From: Rhodocollybia butyracea
Lineage: Eukaryota > Basidiomycota > Agaricomycetes > Agaricales > Omphalotaceae
Reading direction: 5' to 3'
Length of the DNA: 64,000 nucleotides
Assembly (NCBI GenBank): GCA_015501585.1
Contig: JADNRY010000018.1
Span: 310,001-374,000, forward strand
The number at the start of each line of letters is the position of its first letter. Position 1 is the first letter of the stretch. Position numbers and translations under genes: made by a program. The notes below the pieces were generated by a model. That model was not told the DNA's origin and ran no database searches. It worked only from the letters and a program-made list of their open reading frames with translations. Below, one piece after another: positions 1-64,000 of the stretch.

Positions 1-2376
1 ATGCAGGCATCTATCTGACAGAGGATTTGAAGGCACTGCGAGGGTGGAGAAACATGTTGTGATTGCTGAAGAGTGGCGCTGTAGCGATCAGACTTGAGGA
101 CAAACGCTGAGATGTTGTATAGATTTCTTGTTGAAAGGTTGGGGTAGACAACTACGAATCCGGGATATACATGAAATATATTTTTTGATATATTTTTCAA
201 GTTTTATTATTCAATCATGAAGCCATCATTTCTCAGACAGAAAGGGTAACAGTGTTGGTGTGTAGATATTCTGGTGGTTATGGCACTATCTATCTAGTGA
301 TAACATGGCGTTTATGTTTTGGCCTCCCTTGGCTATAGCAAGGCGCTATAAATCTGACCTGTCTTGCTATCACAAGTGAATAATTTACTTTCACAGGACT
401 TGTGATAACAACTCGAAGTCTAGTTGTATAATAGCGTGATCGTTGTTAGTTGTTTCAAAAACTCCTGCTGTAGATCCCTGGTTGGTGACAGCCATTGAGC
501 CACCATTTACTTACAGTCCAGGCATTGTACTACATACTTATGCTACAATTTTTAGTTATGTATCTACTAAGTATCCACAGCAAAGTGACCTTTGAGTGAT
601 TGTATATTGGGTGAGAACATACTCATCTAATCATACACATATTTTGAGAAAATTCAATATCCATTTTTCGGAGTGGCATTGCTCAGCATGTGGTTTGCAA
701 GCTGCACATGCACTCCTTGTCAGCCAGCTGTCAGTGCAAACGAGCTTCACTACAGCCTGGGAATGGTCCTTGAATGAATGGTGTTCTATTGATTGTTATC
801 AATACTAATGTAAGTATGTTTGTATCACAGTATTTTGTGTCACCATTAGCTGTAGGTTCTTTTTGTAATTGAATAAGATAAGACCACTTGTTAACGTCCC
901 AAGTCTAGGTTGAGTCCAGGTGTTTGTAGCATTTGTTGTATTTTTATCAGATTCAATTTCAAGTATTGTTTCATCAGTGGTATTGGTTGATTCATTGGAA
1001 ACGGGAGGTTGTAGTAATAGTGTCTATATACTGACTACCACGATTTTATCTGCTAAGTTCGGTGCAATGCTTTTATTTAATGCAGCTCCAAATTACTTAT
1101 TGGGGGAGCAGTCCAGGAGGTCTTGCCTCTGTAGTGCATGCAAGCTCTCCTAGTAGTCCTCTAAGTTGTATCGGGAGGGATGCCTGTTTCTGTATATAGA
1201 TTTAATGGAGGTCTATTATGATAGTCTCAAGACTCCCAACAGTCTACAAACCTGGGCATCATATCCTTTTCCTGTTAGGCTTACAACCCAGGCCCCCTTG
1301 TGTCTTGCAGTGGTACAAAGGTGATAGGAGACGGGTTCATGGGAAGTATGCGTCACAATAACGAGCGTGAGATAATTACAAGCTTGATCAATCCAAAACA
1401 TGATACCGATCTCATTTGATATCCAACGAAACCATCAAACCTTGGTGCTTGACGACTAAAAAGCATGTGGTAAGCTCAGATGCCCAAGTATCAAGTCAAG
1501 TATAACTACAAGATGTTCAACTCGCCACAATTGTCAATCAGTGAGAGCAATACATGATATACATGGTGTGGGTGTGGCTCATAGCTGAGCCATAAATTAA
1601 TAAGTGTCCAGTGACTCAAACCTTATGGCAGGCAACTAAAAGTTTACAGCGCGCGGATTTAAGGTTTACGGAGTTGTTACGGAGGGTATTTTGTATGCAA
1701 TTCCCGATTTCTTATTTCTTTCAAAGAATCCTCCAGCGCTTCCTGGATATTTTATAGAAACGGAAAGCACCCCAGGCCGTGGTGTCACACATATTGTCAT
1801 GTCTTGGAGTGTGACATATATGAGAAGTAGCGGTGTGCGACTTCGTAGTATAATGTTGCAGTGGGAAAGATTCCTCAGGTATCAATCTAGCATCAATCTT
1901 GAATCAAAGCTCATTCACTGGCTGGCACTCTTTTCAATAGAATGTCATTTTCATTAAATCATTTGCGTCAGGCCTTGGGGCCCTCGGTGTCAGCTTGTCA
2001 GGTTGTACTTTTTCACGCAGGTTCAAACCAGTTACTACAACCAAGTCTTGTGGCCATCCTTATTGATCCAGCTCAACAGACTATTTATCAAATTTTCATA
2101 GCAGCGACAACTTGAACGAAAGCAATAAATAGATAACCAGAAGAAAAATTTACATAGTAGTAGCAAAGGGTGGCTGAGGTCCTTGTTACAATTTGGATTT
2201 GAAGGTGAGAAGGCCCATTATGCATTCCAACAGACCAGCAGTTATTCCAGGCTCCAGCATTTATCTTATTGGTAGTTGGGCCAAGGTATGAACGCAGAGC
2301 TACAAAATCTGCATAATGTGTCACAGTCAACCCTAAGGTCATTTTCTTGTCTATTCAACTAACCTTCTGAAGTGCT
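1..2376. other. Gene-poor stretch, nothing recognised
   Basis: Only short open frames are present on both strands (none above 90 codons) and none shows a recognisable motif or a convincing exon chain. The part next to 2377 is probably the 3' flank of the minus-strand methyltransferase gene. Confidence 0.5.
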
Positions 2377-3258
2377 TCAATAAACCCAGGGAATGAGGCG
2401 GCTTGTGTGGGACGCCCATTCAGCCCATTCGTTGCCAAATTCTTTCTGCAGGAGATCATCTTCTTTAGGCATTCGATGTATCACACCGAGTGCTAAGTAA
2501 GATATATATTAGGAATGTCATATCAATATCCCGAATTGAAACGCACCAGTGGTTGCCATCCACATGATACAGGCTGAAAGAAGCGCCTTTCCTCCCCAGT
2601 AATTGAAAATTTCACTTTGCCTTGTCACAGAGCTTGGGCCACTTTGCCAGATTAACAGCCCAGCATACATAAGGAATCCTCCAGAATACACAGGGTGTCT
2701 GATTATATCGGCCTGTTAGATTCACCCAGCTTGAATAACTTGAGACATACCTCACAACAGAATACGGACCGCTGGTTACTAGTTTATGATGTTTCTGTAT
2801 GGAAACCTCAAAGGTAAACATTGTTCCCAGTGTTTGGAAACTAAATAATCTTAAAACTGCTCCGGCGATAACCAGACCTATGCCCATGGAGAACCATGGG
2901 TCCAGCTCTCCGAGCTTGCTGTAGTCTCCAGATGGGACCAGGTGGCTCAATATTTTATGAGAATAGCTCCAAGATGGTAGGTTTCTCGCGAGAATACCCG
3001 CTATCTCTGCTCCTCCCACAAGCCAGGCTATGATCTATGTCAACAGTGAGAACACCAATATGATTGAGATGGAGAAATTATCACTTTTTGACCCATGATT
3101 ACAACTGTCAAGCTGCGAAAGAAGGACTTTTCCACGAATCCAGCGGTATAATCGCGCCGTGGGGTAGTTAGCATACCATTAGGGCCGGTCCATGCCTGGT
3201 GTTGTAGTACAACCGCAGAGAAGATCAAAGGGATGGAGATAAGACCAGATGTAGCCAT
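2377..3258 (-). CDS. Isoprenylcysteine carboxyl methyltransferase (ICMT) family protein, 4 exons
   Basis: Four exons join in frame: 3258-3085, 3034-2751, 2698-2547 and 2492-2377, giving 241 codons, the usual length for ICMT-like proteins. Introns are 50-54 nt and begin GTGATA, GTATGT and GTGCGT. The phases agree at every join. The protein is hydrophobic with several predicted membrane segments. Near residue 150 it has the family signature: a VTSGPYSVVRHPVYSGG stretch whose RHP is created only by splicing intron 2. The C-terminal end has the FGNEW...RLIPWVY pattern typical of the family. Family members methylate the carboxyl group of prenylated cysteine in the endoplasmic reticulum using S-adenosylmethionine; related fungal paralogs have uncertain substrates. 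The start is the first ATG of the open frame. No lesion is seen, which is unusual in this window, so this is probably a functional host gene. Confidence 0.85.
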
Positions 3259-4055
3259 GGTCCTGGGGGAATCACGTACAAAGCTGACCTATTAAAGCAC
3301 GTTTTTATATGGGTTTGCATCATGTGGCTGTGAATGCGAGTTGTGAACAGGGGGTATCGCCCGGTAAATCCATCAGTTTGACAGGTCGATCAAGCCGCGC
3401 CACGGCAGAGTGCCGGGATCAAAGGCACTATGAGATGACAGTGGATAAGGACTGGAAAGGAGTGCTTTTGTTCGCGTCTACGTTTGAGAGGTCTTATTAC
3501 ATGCACCCATCACTTTTTGTGCTTACCTTGCTCTGTTTTATATGCCTATTACTATCACAAATATGGCAGACTTAACGCTACAATTGAATCGAGCTTACAT
3601 TATTCCTGTTCCATATTTGAGGACTAGACGTTCAATAAATCTTTTCATTCACTACATAATTAGGTGTGTACTGTTCCCAATCCAACTCCTCAACAATGGA
3701 AATCTGATGAAACGACGAACTGGACAGGAAGGCTGAGGCACATCGGCAGGATCACTTGCCGTGCTACATACGAAGGTACCCTCACGACTAGGTTGATTTT
3801 ACGGACTTACCGGGCGAATACTGCCTGGTTGTGAATGCGAGATGTACACAAGTCACTTACTTGTTTGTACTTTTGATGTACTTTTTCAAAAGTAACTTGA
3901 CAGGTACTTGACAGGTACTTGATGCCGGTACTTTACATACTCGATAGTCAAATTACAACATTTGCATATTGACTTTGAAAGTTGAAATAATCATTATACG
4001 ATATGTGTGCCTCATTGTAATTTGTAAGAAGGCTGGAACTTGTTGTTGAGAGACC
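3259..4055. other. Intergenic, nothing recognised
   Basis: Short open frames only. Around 3840-3940 there are short direct repeats of the type 'gtacttgacag', but no element boundary could be drawn. Confidence 0.4.
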
Positions 4056-4745
4056 GTACAGTGCGACACAGGTCATACAACCGTAAAACAGGACGGTTAC
4101 GGTGAAGCCGGGTGAGCAGTAAATGGGAACTGTATACTGTACAATATGGATATGGTGCAATGCCTTATTTGGAGGGTTTGTTGGATATCAGCAGATATCA
4201 GTGTCATCATGATGATTCAATGATCAAGCTCATAGTTATCTCACACTCATTGTTGTTACCCAGACTTACACTTATCCCCTATCACCCCCATACCAGTATA
4301 TAAACAGTAGCTAGATGTACACTACCTCATCAACTAGAAAAGCTAATAATATATCAGCAAAGCTGTTAATACTTACATGTTGAGAATTTATAATCCCTTG
4401 CTATTATTGAAGAGTAAAATATTATCACTGTTGTTAACATCAAGACTACAGTGTGAGGCGCTCCCTATTTTCTATCCTATGTATTTGTGAGCTAGCCTGG
4501 TATTAAGCAATGCCAATGTAGTGATAGTAGTGTGGAGAGTGTAAGAGTAGATGATAATTATTGTGCAGAGCTCAAGACTGAGAGATGTAAGGATCTAGGC
4601 GGATCCTTATAGTTAGGGATCCGCACCGTAACCGTATAATACGGTTGACGGTACGGTTACGGGGGTACATAGCTTCTCAGCATCAACTATACGGTACGGC
4701 TTTGGTACGGGATTGATAGCGTATGGACCTGTAAAAGACGGCCGT
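4056..4745. repeat. CCGTA/TACGG-rich repeat relic, possibly hAT-related
   Basis: Dense CCGTA and TACGG pentamers form overlapping small palindromes at 4056-4110 and 4615-4745. The same composition fills the hAT MITE at 17385-17941. The stretch near 4091-4110 resembles the inverted end of that MITE (GGTTACGGTGAAGCC) and 4056-4075 resembles its other end. I infer relics of the same family; boundaries and target duplication were not found. Confidence 0.3.
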
Positions 4746-4939
4746 ACTTTATTAGTATTGTAACTTATTGTAGCCGTTAAGTTATAGTGCAAGTGTAGAA
4801 CATTACTATCTCAAATAGAAGCAACAGAAGGTTTCCGACAGGATGATTCAAGAATAGTGTACTTGATCTGGGAACGACGACGATGTAAAATGTGTGAGTG
4901 GATCCCGTAAGAGACATAAAATGAACGGGTAATATTCAC

Positions 4940-5560
4940 GCCTAGGCGTGTAACTATACTTTTTGACACACTGTGTAGTATATACAATGCAATAAGAGAA
5001 CTATACGGAGCCCAAGCGTGATAGTTGTAGCAGAAGCTTAGTATCTTAACAATAATACTTAGTTAGCCGTTATGATACACCTACAAGCGTAGTTGGAAGC
5101 CAAGCTAGCGGGGATACTTGAGGTGCCCAGAGATGTTAACACTAGGCTAGTCAACCTAGTTTCTACTCAGGAGCTTACAGAAACTCAAGTGGGCACAAGG
5201 TTCAGTGGCAAAGTATCGATCCTCTATTAAAGTGGCTAGATTTCACGAGTCGGCAGAGCCAGTGCTCCCTAACTTATAATGTGGGGCAAATAACTTCTAA
5301 TTGAAGAAACAACTACCAATCTCGTACTTTGGAGGTGGCGGATAACTTGTATTTCTAGGTAAACACCCTAAGCTTTTATAGAGAGGATAGAGAGAGTTTA
5401 ACATGAAAAGATACAAAACATACAGACTTTGAGAGAGAAACTGAGAGAGAGAGACAGAGAGACAGCTAGGAAAGGAAACTCGTCGCCATAAAGGGTATAT
5501 AGGATATGGTAAAACTGTCCAAACTACTACATATGTCCAAATCGGGTAGTAACTCATATA
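4940..5560. repeat. Relic LTR pieces related to element A, in two orientations
   Basis: 4940-5200 aligns by eye with the first part of the LTR of element A (20130-20350), sharing strings such as ACAATGCAATAAGAG and GGAGCCCAAGCGTGATAG. 5330-5560 resembles the middle of the same LTR (20960-21140) but on the opposite strand. The copy is much more diverged than the two LTRs of A are from each other, so it is an older relative that has been rearranged. Confidence 0.55.
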
Positions 5561-5972
5561 TATTAAAATGGTTAAAGTTCTTTGGTCCTAGACGGTAGTC
5601 CGCCCCGTGGTCCACAGGTTCATCTTCCAGGCAGTGGTGCTCATACCTTGCATACTTGCTTTCCTCTGTCTTACTCAGGATGTTAAGGTGGTGTTGGTTA
5701 GTCCATGGTACTTCTCCATTAAAGGAAAGTGTTTGGAACTGTTAGCCCAGTGCGCTAGCTTTCTAACGACACTATTATCATATAAGTTGAGTTGGCTAGC
5801 CTAGTATCAATAAGTGTATTTCTTTCTAGAGTACCTTCAGCCAACATTCTACAATCTCTTGGGAGGTGGTGCACTTCCATGTACCAGTAAGTCTCCCCTA
5901 TGGTCCGTGCTAGTCTTGGCACGCAATTTATAATATTCAGGTTATCTTCAGCGACACGGTACCAAGTCTTAG
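5561..5972. other. Intergenic, nothing recognised
   Basis: No convincing coding frame. It ends in CTTAG (5968-5972), the left target duplication of the LTR element that follows. Confidence 0.4.
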
Positions 5973-6601
5973 TGTAAAGATCCGTTCACAATTGGATCTT
6001 CCCAATGTACAGTATAGCGAGGGGCCCGTTGGGCAGATTTACTACAATATCGAGTTTGGTGTTGCTGATTTAACAGTGTGGTTTCCGATGGTTCTTCTGT
6101 GTTAACAGGTAATATTCTGGTATTCTGATCAAACAGATGTGATGTCTTCTGTGGTAAGCAGGTAAAAGTAGTTCTTCTGTGGTGAGCAGGTAAAGGTGGT
6201 TCTTCTGTAATAAGCAGGGATTCTTCTGTTGTAAGCAGGTAATTGGTGATGCTTCTGGATATTCACAGTTAGCAACTAAGATTCATATCAAGGTTCAATT
6301 CACAGCTATGCTGCACAAAGGTAATAGTTCCAAAATAACAAGGCTGGGGTACAATGTATCTACTGAGCGGTATTTATACTAGCTACCTAAGTCATATTGA
6401 GTCATTCCGAGTCATGTTCCGAGTCATTTTGACTCATATAATATAATTCATTTCCGGTTCCGGGTTCCGGGTCATTATATTGCACCCGAAATTAGACCAT
6501 ATGACTCGTTTGTTATCAAATGTCATTAATACAATATTGAGACAATCATGTGCTCAATCATGTGTCCAATTTGTCAGTCAGGAAATGTTCACTTCCTGAC
6601 A
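5973..6601 (-). repeat. 3' LTR of the minus-strand LTR element
   Basis: 629 bp, nearly identical to 9694-10322. Contains short tandem-like GTTCTTCTGTG..AGCAGG motifs around 6085-6240 and GAGTCAT repeats around 6395-6440. Confidence 0.85.
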
Positions 6602-6620
6602 GTATTCCCTCCTTCACAAG
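6602..6620 (-). promoter_or_regulatory. Polypurine tract candidate
   Basis: The minus strand reads GTGAAGGAGGGAATAC immediately before the downstream LTR, the position expected for the plus-strand primer of an LTR element. Confidence 0.55.
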
Positions 6621-6658
6621 CCTGAGCCCTCGAAGGCTTAGGATTCTTCTCCTCCACT

Positions 6659-9475
6659 TTAGAAATTATTTTCCCAATAATTCTCTTCCTGCTCCATTGT
6701 ATCCATCATCTCCAGATAGTTCCCATATTCCCCTTTCCAGGTCTCTGCCTGCTGCTCACATTCCTCATAGTATCCTCCACTCTCCTCTGTCCCTTGTTCC
6801 ATGGTCTCAAGATTGTGATCACAGTCTTCACAGTCACCTTCACAGTGATCTATCATTCTATCCCCATGTTCCTCAGAGACCACTTCTTCTTCCTCCATGA
6901 ATACAGGTCCTTGATAATGGGCCTTCTGCTCCATCATCTCAATATACTCAAGGTATTCTCCATACCCTTCATTCCAACTCATTTGTTGGCGTGGATCCTC
7001 AATACAATATCCACTCTCCCAGGTCCCTTCCTGCATGATCCTATGGTCTTGATCATTCTCCCACTCTCCCTGATCAAGTATTCCACAACTTTTCTTGTGC
7101 TCCTCATACACTTCTTCTTGTGAATTCAAGTCATGATTCCCTGAGTAGCTCATCAGTTCCCCTTCACCTCTAGTAGCATCCTCCCATTGTCCTTCACCGT
7201 TTGAGGATTCAAGCATAGGAGAATGATCCACTGCACCAAATAATCTAACCCCTAGATTGACAGATTTATTGGCACACATCTGGATATCATTCTGTTCATG
7301 GTGATTGTATGGTCCTTGTGATTTCCTGTAGTGATGCTGCACTTCAGCGTTGTCTTTGACTGAGTCTGACCAACATTCAATACTGTCCATGCTTGAATAC
7401 ATGTAAGGCTGGTGATAAGTATGAGCCAGCTGCAGTTTATCAGGACTGATAAGTCCATGGATACGTGAACCTTCATGTTTCGCATATGGGCGCTCGTTTA
7501 AGCGCTTAATTGCACTTCGAAATTTGGCAGCATTTTCTCTGCTATCCCCTGGCTTTTCTTTCCTCAGGCTGGCGTCAGATGGTCTATAAGCAATGGATGA
7601 GGCCTTATCATGAACTCTGGCAGGACTTTCTGCCATTCTTGTCTTAGTGAGATGCTTCTTTCTCGAGCAAGCTCTCAAGTTCTCAGTCTCACTTCGACGT
7701 TGGGAATATTTGATGGCTTCATGTGCATTCCTATGGTTTTGTTGAGATACAGGCTTGGAAGGTGGCAGTGTGCATGAATTTTGCCAGCTATCGTTGCTAA
7801 TATCGGGGAACAAACAACGAAATTGGCTGGAATGATGGGATACCGCCGCAACGATTGGGCGCTTATTCGAGCGCCCGGAGCCGATAATCCGAGTCGTTCG
7901 AGTCATTGCCAGTTCGTCGTATTTCGTCTCTATTTTCCTTGTCCCTTCATCAGTTTCAATCTTCGGATTTCTCTGGATCATTGTTCTATTTATTTCTGCA
8001 TTAAATGTACCCTCTTTTGCCGGAGCTATAGGTGATTTAACATTGGAAGGAACTCGAGAGCAAAACAGCATAGATTTAGATGTCTCAGTGGCCATTTTAG
8101 GTGCGTGGTTTTCGAAATTTTCTCGTGTATTTCCTGCGGGCTGATCATTATGCTTAGACATATTATTATGAGTTTGTGCATGAGCCTGACCAAGTTGCTT
8201 GGCAGCCAGTTCGATCTCCTTCTCATTCTGTCCTTCCCAAACTGCTAGTTGTGCAATTGTGAGTTTTCCCAGCGGAGATTCTGTGTGTTCAGATTGCCGA
8301 TCTACTGGCGGATTTTTCCAGGTATTGTCTGATCCTTCAATCGCACTATCGAGGATCACTCTATTGGAGGATTCGATCGATCGATTGGATGACTTGATCA
8401 ATCTGGATGACTCGATCGATTTATCCGCTGGTATCTGCATAACCGCTGTCAAGACACTCTTAGCTATTTTATTCTTTAGCAACACATGATAAAACTGAAG
8501 TGTGAGTTCACTATCATTGAGGATGTAGCTTAAGCGATGCTGTAGGACCGTAACATCATGACTCAATGTGTTCAATGATGGTGAGATTTCCTGGCTAGTT
8601 TGCAAATTGTCTCTAGTATCTTGAGGCTCATTTAAGGAGCGCGCCGGTTGAGATTCACTGTCCCGCTTCTCTCGGCGGACTGCTCTGCACCCTTTGCGGT
8701 TCAGAAATGGTTGTTCACGGAATGTATGGATATCGCGTGAGTTCTTTACCGCCGGTTTGCTTTCTGTCGGTTTATAGTCCACAGGTTTGTGTTGACTTGG
8801 AAAATTGTTTGGTGGCAATACTGTGTCGGAAACATTGTTTGACGATGACATGTATGGAACATTATTCAATGACACGCATGGAATATTGTCTAGCGACATA
8901 TAAGGAAGATTGTTTGATGACAACGGCGCAACATTGTTCAGTGACCTGCGTGGAATGTCTGGTACAGAGCAGTCATGGGTTGATTGTGGTTTGCTATTGG
9001 TGTTTGGCGTGTCCGTTGGTGGCACAGTACTTCTCTGCTTAATTTCTACAGTGGGAGTGAAAGAGGTACGTGCATTTCTGTGCAGCTGAATTTGATCGCT
9101 TTGGATAACTATGGTTCGTCTTGGCTTATGAGGCATCCACAGATGATTTCTGGTGAGAATATCCATGGCATCCCAAATATGCTTGAATTGTTGTTGTACG
9201 CCTGGATCATGAAGGTGTAGTTGGATACAATCTGGTATCGAGTCCGCACTCTGCAATTTAATGGCATGAACAAGATCCATTATTTCTCCATAAGTCCAGC
9301 CTGCAAGATCTATACCCATTGCTGACACTGATATGGCACATAGGTCCTCGATAGTGGATATAATTTCCTGGAACCTATGGGAGGATATACATATAGGGCC
9401 GTTAGCATCTTTGGTGGCGAGGATAAAGTTTCGTAGGATGAAGTTTCGTAGCTGGTTATTGAATTTGTTAGACAT
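6659..9475 (-). CDS. 938-aa protein of unknown function inside an LTR element
   Basis: Uninterrupted frame of 938 codons, the longest in the window, starting with ATG about 220 nt inside the 5' LTR and ending 57 nt before the other LTR. I do not recognise a domain. The N-terminal ~120 residues look folded (helical pattern with conserved-looking W and H/F positions). The middle is polar and low complexity, with short repeats such as SLNNVPYMS (about residues 185-215) and SSNRSIESSNR. The C-terminal 200 residues are very acidic and hold two tandem ~40-residue units, each with GYGEYLE/GEYGNYLE followed by MEQ and rich in E, W and Y. There is no zinc knuckle and no DSG protease motif. By position it could be a gag-like structural protein, but this is inference only. 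The frame is intact although neighbouring elements are riddled with stops, which suggests recent or ongoing selection. Confidence 0.75.
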   Translation of the reverse strand: MSNKFNNQLRNFILRNFILATKDANGPICISSHRFQEIISTIEDLCAISVSAMGIDLAGWTYGEIMDLVHAIKLQSADSIPDCIQLHLHDPGVQQQFKHIWDAMDILTRNHLWMPHKPRRTIVIQSDQIQLHRNARTSFTPTVEIKQRSTVPPTDTPNTNSKPQSTHDCSVPDIPRRSLNNVAPLSSNNLPYMSLDNIPCVSLNNVPYMSSSNNVSDTVLPPNNFPSQHKPVDYKPTESKPAVKNSRDIHTFREQPFLNRKGCRAVRREKRDSESQPARSLNEPQDTRDNLQTSQEISPSLNTLSHDVTVLQHRLSYILNDSELTLQFYHVLLKNKIAKSVLTAVMQIPADKSIESSRLIKSSNRSIESSNRVILDSAIEGSDNTWKNPPVDRQSEHTESPLGKLTIAQLAVWEGQNEKEIELAAKQLGQAHAQTHNNMSKHNDQPAGNTRENFENHAPKMATETSKSMLFCSRVPSNVKSPIAPAKEGTFNAEINRTMIQRNPKIETDEGTRKIETKYDELAMTRTTRIIGSGRSNKRPIVAAVSHHSSQFRCLFPDISNDSWQNSCTLPPSKPVSQQNHRNAHEAIKYSQRRSETENLRACSRKKHLTKTRMAESPARVHDKASSIAYRPSDASLRKEKPGDSRENAAKFRSAIKRLNERPYAKHEGSRIHGLISPDKLQLAHTYHQPYMYSSMDSIECWSDSVKDNAEVQHHYRKSQGPYNHHEQNDIQMCANKSVNLGVRLFGAVDHSPMLESSNGEGQWEDATRGEGELMSYSGNHDLNSQEEVYEEHKKSCGILDQGEWENDQDHRIMQEGTWESGYCIEDPRQQMSWNEGYGEYLEYIEMMEQKAHYQGPVFMEEEEVVSEEHGDRMIDHCEGDCEDCDHNLETMEQGTEESGGYYEECEQQAETWKGEYGNYLEMMDTMEQEENYWENNF

Positions 9476-9693
9476 CTTTGGATTTGGCAGTGCAACGTTA
9501 AAGTTGAAAGTTTAACGTTAAGTCAAAAATGCAATATTAACGCCAAAAGTGTAATGTTAAAGTCAATGTGGTTTGTTGGTATAATTGACGTCTGTCTATA
9601 TGTCCATACGGCCTGAATCTAGCGCGCAGGTGTTGTTACAAACTAAACTCACTAGTGCAGTAAAACTGGTAGCGGGTATTAGCCTTGTTATTA

Positions 9694-10322
9694 TGTAAAG
9701 ATCCGTTCACAATTGGATCTTCCCAATGTACAGTATAGCGAGGGGCCCGTTGGGCAGATTTACTACAATATCGAGTTTGGTGTTGCTGATTTAACAGTGT
9801 GGTTTCCGATGGTTCTTCTGTGTTAACAGGTAATATTCTGGTATTCTGATCAAACAGATGTGATGTCTTCTGTGGTAAGCAGGTAAAAGTAGTTCTTCTG
9901 TGGTGAGCAGGTAAAGGTGGTTCTTCTGTAATAAGCAGGGATTCTTCTGTTGTAAGCAGGTAATTGGTGATGCTTCTGGATATTCACAGTTAGCAACTAA
10001 GATTCATATCAAGGTTCAATTCACAGCTATGCTGCACAAAGGTAATAGTTCCAAAATAACAAGGCTGGGGTACAATGTATCTACTGAGCAGTATTTATAC
10101 TAGCTACCTAAGTCATATTGAGTCATTCCGAGTCATGTTCCGAGTCATTTTGACTCATATAATATAATTCATTTCCGGTTCCGGGTTCCGGGTCATTATA
10201 TTGCACCCGAAATTAGACCATATGACTCGTTTGTTATCAAATGTCATTAATACAATATTGAGACAATCATGTGCTCAATCATGTGTCCAATTTGTCAGTC
10301 AGGAAATGTTCACTTCCTGACA
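9694..10322 (-). repeat. 5' LTR of the minus-strand LTR element
   Basis: 629 bp, direct repeat of 5973-6601, followed by the CTTAG target duplication. As the element is on the minus strand, this copy would carry the promoter for the ORF starting at 9475. Confidence 0.85.
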
Positions 10323-10336
10323 CTTAGTCAAATTTG

Positions 10337-10528
10337 CTAGTCGACTCCGTCAGATGGTATCTCTGCTTTGTTCCGGACCATTGCTTCAGAATATCTTGAT
10401 TCCCTCATAGATTGTAGGATTTGTGGTATTTGTGAACTAGCCATTTCTAAAGTATGAGGTTTGCCTTCCCTCTTTTGAATACAGTGGCTCAAAAAATTGT
10501 CCACATGTTTGACACTTTGGGAAAGATC
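10337..10528 (-). other. Open exon-like fragment, unrecognised
   Basis: The minus strand reads openly for about 63 codons from a possible acceptor (TTTAG at about 10528) to a TAG at 10337. It is next to the inverted Tc1-type element on one side and the LTR element on the other. It may be the 3' end of a disrupted gene or element; no motif was recognised. Confidence 0.25.
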
Positions 10529-10530
10529 CT

Positions 10531-11805
10531 AAATTTACAAGATAAATATCACATATATTAGAAAGTAACCAGTGGTGGCTAGCATGCCCGGGATCCTGGC
10601 TCCACATCCATATACAGCTTGTTATCTCTTAATCAAAAGTCATTGAGATATAGTTAATTTGATTCAGTAACTCATGTGGACAATTTTTTGAACTTGGCTT
10701 TGAATATATCTTTTCTTCAATTATGAGGCCTTCATGATGACATAATCACTTAAACTGTATGATGACGTCATTTTGATGTCATAGTGATCTCATATAAGCT
10801 TCCTGATCTATACACAATGAAATCTCACTGATTTGTGGTTCTAACAAAATTAAGAGACCTCTAAAAAGAAAAGGTTTTCTCTCTGCTCCACATTAGAGGT
10901 TTGACATGGGAAGGTTTTGCTGACGCAGAGGTATCTAGGTCAAAGATTCCATATCTGGCTGCAAAAGCACTCCAGACAAACCACAGGCCACTCTAGAAAG
11001 TTTTCTACTACTGATAAACTTGCTATTATCAAACAAATCTTTACCAACAGGGCTAAGAATGCAGGACAGGTTGCCAAAATCATGGACACACTCCTCTTCC
11101 AGCCAGTCTCCCCACAGGCCACCCAAAATATCCCTCCCAAAACCAGTGTCAAGCTCTGCAAAAAGCAAACAAAATGCATACTCATCATAGGTCAGAGGAA
11201 CAGATGTTTGGCATGTGCTCATTGTTATCTGGAATGGACTGTCTGACCCATATCTATTGATTTTGATCCCATTTGACCAAATAACCATTTCCCACTCATC
11301 TACATTCCATTCTAGACACTTCTGAGCAAGTGCTAAACAAATTTTCCTGCAACCTGAAATGAGGATGCATTTTGTTTGCTTTTTGCAAGGATTTACACTA
11401 GTTTTGGGATGGATATTTTGGGTGGCCTGTGGGGAGACTGGCTGGAAGAGGAGTGTGTCCATGATTTTGGCAACCTGTCCTGCATTCTTAGCCCTGTTGG
11501 TAAATATTTGTTTGATAATAGCAAAAGCTTATATGACATCACTATGACATCAAAATGACGTCATCATACAGTTCAAGTGATTATGTCATCATGAAGGCCT
11601 CACAATTGAAGAAAAGATATATTCAAAGCCAAGTTCAAAAAATTGTCCACATGAGTTACTGAATTAAATTAACTATATCTCAATGACTTTTGATCAAGAG
11701 ATGACAAGCTAGATATGGACATGGAGCCAGGATCCCAGGCATTCTAGCAACCACTTATTACCCTTTAATATATGTGATATTTATCTTTTAAATTCAGTAG
11801 CTGTT
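10531..11805. mobile_element. Inverted-duplicated Tc1/mariner relic (about 1.27-kb palindrome)
   Basis: The two halves are inverted copies of each other around about 11,260. The outer ~270 bp match strongly (10531-10810 against 11525-11805), and the inner parts match more loosely. Each half carries a piece of Tc1/mariner-type transposase: plus strand 10917-11246 (helix-turn-helix region, KFSTTDKLAIIKQIF) and minus strand 11462 downwards, which reaches a WEMVIWSNGIKINRYGSD stretch, the family's W.DETKINR.GSDG motif with the catalytic D-E changed. It is therefore a defective foldback made from two head-to-head transposase fragments. It sits at the 3' end of the LINE remnant. Confidence 0.6.
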
Positions 11806-14712
11806 GTAGACATTGCTCCTGTAATCAGTTGCGCCACTTGGCGTTGGATGGAAATAAGACATCATGTCATAGCTAGTTGTCTGCCTCTTCTCCGAGTCTG
11901 AGGGACTAGCACAATGTCTGCTGCATACAGCATTTGCGGTAGGGCCTTAGCTTTGTAAAGCTGGCATATGTGGCTTGCTATCATGCCTCCTTTGCTTTTC
12001 ACTAATTGGCTAAATTGTACTAACCATTCATCAGGAAAAGCCGTTTTTGCCTAGGTGACCCCAGAGTGGCCTAAAGCAAACTAGGTGACCTATGAATCCT
12101 ATGGCATCCTAGGAATTTGGCCTCCTTCCTTGCCAGTCAAGGCTCTTGAGGATTCCCTAGGCAAGCCTAGGTTTGCCCAGGTTTGCCCAGGTGCTCCTGG
12201 GGAACACCTAGGGAATCCTCAAGAGCCTTGACTGGCAAGGGAGGAGCCCAAATTCCTAGGATGCCATAGGATTCATAGGTCACCTAGTTTGCTTTAGGCC
12301 ACTCTGGGGTCACCTAGGCAAAAACGGCTTTTCCTGATGTTCTGTTCCTCTCTTGATCATCAGGGCATGGTGTTCCTTCCATCTCAAGCCGCTGTCCATC
12401 AGGGCTCCCAAGAACCTTGAAGCATTCTTTGGCTTCACCAGCTCGCCTGCTACCTGTATGCCTGGTCCTGTTAGTACACTTGTTTTCTGTTTGGTCTTGG
12501 GGTCAGGAGTGGGTTGCCTGTGTCGGGTAAAGTCGGTGAGTTGGAATTTGTCGACGCCGAATGAGCAGTTATGGGATTGTGCCCACTGGAGTATCCCGTC
12601 TTGACAGTGCATTAGATTCTGTAGCTGATTGTGTGCATCTTCCACAGTTCTGGCCCATTTCAGTGCTGCCATGTTGTCCATGAAGCCGAAGCCCTCCTCA
12701 CTGTTTTCTTTCCTGAATAATTGGAGTAGCCCAGCCCCGTAAAGGACATAACCCAACCCTGGGAAAGGATCTCCTTGGTCTTTACCTCCCTGTACTTTGA
12801 ATATGTCTGATACAAAGTCATCAAAACTTATCCGTGTTTTGTGCTTAGCATATTGTCACTTCAACCATTTGACAAGCTCCACTGGTACTCCCATCATTCA
12901 AAGCTCATGGTAGAGCATATCAAGGTCAACACTTGGAAAAGCCCCCTTCACATCCATGAACAAAGCAGAAACTACATACCCTTCTCACCAGAGTTGCTTG
13001 ATTCAAATGATATCTCGTCAACCATGCAACTGTTTGTGTTGCGGCCATGGTGATGCAAGAGAGTAATTGGACGATGGGCCCCAGGTTGGCGATAATCCAG
13101 CTTGCCTGGTTTCCTCAAGACAATGGTCTCTGTTGTGGACAAGTCCTCTGGATAAATGTGGAGGGAGGATGTGGCCCAGTATATTGGGCCAAGGTATGGG
13201 ACAAGGATGTCGATACAGGCCTTGAATAGGTCACTTGGAAAGGTGCCAATGTGGGTAGCTTTTCCATTCTTCATGCGCCATATGTGCTTGATGATTAGTC
13301 GGCTGGTTGGGAGTTGAAACTGCCAAGCTGGAGGTGGATAAGTTGGATTGGGTGGGACATTCAAAGTTGTAGGTGGTGGAGGAAAGAACACTGTCCTGAA
13401 AACTTCTGCTTTTATGTTATTGTTGCTGATGCCTCTCTCTGTTCCGCTAGAATCTTGGGTGACTAGATCTGGGATCCGGGAATGCCCTCCATCTGTAGGC
13501 CCCGCTTCCACTAACTTACCAATGTCCCACATTGTGCTTGACGTAGCTTGTTCCAAGTATTCAATCCACTTCTCTGTCTTTGCTTGCTTTACCTCTGCAG
13601 AAGATGTTTGGTGTATGCAGCGATATTCTTCATGGACCGGGTGTTCAGGATTGAGTCGTTTCCTATATGATTTGTTGCCCAGGTTGTTCTGGGTCCGCCG
13701 CATGTTTGCAAGGTTTGTATTCCACCACCGACATTGTTGTGGGTGCTGGTTGAACAGTGGGACCCACTCTTCCACAACCTCTCCAATTACACCATCTATC
13801 TCTTCAAGTTTGGACCAAAACTGTTGTGTGTGCTCTATTTCTTTAGGTTCGTCAAGTTCCTTCACTTTTTCATCAAGATGTTTCCTAAATTCCTCCCAAT
13901 TGACTCTTTTCCAGTTCCTCTGTTTCCGTGGGTCCGCAATGCCTGTCTGTAAATCAAAAATTGTCAGGATCAGAAAGTGGTCAGTTTTAACTGGCTGAGA
14001 GGCTGGGCTGGTGTTGCACTGTACAACATGACCCAATAGGTCACTGGTACAGAACACATTATCAACTCTGGTGTAGTTGCCTGTTGAAAAGGAATGTGGA
14101 GTTGGTATAAACTCTGGGAGGGCCATGCACATGGAGTGCACCACAATTAATGTGATAAGTGGTGGGCTGCATCGAGGTTTTGAGTGGTGAAGAGGTGGGA
14201 ATTCCGAGGCTTGTCCCACATGGGGTGGTGTAGTGGTTGAAGTCCCCAAACCAAGCCATGTGTAGTGGCGTTTTTGAGATGTTGTGTGCTGCAGGACTGC
14301 ATAGCCATTGGGCTAAAGCAGCCATTGTGCTGTTATTTTCGCAGTCATTATAGATATTAAAGAGGCGCAAAGTTCCAAATTGTCCAACTAATTGGACTAC
14401 AGAAATGTCTTGGTGGTTGATTTTGAGAGCTGTCCAGGTGTTAGTAGGGAGGCATTTGTTGACCATGATGAGGGACCGGGTTGGGATTGTGGACCATAGG
14501 TCATGGTGTTGCAAGGGATAAATTAGGTGGAGATGTGGAAGTGCGTGTGTTCTGCCTAAAAAGTCAATATATGGTTCCTGTACCATCAGGAAGTCTGTGT
14601 TTGTGGCACTCCCGTGTAGGTAGTCATGTATGCAGGTGTCAGATTTGTTAGTGTTTAGCTGCACCACTGTAATCCTGTCTTGCACATGTGGCAACTGGGG
14701 TCCCCTATTCAT
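11806..14712 (-). pseudogene. LINE ORF2 remnant (endonuclease and reverse transcriptase), Tad-like
   Basis: Reading from 14712 down, the N-terminal part shows an apurinic endonuclease domain (VQLNTNKSD, MVQEPYID, AWFGDFNHY). A frame change near 14,200 continues the endonuclease end (DNVFCTSD, KTDHFLIL) and reaches the reverse transcriptase start (KPGKLDYRQPGAHRPI). Near 12,970 another frame break precedes FMDVKGAFPSVD (motif A) and QGDPFPG. At about 12,680 the catalytic FxDD box reads FMDN, so the polymerase is dead. The C-terminal part after the MITE (12029-12339) reads KALPQMLYAADIVLV and ends near ITGAMSTTAT, typical of Tad-group LINEs. Several stops and frame breaks are present. ORF1 (next entry) overlaps its start. 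Confidence 0.75.
12029..12339. mobile_element. Short palindromic MITE in the LINE
   Basis: A 311-bp near-perfect palindrome. Both arms begin CATCAGGAAAAGCCG and pair for about 130 bp, with a small central loop near 12,180. A TT dinucleotide flanks it on both sides (12027-12028, 12340-12341). Removing it with one TT restores an uninterrupted LINE reading frame across the junction (..RGTE-WLVQF..), which fixes the boundaries. Superfamily is uncertain. Confidence 0.75.
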
Positions 14713-15271
14713 TGGGAGCCTCCAGGAAGCGCCTGTCTATTCCATGGTGGCATGCTTGAGTTCCCCCACTCACCTCTGCTCCTAGGTTGACTTGACTGGC
14801 TGGGCCTCACCCTGGACTGTGACCGCAAAATGTAGGCATTGAGAGTTCCCTGTCTTGGGGCTGTGGGAGCTGATTGCCTTGCCGGTGTATGGCTGCATGG
14901 TGGCTCTTGAGACTGTACTCCGCTGCCGTTCCCTGGCTGACCTCCTGCTAAGCGACCTTTACCTTTACCTCTCTGTACTGTTTTCCAGTTTTGGTCATAC
15001 CCCTTTTTTTGTACCTCTAATCGCCAGTTCTGGTTTATGTTCTTCAACATCTTGTTGCCACGCCAGACCCAAGTTTCAGGGTCATCAGTGACATAGAAGC
15101 AATATCCGCAACTTGGGTCTCGCTGCGCCCGCCTCTGGATCTGCTGCAGAAGAGTTGGGCAGTCACAGTCAGCTGCAATGTATCCTTTTGCTTTGCAGAC
15201 AGCACAGTAGAATATGTCAGCTTTGGCTGTGCAGGTTTGGGTGGGATGATCCTTGCTACAGCGCCTGCAAA
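14709..15271 (-). pseudogene. LINE ORF1 remnant with zinc knuckles
   Basis: The frame runs from the foldback boundary at 15271 to a stop at 14709, overlapping the ORF2 start by 4 nt (ATGA-type overlap). It shows CRRCSKDHPTQTC (C-x2-C-x3-H-x4-C) and CAVCKAKGYIAADC, in which a tyrosine stands where histidine is expected. The rest is basic and rich in G, Q and P, as in nucleic-acid-binding ORF1 proteins of fungal LINEs. The N-terminal part is missing or displaced by the foldback element. Confidence 0.65.
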
Positions 15272-16300
15272 ATTGGAATTTTTTACATATCTGTAGATTA
15301 TAATAAGATCAAGCTAAATCACAGTGCCCTGTTCTGGGTTGTCAGGCAAGCATGTGACTTACCTGACCTAGCTGATTCAGGTCATGACCGACTTTTTTAG
15401 GTCATGACCCAAGCCAATTTAAAAATTACTAAATTAAGAAATTTTTCAATTTTTGCAGTGGATGAGGTCAAAGCTGTTTTTATTACCAAATAAGGCAAAT
15501 TTCAAACACCTTGACTGGTTTTATGTTTTTTTAATAGAGTTAGATACATTTGGAAACTTTTATAAATTACTGTATTAGGCAATTTTATTTCAATAAACTT
15601 TTATTTCTTAATTGGGCAATTTTAAAACTTTTGCAGTGGATGAAGCCAAAGCTGATTTCACTACTTATTCAAAAAATGACAAATCTTTTGCAGTGGATGA
15701 GGTCAAAGCTGTTTCCGCTGCCTAGTTAAAAATGACAAATCTGAACACACAAACTGTGTACACTCTTTCTCTAAGGACAATAGCTTGTGGTAGACATCCA
15801 AACCTTTTGTTTATACACAGCATAGGTTGCTCACCTAAAATGAAGCCAATCCTGGGAAACAGCTTTGACCTCATCTACTGCAAAAGATTTGTCATTTTTC
15901 AAATAAGTAATGAAATCAGCTTTGGCTTCATCCACTGCAAAAGTTTTGAAATTGCCCAATTAAGAAATAAAAGTTTATTGAAATAAAATTGCCTAATATA
16001 GTAATTTATAAAAGTTTCCAAATGTATCTAACTCTATTAAAAAAACATAAAACCAGTTAGGGTGTTTGAAATTTGCCTTATTTGGTAATAAAAACAGCTT
16101 TGACCTCATCCACTGCAAAAATTGAAAATTTTCCTAATTTAGTAATTTTTAAATTGGCTTGGGTCATGACCTAAAAAATTCAGTCATGACCTGAATCAGC
16201 TAGGTCAGGTAAGTCACATGCTTGCCTGACAACCCAGAATAGGGCACTGTGACTTAGCTTGATCTTATTATAATCTACAGATATGTAAAAAAATTCCAAT
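15272..16300. mobile_element. Foldback element of about 1.03 kb with long inverted arms
   Basis: Left arm 15272-15780 and right arm 15790-16300 are near-perfect inverted copies, both beginning ATTGGAATTTTTTAC. Each arm holds three copies of a motif reading TTTGCAGTGGATGAGG..AAAGCTG, spaced 50-180 bp apart, as in classic foldback transposons with internal repeats. It lies at the upstream edge of the LINE ORF1. No protein is encoded and no clear target duplication is visible. Confidence 0.65.
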
Positions 16301-16356
16301 AATCCCAATATGTTTCTAAAAATTTCAAGTCATTTTTCTATGATATATCTCCCCCT

Positions 16357-16445
16357 CCTAGACCATACCCTCCTCCTCCTAGACCATACTCTCCCTCACC
16401 TAGACCATGCCCTGCCCCATCTAGGCCATATCCTATCTCACCCCA
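16357..16445. repeat. Degenerate tandem repeat, CTAGACCATACCCT type
   Basis: About four units of roughly 22 bp, each containing CTAG(A/G)CCAT followed by pyrimidine-rich sequence. Neighbouring DNA up to 16,560 keeps the pyrimidine bias and CCTAGG/GACCTA motifs. Confidence 0.5.
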
Positions 16446-16670
16446 GGCCATGACCTACCAACCCCTGGAAAAGACCAACCTGACCTAGGTCAAGACCTAT
16501 TTTCTCAGTCATGACCTAGCTGCCTGGGTTTTGCCTAGGTTTTTGGGTCTTTTTAGTAAGGTCAATGTAACAAAAGTGTAGACTAGTAAGACCAAATATG
16601 TGGTTGCCTGAAGTGGGCTCAATGGAGGTTCAGGAAAAGGGGAAGGGTCAATGGACTAAGCAGTGACTGT

Positions 16671-18111
16671 ATGATCCAGAAAGACAGTGGACTTGATCAG
16701 ATTGTTTCTTGTAACTTCTTGGTCAATGCAAATGATATTATTGATATCTTTTCTGTTGGGTCCAATGTAAGCCGCACAAGTGTTACAAAGTTTATTACAA
16801 TTGAGCTGCAGGGTTGTGAGATGGGAAAGCTGCAGGTGGGCGCCTTGGTGGATGGCAGGGCAATGGTGTCAGTGATGGATGAGAGGTTGTTTGAGAAGGT
16901 GAAGAGCCAGATTTCAGGATGGGAGCCTTCAACACAGTGGCTTTGCATGGCAAACAGTGTGGTGGTGCCAGCCAGAGCACAAGGAAAAGTCTTGTTGCAA
17001 GGAGAAGAAGTCAAGGGTGTTCTGCAGGTTTTTGATAGTGGTGGCGGATGGGACATTTTACTTGGGAAGCCACTGCTGAAAGCATTCAGAGTGGTGCACA
17101 ACTTTGCAGATGATTCAGTCAAGGTGAAGAAGCAAAAACCATCCAGAGTCTTTCAAGATGGATTGGGCAAGAAAGTGACAATTTGCAAGGTGGAGGATGA
17201 AGACACAATGCTGGTGGATACCACAGTGCAGGTTCCACTGGATGAAAAAGCCCACACCATTGACAGGGGGAGTGAGAGATCACAAGCCCCAAGGTTCAGG
17301 GATGTTGACAGTCCACATTCATTGTCAGATGAGCTGACGTGCTTGCCTATCTCATCTCCAGACCCGCCACCCAATGGGGAGGACTAGAGCTCTTCACCAT
17401 ATCCGTAGGCTACGGAGTATGGCCGTATGTTACGGGAAATCTTCCGTACAGTAAGACCTTCAAATCAACCGTATTTTACCGTACCGTTATGCCGTATTAC
17501 GCCGTATACGGTACTTTTGGTGTACATAAGGACATAACTGAATGGTGTTAGATTTTGAGGTGCTACAGCTCAACAGAGCACTTCAATGCTACTCCTGGAA
17601 CAAGTCCACCCTTTTTGGAACTGTACTCAACATCTTTTATGGTGGTCACATAATGTCACGCACCATCACATGCACGTATAACAACTTTTTCTTGCAGTTC
17701 TGAAGTAGGAGAAGCACCTATAGTTAGAATAAGAGCCTTAAGCCTTTCATACATGCAAAATAAATACTATTCACCACATATTTGGGGCGAAGGAGTTCAT
17801 TGTAACACGTGACCCTAAGGTACCGTCCGTATACGGAATACGGCCATATTTTGTCCGTACCGTACCGTAGGAGACGAAGTTGGTCTGTAAATACGGAGAA
17901 AATCTCCATACCGTATACGGTACGTACAGTGACAAGCCCTAGGGAGGACCCAAGTTTCAAAACTCAAAAAGAGGAGCACAGGCATCTGTGGGACACAGAG
18001 TGGAAGCAGGATGAGGAAGATCATATATTAAAGCCTTCTGTAGCATCTCTGGTGGCAGGGTGCAATGTCCATGATATCTCCTATTGGCCCAGGCTGCTTG
18101 ACTGCCAGTAA
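16671..18111 (+). pseudogene. Gypsy-type aspartic protease fragment, split by a hAT MITE
   Basis: The frame 16671-17384 encodes a retropepsin-like domain of fungal Ty3/Gypsy polyproteins: GALVDGRAMVSVMD, then SGWEPSTQWLCMANS, then LQVFDSGGGWDILLGKPLL. The flap and final GKPLL motif are well kept, but the catalytic D-S/T-G reads D-G-R, a form I recall from some fungal Gypsy families. After removal of the hAT MITE with one 8-bp duplication the same frame continues at 17950 (PSFKTQKEEHRHLWD) to a stop at 18111. No reverse transcriptase follows, so this is a truncated polyprotein relic, or less likely a domesticated protease. Confidence 0.65.
17385..17941. mobile_element. hAT-type MITE with 8-bp target duplication
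   Basis: 557 bp flanked by the 8-bp direct repeat GGGAGGAC (17377-17384 and 17942-17949). The ends TAGAGCTCTTCAC and, inverted, TAGGGCTTGTCAC are hAT-type terminal repeats. The interior is packed with CCGTA/TACGG palindromes and has no transposase. Precise removal keeps the interrupted protease frame open. Confidence 0.85.
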
Positions 18112-18533
18112 GACCTTCTTGATATGCATTATTGCAATCGGGAGTTAGTTGCCCTATAAAATGACTTTGCCGATCATCGGCTCAGGGTTAACGGTGATCG
18201 TTGCCTAACTTTCTCGGAGACCTTCCGAATATTGCTTTTAAATATATCCTGGGCAAAAAAATCTTGGAAAGTTCACCAGAACTTTTGCTAGGCCTGTGTA
18301 TATTTCGCGAAATAGGTCTCAAATCTCATAACTTGGAGTTGTGATTTACTGTTTGAATGTAGTACTAATAAGTATCCCATAAGAAAGTAATTGCTAGTGG
18401 AAACGCTGTCACTTCTGTGCCGATCTCTCATCTAACTGCACCGATCACTGGGGCCGAATCCCAAACGAGCTGTGCTACCCTCTTTCCTTCTAGTTATCAC
18501 TTGACCGGCTGCTCTAAATGAACCATTAGCTTC
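18112..18533. other. Intergenic, upstream of the spliced zinc-ribbon-like gene
   Basis: No coding frame. A CTATAAAATG string at about 18,153 is TATA-like but lies 380 bp from the next start codon. Confidence 0.4.
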
Positions 18534-19415
18534 ATGGCTGGAGATCCACTCACGGTTTCAGTCACAGACACTCAGGTAGCTACATGTGGCCGCTGTAAGG
18601 AAGCTATAGTTGGACAACACCTTTTTGTCAAAGCTAAAGGTGTAAGTCGACGTGTTTGTGAAGCCTGTCACAAGTATTACCAAGAGAAGAAGAAGAATGC
18701 TTCAGGTGAGCAACTTTGTATCTGATTCTTTGATGCCAGTAGCCTTTGATATCTCCAGGCCCTTCAGGTTCTTCACAGCTGTTCACGCAACTCACCACCA
18801 ACAATAACAATATCAGGCAGAATGTGAATCAAGCCCAAAGAGGAGGTACGAGGCTCGACTTTTAGTTTCTATTATAGTAGTTGATCTAATGTTAAAGAGT
18901 TCAATGGGCATGTCAAGGCCGTTTCTGTGCGTATGCCAATGGCACCTCCTGCCAATGTTCCTTCTGCTATCAAGATACCATTCCCAGAAGGCCTCCGTAC
19001 TCAGATTGATGGATGTACTGGCTATAGTGATGCCCATAGCTTGTACAAGCAATGTCAACAATTCTACCATGAGAAAGCAATGTCGCCTGGAAATACTGAG
19101 CTCGTTACATTGCAGGCGACGTTGAGCCATCTATCAGGCAGCAAATTCAAGGCTGTTGGGGTATGTGTAGAGATTTATCTCATGTTGAGCCAAGAAGTAA
19201 TACAAGAATCATTACAGGATGTCACTGTAATCATTCTGAATATTAACATACATGTTGGATGCCAAGACCTCTATTCCATTCTGTACCTGTACCTGTTTCC
19301 GAAATGGCTCAAGCACTCTCAGAACGTCGCACTTGTACAAAATGACACGATTCTTGCCAATGACAAGCATGCCGAGATTCTCCCTCGAGTTCCAGACATC
19401 GATGCAATCAGATAG
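18534..19415 (+). CDS. Unrecognised spliced protein with a CxxC..CxxC zinc-ribbon-like N-terminus
   Basis: Four exons join in frame: 18534-18703 (ends TCAG before GTGAGC), 18760-18845, about 18898-19159, and 19219-19415. Introns are 50-60 nt with normal ends. The protein is about 240 residues. Residues 18-48 hold CGRCKEA...VCEACHKYY, a C-x2-C plus C-x2-C pattern suggesting a zinc-binding ribbon. A short Q/N-rich linker follows, then a domain with IPFPEGLRTQIDGCTGYSDAHSLYKQC and an end rich in aliphatic residues (TVIILNINIHVG). I do not recognise the family and give no function. It could be a host gene or part of an older element. It ends just before a Copia LTR (19510) and shows no stop inside the exons. 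Confidence 0.5.
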
Positions 19416-19509
19416 AAGTGCTATGTGACCAAAGGAGTGAAGAAAGTTCAGATGTTGAATACCAGAACTATTCAACTGTACCTTCATATTGAATCTTGAT
19501 TGGTCGCTG

Positions 19510-19807
19510 TGTTGAATATACTTGCGTACCATCCCCTTTTTGTATCGCGTATACTCGCTTTGACGTTTCCTTATTCACTCCGCTTCTTTGTTTACCATTT
19601 GGTTCTTAGTTTACCATTCCTCTTATGCTTACATATGCCCCTTATAAGGGGCTCGAGTCATATATTTCCCTCGATTGTTTTCTTCACAATCGAGGTGCGT
19701 TATTCTCTATTTACCTATATACTTTGTACTGACTAGTAATAGATTTATTCTCTCTTACTTATATATATGATTGTTTTCTTCACAATCGAGATTTATTCTC
19801 TCTGACA
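19510..19807 (+). repeat. Copia-type LTR (5' LTR of a truncated element)
   Basis: Starts TGTTGAATATAC, a common Copia LTR start, and ends CTCTGACA. It contains two copies of a perfect hairpin (CTCGATTGT / ACAATCGAG with a TTTTCTTC-like loop) at about 19670-19696 and 19767-19790. It is followed by a Met-tRNA-type primer site and a Copia gag start. Confidence 0.6.
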
Positions 19808-19819
19808 GATTATGAGACT
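19806..19819 (+). promoter_or_regulatory. Primer binding site, half-tRNA type (elongator tRNA-Met)
   Basis: CAGATTATGAGACT is the exact complement of 14 nt around the CAU anticodon of the common eukaryotic elongator tRNA-Met. Copia elements typically prime from an internal cut site of a methionine tRNA rather than its 3' end. Position directly at the LTR end supports the call. Confidence 0.6.
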
Positions 19820-19921
19820 CGAGCTCTAGACGAGCCAATAAGAAAAATTTCCATCTAGAAATTTTCGTGCCTTTATCTTACAGAAGAAGTATCCAAACTA
19901 CTCGCTACCTACAGTCATACT

Positions 19922-20115
19922 ATGTCCTTCTCAAGTGCTCTCCCCAATACTCCGAAGTTTTCAGAGTCCGAGACGTTGGTTGGTGCTGACTCATGGTGCT
20001 CTTTTAAAACCCAAGTGGAACTCGTTGTCAAGACCAGAGGACTCATAGGATACCTCAGTGGTTCTATTGTACAACCCACTTCTAACCCTACTCCCGCTGC
20101 TATCACCGTAACCGA
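19922..20115 (+). pseudogene. Copia Gag N-terminal fragment, cut by element A
   Basis: ATG at 19922, 114 nt after the LTR end, opens a frame with the typical Copia Gag start: DSWCSFKTQVELVVKTRGL followed by IGYLSGSI. After about 65 codons it is broken at 20116 by the left LTR of element A. The continuation is not found beyond the right LTR of A at 50217, so the rest of this Copia element has been lost or moved. Confidence 0.65.
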
Positions 20116-21956
20116 TATTAGGCCTAAAATTGGCCTAAGGCGTGTAACCGTACATTTTGACACTTTGTACGTGTTATACAATGCAATAAGAGAGTTATAC
20201 GGAGCCCAAGCGTGATAGCTGTTGCCGAGGCAAAGAACTTAACAATAATACTCAGCGAGCCGTGAAAGTACGCCCACAAGCATAGCCTAAAGCCAAGCTA
20301 GCGAGGATACCTGGGCTGCCCGGAGATGTAACGCTAGATCATCAATCTAGTTATACCCAAAGAGTGTAGACTCTCTAAACTACAGGACATCTCGAAGCGG
20401 GATAAGTACTAAGCCAACGCGTTACTTGAGGGAAGGAATTGTGAGGGAAGCATCCCTCGCACTAAGACCCCCAACAAGCTATGTTAAGGTGTGGACTTTA
20501 CAGTCCGTAACAATGGACCAGAACGATCCCGAGGAAACCGTAAAGATCTATTCGCGGCACCGGTCGCAACCGTGAGGACGGTAGAAACATGCTTAGCGGT
20601 CCTACGGAAAGCTACGCGCCGGGATAGCCTTGGCAAATCGAAACATTTGATCTTAGAAATCATACACAGAAGGTCTTATCCATTAAAGCCGACTATCGGG
20701 AATCACTTGTACATACTCAGCGCAGTTGCTCGAGATTATCATAAGTGGTGTCGTTGGAAAGCTAGATAACAGGTCTTCTCGAGAGAATGTTAATCACACT
20801 CAGGATGGACAGAACTATCCGAGGAATAGAATGAAACTCACCCAAGGGAAACCGGGCGGCGAGTGATCATGAAGCGCAAAGGTACTTCTGACCCCGGAGA
20901 ATTGTGGAGTAATCGGAGAAACCTCGCTCGGATCAAAACACTCTAAAACTATGTTAATCCGCACGAAATCATATTTTACCTCTGATATATACCCAAGAAT
21001 GGACTATTTCTTTATTGTGTGTACCATATATAGGCTGGAGTTTCCTTTCCGAGCCAGATTCCTCTGTCCCACTCTCTTTCCGTCTCTCTCCGTATCTGTT
21101 TCATCTATTTTTCGTATTAAACTCTCTCTACTCAGTATATAAGCCAGATATATTTATTCAATAAGACAAGTTTCTTGCCCTCGACTTGACTGCTAAGACC
21201 AGTGCTCCGTAGAACATCCCCACGGGATCAGTAGCGTGACGCCTCCTGACTTGGTTATCTTAAGAAAGTAATAAACTTCACGCGCTTTGCAAAGCCCATT
21301 TATATCTTGATCAAATTTAAGTGTGTAGAGTTCTCTCAAACTCCAGATCGACTCAAATCTATTTGCTTTCTTAGAGGGGACGGCTTCTAGTAAGGGATTA
21401 TTCAGCTCCAGAGTGAGGGTTCCTTAGTTGACTTCTTCACGAAGTTAGACAAGCCACTAAGATTGTGGTACGAGTTCCTAGTGATTAAGTTCACTCACAA
21501 TATCGTAGCTTGGCCCAGAGTTTGGTCGAGGACTTTACGGTGTCACAGCAGCTAGTGCCAGAGTTTGCCTAGGGTTGTTGACAAACCTCGAGATTACTAT
21601 TCTAGCTAGAGCCAGAGTTTGCCTAGGAGAATCTTAGTTTCGTTGTATTGGTTTTGGTTTTGGTTAATTGATTTGGACATACACACCTGGTTCCCTCATA
21701 CACTCGTACACCCCAACTAGGCTTCTCTCGACTTAGTTCTAAGAGTTGTCTAAGCTTAGTTACCCACGTTAGCGCTACGGTCTTGAACCTGGAGCAGTCG
21801 CGCGCATACATCCGATATTACAAAGCTTTCCCTCGGGGAATCTCTGACAACCCGCCCTCGCTCCCTTACATATTGATAGTCTGGTTAGGTGCGGTAGTGT
21901 TTTTGTTAGGTTGTTTTATAGCACCTTTCGCATACCTACACGTAAATACCCAAATA
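20116..21956 (+). repeat. 5' LTR of element A
   Basis: 1,841 bp. Differs from the 3' copy by roughly 2% plus a 14-bp indel near 20435. Most differences are transitions at CpG. Contains repeated GCCAGAGTTTGCCTAGG blocks near 21556 and 21610. Confidence 0.85.
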
Positions 21957-21958
21957 TC

Positions 21959-21975
21959 TGGAGCCCACCGCGAGG
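21959..21975 (+). promoter_or_regulatory. Primer binding site of element A
   Basis: TGGAGCCCACCGCGAGG starts 2 nt after the LTR. It is identical to the site of element B at 33138. Its complement ends in CCA, as a tRNA 3' end should; I could not assign the tRNA. Confidence 0.7.
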
Positions 21976-22403
21976 GGTGGAATCTAATTTTATCGGATTT
22001 TACTACAAACCTAGTCCTTGGGTTAGTAGAGTTCATCTTCTTTGTCCTTTGTTCGCTAGTCCACAAGATTAGTGATCCCTCGGATAATACACCTGATTCA
22101 GAGTCAACTCTTTCCGGAGTAGGCGAACTTCCTGATCCGGGAACATCTGAATTAAGACGCAGTAAAAGAGTACCTAAACCTCGAGAACGATATAATAGTA
22201 GCGTCGAGCCCGAACATTGACCTCCTTTTTCTGTCACTCGAGCAGGATCTAGCACTCCGTCTTCACGCGGATCTAAACCAAGCATAGTCCGTGCGACTTC
22301 TGAAACAACTCACGTTGCCAAGAAATCTTTAAAAGGGAAAGCGAAAGCACATCCCACTGATACTACTCAAGCCAGTTCAAGTACAAGGGGTGCTCCAGCC
22401 CAT

Positions 22404-23678
22404 GTGCAAGACAACTTGACTAGTCAACCTTCATCTTCAGCTTCATCACTTCCTTGTATTCCCGAGGAAATCTCTCAGTTAGCTACAGCAGTTAACCAAC
22501 TCTCGTCTTCTATTTTAAACAATCTTACAATGAGTACTACTACAAGCAATAACAACCCGGGTTCGAGCGGGAACGCTGGAGGTTCGAGTGGTTCTGGCGG
22601 ATCTGGTGGTGCAGCTCCCACGGGAACAAATGCTACGGTTGCGCAATTGTTTGGAGACAAAATTAAGTTAACACAAGATGAGCTCGATGAATATAACTCG
22701 AAGTACCTTCCTAAGCGTAGTAAAACGGCGACACTATTTAATAAAGATGATCCGTCTATGTTGAATGGTTGGATTGAGGATACTACTCGATTCATTGCCG
22801 CGGCAAACATTACCAAGGAAGCAGCGAAAGTGGCGTTGGCGTTGGACTGGATGACTTATTCCACTCGGGAAGCATACAAGTATCTACCCTCCGTAGCAAC
22901 TCCTAATTTGCAACAGTTCTTCAGAGATTTACGAGCAATCTTCTCGGAATTGGTAGATAGTGAGCTTGGTTCATGCCAAGAGCTCGAGATCTTAACCGGG
23001 AAGTTCACACCTCTGGACATTGGTAAACATCAAAAGATCATGATGTATAACCGAGAGTTTAAGAATCTCGTGGATAAGCTGATGAAACCGCTGGCAATCC
23101 TTTCCAACGCTGAAGCTGTCAAGGCATATCTTGTGCCCATGAGCGAAAGGTTGTATTTAGCGATTTCCGTGCGTTTGTCACAGAATGTTACACACGTTCA
23201 GTTGTTGTCTCGTCGCCGTGAAGATCCTTATCTACTTTCAGAAGTCATGGAAGCAGCCGAGAGTCCCGATTTCAGAACCCTTGATACCTATTATGGTAAT
23301 GGAGCTCGTCCAACTGGATCTCAAGGTGTTCCTGACTCTGCCGAAACTTATAGTCGAGGTGCATTATCGTTCAGATTCTCTCCTCATCTTCCAGAGACCA
23401 CTCCCGCGGATCCCGTGAAAGTGGAACCTAAGCAGGAAGAAGTGTCGGAAGTTCTCGCGGGAATCGCCTCGATTAAAGATACTATCGCTCTGAACAGGAA
23501 AGAGACTAATTTAGTCTTGGATGGTCACCAAAAGGCTATCTCCTCGATGATGAGCTTAATGAAGGATAATATAGAATCCAAACGCTCAGGATACAAGTCA
23601 ACGCAAGTTACTGCACCGCAGAATACCTCGAAGACCATTCCGGATTGGGGCAGGGTTGTTTTATGTGCGGGTCACTAG
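22404..23678 (+). pseudogene. Element A Gag (capsid part)
   Basis: A Gag-like frame, S/T-rich at the start then globular from about residue 75, with WIEDTTRFIAAANI and LQQFFRDLRAIFSELVD in the region where Ty3-type capsids lie. The frame is open upstream to 22221, where a TGA (22218) stands in a CGA-like context and is preceded by more open frame reaching the LTR, so the true start may be further 5' and is not fixed. The frame ends 20 nt after the zinc knuckle begins in the -1 frame. The step occurs around a G4 run at 23647-23650. Gag packages element RNA. Confidence 0.6.
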
Positions 23679-24031
23679 AACATCGCATGTCGGAGTGCCA
23701 ATTCTTTAATTCCTACAAGGATAAAGGATGGTTAGTTCCTGACACTACTCCCGGGTCAAAGAAGTATACTTTGCGCGATGGTACACAGTTGCCGAGGAAC
23801 GACCCTAGTGAATCTCGCCCAGAAAAGATTGCAAGGATTGCAAAATCTAAAGGCTGGGATAAGGGTGGAACCAATGCATTCTTTGTCGAGGAAGAAGACT
23901 ACTTGGATACCGAGGAGCAAGAGCCTCACCTCACTGCGTTTTTGGCTTCCATGAAAAAGCTAATGGAGGAACATGAGACAAACGGTCGTTATATCGCCGG
24001 CTCCGGGGAATCCAAGGAGTCGGGAAACTAA
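23645..24031 (+). pseudogene. Element A nucleocapsid segment, -1 frame
   Basis: This frame holds the zinc knuckle CFMCGSLEHRMSEC (C-x2-C-x4-H-x4-C, 23657-23698), then a basic segment and an acidic end. It is offset -1 from Gag and overlaps it. It ends in GGA AAC TAA, where the last seven coding bases form a canonical slippery heptamer (24022-24028). Confidence 0.6.
24022..24028 (+). promoter_or_regulatory. -1 frameshift heptamer, nucleocapsid/protease junction of A
   Basis: In the nucleocapsid frame the bases are read TC(G GGA AAC) TAA, matching X XXY YYZ with GGG AAA C. A -1 slip here bypasses the stop and enters the protease frame, which is open from this point (next codons CTA ATT GCT). 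Slippery site followed immediately by a stop is the layout of known -1 sites. A downstream structure was not evaluated. Confidence 0.65.
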
Positions 24032-24042
24032 TTGCTTCGGCG

Positions 24043-25458
24043 ATGCAGGGTAGAGTCACTAGAGGAAATACTCTAGGCAAGCAGGCAGACTCGAAAAAGC
24101 CCACATCTACGAAGGAATTGGTTAAGCAGGTAGGCCCGCCAACGAAAGGTACCCTTAGGGAACCCCTAATTGAAAAGCCACCACCTAAAAGCCCTGCTAT
24201 TAAAGAGAAACATAAACAAGTGGAAGTTGTGATTCTCGTGAAAAAGAAGTTTGTTGAGAAAGCTGTTGTCGGCGACGATGACGAGTTCTCTCGAGATGGA
24301 ACTGGAATTATCCTTGATAAGGAAGCTGACAAAGAGTTTGCTCGGAGTCTGGCTGAATTAAGGGAAGAAGCTCCTATTCCCGAGATAACTAAGGTTACTC
24401 ATAGACCATTCGACGCGGTGAAACCACATGCGGTTCATCCCATTCCACGCAATCAACCACGTCTAGAAACCCAAGATAAAGACAATCCTGTCAAGGAGAA
24501 GTCTGTCGAGGATAATGGACCCAAATTTAATATTAGAAGTGGATTTCACTTACCTGGAGTCGAGGAAGAAGTCGCTCAAAAGTTGTTCAATGCAGAAGTA
24601 ACGCTGACATCAGAGGAGCTATTAGCGCTGAGCCGTCCTCTCCAGAAAATTATGTTAAGGAAAGCTAGGAACGTCAGGGTAACTCCTACTAAGAGGAAGA
24701 ATGCTTATGTTAGTACTCTCCTCGAAGATGGCACTGAAGTACCTGAGGAGCTGGAACTTCCTTGCGGGAACGAATTCGATAGTTATATCTCCATGGATAG
24801 CATTAAGCTTGATAGTGAAGAAATCTTCGAAGTCCTCGAGCATAACCATAATGGTTTGAAGGCCGGTTCTATTGTACAACGTGACCCTGTCGAAGCAGAC
24901 TTACCCGAAGGTGACGAGCGCCGTAATTTGGTAATTGTCGTGGGAAGATCTAGTAGTCTCCAGTGTATTAACACAAAGATCAATCATCAGGATGGAACAA
25001 CCGAGGCAATCCTCGACAGTGGCTGTCAGATCGTAGCAATAGATTGTCAGACTGCTGTAGAGTTGAATTTGGTCTGGGATCCTACTGTAACGATTCGTCT
25101 GCAGGATGTACACGGAGGTCTCGAGGAAACCGCAGGTCTTGCTAGAAATGTTCCTTTCCAGATTGGTGAAATTACAATCTATCTGCAACTGCATGTGCAA
25201 CAGCGGGCACCATTTGAAGTGCTGATTGGTAGGCCATTTGACGTTCTCACGGAATCTGTGATAAAGAATCATGCGGGTGGTAGCCAAGAGGTGACAATTA
25301 TGGACCCCAACACCGGGAATAAATGTACTATGGGTACACATATTTGCTCTATGAGACAAAGACTTAGGACTGACAATCCCGAGTTCAAACCCAAACTAGT
25401 CCTGGAGCATGCAGGAAGTAGTAACAATCCCGTCAAGGAGGAACAGGGAAATTGTTAA
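24043..25458 (+). CDS. Element A protease
   Basis: 472 codons in the -1 frame relative to nucleocapsid. A long K/E-rich linker precedes a retropepsin: ILDSGCQIVAID with catalytic Asp at residue 325 (codon 25015-25017), and the C-terminal VLIGRPFDVL typical of Gypsy proteases. It would cleave the Gag-Pol precursor. The ATG at 24043 may not be used if the protein is made as a frameshift fusion. The frame ends TGT TAA just after the heptamer GGGAAAT. Confidence 0.75.
   Translation: MQGRVTRGNTLGKQADSKKPTSTKELVKQVGPPTKGTLREPLIEKPPPKSPAIKEKHKQVEVVILVKKKFVEKAVVGDDDEFSRDGTGIILDKEADKEFARSLAELREEAPIPEITKVTHRPFDAVKPHAVHPIPRNQPRLETQDKDNPVKEKSVEDNGPKFNIRSGFHLPGVEEEVAQKLFNAEVTLTSEELLALSRPLQKIMLRKARNVRVTPTKRKNAYVSTLLEDGTEVPEELELPCGNEFDSYISMDSIKLDSEEIFEVLEHNHNGLKAGSIVQRDPVEADLPEGDERRNLVIVVGRSSSLQCINTKINHQDGTTEAILDSGCQIVAIDCQTAVELNLVWDPTVTIRLQDVHGGLEETAGLARNVPFQIGEITIYLQLHVQQRAPFEVLIGRPFDVLTESVIKNHAGGSQEVTIMDPNTGNKCTMGTHICSMRQRLRTDNPEFKPKLVLEHAGSSNNPVKEEQGNC
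25446..25452 (+). promoter_or_regulatory. -1 frameshift heptamer, protease/RT junction of A
   Basis: Read in the protease frame as CA(G GGA AAT) TGT TAA. A -1 slip leads to TTG TTA AAC CTT GAG, matching the NLEDL peptide also found at the start of the RT frame of element B. Confidence 0.7.
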
Positions 25459-28400
25459 ACCTTGAGGATCTGAATAGCGATCAAGGAGAGGTAGAATTTG
25501 CTATGAGTTTCCATTTTGACGATAATCGTGATATTGTATGTGATGGATATAAGTTCGCAGAAACGGGTCAGTTTTCCGAGCAGGAGTTAAGCGAGGCCTA
25601 TATCATGGCTTCGAGAAATTTCATTGCACAGAAAGCTCCCAAGGACAATGAGCTTATTGAAGCCTACGTAAATAAACAACTAGTGGATGGAAATAGACGA
25701 GTATTCAACGCTCACAAAGAAGGCTTGGACTACAAAGAACCCGAGGAAGGTCCTGTACTAGTAAATAGAGAGGAATTGCCCGACTTTGATGACCACGCAA
25801 AAGCCTTCGCCGGATTCACTACAAAACCGGGAACTAATGAGCGGCATGCTGTCTTCAGGAAGGGCGATGCTAAAAGTACGAAAAGGGAGACTCCTAAGTC
25901 TCCTGGTTCCCCGAAATTTGTAAAAGGTGGAAAACCTCGTCGCAGCGTACCCAAATTGCCTCCTAGGCCTCTGTCTGACCTTCCACGAGTAAAAGATTAT
26001 ACCTATACGCCGTACACAAAGCCCGAGAGTTATGAACCATGCAAGAATTCAATTCCTCGGAAAAGAACTGCGATTAAAGATCCCAAGAATGGGAAGGTTT
26101 ATGATTTAGTCGATGCTTTTGGCGCAAAGAAATATAAACCAGTTGGTGTCAAAGTACATCCTGTGAAAGCGGATCTACCCGAGGAATACAGAGTTCGACG
26201 GTGTATCACCGGCAATCCTCTCGAGGGAATGCCTGAATTATCACCCAATCCGCCTGAGTTCACTCCAACCGGACGCTACACACAGGAAAGAAAAGAGATT
26301 ATCGACGAAAATCACTCAGAGGATTTCCTATGGCCAGAAGAAAGGAAGTTGATTCATCACTTCATGATGCTTCAGGAACAAGCGTTTGCCTGGAATGCAG
26401 AGGAAGCTGGTACCTTCAGGGAAGAATTCTTCCCCGCGGTTAAAATTCCAGTACTCCCGCATGTTCCGTGGGTCATTCGTAACATTCCAATACCACCCGG
26501 GATCTTCGAGGACGTGTGTAAGATAATAAAACAAAAGATTGATGCAGGAGTTTACAAACCTAGTAGTGCCTCCTATCGCTCAAAGTGGTTTTGTGTAGTT
26601 AAAAAGGATGGAAAAAGTTTACGTTTGGTGATATGCCGACTCTGGGCTATGCATAAAATGCTACTATGAAGCTGAATACCTCACACCAACACCAACACAC
26701 ACCAAAGACTAAATGAGTTCAAGGGGGTTATCATTGAACAAATCAGAATTCTTATTGCAAGTACATACATCTGCATCATATTTACAAGGTTGTGATAGAT
26801 TTTCTGTCTCGAGATTCTAACAAACTCGGGCGTGCTTTAATCTTTATCTTTCAATTGCCTGAACTTAGACTTTACACTAAAAGTACAATTGACAGAGAGA
26901 GTATGCGCTACTCACAACACTCTCACTGCTATTAACTTTCTGGAGCATAAGGTAGTTACTGAGGACTTTGGTTTTCTTTCTTTATACTTTCTTATTTCAT
27001 TTAACTTGTACTCTTGTTTAATGTGCACTTGTCACTAGAAGACACAAACCAACCACACCAACCCTGTAACAGGAATGGGGGCGGAAAGTGCTTCCCTCTA
27101 TTTCGTGGGGGACACCTTCTTATATACTGTATCTCAATATCACAGTGTAAAATACACCATACGAGTTGTGCGGGAGTACATATGCTCTTGTTATTCAATA
27201 AATAGCGCATGAAATATTTATTTCACACGCTGTCTTAAATCTGCGGGACGCCGCGGCATGATCTTGGAATGATCCCGGAACCTCGGCACATCAATCTCCT
27301 CGCATCAATCTCCTCGGGGTCGGCGATGTATTAATCTCCTCACATCAATTTCTGATGGGAAGTCCCGTTTGGACCGTTTAACGTTGATACCTGTTCCTTC
27401 TGTCTAGTAGTCTTCTAGTTGTAATAAGATACCTTTGGATCGCTTCAATAGTCTGAATATAAGTCATATCTGTGGTGGGTTTCAGTATTCTTTGCACTAT
27501 CATTGATTACAACTGTGTTCTGTTGCCAAGACTCAGTTTTGATGTCATCAACAATTAACATCTGTGTCTTTTAATGATGCCGCGCGGTAACGGCGGATTC
27601 TAGAATACTTCGTACAGTGCATATCTTTAATACAGCATGACTTGGTGCCAAAAACACGCATATACTGCATGTTTTATGCCCAAACAAGTCTGGGCCGTAT
27701 CATTGGTCCATAGTCTGGAACCCTTGAATGAAGTTACTATACAACATTCTGGTGTACCGCCGGCCCCGGCTGAAGTCTCTAGGGACTTCTGTAGTCGAGC
27801 TTGTGGAGCTACTTTCGATCTCTATGTCGGATACGATGAGAGGCCATTAGCAGTTTCCTCGAGGGATCTAACGACCTTTCAAACACCTTTTGGACCACAC
27901 AGGCTCGTGAAATTACCAATGGGATGGACAAATTCCGTACCAATCTTCCACAACAATGTAACCTATATCCTACAAGATGAAATTCCACATGTTACAGTCC
28001 CCTATATTGACGATGTTCCAGTAAAAGGTCCGAATACTAGGTACGAACTTCCAGACGGAGGTTACGAGACCATATCAGAGAACGCCGGGATACGACGATT
28101 TGTTTGGGAACACATGCAGAATGTTAACCGGGTGTGTCAACGGATGAAATATGCTGGGGGTACTTTCTCGGGGAAAAAGTCTTTCATTTGTAATCCTGAA
28201 ATTATTGTCCTAGGACACCGTTGTACTTATGAAGGCAAGATGCCTGAGGCTGGGATTGCTGAATCAATCTTGACTTGGCCCAAATGCAAGAATAAGCACA
28301 ACGTACAAGCTTTTCTTGGGACTGCTGGACAGTTGCGAATGTTTATCGAGAACTATGCAAAGAAGGCAATGCCCTTGACAAAGTTAACTAGTGACATGGA

Positions 28401-30825
28401 TTGGGAATGGGGAGATGAACAACGGGAAGCAATGGACGCTCTCAAGGATGGTGTAAGGAATGCCCCGGCACTCCGAAACATTAACTATGAGTGGGACGTT
28501 TGTCTCGCAGTTGACACCTCTTACAAAGCAGTGGGATGGTTTATTTATCAAATAGATCCTGACGATCCTAAAAAGAAGTATTTTAATTACTTTGGATCAA
28601 CTACGTTAAACGAGCGGGAAGCCCGGTTCTCTCAGTCTAAGAGAGAACTCTATGGCCTCAAACTATCATTACAATCAAGCTATTACTTAGTCTATGGCTC
28701 TCGACAAATGACCGTGGAGACTGATGCAAGCTACATCAAGGGTATGTTAGATCATCCCAGCTGTGGTCCGAATGCTACAATCAATAGATGGATTGAGGAG
28801 ATCTGTAAGTTCCACTTCAAGATTTTACATGTGAAGGGTATTTTGCACGGACCAGATGGTTTGTCACGGAGACCTCCAGGCGGATATCAGTCCCCTCGAC
28901 CACCAATCGACCCAGATGACTATGAAGATTACAATGATGGAGCTCCCATTGAACTTATCATGGGTGAAGGGGCCAAAGAGCCTTTAGATTTTGAGTCCTT
29001 CAAGGATGACATTGACCCACGCAGTGGTTACCTTGGTGAGCTAGCTTGTCATCCTGAGGACATCCAGGAAGAACTCCAGGAAGCCCTCGATGACGAGAAA
29101 GCATCCGAACGTCACCGGAAAGTGCTGATCAAAAGTCACGGCAAAGTCTACTCTTTGTTCAGTCAAACACTTCATATTCCACAAGACTCCGCGGAATGGA
29201 GGGCTGATAACCCTTATCCTCGGGAACGTCGTTTGGAATGGGGAAACAAACTAGATGATATGTTACCTACTATTGCCAAGTGGCATGCAGGAGATGAGAA
29301 GGATATCACAGAAAACATGAGCGCACCGGAAGCCCGAAGCTTTTTGCGTCAAGCAAAGAAATTCTTCGTGGATAAGAAAGGTCGGCTTTATAAGGAAGCT
29401 ACTGAGGAAGGTGCTTAGCATCAATTAGTGGTTAGTCCTGACCGTCGAATGTATATGCTACATTGCGCACATGATAGCTTAGCACATAAAGGAACATTTG
29501 CTACCCGCGAGTTCCTGGATCGACGTTTTTGGTGGCCTGATATGGAAAGCGACGTACATTGGTATGTTGGCTCTTGCATTCCTTGTCAGAACAGTCAATT
29601 ACGCCTTCTGAAGATTCCCCCGGTCGTAACACATACTCCCTCATTGTTCCAGAAAGTACATGTTGATACTATCAATATCACACCCGCGAGCAATAGGTGT
29701 AAGTATATTGTTCACGCTAGGGATTCTCTGTCAAGTTGGTCAGAAGCTCGGGCCTTACCGCAAGAAAACGCGAAGTCCCTGGCCAAGTGGTTCTTTGACA
29801 ACATAATCTGTCGTTGGGGATGTCCTGAGGAAGTTGTCACGGATAACGCCCCGGTGGTGTTAGCCATGGTTAACTGGCTCGAGAATAAATATGGAATTCG
29901 AGGGATCCGGGTCTCACCATATAACTCCCAAGGGAATGGCAAAATCAAAAGAGCGCACTTTGATATTCGACAGGGTCTGGTAAAAGCGACGGGCGGCGAT
30001 ATCAAGAAGTGGTTCTACTTCCTTAAACATGTATTATGGGCTGATAGAGTAACGGCGAGGAGAGGTTTTGGTTGTTCACCATTCTTCTTGGTAACCGGCG
30101 CGGAACCATTATTACCTTTTGATATCATTGAGTCTACATGGTTGGTAAACCCACCAGATCGTATCTTGACGACCGAGGAATTATTGGGTTATTGTGCACA
30201 GGCCTTGTCAAAACATAGAACCTTTGTCAAGGACATGCGAGAGCGTGTCACTGAAAATAAGAGAAGAGACCTAAGGGAGTTCGAGAAGAAATATCGCCAT
30301 GTCATCTTCGACTACGATTTCAAACCCGGGACGCTTGTTCAGGTTAGAAATATAGCAATTGAAAAGAATCTTGACAGGAAGATGTTCCCTAGATATATGG
30401 GACCGATGGTCGTTATCCGTAGAACTAGGGGAGGTTCTTACATTATCGCAGAAATGGATGGTACCGTGTTGAAAAGCAAAGTTGGTGCATTTAGGGTCTT
30501 ACCCCACCGTTCCCAATACGAACCTATGGACTTACCCGAGGATATACATGATCTCATTGACTTGACCAAGGATCAGTTAGACACCATGGTAAACGATGGG
30601 GATGACAATGAGGATGTGGAATTTATCCGTAAAGGGGGGGACCCCTTGTTTGATCAAATCCCTACCTTGAGAAAACCAGTAGACGGTGATGAAGTGGTTT
30701 ATAACCCTGAAGACCCAGACTCTGACAAAGATTCAAGCGAGGAAGAGATTATACCGGAGACAGACAAAGCTCCTCGTGTCAGAACCCGCGCGATGCGAAA
30801 AGTGATACCTAATAATGAACGCTAA
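25453..30825 (+). pseudogene. Element A reverse transcriptase, RNase H and integrase
   Basis: One frame apart from an insertion at 26629-27702 (TSD TTGG) and a TAG at 29416-29418. It begins with a Gypsy-type linker, then RT (KSLRLV|HSLEPLN, LPMGWTNS, catalytic YIDD at 28003-28014). RNase H follows (AVDTSYKAVGWF, DGLSRR), then integrase with an HHCC zinc region (CAHDSLAHKG, CIPC) and the first two acidic residues of D,D-35-E (HVDT, VTDNA). The third residue is lysine (codon 29947-29949) where element B has Glu, so strand transfer is probably lost. The C-terminus has a GPY/F-like segment (RYMGPMVVIRRTRGG) and an acidic tail; no chromodomain was seen. Confidence 0.85.
26629..27702. mobile_element. 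Solo-LTR-like insertion inside the RT of A
   Basis: 1,074 bp with ends TGATATGCC..CGTATCA (TG..CA with 5-bp inverted ends TGATA/TATCA) and a 4-bp direct repeat TTGG (26625-26628, 27703-27706). Removing it with one TTGG restores the RT frame (CGT TTG GTC CAT AGT). No coding capacity. A solo LTR of another Gypsy family is the simplest reading; a TIR element is the alternative. Confidence 0.7.
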
Positions 30826-31398
30826 CGTGTTCGAGGTATTTATAACATTATGCATTTCCTTCCCGTGGAAAGAAACTTACCTTTGTGTCGAAGTTATGTT
30901 AATCTCAAGAACTCCATGTTATCATCAATACACGTGGATTTATTGGGCTTTTAAGACTGTAATAGTCAGAGGCCTATGTTAAAGATATAAACGAGTGACT
31001 ATAGGCTTAACTGGTACTGGAAACGAATTGCCGGAGCTCAGAGGCTACCAGGCGAAGAAGATAAAGAGACTGTAAAGACTGTGGTTTCTCGAGAGAAAGT
31101 TTATTTAAATAATTCGACTAGAAGCTCGATTCAGACAATGATATAGTGTCCGGAGAGAAAAACTTACAAGTTATTACCACTCCAATGATGCTAACAGGGA
31201 GGATTGACACATCGCACACTCCATCCCTGTACATTCACAACAACCGATGCTCACTGAAGGCATAGTGGATTAACGCCCGCTTGTCTGACAATGTTCAAGG
31301 GAAAGTTGACGTACGCCTTCTACCATTTCTGAGTCCTCTCTGAACTTCAAAAGGTGGACCAAGCTGTCTGTGACTTTCTGAGCTTGGAGAGCACAAGC
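30826..31398. other. 3' non-coding part of element A after integrase
   Basis: Between the integrase stop and the 3' end of antisense gene 1. AT-rich, with no open frame of note. A convergent termination region is expected here. Confidence 0.4.
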
Positions 31399-31573
31399 CT
31401 AAAAGACCTGGGTCTTGCTCAGGTTCCCGAGATACTCGTTCCTATGAATATTCAAGAGAACATTGAGATTGGTATTGGTCATCGAGGCAAAGTCGAGTTT
31501 GCCAAATTGGCCGGTCAAAGAAGCAAGGAATTGGCAATCTTGGCCACAACGCATTCGCGTCGCGCACGGGTAA
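31399..31573 (-). pseudogene. Antisense gene 1 of element A, last exon (beyond element B)
   Basis: Continuation of the antisense gene whose earlier exons lie at 42724-43989. It starts after an acceptor GGTTACGCAG (ends 31574) in the phase required by the donor at 42723, reads VTRARRECVVAKIANS, then needs a one-base shift to continue as LTGQFGKLDFASMTNTN to a TAG at 31399. Element B separates it from the rest of the gene. Confidence 0.5.
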
Positions 31574-31609
31574 CTGCGTAACCGATGTAAGTCGAATTTG
31601 TTAAAACAT

Positions 31610-33135
31610 TGACACGCCGAATTACGCTGTACGCCGAAATTCAAGCGAAATGTCATCATTTAAAAGACCCCGTGAAACACGTCACGTCACTACCTAGGGT
31701 ACGTTATGTATTAGACACTTTGAAGGTCCACTTCAGGTATCTAGTATGTAGAAACCCATTTGAAGGGAGATACACTATGTTTTAAGAGGCTACATTACTG
31801 TGCAAGGATGCATCGTTGACCCACAAACTCAAAATCAATCAAATTGATTTACCTAGATTGATTTAGGCTTGCCAGATCTAAAGTCTATTCAATTAATACT
31901 ACCTACTACAAAAAGTCCTATACAGGGATATACAAGACAGGATTAAAATAGATGAAGAGAGACGAATGAGGGCAAGCATAATGCGAACCCATATCCGTTT
32001 AAAGTAAGAAATCGAAGCACTGGTTCCATGGAACGAACTACAGAGAGAAACTAGACGATTAGTGATGAATTAGGCGCCGGGGATCAAAGTGGCCCGGCGC
32101 CGGCAGTAAAAGAAAGGCGGGGCGCGTCCTAGCGACGTGCCTATAATAAAATTTATTCGGACCGACCTACGGGACGGTCCACATGTATACAAGTACCCGG
32201 TAGGACCCGGGAGGAGAAGAGAAAAGGGGAGATACGGAACGACGCCGCAAACTTGAACCGCGGGACGGACGGACCGCCCGGCGCTTAAAGCGCATCAGAG
32301 TCGAACCACTCAACGGGAATGCATCGTTCTTCCCTCCCCTCCGTTACTTATTAAATAAAAGATCTAGAAAAGGTGTAATATGGGTAGAGGACCCATGAGA
32401 CAATGATATAGAGCCCTGGGGACAGTGTAGGAACCAGGAGAACACTTATAAGCTCAGTTATGGCTAACAAGGGCAACATGAGATTTATCTTCTTGGCTCT
32501 TGGCAAGCCAAGAGAGTCTTACCAACCCATGGTACCTTAATTAAGAAAATTTCAAGGACCTAGGAGTATAAAAAGGCAAGGAAATGAAGAAAAAAGCATT
32601 CTTTCTTACCCCCACCAGGTGTAGCAGCTCCTTATCAGGCTACTACTAAAAGATTGAATTGATATAAAGACTGGGATTTACAGAGAGAAATTGACAAGCA
32701 ATTGAACTTGAGTAAAGAGACAGAAAGAGATTCAGTGTGAACTGAGTGCAGAGAAGTTAAGACAAAGACTTAGAAAGGACTTTGAATATTATTTTCAAAC
32801 CACAGTTAGGCTGCAGTCAGAGCTCTGTCTGAGTTATAGGGACACCCTCTGGTCAGTTGTGACTTGTGTTAATTTGTGATTTTACCAAGGGACTTAGGAA
32901 TAGTATTTGTTTGACAGCTCAGAGCTTGGGGATCAGCTTAAATAAGTCTGTACTTTGAAAGGGAAGGCACTTAGTGAAATAACACTCAGTGTAGCAAGGA
33001 AGCACTTGAATAGATTGAAGTTTAAAATATATATTATTTGGCTGAACTAAAAACCCGAACTGAGTAATAAGTTGTGTGTGTGTTTGGTGTGGTTGTGTAA
33101 GCCATTTCTAAGTTCACCCCAGTTTAGACCTCTCA
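31610..33135 (+). repeat. 5' LTR of element B
   Basis: 1,526 bp. Carries about 19 bp more than the 3' LTR near 32,467-32,500. It contains a GC-rich hairpin (GGCGCCGG..CCCGGCGCC) near 32,070-32,100. Confidence 0.9.
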
Positions 33136-33137
33136 TC

Positions 33138-33154
33138 TGGAGCCCACCGCGAGG
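33138..33154 (+). promoter_or_regulatory. Primer binding site of element B
   Basis: TGGAGCCCACCGCGAGG, 2 nt after the LTR and identical to the site in element A. Confidence 0.7.
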
Positions 33155-33256
33155 GTATTAGCAGCCCAGATTTTATTTTTTTGGACCTATACATTTATCA
33201 CTTGCTTGATATAAAAAGGCCTACCACAGCCAACCCAAAAGAGACAGAGAACAACT

Positions 33257-34540
33257 GTGTTATCTAACACTATTGGTGACCGAGTTCATACCCGCGCTTC
33301 TGCTAAGGCAAAGCAACAACTTGAAAACCAACAGTCTGCTAGCACAAGGCCCTCTCAGAGCACTTCAAGACTTGAAGGAACTTCGCCCTCAATTGCCCAA
33401 AGAGCTAGAAATTTAGCTACAAGTGCAACACAAGGAAGAATTAATTCTAACTTGAACACTCAGAGAACTAGACCTACGTCTCCAGTTTCAAACCAACCTA
33501 CAAACACAAACTTGCCATTACAAAATCAGATAGTCAGAATGAGTCCTTCTATGCCAAGACCTGGTACCAGGGATGCTCCTGCTCTAACTGTTGAAGGGAC
33601 TGATGACCCTTTAAAAGTCAGAAGATATTTTGAAGAGTTAGAAAATCTGTTCAGTGACTGTTCAGTGACTGACCAGGATGAAAAGAGAAAGTGGAGTCTG
33701 AGATACCCAGATGGAAGTGTGTCTTGGGAGTGGAAGGCTTTGCCTGAAGCTTCTGACACTACTAAGACATTTGAGGAGTTCAAGAGAGCAGTTCTTGCCA
33801 GCTACCCAGGTGCCTCAGATGAAGAAAGAGGAACTATAAGAGAGTTGAATAGATTGTTCAAGAAGTACAAAAATATTGATAGCACAGACTTGGATGAGTA
33901 CTTGTCACTTATCAGAAAGTTTAGAGCAATCACGCTAGAGTTGAACCCACCTGCCTTGGCTGGTGCAGCAGTACAAATTGCGCCTCTTGTTACAAACAGA
34001 GAACTTGTGGAGAAATTCACAGGAGCTTTGGAGGCAGGCTTCAGGACCACAATTTTTTCTGCTTTGCACTTAAAAGGAAAAAGCAGGAAAGTTCCTGTGG
34101 GTCAGAAAGCAAGACAGGATGATTTGTATGAGATTGATGATGTGATTAGACAAGGTGAAGAGATAGTTAGGGGAACGATGCCAGGGATTTATACCCCAAC
34201 CTATGACAAACCCAAAGACAACTCTTCATCTGAAGCTAGAAATAGAGTAAAGTCAGAGCACCTGCAACAGGAAATGAAAGATTTGATGTCAGAAAAGATG
34301 GCAGTTCTTTTGGACACCATCAAAATAAGTCAGAATGAGTTAAGACAGGAGAACTCCAAGCAGATGGATGATCTCTTGAGAACATTTCAACAGAGTAATG
34401 TGGAGAGGAGTTCTGGACAAACAAGTCAGTACTCCAACCAAAGGACCTCTGGGGATATAGTAATCGAGATAACAGACCTCCGCAAAGTGATCCCCAGACT
34501 CGCTGGGCTTGTTTTTTTTGTAATGAAGAAGGTCATATGA
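33257..34540 (+). CDS. Element B Gag (capsid part)
   Basis: Open frame with the capsid-like segment DDPLKVRRYFEELENLFSD and a downstream coiled, Q/K-rich part (QQEMKDLMSEK). The frame is open from 33215, but the first in-frame ATG is at about 33539, near MSPSMPRPGTRDAP; upstream translation would need a non-AUG start or splicing. The natural sequence switches to the -1 frame near the G4 run at 34451-34454, ahead of the zinc knuckle. Confidence 0.65.
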   Translation: MLSNTIGDRVHTRASAKAKQQLENQQSASTRPSQSTSRLEGTSPSIAQRARNLATSATQGRINSNLNTQRTRPTSPVSNQPTNTNLPLQNQIVRMSPSMPRPGTRDAPALTVEGTDDPLKVRRYFEELENLFSDCSVTDQDEKRKWSLRYPDGSVSWEWKALPEASDTTKTFEEFKRAVLASYPGASDEERGTIRELNRLFKKYKNIDSTDLDEYLSLIRKFRAITLELNPPALAGAAVQIAPLVTNRELVEKFTGALEAGFRTTIFSALHLKGKSRKVPVGQKARQDDLYEIDDVIRQGEEIVRGTMPGIYTPTYDKPKDNSSSEARNRVKSEHLQQEMKDLMSEKMAVLLDTIKISQNELRQENSKQMDDLLRTFQQSNVERSSGQTSQYSNQRTSGDIVIEITDLRKVIPRLAGLVFFVMKKVI

Positions 34541-35169
34541 GAGATGAGTGTTCGCATAGGGCAGATCTATTAGAATTGGGTAGAATTATTCTGGTGAATG
34601 GCAGAGTCCGCTTACCAGGAAATTTTCCTATTCCAAGAGAGCCGGTTGGTGCTGTCTGTGAAAAGGACAGGATTGACTTTTATTATGCAAATAAAGGACA
34701 GAAGGAGAGATCTGTGAACTTAGTACAGAGTACTCCCATGCATGTACCGGGAATGATCAACACTGCTACTATGTCCACTTATCTAAGTAATCAGTTAGAC
34801 TCCAGAGAAATGAAGATTGCTCAGTTAGAAAAAGAGTTGCAGAGTATGAAAAACCCTCAGCCTCAGATGTATAATGCATATGAGCAGAGTTATGCTATGC
34901 CCACTCAACAGAGTCAATTTTCACAAGTTGGATGGACTCCACCTGGAACTCAGTATGTGAACCCCATGGGAATTCCCATGAACCAGTTTTTGAACCAGAG
35001 TCAGTTCACCCCCAATAACGGCATGAACTGGGGATCTCAAAATAATATGAGTAGTGTCAATTCTATGACACAACTTGTACAACAGAGTCCCGTTCAGCCA
35101 ACTTTGAAGGAGTTAGAAGCCTTTGTTCAAACTCGGAGGCAGCAAGAACGTGAGCAGCAGGAAAAATGA
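34456..35169 (+). CDS. Element B nucleocapsid segment, -1 frame
   Basis: After a basic stretch (YSNRDNRPPQ) comes the zinc knuckle CFFCNEEGHMRDEC at 34510-34551, then a Q/M/N-rich tail. It ends GAA AAA TGA, where TGA overlaps the ATG of the protease frame (ATGA, 35166-35169). Re-initiation or a -1 slip on the A run (35162-35166) could both reach the protease. Confidence 0.65.
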   Translation, partial: YSNRDNRPPQSDPQTRWACFFCNEEGHMRDECSHRADLLELGRIILVNGRVRLPGNFPIPREPVGAVCEKDRIDFYYANKGQKERSVNLVQSTPMHVPGMINTATMSTYLSNQLDSREMKIAQLEKELQSMKNPQPQMYNAYEQSYAMPTQQSQFSQVGWTPPGTQYVNPMGIPMNQFLNQSQFTPNNGMNWGSQNNMSSVNSMTQLVQQSPVQPTLKELEAFVQTRRQQEREQQEK

Positions 35170-36368
35170 AGAGTTCAATGATTAGGACCAAAGCTGTGAC
35201 CAAGTCCTCTGAGAACCATTCTCCTCCAGCAAATAAAGCTTATGTTTCTGTTCCCCCTGTACCTGTAATAAATAAAAGAAGAGATGTGTCAAAATCAAAA
35301 GATGGTGATCTTGATTTTGAAATTAGTGAAATACCAGCAAACCCGTTTCTAAATGTGAAAGATGTGTCTGAACTCCCAGTGTTAGGGATGTCAAGTGATG
35401 AGAAAGCAAGCGAGAGATTTCACCAAGTAGAGGACAAGGAGCCTGCCTATAATTTTGTTGCACCGATAGAGAAATCTGGAAATGTGCGCACCATTGTAGA
35501 AAAGATTCTTGACAGTGAAGTCACTCTCAAAACTAGTGAACTGTTGGCTGCGGCCAAACCTATTAGAGAAGAGTTGAAAGCTAGAGTTAGTCAACAGAAG
35601 GTGCCAGTAAGGAATACGCCTGCCCTAGTCAAGTCCCAGTTTGAAGGGATCAGTCTAGATCACAGTGCCATAGATGTCCAAAACTTACCTACTGTGACTT
35701 GGGAAAAAGTGGAGAAAGCTAAATCCAACAATGGAGAGACTGTGTCTGCCTATGTGGTTGGTGATGTTGTTCTACAATACCTAGAAGCTCTAAGTCCAGA
35801 AGAGAAACCCAAACAAATAGTGGTAGCCTCTGACTCACAAAGTCTAAGGTCTATTTACCCACTCTTGAATGGAAGAAATCATGTAGAGTGTCTGTTGGAC
35901 TCTGGTTCACAGATTGTATCCATATCTCAGAATCAAGCTGAGAAGTCGAGTTTAGTTTGGGACCCTGATATTGTGATTTACATGCAGAGTGCAAATAAGA
36001 GCTTAGACAAATCTTTAGGATTGGCAAGGAATGTACCATTCCTGTTTGGAGATATGACTGTATTATTACAAGTACATGTCATCAGATCCCCAGCCTATGA
36101 TGTACTCTTAGGAAGGCCCTTTGACACTCTGATGCAAACTCAAATTCAGAATTATGCTGATGGAAGACAGATAGTGACCTTGAATGATCCAATGTCTAGT
36201 AGAAGGTTAACCATACCTACCTTTGCAAGAGGAACTGCTGCCATTATGACAAAGAGGCCGCCAAGTGTTGACATCAAGGAGGATGTAAGAGAGGAGATAA
36301 AGATGGCAAGAGAGAACTCAGACACTAAAGAAAAGGTGGAGGGTTTTCTGTTAACCTTGAGGATTTGA
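35166..36368 (+). CDS. Element B protease
   Basis: 400 codons. The N-terminal half is a polar linker. The retropepsin shows LLDSGSQIVSIS with catalytic Asp at residue 245 (codon 35898-35900), and VLLGRPFDTLM at the C-terminal side, both close to element A. The frame ends shortly after a GGGTTTT heptamer. Confidence 0.8.
   Translation: MKSSMIRTKAVTKSSENHSPPANKAYVSVPPVPVINKRRDVSKSKDGDLDFEISEIPANPFLNVKDVSELPVLGMSSDEKASERFHQVEDKEPAYNFVAPIEKSGNVRTIVEKILDSEVTLKTSELLAAAKPIREELKARVSQQKVPVRNTPALVKSQFEGISLDHSAIDVQNLPTVTWEKVEKAKSNNGETVSAYVVGDVVLQYLEALSPEEKPKQIVVASDSQSLRSIYPLLNGRNHVECLLDSGSQIVSISQNQAEKSSLVWDPDIVIYMQSANKSLDKSLGLARNVPFLFGDMTVLLQVHVIRSPAYDVLLGRPFDTLMQTQIQNYADGRQIVTLNDPMSSRRLTIPTFARGTAAIMTKRPPSVDIKEDVREEIKMARENSDTKEKVEGFLLTLRI
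36341..36347 (+). promoter_or_regulatory. -1 frameshift heptamer, protease/RT junction of B
   Basis: Read in the protease frame as GA(G GGT TTT) CTG, a perfect X XXY YYZ site. A -1 slip gives TCT GTT AAC CTT GAG GAT, the NLEDL peptide shared with A. The 0-frame stop follows 21 nt later. Confidence 0.75.
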
Positions 36369-37822
36369 TAGAGAAAGATCAAGGAGAGGTAGCAGTCATC
36401 TTTGAAATTGACAAGTCTATGAATATAACAATTCAGGACTATTGTCTACCCAAAAGAGAAAGATTTTCTCCTGTACAACTGAGAAACGCTTACTTGGCTA
36501 AGTCCTTGCATGCAACTCAGAATGATAAAAAGGCTCAATTTACCCTGTATAATTTCTTGCATGATACCTATGAAGAAGAAAAGCCAAGCGTGGGAGTTCC
36601 GTCTGACAGTCAATATGCCTACCAAACCGTGGAAGTTGAACTCGATGATAGACCTCCTCACTTGAGAAAACCTAGAGAAAATGGGGAAAAAGTGGAAAAA
36701 CCAAAAACAATTGATAATTTCTTTAAGTCCATTAAGGTGCCAAAAACATTTAAAAAGACTAAGTCCCTTGGGACACTAAAAAGAATAGAAAATATCAAAA
36801 AGACAAAAACAGTTGATGATACCCAGAGGAGTTTCTATTCCTCAGTTTCTGATTCCCTACCCACTCTGGGTTGTAACCCAAAAGAGCCTGTTCATTCTGT
36901 GTATAAATACAAGCCTGTTGCCAAGAAAGTTAGACCAATTGTTGGTGAACTTCCTCAACACTTCAGGATAGTGAGAAAGATAGATGGAGATCCATTGAAG
37001 GATATGCCTGAACTTAGCAGGAATCCTCCAGATTTCACACCTACTGGGAGGTATACTCAGGAGAGGAAGGAGGTCATAGACAATGCTCATTCCGAGGATT
37101 TTCTATGGCCAGAAGAGAGAAAGTTGTTGCATCATTTTATGATGGTGCAAGAAAAAGGATTTGCATGGAATGATGAAGAGAGGGGAAAGTTCAGAGAGGA
37201 CTTCTTCCCACCTGTAGAAATGCCTGTAGTCCCTCATACTCCTTGGGTCCAGAAGAATATTCCAATTCCCCCTGGTACTTATGATGAAGTATGTAAAGTT
37301 GTTAGGACTAAGATGGAGGCAGGAGTGTTTGAACCTTCAAACTCATCTTATAGATCAAGATGGTTTGGAGTTCTCAAGAAAGATGGAAAGTCAATAAGGA
37401 TTGTACAGAGTTTAGAGCCATTGAATGCAGTTACCATACAACACTCTGGATTACCTCCTGCAACAGATGAGTTAGCAGAACAATTTGCTGGCTACTCCTG
37501 TGGAGCAATCTTAGATATGTATGTGGGTTATGATGAGAGGACACTAGCAGAGTCATCTAGGGACTTGACAACTTTCCAGACGCCTTATGGAGCACTTAGG
37601 TTAACCACCTTACCCATGGGTTGGACCAATTCAGTCCCTATATTCCATGATGATGTTACCTATATGTTGAGAGAGGAGATCCCCATGTCACAAGACCTTA
37701 CATTGATGATGTTCCAATTAAGGGTCCTAAGACAAGGTATGAATTACCTAATGGAGGATATGAAACTATCCCTGAAAATCCTGGTATACGCAGATTTGTC
37801 TGGGAGCACTTTCAGAATGTGA
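36365..37822 (+). pseudogene. Element B RT, first part
   Basis: Continues from the frameshift site through the linker to the RT (GRYTQERKEVIDN, IRIVQSLEPLN, LPMGWTNS). After EEIP the coding sense moves to the -1 frame: a CCCC run at 37681-37684 lacks one C compared with the expected reading. The catalytic YIDD (37699-37710) is in the next frame. A mutation or assembly error is likely, although CCC can re-pair perfectly after a -1 slip. Confidence 0.8.
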
Positions 37823-40413
37823 ATAGAGTAGTTCAAAGAGTAAAGTACTGTGGAGGTACCTTCTCTGGATTTAAAGCAAGCATTTGTTGTTCAGAGTTTA
37901 AAGTTGTTGGATACAGATGTAGCTATGAGGGAAGAATTGTAGACCCAGACTTGATGGGAGTTATTGAGAGATGGGGACCTTGTAAAAATATCTCTGATGT
38001 CAGGAGCTTCTTAGGAACTACTGGGGTCTGTAGAATGTTTGTCAAGAACTATGCAAAAATTGCAGAACCTATCAATAGACTCAGAAAGGAGGGGGTGCCC
38101 TTTGAATGGACGTCTGAACAGCAGAAAGCTATGGATAACTTGAAGCAGGCAATTAGGGAGTCCCCTGCACTTAGGAAAATTGACTATACTAGTCCAGAAC
38201 CTGTAATTCTGTCGGTTGATAGTTCCTTTAAGGGAGTGGGATTCTACATTGCACAACAGGATGATGAGACCCGAAAAAGGCATTACGCGAGATTTGGGTC
38301 CATCACCTACAATGACAGGGAAGCCAGGTTTTCACAACCTAAGAGAGAGTTGTATGGTCTATACAGAGCCTTATTTGCTTGTAAGTATTGGCTCTTTGGA
38401 ATTAGAAATTTAAAAGTTGAGGTGGATGCAAAATTCATTAAGGGGATGATCCAACACCCTGATGAGGTGCCAAACGCGGCCATCAACAGGTGGATTGAAC
38501 AGATCCTGATGTACCACTTTGATCTTAGACATATTCCAGGAAGGTTACATGGATCTGATGGATTGTCTAGAAGAGACTGGGAAATTGGAGATGAAGTGTA
38601 TTATAACCCTGAGCTGGAGTATCAGGCGGATGAGAAGTCTTGCACTTTCTCCTTTGAAGGTGGAATAGATACCACCATCCCCTGGGAAGAGTTTAAAGAT
38701 GAGATTGATACCCGTACTGGTTTCCTTCATGAAATTGCGGAGTCTGTACAAGACTTTGTGAAAACTGCAGAGGATGCTAGTATGAAAGAACAGTTTTTGA
38801 GAGGAAAGATTGCACAGGAGGATACCTCCACTGCACCTTTGCTTGCAGCCCTTCCACAGGCTGTCAAGCCACAGCCTTATATTAGCGAGGAAAAGTATGA
38901 AGAAGGACACAGATCAGAGAGAGGTAAAGAGCAGGACAACAGGCTCCTCAGTGTAAGGACCTGGTTAAAAGACCCTGCTTGGAAGCCAGATTTTGTGAAA
39001 GACAATGAGAACCACTATTTGAACTTCAAACAATTTGCCAGACAATTCTTCTTGAAAGATGACAAGTTGTACAAAAGGGATATTGAGGGTAAACATTGTC
39101 TAGTTGTGGGGAAGGAACACAGAATGTCAATGATGAAAGCGGCTCATGATAGTCTTGGGCACAGGGGTGTCTTTGCCACTAAAGCTTTGTTATCTGAGAG
39201 ATTCTGGTGGCCTGAACTAGATAGAGATGCCAACTGGTATGTGAAGACATGCCACTTGTGTCAGGAAAGATTGAAAGAATTGATTAGGACCCCGCCTAAG
39301 CTTACATCCACCCCTTCTATTTTACAAGTCCTTCATGCAGACACTATGCATATGCCAAAGTCAAATAATAAAAAGTACTTTGTGCATGGCAGGTGCCATG
39401 TTTCAAGTTGGATGGAGGGGAGGGCACTCCAGAAAGAAACTGGAAAAGCAATTGGTGATTGGATGTTTGAGGACATTATATGCAGATGGGGGTGTCTAGC
39501 TGTAATCTACACAGATAATGGTCCACCATTTGTAAATGCACTTAAATATTTGTCAGAGAGATATGGAATCAAAGGGATTAGGATTGCTCCCTATAATTCA
39601 CAAGCTAATGGGAAGATAGAGAGACCACACTGGGATGTCAGACAGGCCCTTTACAAGGCTGCCAATGGTATCCAATCTAAGTGGGCTTTCCATGTCTCAG
39701 AAGTGATGTGGGCTGATAGAATTACTGTTAGAAAGAGATTGGGTTGTTCCCCCTTCTTTGCCATGACAGGAGCACACCCAGTCCTCCCCTTTGACATCAT
39801 GCAAGCAACTTGGCTCATGCAAGTGCCAGGACATGTACTTAGTACTACTGAGTTAATTGGACTTAGAGCCAGAGCTCTGTCTCTGCATGCAGACCATGTT
39901 AAAGATATAATGAGTTCCATAGACCATGAGAAGAGAGAAAGAACACTAAGATATGAGAAGATGCATGCTCACACTATCAAAAGCTTTGACTTCAAACCAG
40001 GGAACCTTGTACTAGTGAGAAATTCACAAGTGGAGAACTCCCTTAATGCTAAAATGATGCCAAGATGGTGGGGCCCCTGCATAATTATTAGAAAGACTAA
40101 GGGAGGAGCTTATGTAGTTGCCGAAATGGATGGATCAGTTTTTCAAAACAAGATCTCACCATTTCGGGTCAGGCCTTACAACGCCCGGCATAAAATTACA
40201 CTTCCCGAGAATCTATCTACACTTACGGGACTTACTCCCGAGGAACTCGAAAGAATTGTTCAAGGGCCAGAGCCCAGCGAGAAAGATGTTAGTTCCGAAG
40301 AGTCCAAAATAATTTCAGAAGAAGTTAATTTTGAGTTTGATCGGATCAGTGATTATGAATACGATAACACGATCACCGAGCCGAGGATCAGAGGCGAACG
40401 AGAAAATGATTAA
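37685..40413 (+). CDS. Element B RT end, RNase H and integrase
   Basis: Frame 37819-40413, with the natural reading starting at about 37685 and including YIDD. RNase H (LSVDSSFKGVGFYI, DGLSRRD) is followed by a linker and integrase: zinc region (HDSLGHRG, CHLCQ), catalytic residues in HADTMHM, YTDNGPPF and the Glu of GKIERPHWD (codon 39619-39621). A GPY/F-like segment (RWWGPCIIIRKTKGG) and an acidic tail end the protein. All integrase catalytic residues are present, unlike in A. Confidence 0.85.
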
Positions 40414-40725
40414 GTGAGGAGACCTGAGGAGACTGCGAGGAGATCAAAAGGAGAAGGTAAAGGAAGATCTGTCAGAATTCTGCCAGATTTCACAAGTAAA
40501 GAGAAGTGGCGAGTATGGACTTAGCAAATGAACTCAAAGTAAAATCATATATGAGCTTAGTTCACGTGCGCAAGTTCAAGTGACGGCGTACAAAAATTTT
40601 GTATTAAGTCAAAACCGTGTACAAACAAAGTACACTAAATTATGTAGAGAATAGGCGAGCCGACTATTTAGAAGGCCCGGCGACATGAAGCAAGTTAAGA
40701 GAAAGAGAGACGATTGGTGAATAGA

Positions 40726-40917
40726 CTATAAAAGAGGAAAAAGACGGTCACGCACAGTCTTCTCGCACATATCCGTAGCCATTCCAGCAAAAGAATAAAA
40801 GTTGGAGGCATATCCGGAAGACTCAGCGAGTTTCTTGTTGTATTCCTGAAAGGCCGAGAGAATCTCAGCTTTAAGAGCCAAATACTCGGGACTAGACATA
40901 GCAGCAGGCGTAGACAT
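40726..40917 (-). CDS. Short antisense ORF of element B
   Basis: 63 codons on the strand opposite to gag-pol, between integrase and the 3' LTR, starting MSTPAAMSSPEYLALKAEIL and strongly helical. A TATTTAAG box lies about 85 nt upstream (40999-41006). The position, about 270 nt inside the polypurine tract, matches that of the first exon of antisense gene 1 in A relative to A's internal tract at 44146. Sequence similarity to that exon is weak. Function unknown; chance cannot be excluded for so short a frame. Confidence 0.35.
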   Translation of the reverse strand: MSTPAAMSSPEYLALKAEILSAFQEYNKKLAESSGYASNFYSFAGMATDMCEKTVRDRLFPLL

Positions 40918-41188
40918 CTTGGATAGACGAGTTGAGTAGCGAGCAGCGAGAAGTTGGGAGGCAGGATTCAACGGGCCATGGAAAAGTCGCTGAAAAGTCT
41001 TAAATACTCAAAGAAAATGACTTAGAGGGCGTAAAACTTACTGCGGCTCAAAGATACTGCTGAAAACAAATCCGCACGCAAAAAGAATAGGCCGACGTGG
41101 TGACCAGACCCCGGAGAAAACCCATCGTATTTTGGGGAAGGGCGTGAAAGATAAAAAGAAGAACTGGGGACAGTTCAGATTTAAGTAA

Positions 41189-41196
41189 GGGGGAGA
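41189..41196 (+). promoter_or_regulatory. Polypurine tract of element B
   Basis: GGGGGAGA directly before the 3' LTR, identical to the tract of element A. Confidence 0.75.
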
Positions 41197-42704
41197 TGAC
41201 ACGCCGAATTACGCTGTACGCCGAAATTCAAGCGAAATGTCATCATTTAAAAGACCCCGTGAAACACGTCACGTCACTACCTAGGGTACGTTATGTATTA
41301 GACACTTTGAAGGTCCACTTCAGGTATCTAGTATGTAGAAACCCATTTGAAGGGAGATACACTATGTTTTAAGAGGCTACATTACTGTGCAAGGATGCAT
41401 CGTTGACCCACAAACTCAAAATCAATCAAATTGATTTACCTAGATTGATTTAGGCTTGCCAGATCTAAAGTCTATTCAATTAATACTACCTACTACAAAA
41501 AGTCCTATACAGGGATATACAAGACAGGATTAAAATAGATGAAGAGAGACGAATGAGGGCAAGCATAATGCGAACCCATATCCGTTTAAAGTAAGAAAAT
41601 CGAAGCACTGGTTCCATGGAACGAACTACAGAGAGAAACTAGACGATTAGTGATGAATTAGGCGCCGGGGATCAAAGTGGCCCGGCGCCGGCAGTAAAAG
41701 AAAGGCGGGGCGCGTCCTAGCGACATGCCTATAATAAAGTTTATTCGGACCGACCTACGGGACGGTCCACATGTATACAAGTACCCGGTAGGACCCGGGA
41801 GGAGAAGAGAAAAGGGGAGATACGGAACGACGCCGCAAACTTGAACCGCGGGACGGACGGACCGCCCGGCGCTTAAAGCGCATCAAAGTCGAACCACTCA
41901 TCGGGAATGCATCGTTCTTCCCTCCCCTCCGTTACTTATTAAATAAAAGGTGTAGAAAAGGTGTAATATGGGTAGAGGACCCATGAGACAATGATATAGA
42001 GCCCTGGGGACAGTGTAGGAACCAGGAGAACACTTACAAGCTCACTTATGGCTTCAAAGGCTTGGCTCTTGGCAAGCCAAGAGAGTCTTACCAACCCATG
42101 GTACCTTAATTAAGAAAATTTCAAGGACCTAAGAGTATAAAAAGGCAAGGAAATGAAGAAAAAAGCATTCTTTCTTACCCCCACCAGGTGTAGCAGCTCC
42201 TTATCAGGCTACTACTAAAAGATTGAATTGATATAAAGACTGGGATTTACAGAGAGAAATTGACAAGCAATTGAACTTGAGTAAAGAGACAGAAAGAGAT
42301 TCAGTGTGAACTGAGTGCAGAGAAGTTAAGACAAAGACTTAGAAAGGACTTTGAATATTATTTTCAAACCACAGTTAGGCTGCAGTCAGAGCTCTGTCTG
42401 AGTTATAGGGACACCCTCTGGTCAGTTGTGACTTGTGTTAATTTGTGATTTTACCAAGAGACTTAGGAATAGTATTTGTTTGACAGCTCAGAGCTTGGGG
42501 ATCAGCTTAAATAAGTCTGTACTTTGAAAGGGAAGGCACTTAGTGAAATAACACTCAGTGTAGCAAGGAAGCACTTGAATAGATTGAAGTTTAAAATATA
42601 TATTATTTGGCTGAACTAAAAACCCGAACTGAGTAATAAGTTGTGTGTGTGTTTGGTGTGGTTGTGTAAGCCATTTCTAAGTTCACCCCAGTTTAGACCT
42701 CTCA
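41197..42704 (+). repeat. 3' LTR of element B
   Basis: 1,508 bp, about 99% identical by eye to 31610-33135 and followed by the ACAT target duplication. Confidence 0.9.
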
Positions 42705-42723
42705 ACATGTTATAAATACTCAC

Positions 42724-43989
42724 CAGCATCAATGAGCTCAGCATCGAAACGCATGCACTTTCCGTACTCATTGACAAGACTGGCCGCTTCATTGGCAACA
42801 GGGGTTTCCTCGACTTTCCTCTTAAGTGATGAAGTACTCACTTCACCGGAAGCCTATGTGGAGAGGTCAGCCAAAGTGTTTACAGGGCCCGAGGAAAGGA
42901 TCTAAGTACCTTGGCCTTCGAGGACTTCCTAGACTCTCGGGTCTTCTTCCTTGAAGCCTGAGCGCGAGCCAGCGCGTTAGTAATTTCCGGGGGATCCTGG
43001 AACTCTTTAGTCAGTACGACCGCTCGTTGATTCCAAGCCCAAGAGCCAAATGGTCCTTTTGGGAGAGGCAGGCCCGAGCGTGAGTGGTAACACTACGGTT
43101 CCTTCAGCACAGTTATCGTGGGATCCGTACAGGCACACGCTTCATGGATTTTATAATATATGTTAAGAAAAGAGAACTTACGAATGCGATCTGCGTAGCG
43201 GGATGACCTTCCTCCATGGGTTCATCCTCGTCATCGATGAGAATGGTACCTTTAGAGCTACTAGAGCTTTTAGTCGACTTCGAGGGTTTTTTGGACTCCT
43301 TGGAGAACGAGATGGTAGAAAGAGCGGCGGATTTTGCCGCATAATCGGTGGTCTTGTCATCGTTGGCAGCACTGGACGCCCCTACATTGTGTTTAGACGG
43401 AAGACAGTAGTCCAGGATGGTAGCATAGCGAGAAGGCTTACCGCGGGTAGTGGTGAAAGGGCCCGGCCCTGTAGTACCAGTGACTCCCGAGGAAACCTTC
43501 TTCGACGCCGCCTGGATTGGTATCTATAAGTGTTTGTTCTCGGATATGTTAAAACAGGCTTACCAGCGCAAGGTTGAGCTTGTTGATGAAATTGCTGAGG
43601 CGCACAGCAGTCGCAGAATGAGCAGTCTTGGCGCTGGGACAGATCTTCATCGCGCGGAGAAGGAGGTCATGTCCTTGCTCAAGGACACCAACGTTCGCGG
43701 GGAATTTGAGTACTTTCTCCTTATGAAACAACGTGGTCTATGGAGGCAGGATATCAAGGTCAGGCTCCCGTGGAAAAGGCGAAAAGAGACTCACAAGAAG
43801 GTTGACGTGCTTTTGTACAGTACTAAGAACCTCTGCCTGAAGGAGAGTCTGATCCTCGAGGTACTCGATTGCATCACGGAGACGACTGGTAGCCTCTTTG
43901 AGTGTTCTGGTGGAGGCAACAATGGCTTCCATAGTATTCTTCATGAACTGCGGTTTGTCATCGGTATTTTGGGTGTTCTTGGAAGACAT
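42724..43989 (-). pseudogene. Antisense gene 1 of element A, exons 1-4
   Basis: Exons 43989-43564, 43523-43182, 43092-42910 and 42853-42724 join in consistent phases (0, 0, 0, 1). Introns of 40, 89 and 56 nt have good ends (GTAAGC, GTAAGT, GTACTT; CTTATAG, CCGTAG, CACATAG). The next intron begins GTGAGT at 42723 and is where element B inserted; without B it is 51 nt and leads to the exon at 31573-31399. The product would be about 415 residues: a helical N-terminus (MEAIVASTRTLKEATSRLRD), S/K-rich middle with an acidic DDEDEP patch, a GPFGSWAWNQRAVVLT segment, and a basic KKTRESRKSSK stretch. One TAG interrupts exon 1 (43738-43740). TATAAAAG lies 70 nt upstream of the ATG. Family not recognised. 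Confidence 0.6.
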
Positions 43990-44057
43990 TGTAGAGAGAC
44001 TTGTAGTTCGAGGAAAAGTTTTCTGAGAACTGGGTCTTGAAATGTTTTTCGCGGACG

Positions 44058-44065
44058 CTTTTATA
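44058..44065 (-). promoter_or_regulatory. TATA box candidate for antisense gene 1
   Basis: TATAAAAG on the minus strand, about 70 nt upstream of the ATG at 43989, a normal distance for a fungal promoter. It suggests that the antisense gene has its own promoter inside the element. Confidence 0.45.
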
Positions 44066-44145
44066 GGTTAATGTCTTAGAGCGACGGAGTCCTACGGGTC
44101 CCCGGCGCGTTCTGAAACCCAAGTGCTCAACTGAGGACAGTTGAT

Positions 44146-44168
44146 ATCATTAGTTTGGGGAGGGAAGC
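44146..44168 (+). promoter_or_regulatory. Internal polypurine-like tract of element A
   Basis: ATCATTAGTTTGGGG (44146-44160), followed by AGGGAAG, is identical over 15 nt to the sequence just before the terminal polypurine tract (48371-48385). The preceding GAGGACAGTTGAT also resembles the upstream parts of the terminal tracts of A and B. Confidence 0.5.
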
Positions 44169-45024
44169 GCATGGTGCCAAGGCACCATAGCTCCAGGCAG
44201 TCCACCATCACGAGGAGAATTTTGAATTTATTCAACGACATCTATGACCAAAATAGGAACCATAACATTGCTCAACAAAAGGGAGAACACTAGGCAAAAC
44301 ATAAAGCGAACGCTTAAAGAGTATTAGAAGCGGCACGGGGAAACCTAACGCAGGTACCTCACCGCGATAATTCTCCGGAAGACGAAAACGCTAGGAAAAA
44401 CCTTACACCCATAATATCGAGCATCAATGGATTTCAGTTTGACGGTCATCACTATGCCCTAAACAGGACCTGATCCAAGATTGGATGTTGTATTGAAAGA
44501 ATGTCAATATCTAGGGAAAGATTGCATCGCACCCAGCTTACTTAGGGATGATGAGTCTTCTCTAGGCTTTCCCTCGAAGACTTGATTACACCTTTAACGA
44601 ACCGTATAGGTTCCCAAGGGCGGGAATTCGAGTCATAAAAAGCTTTCCGCGAGTATACTCCACATGCTACAAAGAGCTGGTACGGTACTCAAGGAAAACT
44701 TATGCTATTATAACAAAACTCTCGAGAATAGGCTAGCGTGCTGTAAGCCTTTCCGAGAGTAAACTTAAGACTTAGGAAGTCACTCGAGTATGATATGTAC
44801 ACAGTGAACCGAAGGTCTTGATATTGATAGGCTTTATTTACGGTATTCTAAAGGTGCCTATATACCTAAGAATACCACGATACTGCCCCAGAAAGGGGAG
44901 ACAAAAGAGAAATCCCCATGCGAGGGGCGAGCGACGAAATATGATAGAAAAGGAAATTTATTTAACGTCCGAGGACAAACAGCAATGCCAACGGCGGCCC
45001 AGACTCCGAGAAGAACAAGGAAAG
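44169..45024. other. Spacer between the two antisense genes of A
   Basis: No convincing exon on either strand. A small inverted repeat CATGGTGCC/GGCACCATAG lies at about 44171-44190. Probably the promoter of antisense gene 1 and the 3' flank of antisense gene 2. Confidence 0.4.
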
Positions 45025-48000
45025 CTAAGGGGAAGTGGTTTTGACATCTGATAATGTCTCAACTCCCTCCATTAGCTGGTCCACTGGCTTGTCCTGGTCG
45101 ATAACAGACCCAGCGACAGGCAAACCCGGGTTCTCACGGGGAGTACCAGCCATCGACGCTTCTTCATCTCGAGGACTCCCAGTAGGTGGCACGACTGATT
45201 CTTCATCGAAAAGACCAGTTGCTGAACGAGAAGGAGATCCTCAGGGAGACGAAGTACCAGCGGGCACCCCAGAATCGTTCTCGAGGGCGCTCTCCACAGA
45301 AGCCGGAACCACAGCGGCGTGCATGATGCTCTTCAGGAAGTCTTGATAAGCCTGGTTGGTCGGGAAGAGTAGTCCATCTCCACTTCATAAAGGAGCATAA
45401 GAAACTCCAATCCGTGAGAGACAACTCTTTCTCGGGAAGGATCGGCACGAAAGACTCGAGGAAAACCTGAGGGTCAGGAGCCATGCTGCGGAGCTCTTGT
45501 ATTTCATGCTGCAAAGCGTCAAAAGTGCTCGAGATGGACACGTTGAGCTGTTCCCTGGCCTTAATTGCTGCATCGTAACAAGTACGGATGCGAGCAATCG
45601 TGTTGACCTGCTTGGCAATATCTAAACATGAACATTAATAAAAAGAAGTTAAAAGAGAACAAAAGAAAAATACTCACTAACTCGCGAACCCTTCGATGCT
45701 TCGTAGGTCTCATCGAGTACCTCCACTACTTCTGGTACCTGAAGCGTGTCCGAGCAAGTCTGATGGGAGAGTGCACAATTATCGCAAGAAGCACCGAACC
45801 TCCGGTTTCCGTCGTCATCTAGACGATAGGTACACGGCAGGCGGTCCTCTCCCTTGGAATCTGTTGGCGGCGCGCAGCGCATTGGAGGCAAGGTATCTCG
45901 CGAGCGACAACATCCATCTAAAAACGGAAAATATTAATAAAGTCATAACCGTCGGAAAAGTTTACATACGTTACAGAAGGCACGGTTGGTGCGAAGGAAG
46001 ACTCGCCAAGACATCTGGTGCGTCCCGGTACTAACGGCCGGGAGGTCCAGGAAAGCGTCTAACTCGGGTGTAACACCCCAAGTCATGCTAGTCTTGAAAA
46101 GCTCCTTTGGCTTCTGAAAAGGGCAGGCATTAGTCTATCAAACAAGTTACGAGAAAGGGGACAGACGAACCTGGTTGCCGCGTGGAAGGATTTCCTCGAA
46201 CGAGGGCAAATCCAGGGCGTCTCGCTCAAAGCGTACGATAACCGTCCTATATTCTGTAGACCCTGGGGCCACAAACTCCTTCGAGGAATGGGATGCCAGG
46301 CGTCGAAAGAGACTATCAAGGTCCAGAGAATCTACGTCCTCATCAGGAACGAGGAAGACCAGGTTTTCCGGCGGAACTGGGGCGGGAGTAGGTTCACGAG
46401 AAGGCGCTAAAGGAGCGGTATTCTTGAGCCTCAAGCTAGATGCTACAGGAACCGGAATTTCCACCACCGGAACGAGCTTCTTACCGGCCTTTGTCGGACA
46501 AGGGACAGGAATGCTCTCCGCCTCAGCCTCATCAACCACGTCGTTGAGGCGCTTGCGCTTAAGACTGGGAGGCTGGTAGAAGGTGTTAAAATAAGTCTAG
46601 GGAGAGAAGAGAAGGAAACTTACCACGACTGGGTCAGATATCACTTCCTTTCCCTTTCCCTTTCCTTTTGCATCCTGCACCTTGTTTTGCTCTTACCCTT
46701 GGGAGGTCCCGCGAGTTTGGCAACTGCTGGTGGTGCTTTGGGCTTCGACGTTTTCGTTGTCTTGACGTCAGGAGAGATCCTGGAGGTTTTTGGGACTTTA
46801 GGAATGGACAAGGTTTTCACCTCTTTCGAGGCCTTGGGAACGATCGGCGGGGCTGGGGCCTTCTTTGTCTTCTTGTCCGAAACCACTGCAGGTGGCGGAG
46901 CAGGAGGAACCTTGCTCTTCCTGCGACCTCTCGATTTCCGGGTCGGGTAACGAGAAAGTTTCTCTCCAGCCGGAGACGCCTAAAAGAGAAATAAAATGTT
47001 TAAAAGAAATTTATAATAAAGGAAGAAAAACCTACCCTCGAGTGGGACGGAGGCTCCTCATAAGCCGACCGTTCACTGTTGGAAGGAACGTCGCTGGCCT
47101 CTTCTACCTCTTCCTCCCCCTCCTCAGAAATAGACTTAGGAGCATCAAGAACACCAGTGTCAATGGGTTCTTGATCCCCTAGCCAGTCCGTTTCTCAACA
47201 GTCCTTGTCGAGTGGAATTGAAATGGGAGGAAATGAAGGTTCGCGTACTCCTATAAGGTGACAATGAATAAGTTAAAACATAAACAAAATGATAAATAGA
47301 AATGTACCAGGATTTCTTGGACCATATGGTCGGCCAGGTACCATGCTGGTTCCGCACTTGGAGAAGTCTCCGTTCGACGAACAATTCGGGATAGCCTCTG
47401 GCAAGACACCACAATGCTCTCGATAATGAGAGGGCAGGATCGCCGTCCCAAGACGTGAGTACGGAGGAAGATCTACGACAATCTCTTGAGAGCAGAAGGA
47501 GATAGAAGCCACTTACGAGTCGAGGAGTCAGGATAGAAAACGCAAGGCGAACAGCCCTCGTTTCTTTGCCTGGCTGGTAAGACTTGTCATTGGCCACGGC
47601 CAAGAGATGTGGCGATAGTTTGCGCTGAATAGCAACAGCTGCGGCCCATATCATTCTGGCAGAATACTCGCGCGGAATGTCTCCTAGGATCGGGAGTCGA
47701 CCGATATCTTGACCAATAAAATATGACTCTTGTTGCGTCAGGTTAGGAATCTCGAATTTCTGCACCAGTGGCTCAGCTAGTGCGAAAAAGGAAGGTTTCT
47801 CGCTTTTGAAGTTGTCGAGGAGATTGTCGGAGTCGGAAGAGGATGAGAGAGCAAGATAAGCCTCAATTACGTCTGAGGGCAGCGTAGGCCACCAGTCGGG
47901 AAGGCCTTCTTCAGCGGAGATGGTGGTGGGGGAGACGATGATGGGACTTGTTGAAAAATTTTCAACATTGCCTTATCAATAGATCGTTGCCCAAAGCCAT

Positions 48001-48169
48001 AGCCAAAGTGACCGGCATCTGTTTTAAGACGTAAAACAACATATCACAAAATACGAATGTGATAGAGGCGTTTTCAGAGTTCTCGAAGACTTAACACGTT
48101 AAACTTAAAGAAAATGTTATCGAGGAAATGATTGGGATCCCCAATCAGGAGTCTAGGCGCCCGCGGCAT
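45025..48169 (-). pseudogene. Antisense gene 2 of element A, multi-exon
   Basis: Reads from an ATG at 48169 to a TAG at 45025 through at least nine exons separated by about 50-nt introns. Segments in order: NVLSLREL..KRLYHIRIL..YVVLRLKTDAGHFGYGFGQRS; PDWWPTLPSDVIEAY..TQQESYFIGQDIGRLPILGD; RRSCPLIIESIVVSCQRL; an acidic exon (ISEEGEEEVEEASD); a K/P-rich basic exon (YPTRKSRGRRKSK); PVPCPTKAGKKLVP..PENLVFLVPDEDVDSLD; MTWGVTPELDAFLDLP; a Cys-rich segment with CLQC, PC and CDNCALSHQTC; and a helical end (VNTIARIRTCYDAA). The cysteine pattern CxxC..C..CxxCxxxxxxC suggests zinc binding. At least four TGA codons sit where CGA would be read, plus a few one-base frame breaks. Family not recognised. Confidence 0.55.
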
Positions 48170-48381
48170 ATGTTGTCTTGTAGATCAATTCAATTGTTGA
48201 CACCTGATTCACATAAGCGCCCGATGTCGAGAATGATCCCAGTTAAACTTAGGGGTAGTATGTCCAGACTAGTCCGCGGGAAAGGAATTAGAATGCTAAA
48301 TGCCGAGAACATAAAAGGGATTGCTAGCAGAGTCGATCCTAGGCTTGGTGGGCTGACCGGGGACGGTCAGATCATTAGTTT

Positions 48382-48389
48382 GGGGGAGA
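48382..48389 (+). promoter_or_regulatory. Polypurine tract of element A
   Basis: GGGGGAGA immediately before the 3' LTR start TATTAGG. It sets the LTR boundary. Confidence 0.75.
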
Positions 48390-50216
48390 TATTAGGCCTA
48401 AAATCGGCCTAAGGCGTGTAACCGTACATTTTGACACTTTGTACGTGTTATACAATGCAATAAGAGAGTTATACGGAGCCCGAGCGTGATAGCTGTTGCC
48501 GAGGCAAAGAACTTAACAATAATACTCAGCGAGCCATGAAGGTACGCCCACAAGCGTAGCCTAGAGCCAAGCTAGCGAGGATACCTGGGCTGCCCGGAGA
48601 TGTAACGCTAGATCGTCAATCTAGTTATACCCAAAGAGTGTAGACTCTCTAAACTACAGGACATCTCGAAGCGGGATAAGTACTAAGCCAACGCGTTACT
48701 CGAGGGAAGGCATCCCTCGCACTAAGACCCCCAACGAGCTATGTTAAGATGTGGACTTTACAGTCCGTAACAATGGACTAGAACGATCCCGAGGAAACCG
48801 TAGAGATCTATTCGCGGCCCCGGTCGCGACCGTGAGGACGGTAGAAACATGCTTAGCGGACCTACGGAAAGCTACGCGCCGGGATAGCCTTGGCAAATCG
48901 AAACATTTGATCTTAGAAATCATACACGGAAGGTCTTATCCGTTAAAGCCGACTATCAGGAATCACTTGTACATACTCAGCGCAGTTGCTCAAGATTATC
49001 ATAAGTGGTGTCGTTGGAAAGCTAGATAACAGGCCTTCTCGAGAGAATGTTAATCACACTCAGGAGGGACAGAACTATCCGAGGAATAGAATGAAACTCA
49101 CCCAAGGGAAACCGGGCGGCGAGTGATCATGAAGCGCAAAGGTACTCCTGACCCCGGAGAATTGTGGAGTAATCGGAGAAACCTCGCTCGGATCAAAACA
49201 CTCTAAAACTATGTTAATCCTCACGAAATCATATTTTACCTCTGATATATACCCAAGAATGGACTATTTCTTTATCGTGTGTACCATATATAGGCTGGAG
49301 TTTCCTTTCTGAGCCAGATTCCTCTGTTCCACTCTCTTTCCATCTCTCTCCGTATCTGTTTCATCTATTTTTTGTATTAAACTCTCTCTACTCAGTATAT
49401 AAGCCAGATATATTTATTCAATAAGACAAGTTTCTTGCCCTTGACTTGACTGCTAAGACCAGTGCTCCGTAGAACGTCCCCGCGGGATCAGTAGCGTGAC
49501 GCCTCCTGACTTGGTTATCTTAAGAAAGTAATAAACTTCACGCGCTTCGCAAAGCCCATTTATATCTTGATCGAATTTAAGTGTGTAGAGTTCTCTCGAA
49601 CTCCAGATCAACTCAAATCTAGTTGCTTCCTTAGAGGGGACGGCTTCTAGTAACGGATTATTTGGCTCCAGAGTGAGGGTTCCTTAGTTGACTTCTTCAC
49701 GAAGTTAGACGAGCCGCTAAGATTGTGGTACGAGTTCCTAGTGATTAAGTTCACTCACAATATCGTAGCTTGGCCCAGAGTTTGGTTGAGGACTTTACGG
49801 CGTCACAGCAGCTAGTGCCAGAGTTTGCCTAGGGTTGTTGACAAACCTCGAGATTACTATTCTAGCTAGAGCCAGAGTTTGCCTAGGAGAATCTTAGTTT
49901 CGTTGTATTGGTTTTGGTTTTGGTTAATTGATTTGGACATACACATCTGGTTCCCTCGTACACTCGTACACCCCAACTAGGCTTCTCTCGACTTAGTTCT
50001 AAGAGTTGTCTAAGCTTAGTTACCCACGTTAGCGCTACAGTCTTGAACCTGGAGCAGTCGCGCGCGTACATCCGATATTACAAAGCTTTCCCTCGGGGAA
50101 TCTCTGACAACCCGCCCTCGCTCCCTTACATATCGATAGTCTGGTTAGGTGCGGTAGTGTTTTTGTTAGGTTGTTTTATAGCACCTTTCGCATACCTACA
50201 CGTAAATACCCAAATA
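48390..50216 (+). repeat. 3' LTR of element A
   Basis: 1,827 bp, about 98% identical by eye to 20116-21956. Ends CCAAATA. Confidence 0.85.
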
Positions 50217-50675
50217 GCGGTTCAGAATGAAGAGTATAGAAGTGCCAGTCAGTTTACTGGACCATATAGATCGAATCTCGGTAGGGAATGTGAGAAATAA
50301 GTCTTGGAACCATAAAACTGCGGTTTGATGCATGAGCCACTGGAAATGTTCATTTTATGACCAGAAGAAACTCTCACCAAAGGCAGATAACAATGCATAG
50401 TTTTGCAGCAAAATATAATACCAGTATGACATGAGGATCTTCAAGTATACCTAGGTCATTCAACATACAAGAGGAATTGAATTTGGGCAATTTCTTCAGC
50501 GATGGCCTGATCACTGGAAGAGTTTGACATGGTGGCAAAAAAGTACAGTACTGGCCACCAGTTGAGAGTATAAGTACTGCACTGGGATGATCACCAGAAT
50601 GCGGAGAATCATAGATAGACAGAGAACAAATAGAGAAGACGAAATCATCAAAAGTTATCGTTCATCAGATGGATG
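50217..50675. other. Right flank of element A, nothing recognised
   Basis: Does not continue the Copia gag found at the left flank and shares no target duplication with it. Only short open frames. Confidence 0.4.
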
Positions 50676-52178
50676 AGCAATGTTGTATGGCACATATAGT
50701 GTCAAATAATTATTTGCGGACACTTTAGCCTTCGGCACCACTTTTGCGGACCCAACTTCATAAAATAGCACAAAATAGTCATTTACGGACACTTTAGCTT
50801 TTGATAACTGTTTTGCGGACCTAACTTGAACAAAATGTCTGGTTGAACTAAGGTCAAGTCAGGCATAAGTTTTGTGGACACAACTTTTAGAAGTTTTGCA
50901 GAAATGAGTTTTGTGGACATGTGTTTTGCGGACATGCATTTTGCGGACACAGGTTTTGTGGACACAAGTTTTGCAGACCCAGGTTTTAGGGACTCAAGTC
51001 TCATCGACTCAAATTGGAAACAAGTTATCAAAGTCAGAGATACTTATTTTCCATCAAGTTGGACACAGATCAAGTCCAAAGTCCAAAGTTCTATGGATGA
51101 CACATGTTGATTAGATTGCTGATTAGGCGCCTCCAGCGTTAAAGGCTTTATCGGCGCTTACTATGTAAGTTCTGACTTCAATCTTTTAACAATTCCTAGA
51201 ATATCAATGATGACCAGTGAAACTAAATTCTGAGTATTCTTCCATGCCAGTGGGCTACTCAAGTGTGTCAAGGCTACATTTGAAGGTGAGCAAATCTCTG
51301 GCCACCCAGCAAAACATGGAGCTGTTTCAGGCACCGTACAGCCGGTTCCAGCGGCCCCCAGCACTGTACAGTGCCGGAAAGCAGCTTCCCGTGCATGCAG
51401 GTTTTGCTGATCCGGGCCTGGGACACAGATATATACTGTTATAGCAAAAGTAAGTATTTTGCTATAGTGCTGAACCCCTTAAAAGCATCTGGCTAATGTA
51501 TAGAGATGAACGTACATGTTCAACTGCACTTTTAGCGGTGCTACTGATTACAATGGGTGAAGTCTAGCTGTCGGTCTTGCTCCAGTAGCCAAGGCACCTC
51601 TTATAATCTCTCTAGCAAAGCCGGTCACTATACCAGTCTCTGGCATACTGAAGAGAAGACGAAACCTAACCTAGCTAGCTAGTCTTTTGAGAAGAGAAAA
51701 CTTGTTCTCATATAACCAATGAAGATACCATGTGACCGGGCGCTAATTCGGCGCTGGTCAGCTGGTCAGCCAAAGAACATACTAAAATATGTTGCAGACT
51801 GGACCTCAGGCCAAAAGGTCCGTAAAAGTAAGGTCCTTAAAAGTAAGGTCCGCAAAAGTAAGGTCTGCAAAAGTGAGGTCTGCAAAAGTGAGGTCCGCAA
51901 AAGTGAGGTCCACAAAAATGAGGTCCACAAAAGTGAGGTCCACAAAAATGAAGTCTGCAAAAATGAAAAATGAGGTCCGCAAAAGTGAGGTCTGCAAAAG
52001 TGAGGTCTGCAAAAGCATAGTTTTACTCAATAATTTTTGTCTTACTTAGGTCCACAATATGTATCTTGACTTGTGTCCAAAATGCTCAAAATATTGAAGT
52101 TAGGTCCGCAAAAGCACTGCCCACTGGTATAAATTTATGCTTAATTATTTGACACTATATGTGCCATAACGTTGCCTT
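50676..52178. mobile_element. TIR element with inverted subterminal 15-bp repeat arrays
   Basis: Terminal inverted repeats of about 26 bp perfect match (left 50688-50713 starting ATGGCACATATAGTG, right 52142-52167), extending imperfectly outward to about 50676 and 52178. Inside the left end, about nine units of TTTTGCGGACACAAG type (50,711-51,000). Inside the right end, about 13 units of AGGTCCGCAAAAGTG type (51,813-52,017), i.e. the same unit inverted. No transposase frame is evident between them. Arrays of this kind are typical binding sites for a transposase near element ends. Superfamily uncertain, target duplication not clear. Confidence 0.65.
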
Positions 52179-53932
52179 GAAGACAACATGGGGAAAGCTT
52201 TTTGACTGGATAGCAGTTCATGCGATGAACTGTCGTGAGGTTAGAAGTAATGCTCGTGCATGCTTGCCTACATCACTAAATTGGGGGAAAGCTGCTGTCG
52301 GATGATACAAAAGGGCATTATGCATCAAATTTTTGTATTATCATAATAGAATATCATACGTCCCATAGCCAAGGAATTTTATGACAATATTGTGATGTAT
52401 TACAGTTTTAATCTCAAATTACATTAGTATCATGGTCTTAGCTTCATATTATGTTAGTGTGATATGTGATGTTCAGCGTCCTCCCATATTTCATTGGTGA
52501 TACCATTCATTATAGTTAGAAAGAATTATGTCCCGCAAGGTTTGTTTCCAGTGCATCTTCCCCCTCTCTGATTGTTTACTGCAGGCATCAATGCATCTTT
52601 TTGACTTCAGTCATTGCCTTGAATCTTGATGTTACTGTTAGCCAACAGCAATACATCTATTAATAGTAGGCCAAAGTCAGCTCCTCTTTCAAAGCTTGCA
52701 ATTGGATTCTGGAAGGCAGGATATCATGAAACTTTGAAAACAAATACCAAGTCCGTTTACTCCAAGAACAACAAGGGCAACCCTGCTTGGCATCAGCACC
52801 CAGCAACAGTTTGCTGATGACTTAGGCTGACTTACCCGGCAGCTTCTTTGCTAAAACCTATTATATTATTTGACACACCCTGAGTTCAGCAATAACTCAC
52901 TCTTTCTTTTTCTCCCCCCATCACCGTTGCATTTGTTTCCTCAAGAGACAGCAAGCCACCTCAACTCCCGCAAGACACTCCCTCAAGCAAATTTTCTCTG
53001 TCCTTCAACTGATTCTCTTTCAAAATGACAACAAGTTTTAATACCAAGATGAGAAGAAATCAAGCCCACCGGTCCAACAAATCAACGCTCAAGTCTTCAA
53101 GATACAAGTTTGGGTCGATGTGACCGCTCGTTCCCCTTCTAGCTCCCTTTCTTCCCACTTATCTTCCTTTCCCAGGTTCCTAACCTGCTTTTCTTCCCAC
53201 TCCCACTCACACTCCCTCTGTATCCTGTACTGTCTTCCCCCCTCCTACTCCCTGTCCTTGCTCCGATTCATGTAGCATACATTTCCACTGTATCGATTTA
53301 CTTAGAAGTATTCATGCAAATACATGTTATTCACCTCACGTTCTTGTATCATGAGCATTCTGAATGAAATTTTACTGGTGGCAAGAATTTTATTGGCCCC
53401 AAGATTCCAGGGCATTTTCTGCGCTTTAAGACCGTTCATTACATTCTAATACCTGTGAATGCCTTACACTCCAATAATTGTACTTGATTCTAATATCCTC
53501 CAGATATTGTCATATATTGTAACTCTCAATCATCACAGATTACTTGCCTCTCAAATATATTCAATGATAATGGATGATAATCTGAGCTGAAATATTCTAC
53601 TGATATTATGATCATTATGCCGAGTTACATTAGATTTCGGGCAACTACCATTCATTGCCGAAACCTCTCCAATTTAGTGATGTACCTACGACTCAACTCA
53701 GCTGCAGAAAACATCTGTCAGTGTGACTGTTGTACAAATAAACATGATAGTCATTCTACAAACTGCACAAGAACACTGCATTGATGCCTCTCCCCCAGAA
53801 GATTCCGTCAAGGCATGATTGCTATAATTATGTTGGAACCATTGATACTAGGAGGAGTTTGATTTGAGGTAAAACAGATAAAAAGTTTGATCACAGCTAC
53901 TGATATTTTGAATGTGAAATGGGTAGCTCAGA
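52179..53932. other. Gene-poor stretch, nothing recognised
   Basis: A pyrimidine-rich zone at 52,900-53,270 and AT-rich sequence afterwards. The 63-codon frame at 52626-52817 has no recognisable motif. Confidence 0.4.
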
Positions 53933-53939
53933 TTAAGTA

Positions 53940-54661
53940 ACAAAATCACCTACCAAGACTGTCCCCAAAGAACAATTGTCAGATCCAACTTGAACTGGGA
54001 CAATGTGCATAGAAAAACCCCAAGTCCAGAGAAGACAAACACATTTGTGAGTCGTGACATAAAGCTGGCAAGTCACACTATATACGATGAGCCACCTCAT
54101 ACACTCACCAGCTTCAATCAATGTTTCAAAATATTGACGTCCAAACAGGTTCAAACGTTCAACACTGCAACCATCATGACTAATTCTACCTGGTATGCTA
54201 CAGTGAGCTCGAACATACATATATATCTTCCGGGATTCTTTGACCTTTTCCGAGCAAACTCACTTAACAGCTCCTCCTGCTTACCAGCTACTACAACAAC
54301 TGGTCACCAGTACAATCTCTTCGTCTACTATTCCATCAGGAGAGTCACTCGTTTGCAACAACGAGCTCATCTTAGTTTCTATTGGTCAATTTCTTGGAGC
54401 TGTTTGTATCTGTGTCATTTCGGAGTCGATCCCTACGTGTCTTATTCAATTGGTATAAAAGCATCCAAGGAATCAGCACAGCAGAATCATACAGTGTCTC
54501 ACTAACCTAAAATGTTTTCCATCAATGATTTCAACACCGGTGCTGGCAATGATTTGAATGCTAATGCGTATCAGCATCAACAACGCTTGGGTGACCAGCA
54601 ACACAAAGACTATGGTGGTACTCATCTCCTCCACATCAGGCTCAAAAAGAAAACAGACCAC
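53940..54661 (-). pseudogene. Possible integral membrane protein remnant
   Basis: Minus-strand segments read like membrane protein exons: TTIVFVLLVTQALLMLIR (about 54625-54570), ETLYDSAVLIPWMLLYQL with a basic tail (about 54530-54400), and FVFSGLGVFLCTLSQF (about 54040-53960). I could not join them into one consistent gene, and the plus strand is also partly open. Treat as a tentative fragment. Confidence 0.2.
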
Positions 54662-55104
54662 ACGATGAGTGTGAGCATGAACAAAAGATCACCGACACTG
54701 CTCGAGAGAATTTGAGAAGGTTACAGGGTCATTTTGTTGCAAATACAAGTGACACTACCAGCATTCTTGGAATCCAACAACAACAGCCCTTTTCCAGCCT
54801 CATAACCGCTATCCCTGTTTTTCTTAGAATCCAGCAATGTGTTTCCAGCAACTATTGGCATGCTCAGGTGATGCATTCACCCCTTGGGCTTCTCCTCTCG
54901 AATAGGTAAAGGTGAAGACACTTTGTATTTCACCGCTGTGTTGGATATTTATCCTGGGCTGCTCAATCGAGGCTGTGGACAAACACATATATACAAATGA
55001 TGTGTAACTACAACCCTTGATAACAATCTAATAGTAGTCTTGAACCGCCATCTCAGAGCCATCTCAGAGCCATCTAAGAGTCTAGGAGTCTTTATTAACC
55101 AACA

Positions 55105-55116
55105 GGTTATGGGCCC
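55105..55116 (+). promoter_or_regulatory. Primer binding site, half-tRNA type (initiator tRNA-Met)
   Basis: GGTTATGGGCCC directly after the LTR is complementary to the anticodon stem-loop (GGGCCCAUAACC) of the common eukaryotic initiator tRNA-Met, as in classic Copia elements. Confidence 0.7.
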
Positions 55117-55243
55117 GTGTCCACACTATACATCTAGGAGTTTTATTCATCATCTAGGAGCTTTACTTTTCACCCAATCACTCAATCTCACTCATTTCAT
55201 CATCCCATCCCCAATCCTTTTCAACGACTCATATTCATTCACT

Positions 55244-56325
55244 ATGGCCACACTTTCAGCTCTTCTTAATCTTGGAAGGAACATTCCCCTACTTTCCACT
55301 ACAAATGCTGATGACTGGAGCAACTGGAAAGAGGATGTTCTGCAAATGGTGCTTAGTGCAGATGGTCAGAGCGCCAAGATTGCCACAGGGTTGACTTCAC
55401 GTCCATCAGAGGCTGCTGATGCCAAGGAATGGGATCGACTCAACTCACAGGCTGCGTCCATCATTAAATCCCTCACTAATTGAGACTGCCGAAACATCTA
55501 CAAGGATAAGACAAATGCTTCCGAAATCTGGAGTGCACTTGTCTCCTATTTTGAAAAATCATCATTTTCCTCACGTTCAGCTACACGTGCTGCCTATCAC
55601 CGCATTACGCATGATCCGCTTAAACCAACCAAAGTCTATCTTGATGCTTTGGATGATATGCGTGCTCGTCTTCAGGCACTACTCCCTTCTGGTGAAACAA
55701 TCTCTGATAGTTATCACAAGGATATCATGCTCCAGAACCTTCATTCATCATTCGAGGCCTGGAAAACATCTCTTCTCGCCCAACCTACTGGCGAGCCCAA
55801 TCTTAAAACCTGCCGCACTGTTCTTGAGAGTGCTATGGTTTCATTTGACCCTGAGAAGAGAGCCGATGAAATTTTAGATGGGATTAATAACCTGTCTGAA
55901 CCATCCTCCTGTGTAGAGGCTGCTCATGCTTATGCTACAGCTTTCCGAAAGGGAAGTAAAGGAGGAAGTCAGAATGGATCTGGTACTAGGGAAAGTTTTA
56001 GTGGTAGAGGGGGAGGAAGAGGGGGAGCTTCCAATGGAAGCGGCCATGAAGATGGACAAGGATTTATAGACAGTCGCGGAAATCGCTGGTGCGATATGTC
56101 TATGGATGGCTGTCACCGTTGTGGAGGTATGTCGCACAAGGCTTCTAACTGTGTCAAGGACATGCCAGAGGAAGTCAAGCACTGGTGTCTTAACCGCACA
56201 TCACTCACAATCCTCTCAATAACATCTCTTCACATTTCATTGCTCCTATTGATACTTATGGTTTTTCTGCTCATCCTACTTGTCCACCCTTTGAAGAGGA
56301 GGAGTATATTGATTTTCATGCTTGA
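55244..56325 (+). pseudogene. Copia Gag of the gag-only element
   Basis: ATG at 55244 opens a Copia Gag: DDWSNWKEDVLQMVLSAD, a helical middle (DPLKPTKVYLDALDDM, LHSSFEAWKTSLL) and the zinc knuckle CHRCGGMSHKASNC (56111-56152, C-x2-C-x4-H-x4-C) after a G/S/R-rich linker. An in-frame TGA at 55481-55483 interrupts it after SLTN, and a one-base shift is needed after the knuckle to read PIDTYGFSAHPTCPPFEEEE to the TGA at 56323. Without pol, Gag would package RNA only if restored or supplied by relatives. Confidence 0.8.
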
Positions 56326-56528
56326 TTATATTTATAGCTTAGGGGGAGCTCTCTTTGTTTCGCAGAGGGGGAGTGTTGGATATTTATCCTGGGCTGCTCA
56401 ATCGAGGCTGTGGACAAACACATATATACAAATGATGTGTAACTACAACCCTTGATAACAATCTAATAGTAGTCTTGAACCGCCATCTCAGAGCCATCTA
56501 AGAGTCTAGGAGTCTTTATTAACCAACA

Positions 56529-57328
56529 CGCTGGACAGTTTTTGCAGCCACAGTATGGCACATGGTTTGATGTGCTTGTAGAGCTGGTTTAACTGCCATT
56601 ACAATGTCCAGATTCGCTGCCATTGCTACCTCCATAGACAGAAGACTGGGGCAGAATGAGATGAGTTGCACTGGCAGAGTACTGCGACAATGGACAAGCA
56701 GCATATGGGTCCATGCAGGGAGCCACTGACCATAAAGGCTGCTGGAAAGACAGATGGTGTTCTTGGGGACGCAACACAGGTTGCATGGTGCACGTCATAG
56801 GCTCTGGCTCCCTTCAAGTAAAGATGGCTTCATTCCTAGAGACCAACATTGCCTTTTCTCGTTCTAGCTCTTGGCTCTATAACTCCATTTCCTGCTCCCA
56901 AAGTCTGAGATCTCAACAATCTCAACTTTTAACTTCCGCTCCATTTGTGGATTCCTAAATAGCTCTGCTTTAAATTCCTTTCCAATGTTATAGATACACT
57001 CTAGGACTGGGTTATCGCGTGAAAGGTGAAGGAATCGTTTCTATAAACAATACTGGAGAGTTGGTGGCATACTTGCAGTGGGCTTACGATGATGTTGATG
57101 CCAGAGCCAAGTATTACAGCAGGAGGAACTGTTTGGAAGAAGAGGCCAAAGAAGATAAGAGTCTGTTCAGACGGTTCCGGTTGGAATGCAGAATCAGAAC
57201 TGGGGTCCGGTCCTGGGCGGCCCACCTGCTCCACCCTAAGTGACGACAAAAAACCGCGCTGCTTGCACACGAAATTCAAGTTGAAAAGTCATAAAATGAC
57301 TCCTAGATTGTCCTAGATTGCTCGTATA
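56529..57328. other. Flank of the Copia element, nothing recognised
   Basis: The minus strand at 56,800-56,530 is open and Q/P-rich (LRPQEHHLSFQQPLW), and the plus strand at 57,019-57,243 encodes a charged 74-codon frame. Neither shows a known motif or clear exon structure. Confidence 0.3.
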
Positions 57329-57345
57329 CACTACGGGAAGGGAAA
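57329..57345 (+). repeat. Candidate CACTA terminal repeat (left end of the Tnp2 element)
   Basis: CACTACGGGAAGGG begins at 57329, about 460 bp downstream of the Tnp2 gene end. It is followed by repeats of the type GATTCTACTGT / GAATCTAC at 57,390-57,530, as expected for CACTA subterminal repeats. The matching right end was not found, so it may lie outside the window. Confidence 0.35.
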
Positions 57346-57575
57346 ACAGTAGTTATTACGATATAACACAGTAGGGGTCAATATTCTCATGTAATCTACA
57401 GTAGATTCTACTGTCGCTAAATTCAACTGTATTTTACAGTTTAGTAACTGCAGTTGATTCTCCTGGTTTTCCTGTAACCTATAAATTGCACAGTTGAATC
57501 TACCACCAGATGGTTGAATCTACTGTCGGATCCAGTGCTTCTATGGTGGATATATGAAACCATGATATAAATGCT

Positions 57576-57735
57576 GCTATGGGTTAGTGGTTTAGAGCAC
57601 CGACTCTGGATTAAGGTCATGCTTTCTCTAAGCTTACTAAGGTAGGAGGTGGAGGTCTTCTGTTCGAGCCGCTGGGTGAGTTATATAAAGTATGTAGTAT
57701 TTTTCAATAAGTGCATTCTAATAGCTTTTTTTTTT
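57576..57735 (+). ncRNA. tRNA-like sequence with poly-T, possible SINE head or tRNA relic
   Basis: TTAGTGGTTTAGAGCACC resembles a D-arm/A-box, ACTCTGGATTAAGG an anticodon arm, and CTGTTCGAGCC a B-box about 75 bp later, with a T9 run (57,727-57,735) as a pol III terminator. The acceptor and T stems do not pair well, so this is not an intact tRNA gene. Confidence 0.3.
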
Positions 57736-57786
57736 CTTAGCTCGTAATGTTACCTTAATCAACACGATTGTCTATGCACTTGTATT

Positions 57787-60700
57787 CTATTCAATAAATG
57801 TAGTACTAGCTGATACTACACTGCGGTCAATAATACCATATTGTTTTTGTGTTTTAACATGACCTACAGTTGCGAAAACATTTTGTAGATCTGTAACAAT
57901 CTGTGCAGTGGTTTCGGTATACTGTACTAACTCTTTAGTTGCATCTTTGCCTCCAGTTTGACAGGGAGTGATCAAGGCCAATAGCTTCATTGTGTTACAA
58001 TGTTCCAGCCAAAACTCATTATCAGGAATAATAAGGACCAGTATTTTGTCGAGCTGGCCATAGTAGATGCAGTTGACACAATCTTCATTATCCTGGAAGC
58101 AAATTTCATACTAAGAAGCTGTGAGCCCATAGAAAGCTGTTATTTCTTTCATTCTGAAACTTTCCAAGCATCATTGATGTTTGAAAAGCATCACCTTCAT
58201 CAGAGATTCAGACCTTTCCCCACGACTCATATACCAAATTCATGGCAAGCTTACGCATAACAATTTTGCGAGAAACTCCAGTTATCTGTGAAAAGTAACT
58301 GACCACTCGCTTGTACTCGAGGCTGGAAAGTTTATAGGAATTGTGAGGGGGGCGAAGGATATCTGCATATAGGTAAGCAAAAATACATTAAATATGATGT
58401 GGTCAATGGAGACGCACAATGTCCATGTTCCTGTTTGTAAGTGGTCAATATTGAGTAACATAAGCCGCATAGATAAGACAATTTGTGAGATTAGCAAATG
58501 GAGCCAAATGAGATGAAACCTGGGTTTGCAGCAGTCCACAGAATCGTTCACCCCAGAATGTCCATGTTGACCATGATGGACCACAAAATAAGATATTGTC
58601 AGGGAGATGAACTATGATATGCACAGTGAGTGTGCAGACTGGGAGTCGTTTGGGATCATAATGAAAGTATAATCTATACACACTGCCAAGATATCAGTAT
58701 TTCTCTGCTGTAAAAGGCTAGGAAATATATTACATTTTGCAGCAATTTTGTCCCCTGTAAAATATCATATTTTGCCTCTGTGAAAGGTGTGGGAAAATAC
58801 AACCTTTCTCGGCGCTTATTACACTAGAAGAATTACATATTTTACCAAATCTATTTTTCTTGAAATATTTGTAATTTTTCCATAATTTTTACCTTTGTAA
58901 AAGCTTTGTTATGACCTTTGTAATATATTGGCTTTTTCAAAAGATTTTACTTAGGAAAAATATGCTGAGAAAAGAAATGGGCGATGAACGGGTCAAAGGA
59001 ATCCTTTGTCCAGGCCAACCGGCCCGGCTGTAAAATAAATCCTTTTTCACAAGAAAAATACAATGAAAAATACAATATTTTGCCACTGTAATAAAACCAC
59101 TTTTTCAGTGGCAAAAAATGTAGAAAAATAACAAATATTTTCGGAAAAATAGCTAGTGTAAAATATGTTATTTTACAAGTGAAAAATGATCTATTTTCCC
59201 ACACATTTTTCTTCTGAAACAAATGATATTCTGCAAGGGAGAAAAACACTGAAAAATCAATGGAAAAATGTTATATATTTCCTTGCCTTTTACTGAGGCA
59301 AAATATTGATATCTTGGCAGTGACATGTTTTAATGCTGTATTAACTCAACAAAAAAAAGTGACAGACCTTTCGTACTCGTGAACCCATTTAATAATTGAT
59401 TTCCGAAGGTTCTCAATTTCAACTCGGGTGATAGTGAACTTGATCGAGGTAAACATGATGTTCTTGAGACCACATGCATGATAATAATAAACTGGATTGT
59501 CAAATCAATCTTTCATGAGAATAGGCATGAGATACATGAACCAAAAAGCCCAAGACTCAGCTGTGTACAATGATTCATCAGTGGCAATGTTTGGGAGTCT
59601 ACGAACAAATGCAGAAGGAATATCTTTGATTGCATTGACAGTTTCATGACCGATTTGTTCCCAGATGTCTGTGTCGATTTCATAATCACCATGGATGCCT
59701 TTGAATTTCCCTTTCCATAGCAATATGAGATTTGGAACAATGTTCTCAAACATATGCATCCATTTGTGTGGAGAGGAACAACCATGATGCTGACATTCTA
59801 CTCAAGTGAAAATTGGAAGCTTTTTGATGCCATTGAATTTGCGAATTTTAGTGTGCCGAGCAACAGTTTGAGCAACTGACATTGCATTCACAGATGCAGT
59901 AAAACTCTCATGCATTCAATAAGGAAGATTAAAGCCATCCCATTCAAATACAAGAGGCTGACCATTTGAGTTAAAGAGCTGAGAACCATCTTCATTTTGC
60001 TGAGGTTGTCGGAGAGGATAGTAATAAGGACTCCTTGTAAGGCTAAGATCCCGGGGTTCCTTGATTTCGCAGCAGCGACAAGGTGAGAAGCTGCTGGTGC
60101 CCATGAGATTGAGCACTGCTTCAATTGCACAAATATCTCCCTCTGTCAAATGCGAATATGCATGCAAGGTAATATTCAAGCCACATTTTGCACAATATGT
60201 CTCAACTCCATGTGCAAGGTCCACAAGTTCTTCCTGATAAGGATGAAGATATGAGCCAAGGTCCTTGGGCTTTCCAGGAATAAGACCAAGTGGGAGTATA
60301 TTTTCAGATAAGATATGGAGTTTTGGAGGTAGGTTGAGATTTTTGATTAGGATAAGTGTAGCAGAGGGACCACAATGATTTCGGCAAAACACAGTGTATG
60401 TATCTACAAACACTGACAGAGCAACATCATGTTTGTCTGAATAATAGGAATATGGAAGTTCACAGCCATCAACTTTGACTTTGCGGTCAAGAAGTTGGTG
60501 ATAGCCATTGGCATTGAATACGTCAGAGATGGAGGTAGTGGAAGCTTTAAAGTTGTGACAGTACAGCATAAGATTAGCCATATGCTCGCTCTCATAGAGT
60601 CCCTTGAGGTGGGGAATGAGTGGAATATAACCAAAGCACCAACAACTTTTTCCATGTGCATCTTTACGTGGCTCATCGCACAAAACACAGTGATCAAGGT

Positions 60701-61437
60701 CAGCATGTTCTCCAGTGAATGCCAAGCAGGATTTGACACAACAGTCATACCATACAACCTCAACCTCAGCTAGGTCTGACATTTGTTGAATTATCTTCCA
60801 TTCAGATTCCACATTCAACTTGTGGCCAAAGAAATGCCTGAAATCATTGTAAGTTTCATGGGTGAGGCGATTTTTGACTTTCAGTTCAAAGAACTTGATC
60901 ATGTCGATATCAGATTCGGTGAGTAAACCCTGTCCTGAATTCAAGTTTCCAATGAGTATCATTAAGGTGGTTTAAATGAACAAAGTTATGAAGCTCATGA
61001 TCTTCATCAGCCCATGGGTTGGCTTGTGCAAGAATTCTGAGGTATGCATCATCAAAATGTTACCCGATATCAGATTCCTCTAATTCATTACTATGCAAGT
61101 CATCATCAGAGCCCGAGTTGGAATCACTATCATGGGTCTCATCATCTGAGCCAGAGGAGGAATGGGAGCTGAAGTCACTATGGAGGATGTCTGGAGGGTT
61201 GAAATCAGCTCGATGATGGGCCATATTGAGGAGATCCAGGTTGTCTGGTATGCGATACTCGGTTTCATCATCTTCCGAGTCAGATGGTGCAAAAATCTCT
61301 GCTCCATTTAAGGCCGCATAGTGTCTTCTCCGTTGGCAACTGGCCAGAAGTTTGTTACAGAACTGAGTACAGTGGCATCGGCGCTTTGTTTGAGACATTC
61401 GGTGCAATTTGTGTATGGATTTATGTGTTGCGATCAA
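57787..61437 (-). pseudogene. CACTA-type transposase (Tnp2 family), decayed
   Basis: From 61437 down: a cysteine-rich start (CHCTQFCNKLLASCQRRRHY) with an acidic S/D/E tract, then the Tnp2 core 60962-59916 (CVLCDEPRKDAHGKSCWCF, IPLIPHLKGLYESEHMANLM, DVFNANGYHQLL, LILIKNLNLPPK, GLIPGKPKDLGSYLHP). It continues through WMHMFENIVPNLILLWKGKF, FVRRLPNIATDESLYTAESW and LKNIMFTSIKFTI. An intron holding a MITE (58681-59322) follows, then LYFHYDPKRLPVCTL, GERFCGLLQ and the C-terminal GGKDATKELVQYTE..IIDRSVVSA ending at 57787. Several TGA codons stand where CGA is expected (for example near 59918, 59808 and 59507), and there is a frame break near 60970. Tnp2 is the DDE-type transposase of EnSpm/CACTA elements. 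Divergent from the RTC4-like gene. Confidence 0.85.
58681..59322. mobile_element. CACTA-type MITE in a Tnp2 intron
   Basis: 642 bp, AT-rich, with inverted ends of about 58 bp beginning CACTGCCAAGATATCA and a 3-bp target duplication ACA (58678-58680, 59323-59325). CACT(A/G) ends and 3-bp duplications define the CACTA superfamily. It lies between the donor after HEYE (GTCTGTCAC) and the acceptor TGTATAG of a Tnp2 intron. Its ends differ from the CACTACGGGAAGGG candidate end of the Tnp2 element, so it is another family. Confidence 0.85.
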
Positions 61438-61547
61438 TAATGAAGATTGGACTTAATGAGAAAATCTGAAAATCACATGCTGTGACATCATGCGCATACA
61501 ATTTCTTCTTCATTCCTCTCATCCATAAAACAACTTGTATCAATAAT

Positions 61548-64000
61548 GCCAGCCAAGATCAAAGAAAAGAAAAGTTCAATGAAGAAACATACTGCCAAGG
61601 CTTGTATAACTGAATCCCAAGATGAACTTGTGGACAATGGTACAAAATCTTGATCTTTTCTCAATTTTTTAAATCTGACTGCCATTAAGAGATCAACAAT
61701 GACTCAGATCAGGATGACAACACCAAAATTCCGCACTGTAAGACTGTTGGACAACATGGAAATAATCTTCAGAATTTGATGGGTCTTGCAGAGAATTCAA
61801 CACGTTGGAATCAAATCCAGGTCAGTATTATTTGCTTAACTTTCTTTCTGTCCATTTAAATAACCTGAATTCAAAGAATATCTGTTGAAACATCTTCCCA
61901 AAACGCCTTGATATGTCAAAGTCTTACAGGAATCAGTCTGAGATGCAACGCATGCTCACTAAATGTGATGTACATGGACTTTACACCTATATTTTCTGGG
62001 AATACCAAAATATCTGCAGATTGCTAAAGTTGTTGACCTCTTCAATGATTCTGAAGACCTCTGGCCCGTCAATGAGATCATGAAGCAATACCTTCAGAAC
62101 CACGCTAAAGATTTTCGAGAATCACTAGAAGCCGAGGCAACATCTAGAAAAATGGATGAAGCTGGTATACCTGAGAGAGATCGAGATGAAGCAGGTGGTG
62201 ACATTTTGATGGAGGATTATATGGATACTGCACCAGTACAGAAGATAACGAAAGGGAAAGGAAAGGGTAAAGCTAAAGAAACTGTGAGTACTTGTTATCT
62301 ATTGCAATATATGCTAAATGGTAGGATTATAGACACAAACTATGTTGAAACCAAAACCGAAACCTCAGTTGCAACCATCAAAACCAAAACCTCAGTTGCA
62401 ACCATCGAAGCCAAAACTTCAGTCGCAATCATCAAAGTCCAAGCCTCAGTTGCAACCTCATCCAAAGCCAGTAGCCATGTCTATGAAGCCAAAGGCATCG
62501 TCCTCAAAAGCGATCTCAAAGACTGATTCTGTGCAAGTTATATTGGAATCTCCAGAACGAAAGTCAAAGACTAGATTGGCTAAGAAAACTAAGGTTTATG
62601 CTGTATGTGTATGAAACAATCTCCCAGCTGCTGCTAACATTAATTTAGGCTTCTGAATCTGAACCTGAAGAACCTGAAGAAATTGCAACCAGCAACAACA
62701 AATACAGAGATGACGGATCAGAGGATAGCAAGACTGAGAAACCAAAGGTAATGTTTTTTATCTCAAAGGGCTTTGAGTTGTGAACTGATGAGCCTATGCT
62801 TTTACAGTTTTGTAAACATTCAAGCCCCAAAAAGAAAAAGGTGACCCTTTGTCCGAACAATGCCCACTGAGTACTTGCTTACTTTTATTAGTCTCACAAA
62901 CTGGTCAAACCTGCTGCCAGCATCAAGGTATCCAAAGAAGCTTATGAGGAACACAACAACGATGCTGGTGGCGACAGCAAAACTATGCAATTGGTCGCAG
63001 AAACTGACAAGATGATACAAGATTTTGACAAAAGTGATGCTCATGAAACTAAAGAAGTGGACAAATTGGTGTGTCTTGTCATTTGTATAACTTTCTCAAA
63101 GATCAACCAAATTTTATTTTAGCTTGCTGAGCCTGAACAAAACCCACTTCTTCCATACTGCAATATCTGCTATGACCCCATTCCAAAATCTCCAGTTAAC
63201 CACGAGCTCAAAAAGATGGTCAAGAAATGCCCAACATTAGTCAATTTACACGGTGATTTCAGTCATGAAGTTTTAATATTTGACATATCCATGTGCACTC
63301 TTATCAAGTCTGAAGTTGACAAAATTGCTGCAATCAATAACTACATGTATTTGTTCTGGAATGATTATGCTCATGGTTTTAAGGTTCAAGTCCATTCCAG
63401 ACTGCATCGGAACACTCCAGGAAATGCTGGTGCAGCTTACAAGTGACCGCGAGCTATTTCTTAATAGTCATGGGATGCTAGCTCTGCTCGAAGTCTATGG
63501 CACAACACAGGATATCAGTAGAGGCTTCTGCAAGTCGCTGATTGCTCAATCCGATTTTCACGCAGCAGCAGTGCCACCAGGGTTGTAGGTCTTCCGTTTC
63601 ATCTCATTTTTTGTACACTAAGTTGTTTGTTCTACTTAGCTTTGGGTCTTATGGCAAACTTATTGTTCATAAGGTCCTCATTCGCATGTTTGAAGCAGGC
63701 TCATTTGACCCAGACTTGATCATGCCATTGTCACATTCGCAGATTATTCAATATATTCTAGTACCAGAGGTTCTCGTTACATTCATGGAAGAAGATCTTG
63801 ATGCCCAAGCTCTTGTGGATGCTGGTGGCCCCTTGCATATCCTCCGCACTAGTGCACTTTTTGGAACAGTACAATACAATATCGCAGATGAAGATGGACA
63901 GGACGACTCAGACCTCACAAAGATCTTGCGGTATATTCATGTTACATATTTGACAGTATGTCTTTCATTCTTTTCATTGTTGATTCTGACCTATTTGTTG
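61548..64000 (+). CDS. RTC4-like domain protein, 3' end probably outside the window
   Basis: Multi-exon gene with short introns. It starts MPAKIKEKKSSMKKHT (61548) and includes exons around 61690-61808, 62019-62283 (IAKVVDLFNDSEDLWPV..AKET before GTGAGT), a repeat exon of PKPQLQPSK units (62,344-62,590), acidic E/P- and K-rich exons (62,650-63,070) and the domain from about 63123. The domain has CNICYDPIPKSPVNHELKKM, then EMLVQLTSDRELFL, FGSYGKLIVHKVLIRMF, IIQYILVPEVLVTFMEEDL and LRTSALFG, the pattern of RTC4-like domains (CxxC entry, YG..G motif, LVPE motif). RTC4 proteins were named for telomere capping in yeast; the role of mushroom paralogs is unknown. The first two exon joins are less certain. 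Confidence 0.6.

Follow-up and report, generated by a model that had tools for sequence, protein, structure and literature searches.

Predicted intron-bearing antisense genes, one of them hypervariable, in a Ty3/Gypsy retrotransposon family of Rhodocollybia butyracea

A Ty3/Gypsy family of 18-19 kb elements in Rhodocollybia butyracea raises the question of whether a retrotransposon can carry intron-bearing protein-coding genes on the strand opposite to gag-pol. One copy, element A, lies at about 20114-50216 of the window, which is the whole analysed stretch of 64,000 nucleotides. Its membership in Ty3/Gypsy follows from two LTRs and an RT-RNase H region located upstream of the integrase. The 5' LTR (20114-21956, plus strand) and the 3' LTR (48388-50216, plus strand), both with approximate edges, were 96.6% identical over 1843 columns. 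A gag-like ORF (22221-23678, plus strand) was named by position and had no Pfam match; most of its near-complete matches in the genome showed 89-97% amino acid identity. The C-terminal part of RT with RNase H was found at 27631-29418 (plus strand; PF17919, PF17917 and PF00078) and the integrase at 29419-30825 (plus strand; PF17921 and PF00665). The RNase H domains and the integrase H2C2 domain (PF17921) scored above the Pfam cut-offs, and RVT_1 (PF00078) and rve (PF00665) below theirs. The window copy is broken, with pol interrupted around 26650-27640, and it contains a nested Gypsy element B (31610-42704, plus strand; LTRs at 31610-33135 and 41197-42704), at whose edges ACAT is repeated. The gene models were built by comparison of copies, for which 35 loci were available, 29 of them in the gene 1 set (the other six were without an end).

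The original prediction placed two spliced genes on the minus strand between pol and the 3' LTR, and both chains were recovered. Gene 1 had been drawn from 43989 to 31399 with five exons and about 415 aa. Its start at 43989 stood, and the comparison of copies gave six coding exons (five predicted introns), an end near 31271 and a product of about 445 aa. The exons are located on the minus strand at 43795-43989 (with the start ATG), 43564-43737, 43182-43523, 42910-43092, 42724-42853 and 31271-31573; element B is inserted in intron 5. The last exon has lost the frame in the window copy, where it measures 303 nt vs 298 in L020, one of the copies with a full-length open gene 1. The expected normal intron ends were also found, since every intron of gene 1 retained its GT and AG in 28-29 of the 29 copies. 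A TATA box, noted in the same prediction, is a candidate antisense promoter at 44059-44065 (minus strand), 76 nt upstream of the start codon of gene 1. Among the 34 loci where this ATG was recognised, 33 have the box at -75 to -77. Upstream of each antisense gene there is a hairpin: one with a polypurine tract adjoins the 3' LTR (48353-48389, plus strand), and a second copy of this 3'-end motif, a hairpin with a polypurine-tract-like motif, is internal (44127-44164, plus strand). The internal motif is present in 33/34 loci, and similar motifs occur in the diverged elements L036 and L037. A role of the hairpin as an antisense operator was considered and set aside. It is more likely a feature of plus-strand priming, because a hairpin of this kind also precedes the polypurine tract of element B, which lacks antisense gene 1.

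For gene 2, predicted from 48169 to 45025 with about nine exons, the end was kept and the start was moved to near 47921, giving eight coding exons (seven predicted introns) and about 800-840 aa. They lie on the minus strand at 47517-47921, 47308-47472, 47036-47250, 46624-46979, 46171-46572, 45970-46113, 45678-45917 and 45025-45621, the last one with the stop at 45025. Two classes of the gene were distinguished; the class I alignment consists of the window copy and 15 loci. Of the other class I copies, 12 cover the start site and 11 of these read ATG, against ATC in the window copy; compared with L002, the window copy also contains two stops and frame-changing gaps. Full-length open models are present in L002 (class I) and L022 (class II). 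The cysteine segment pointed out originally was located in exon 7 as a CxxC...CxxCxxxHxxC motif, in which six cysteines and one histidine are invariant (alignment A1). The spacing is x6 in the second half, and in the first half x15 in class I, x18 in class II and x8 in L036. Fungal transcription factors of the Zn2Cys6 type have the spacing CxxC-x6-C...CxxC-x6-C. Gene 2 deviates from it in the first half and gave no Pfam match to this domain (PF00172). Both classes contain a KRKR cluster, and neither has a segment of sufficient hydrophobicity to span a membrane. Scans of Pfam, NCBIfam, PDB sequences and viral_contigs returned no relative at usable significance; a Paf1 match at E 0.18 and a haemoglobin match at E about 0.7 were discounted. 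Structure prediction for P0001 with P0002 gave an unusable model with a mean pLDDT of 33.9. Since no Pfam, NCBIfam or PDB relative was found at usable significance, the predicted zinc-binding and nuclear roles rest on the motifs, which suggest that the gene 2 product is likely a nuclear zinc-binding factor.

The exon chains are real beyond chance. A search for spliced ORFs scored 786 (L004), 754 (L016) and 812 (L022) on the antisense strand of the gene 2 region and 453-538 on the sense strand; the corresponding scores for the gene 1 region were 435 (L004) and 438 (L020) against 271-290. With 50 dinucleotide shuffles each, the maxima were 641 for the gene 2 region and 357 for the gene 1 region, so that in all five tests the antisense score was higher than that of the sense strand and of every shuffle. 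Furthermore, the codons of both genes are under purifying selection, as would be expected from the original proposal of minus-strand coding constraint. In gene 1, dN/dS in the antisense frame was 0.16-0.57 with L020 as reference, against 0.70-2.78 for one shifted frame and 0.58-1.33 for the other (13 copies with at least 20 differences, out of 28 compared). The weakest pair was that with L017, at 0.57 vs 0.90 and 0.61 in the shifted frames. Variable sites of gene 1 numbered 72/447, 62/447 and 124/446 at the three codon positions. In gene 2, 15 comparisons with L002 gave 0.13-0.36 in the antisense frame and 1.02-2.34 and 0.67-2.03 in the shifted frames. Neither calculation used codons that contained a gap or a stop. 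Introns were mostly kept across copies with conserved position and phase and were seldom lost. Even between L002 and L022, whose gene 2 products share 48% of amino acids over 787 codons (pS 0.72), all seven introns have the same phase and alignment position, one being off by a single column. Transcription and splicing of both genes are predicted from these models.

The strongest feature of all, the hypervariability of gene 2, was missed by the original prediction. Copies that are mostly 97-100% identical on both flanks differ by about 43% from the start to the stop of gene 2; in the pair L004 and L024, for example, identity is mostly 97-100% outside the gene and about 50-75% within it. The filter for gene 2 together with its two flanks was passed by 22 loci, of which 16 also had gene 1. 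Among these 16 copies (120 pairs) the median divergence was 35.9% for gene 2, 0.7% for gene 1, 3.6% for the spacer and 4.4% for the upstream part, and the 5' part of gene 2 fell into five groups among the 22 copies. Copies of either class had similar scores for their gag, RT and integrase matches, a uniformity judged from the matched parts. An apparent class III was an artefact of BLAST extension, and the copies concerned carry class II. Some alleles are mosaic, with tracts of 0-1% divergence adjoining tracts of 19-39%, and a mutational hotspot was rejected on this ground. Gene 2 is likely swapped among copies as a recombining cassette.

Taken together, it is probable that the family carries two predicted intron-bearing antisense protein-coding genes under purifying selection, of which gene 2 likely encodes a nuclear zinc-binding factor and is likely exchanged between copies as a cassette. 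We put forward only tentatively the further reading that gene 2 is a multi-allelic 'identity' gene with introns, held on the antisense strand under long-term balancing selection and swapped from start to stop codon. Balancing selection is deduced from the diversity peak by itself, because the low dN/dS of gene 2 shows no sign of positive selection. The main competitor, which we consider rather unlikely, accepts both genes as real and explains the diversity neutrally, by alleles acquired in occasional recombination with sister families that are now rare or lost. Sister families of the same layout do exist (L036, L037 and C555), retroelements recombine through template switching, and the mosaic alleles fit recombination as such. 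However, introgression without selection would be expected to leave diverged tracts outside gene 2 as well, and no pair of copies diverged by more than 6% in gene 1 or in the spacer, or by more than 12% in the upstream part, whereas gene 2 reached 48%. The five 5' groups, found despite near-uniform gag, pol and gene 1 matches, also speak against it, as does the shape of the peak, which begins sharply at the ATG and trails off within a few hundred bases beyond the stop. Two points weigh against our own reading: the divergences of the spacer and of gene 2 were correlated at 0.59, and the difference extends beyond the gene 2 stop.

How widely the genes are kept was surveyed with 78 of 96 integrase rows, the other 18 being additional fragments from loci that were already represented. 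Antisense gene 1 was found within 6.5 kb downstream of the integrase in 34 of 40 close rows (88% identity or more), in agreement with the proposal that other copies share this region, and a nearby hit was missing in the remaining six. It was found in 6 of 10 rows at 60-87% identity, which are diverged or degraded, and in none of the 28 rows below 60%, element B included; the 6.5 kb downstream of the element B integrase was scanned. Gene 1 was never found on the sense strand behind the integrase. The diverged L036 and L037 have antisense relatives of gene 1 (44-53% amino acid identity in the C-terminal part) and of gene 2 (about 30%). It is therefore quite improbable that the genes are host passengers, captured once and carried without use: both have relatives in families whose integrases are 77-79% identical, gene 1 is retained in most close copies and codons are constrained between copies, although introns and a host-like gene structure would suit such an origin, as would the gene-2-like genes on contigs where gene 1 gave no hit (C1072/L038 and others). 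Database searches, in which part of the candidates were scored, showed no relatives outside R. butyracea; their matches were two proteins of R. butyracea itself and four short fragments of gene 1 that are unassigned.

With a coding frame opposite gag-pol, a position between pol and the 3' LTR and presence across the family copies, both genes correspond to the antisense accessory genes known from other LTR elements. In plant Gypsy elements of the Retand/Tat lineage (Retand, Grande and RIRE2), antisense ORFs are reported between pol and the 3' LTR (PMC11963269, PMC7264820). Element A resembles them in position, orientation, the large region between pol and 3' LTR and the suspected nuclear or DNA-binding role. 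The Retand ORFs nearly always have a TRP28 domain, whereas two gene 2 alleles and gene 1 gave no Pfam match to it (PF04195); in addition, the word 'intron' is absent from the main texts of these two papers, while the genes here have five and seven predicted introns and one is hypervariable. An additional antisense gene, brtn, has been described in Boty-like Gypsy elements of Botrytis cinerea (PMC8365987, PMC4227169, PMC5987419). The likeness is drawn from the description in citing papers; a difference is the chromodomain reported in Boty gag-pol. The original claim of novelty must thus be narrowed, since one such gene has been published for a fungal Gypsy element; several introns and a cassette-like hypervariable gene still look new. 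HTLV-1 hbz and the related aph genes likewise lie antisense in a retroelement; their transcripts are spliced, and their products are mostly nuclear regulators (PMC10186651). Splicing is predicted here and homology is not claimed. The hbz gene is driven from the 3' LTR and HBZ is a bZIP protein, a domain for which two gene 2 alleles and gene 1 had no Pfam match. Gypsy elements of Blumeria hordei produce spliced antisense lncRNAs, reported as non-coding (PMC10648671), a precedent for antisense splicing in fungal LTR elements. They would suit a reading in which the region of element A makes a spliced antisense non-coding RNA that regulates the element by pairing, with incidental reading frames. 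This is very improbable, because the antisense frame shows a codon pattern of substitution and the protein motifs are still recognisable where identity is about 30%. Chance frames mirrored from sense coding sequence are hardly conceivable: the sense frame sharing the wobble position of gene 1, the gene for which it was checked, has lowered dN/dS as geometry requires, yet it has 17 stops in the spliced sequence, and the spliced-ORF scores beat the sense strand and all shuffles.

In the mechanism we propose for the two genes and the gene 2 cassette, transcription of both genes would run towards the integrase. That of gene 1 would begin at its TATA promoter and that of gene 2 at a promoter lying between the gene 2 ATG and the 3' LTR; the host would splice and translate the antisense mRNAs. 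Introns would reach new copies intact because the sense genomic RNA reads them backwards and leaves them unspliced. The constant gene 1 and the variable gene 2 may act as accessory regulators, in a logic like that of HTLV HBZ or the proposed plant Retand antisense proteins. Gene 2 alleles could be exchanged by template switching of co-packaged RNAs or by gene conversion, and an advantage of rare alleles against host silencing or other element copies could keep old alleles in a family that is otherwise uniform. The variety of gene 2 likely helps the element to cope with the host or rival copies; selection for rare alleles is the part of which we are least sure.

Antisense accessory genes of retrotransposons are already known. 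The present clade keeps both genes while gene 2 diverges to about 30% amino acid identity, and antisense placement offers a retroelement a way to carry introns through its cycle. Diversification of gene 2 against near-uniform gene 1 and pol marks a possible site of conflict between element and host or among elements, and its classes provide allele pairs for direct comparison. If the tentative identity-gene reading is true, near-identical copies would display to the host and to each other differing forms of a single regulatory or counter-defence protein, in parallel to the immunity modules that differ between related phages.

The window (C472:310001-374000) belongs to a 95.6-Mb assembly of 1381 contigs. 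Element A, the Ty3/Gypsy copy under study, spans about 20114-50216 and has LTRs of 1.83-1.84 kb that are 96.6% identical. Its RNase H, RT and integrase matches were all on the plus strand, and in this copy the RT region is broken at 26650-27640 by roughly 1 kb that lacks any long open frame. Element B, a second Gypsy element, occupies 31610-42704 inside intron 5 of gene 1, with ACAT repeated at both edges. At 4944-5037 of the window, a third stretch was about 82% similar to part of the LTR of A near its start, which suggests a relative of A nearby. Long inverted repeats (arms 133-438 nt, 88-98% complementary) lie close together at 15279-16292 and 10524-12339, and two pairs of direct repeats, 5973-6272 with 9694-9993 (3.7 kb apart) and 54938-55069 with 56373-56504 (1.4 kb apart), are possibly LTRs of further small elements.

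The genome was searched with window positions 43000-48300, which gave at least 42 matching places; 35 loci were fetched and a simple spliced-ORF search was run on every copy. The original prediction of two minus-strand exon chains downstream of integrase and ahead of the 3' LTR of a Ty3/Gypsy element, with B set aside, was borne out: the same chains recurred between copies, and in each of five tests the antisense score exceeded that of the sense strand and of all 50 dinucleotide shuffles. For gene 1, copy L020 yielded six predicted coding exons, of 195, 174, 345, 183, 145 and 298 nt, bounded by GT-AG splice sites, and the C-terminal end of the database fragment P0004 is nearly the same as that of gene 1. 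For gene 2, whose alleles include class I and class II, eight coding exons were predicted in the class I copy L002; the ATG of this model aligns with window position 47921, where the window copy has ATC and 11 of the 12 other class I copies that cover the position have ATG. Two public proteins match gene 2, both from Rhodocollybia butyracea, and one of them, P0001, matches exons on contig C1371 at 97-99%, which makes this species the very likely source of the genome.

All 29 copies of gene 1 had introns 1, 3, 4 and 5 (in one of them the acceptor of intron 3 is altered), and a single copy had lost most of intron 2. Among 16 class I rows of gene 2, L014 was without intron 1, and altered splice dinucleotides occurred at introns 1, 3 and 6 (one or two rows each); the intron 5 donor was left uncounted because of an alignment gap. 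Among nine class II copies, L032 was without introns 5 and 6, and introns 1 and 7 each had one acceptor absent or altered. The seven introns share phases and positions between the classes, one being offset by a single column. By inspection, the three final junctions also correspond in L036, a diverged element whose gene 2 relative is about 30% identical.

Codon constraint was assessed from Nei-Gojobori counts of dN/dS, comparing the antisense frame with shifted frames. For gene 1, the 13 of 28 comparisons with at least 20 differences gave 0.16-0.57, against 0.70-2.78 and 0.58-1.33 in the shifted frames; the weakest pair was that of L017 (0.57 against 0.90 and 0.61). The sense frame sharing the wobble position likewise looks constrained, as expected, and contains 17 stops. 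Fifteen gene 2 comparisons gave 0.13-0.36, against 1.02-2.34 and 0.67-2.03. Class I and class II proteins were 48% identical over 787 codons (pS 0.72, pN 0.35).

The distribution was counted from 78 of 96 integrase rows and 49 matches to the gene 1 C-terminus, antisense gene 1 being sought up to 6.5 kb downstream. Among integrase rows of at least 88% identity, 34 of 40 had it; the 60-87% range, made up of diverged or degraded copies, gave 6 of 10, and rows below 60% gave 0 of 28. None of the 78 rows had gene 1 on the sense strand behind integrase. Antisense relatives of both genes occur in each of the diverged elements L036 and L037; in L036, the gene 2 relative lies between gene 1 on one side and a 75% LTR-like match on the other. 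A gene-2-like gene (27-40% amino acid identity in matched parts) was also seen at C1072:246700-250500, with similar matches on C1325, C205 and C14; scores were nearly equal across these four contigs, and no gene 1 match was found at them.

A TATA box 75-77 nt and a polypurine-tract-like motif 171-177 nt before the gene 1 ATG were each present in 33 of 34 loci; beside the 3' LTR stands another motif of the polypurine type. Both motifs are accompanied by hairpins (modules at 44127-44164 internally and 48353-48389 on the 3'-LTR side), CTGACCG-GGGA-CGGTCAG and TCAACTG-AGGA-CAGTTGA, whose mutual differences are paired changes. Since element B has a comparable hairpin ahead of its own polypurine tract, the internal module may mark a central site of plus-strand priming or be left over from an older 3' end. 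The retention of its polypurine-like motif and the similar motifs in diverged relatives suggest that it may be a central polypurine tract.

Gene 2 is hypervariable. Between L004 (class I) and L022 or L024 (class II), identity was mostly 97-100% on the LTR side, in the spacer, in gene 1 and towards integrase, fell to about 50-75% from the gene 2 ATG onwards and was regained over a few hundred bases beyond the stop. Across the 16 copies having all regions (120 pairs), the median divergence of gene 2 was 35.9%, that of gene 1 0.7%, that of the spacer 3.6% and that of the upstream part 4.4%. Where gene 1 differed by at most 1% (66 pairs), gene 2 differed by at least 8% in 56 pairs and at least 40% in 32, and by at most 1% in 7. 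Gene 2 divergence was correlated with that of the spacer (0.59) and hardly with that of gene 1 (0.12). Sorted by the 5' part of gene 2, 22 copies made five groups; the middle part also gave five, with a different membership, and the 3' end gave three. Against L007, L001 showed 19-39% difference in comparison windows one to eight and 0-1% in the other thirteen; against L002 it showed 4-11% in windows one to seven. By these tracts, its gene 2 allele is a mosaic. Match scores to the window for integrase, RT and gag were alike in both classes; an integrase score of 1074.5, for example, was found in C91, C379 and C459 (class I) and also in C919 (class II). Among the regions examined, then, such diversity is particular to gene 2, with gag, RT and integrase compared by match scores to the window.

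No database family matched either predicted protein at usable significance. Gene 2 contains a motif C-x2-C-xn-C-x15-C-x2-C-x3-H-x2-C, with n of 15 in class I, 18 in class II and 8 in L036; a KRKR cluster occurs in each class, and basic clusters occur in gene 1. No hydrophobic stretch of membrane-span grade was found in gene 1 or in either class of gene 2. These features suggest nuclear rather than envelope proteins.

Earlier papers describe antisense ORFs in plants (PMC11963269, PMC7264820), HBZ (PMC10186651) and spliced antisense lncRNAs in Blumeria (PMC10648671), and mention brtn in Botrytis (PMC8365987, PMC4227169, PMC5987419). In a search largely of literature outside subscription, no fungal LTR element was found to have been reported with antisense genes that are intron-bearing and hypervariable. 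Both genes have the look of co-mobilised antisense genes: the sense RNA is the replicating form and would take their introns along unspliced, and splicing of the antisense mRNA would be left to the host. The main rival explanation for the diversity of gene 2 is neutral introgression. Gene 2 is likely a regulator, and its diversity has likely been kept by selection for rare types.
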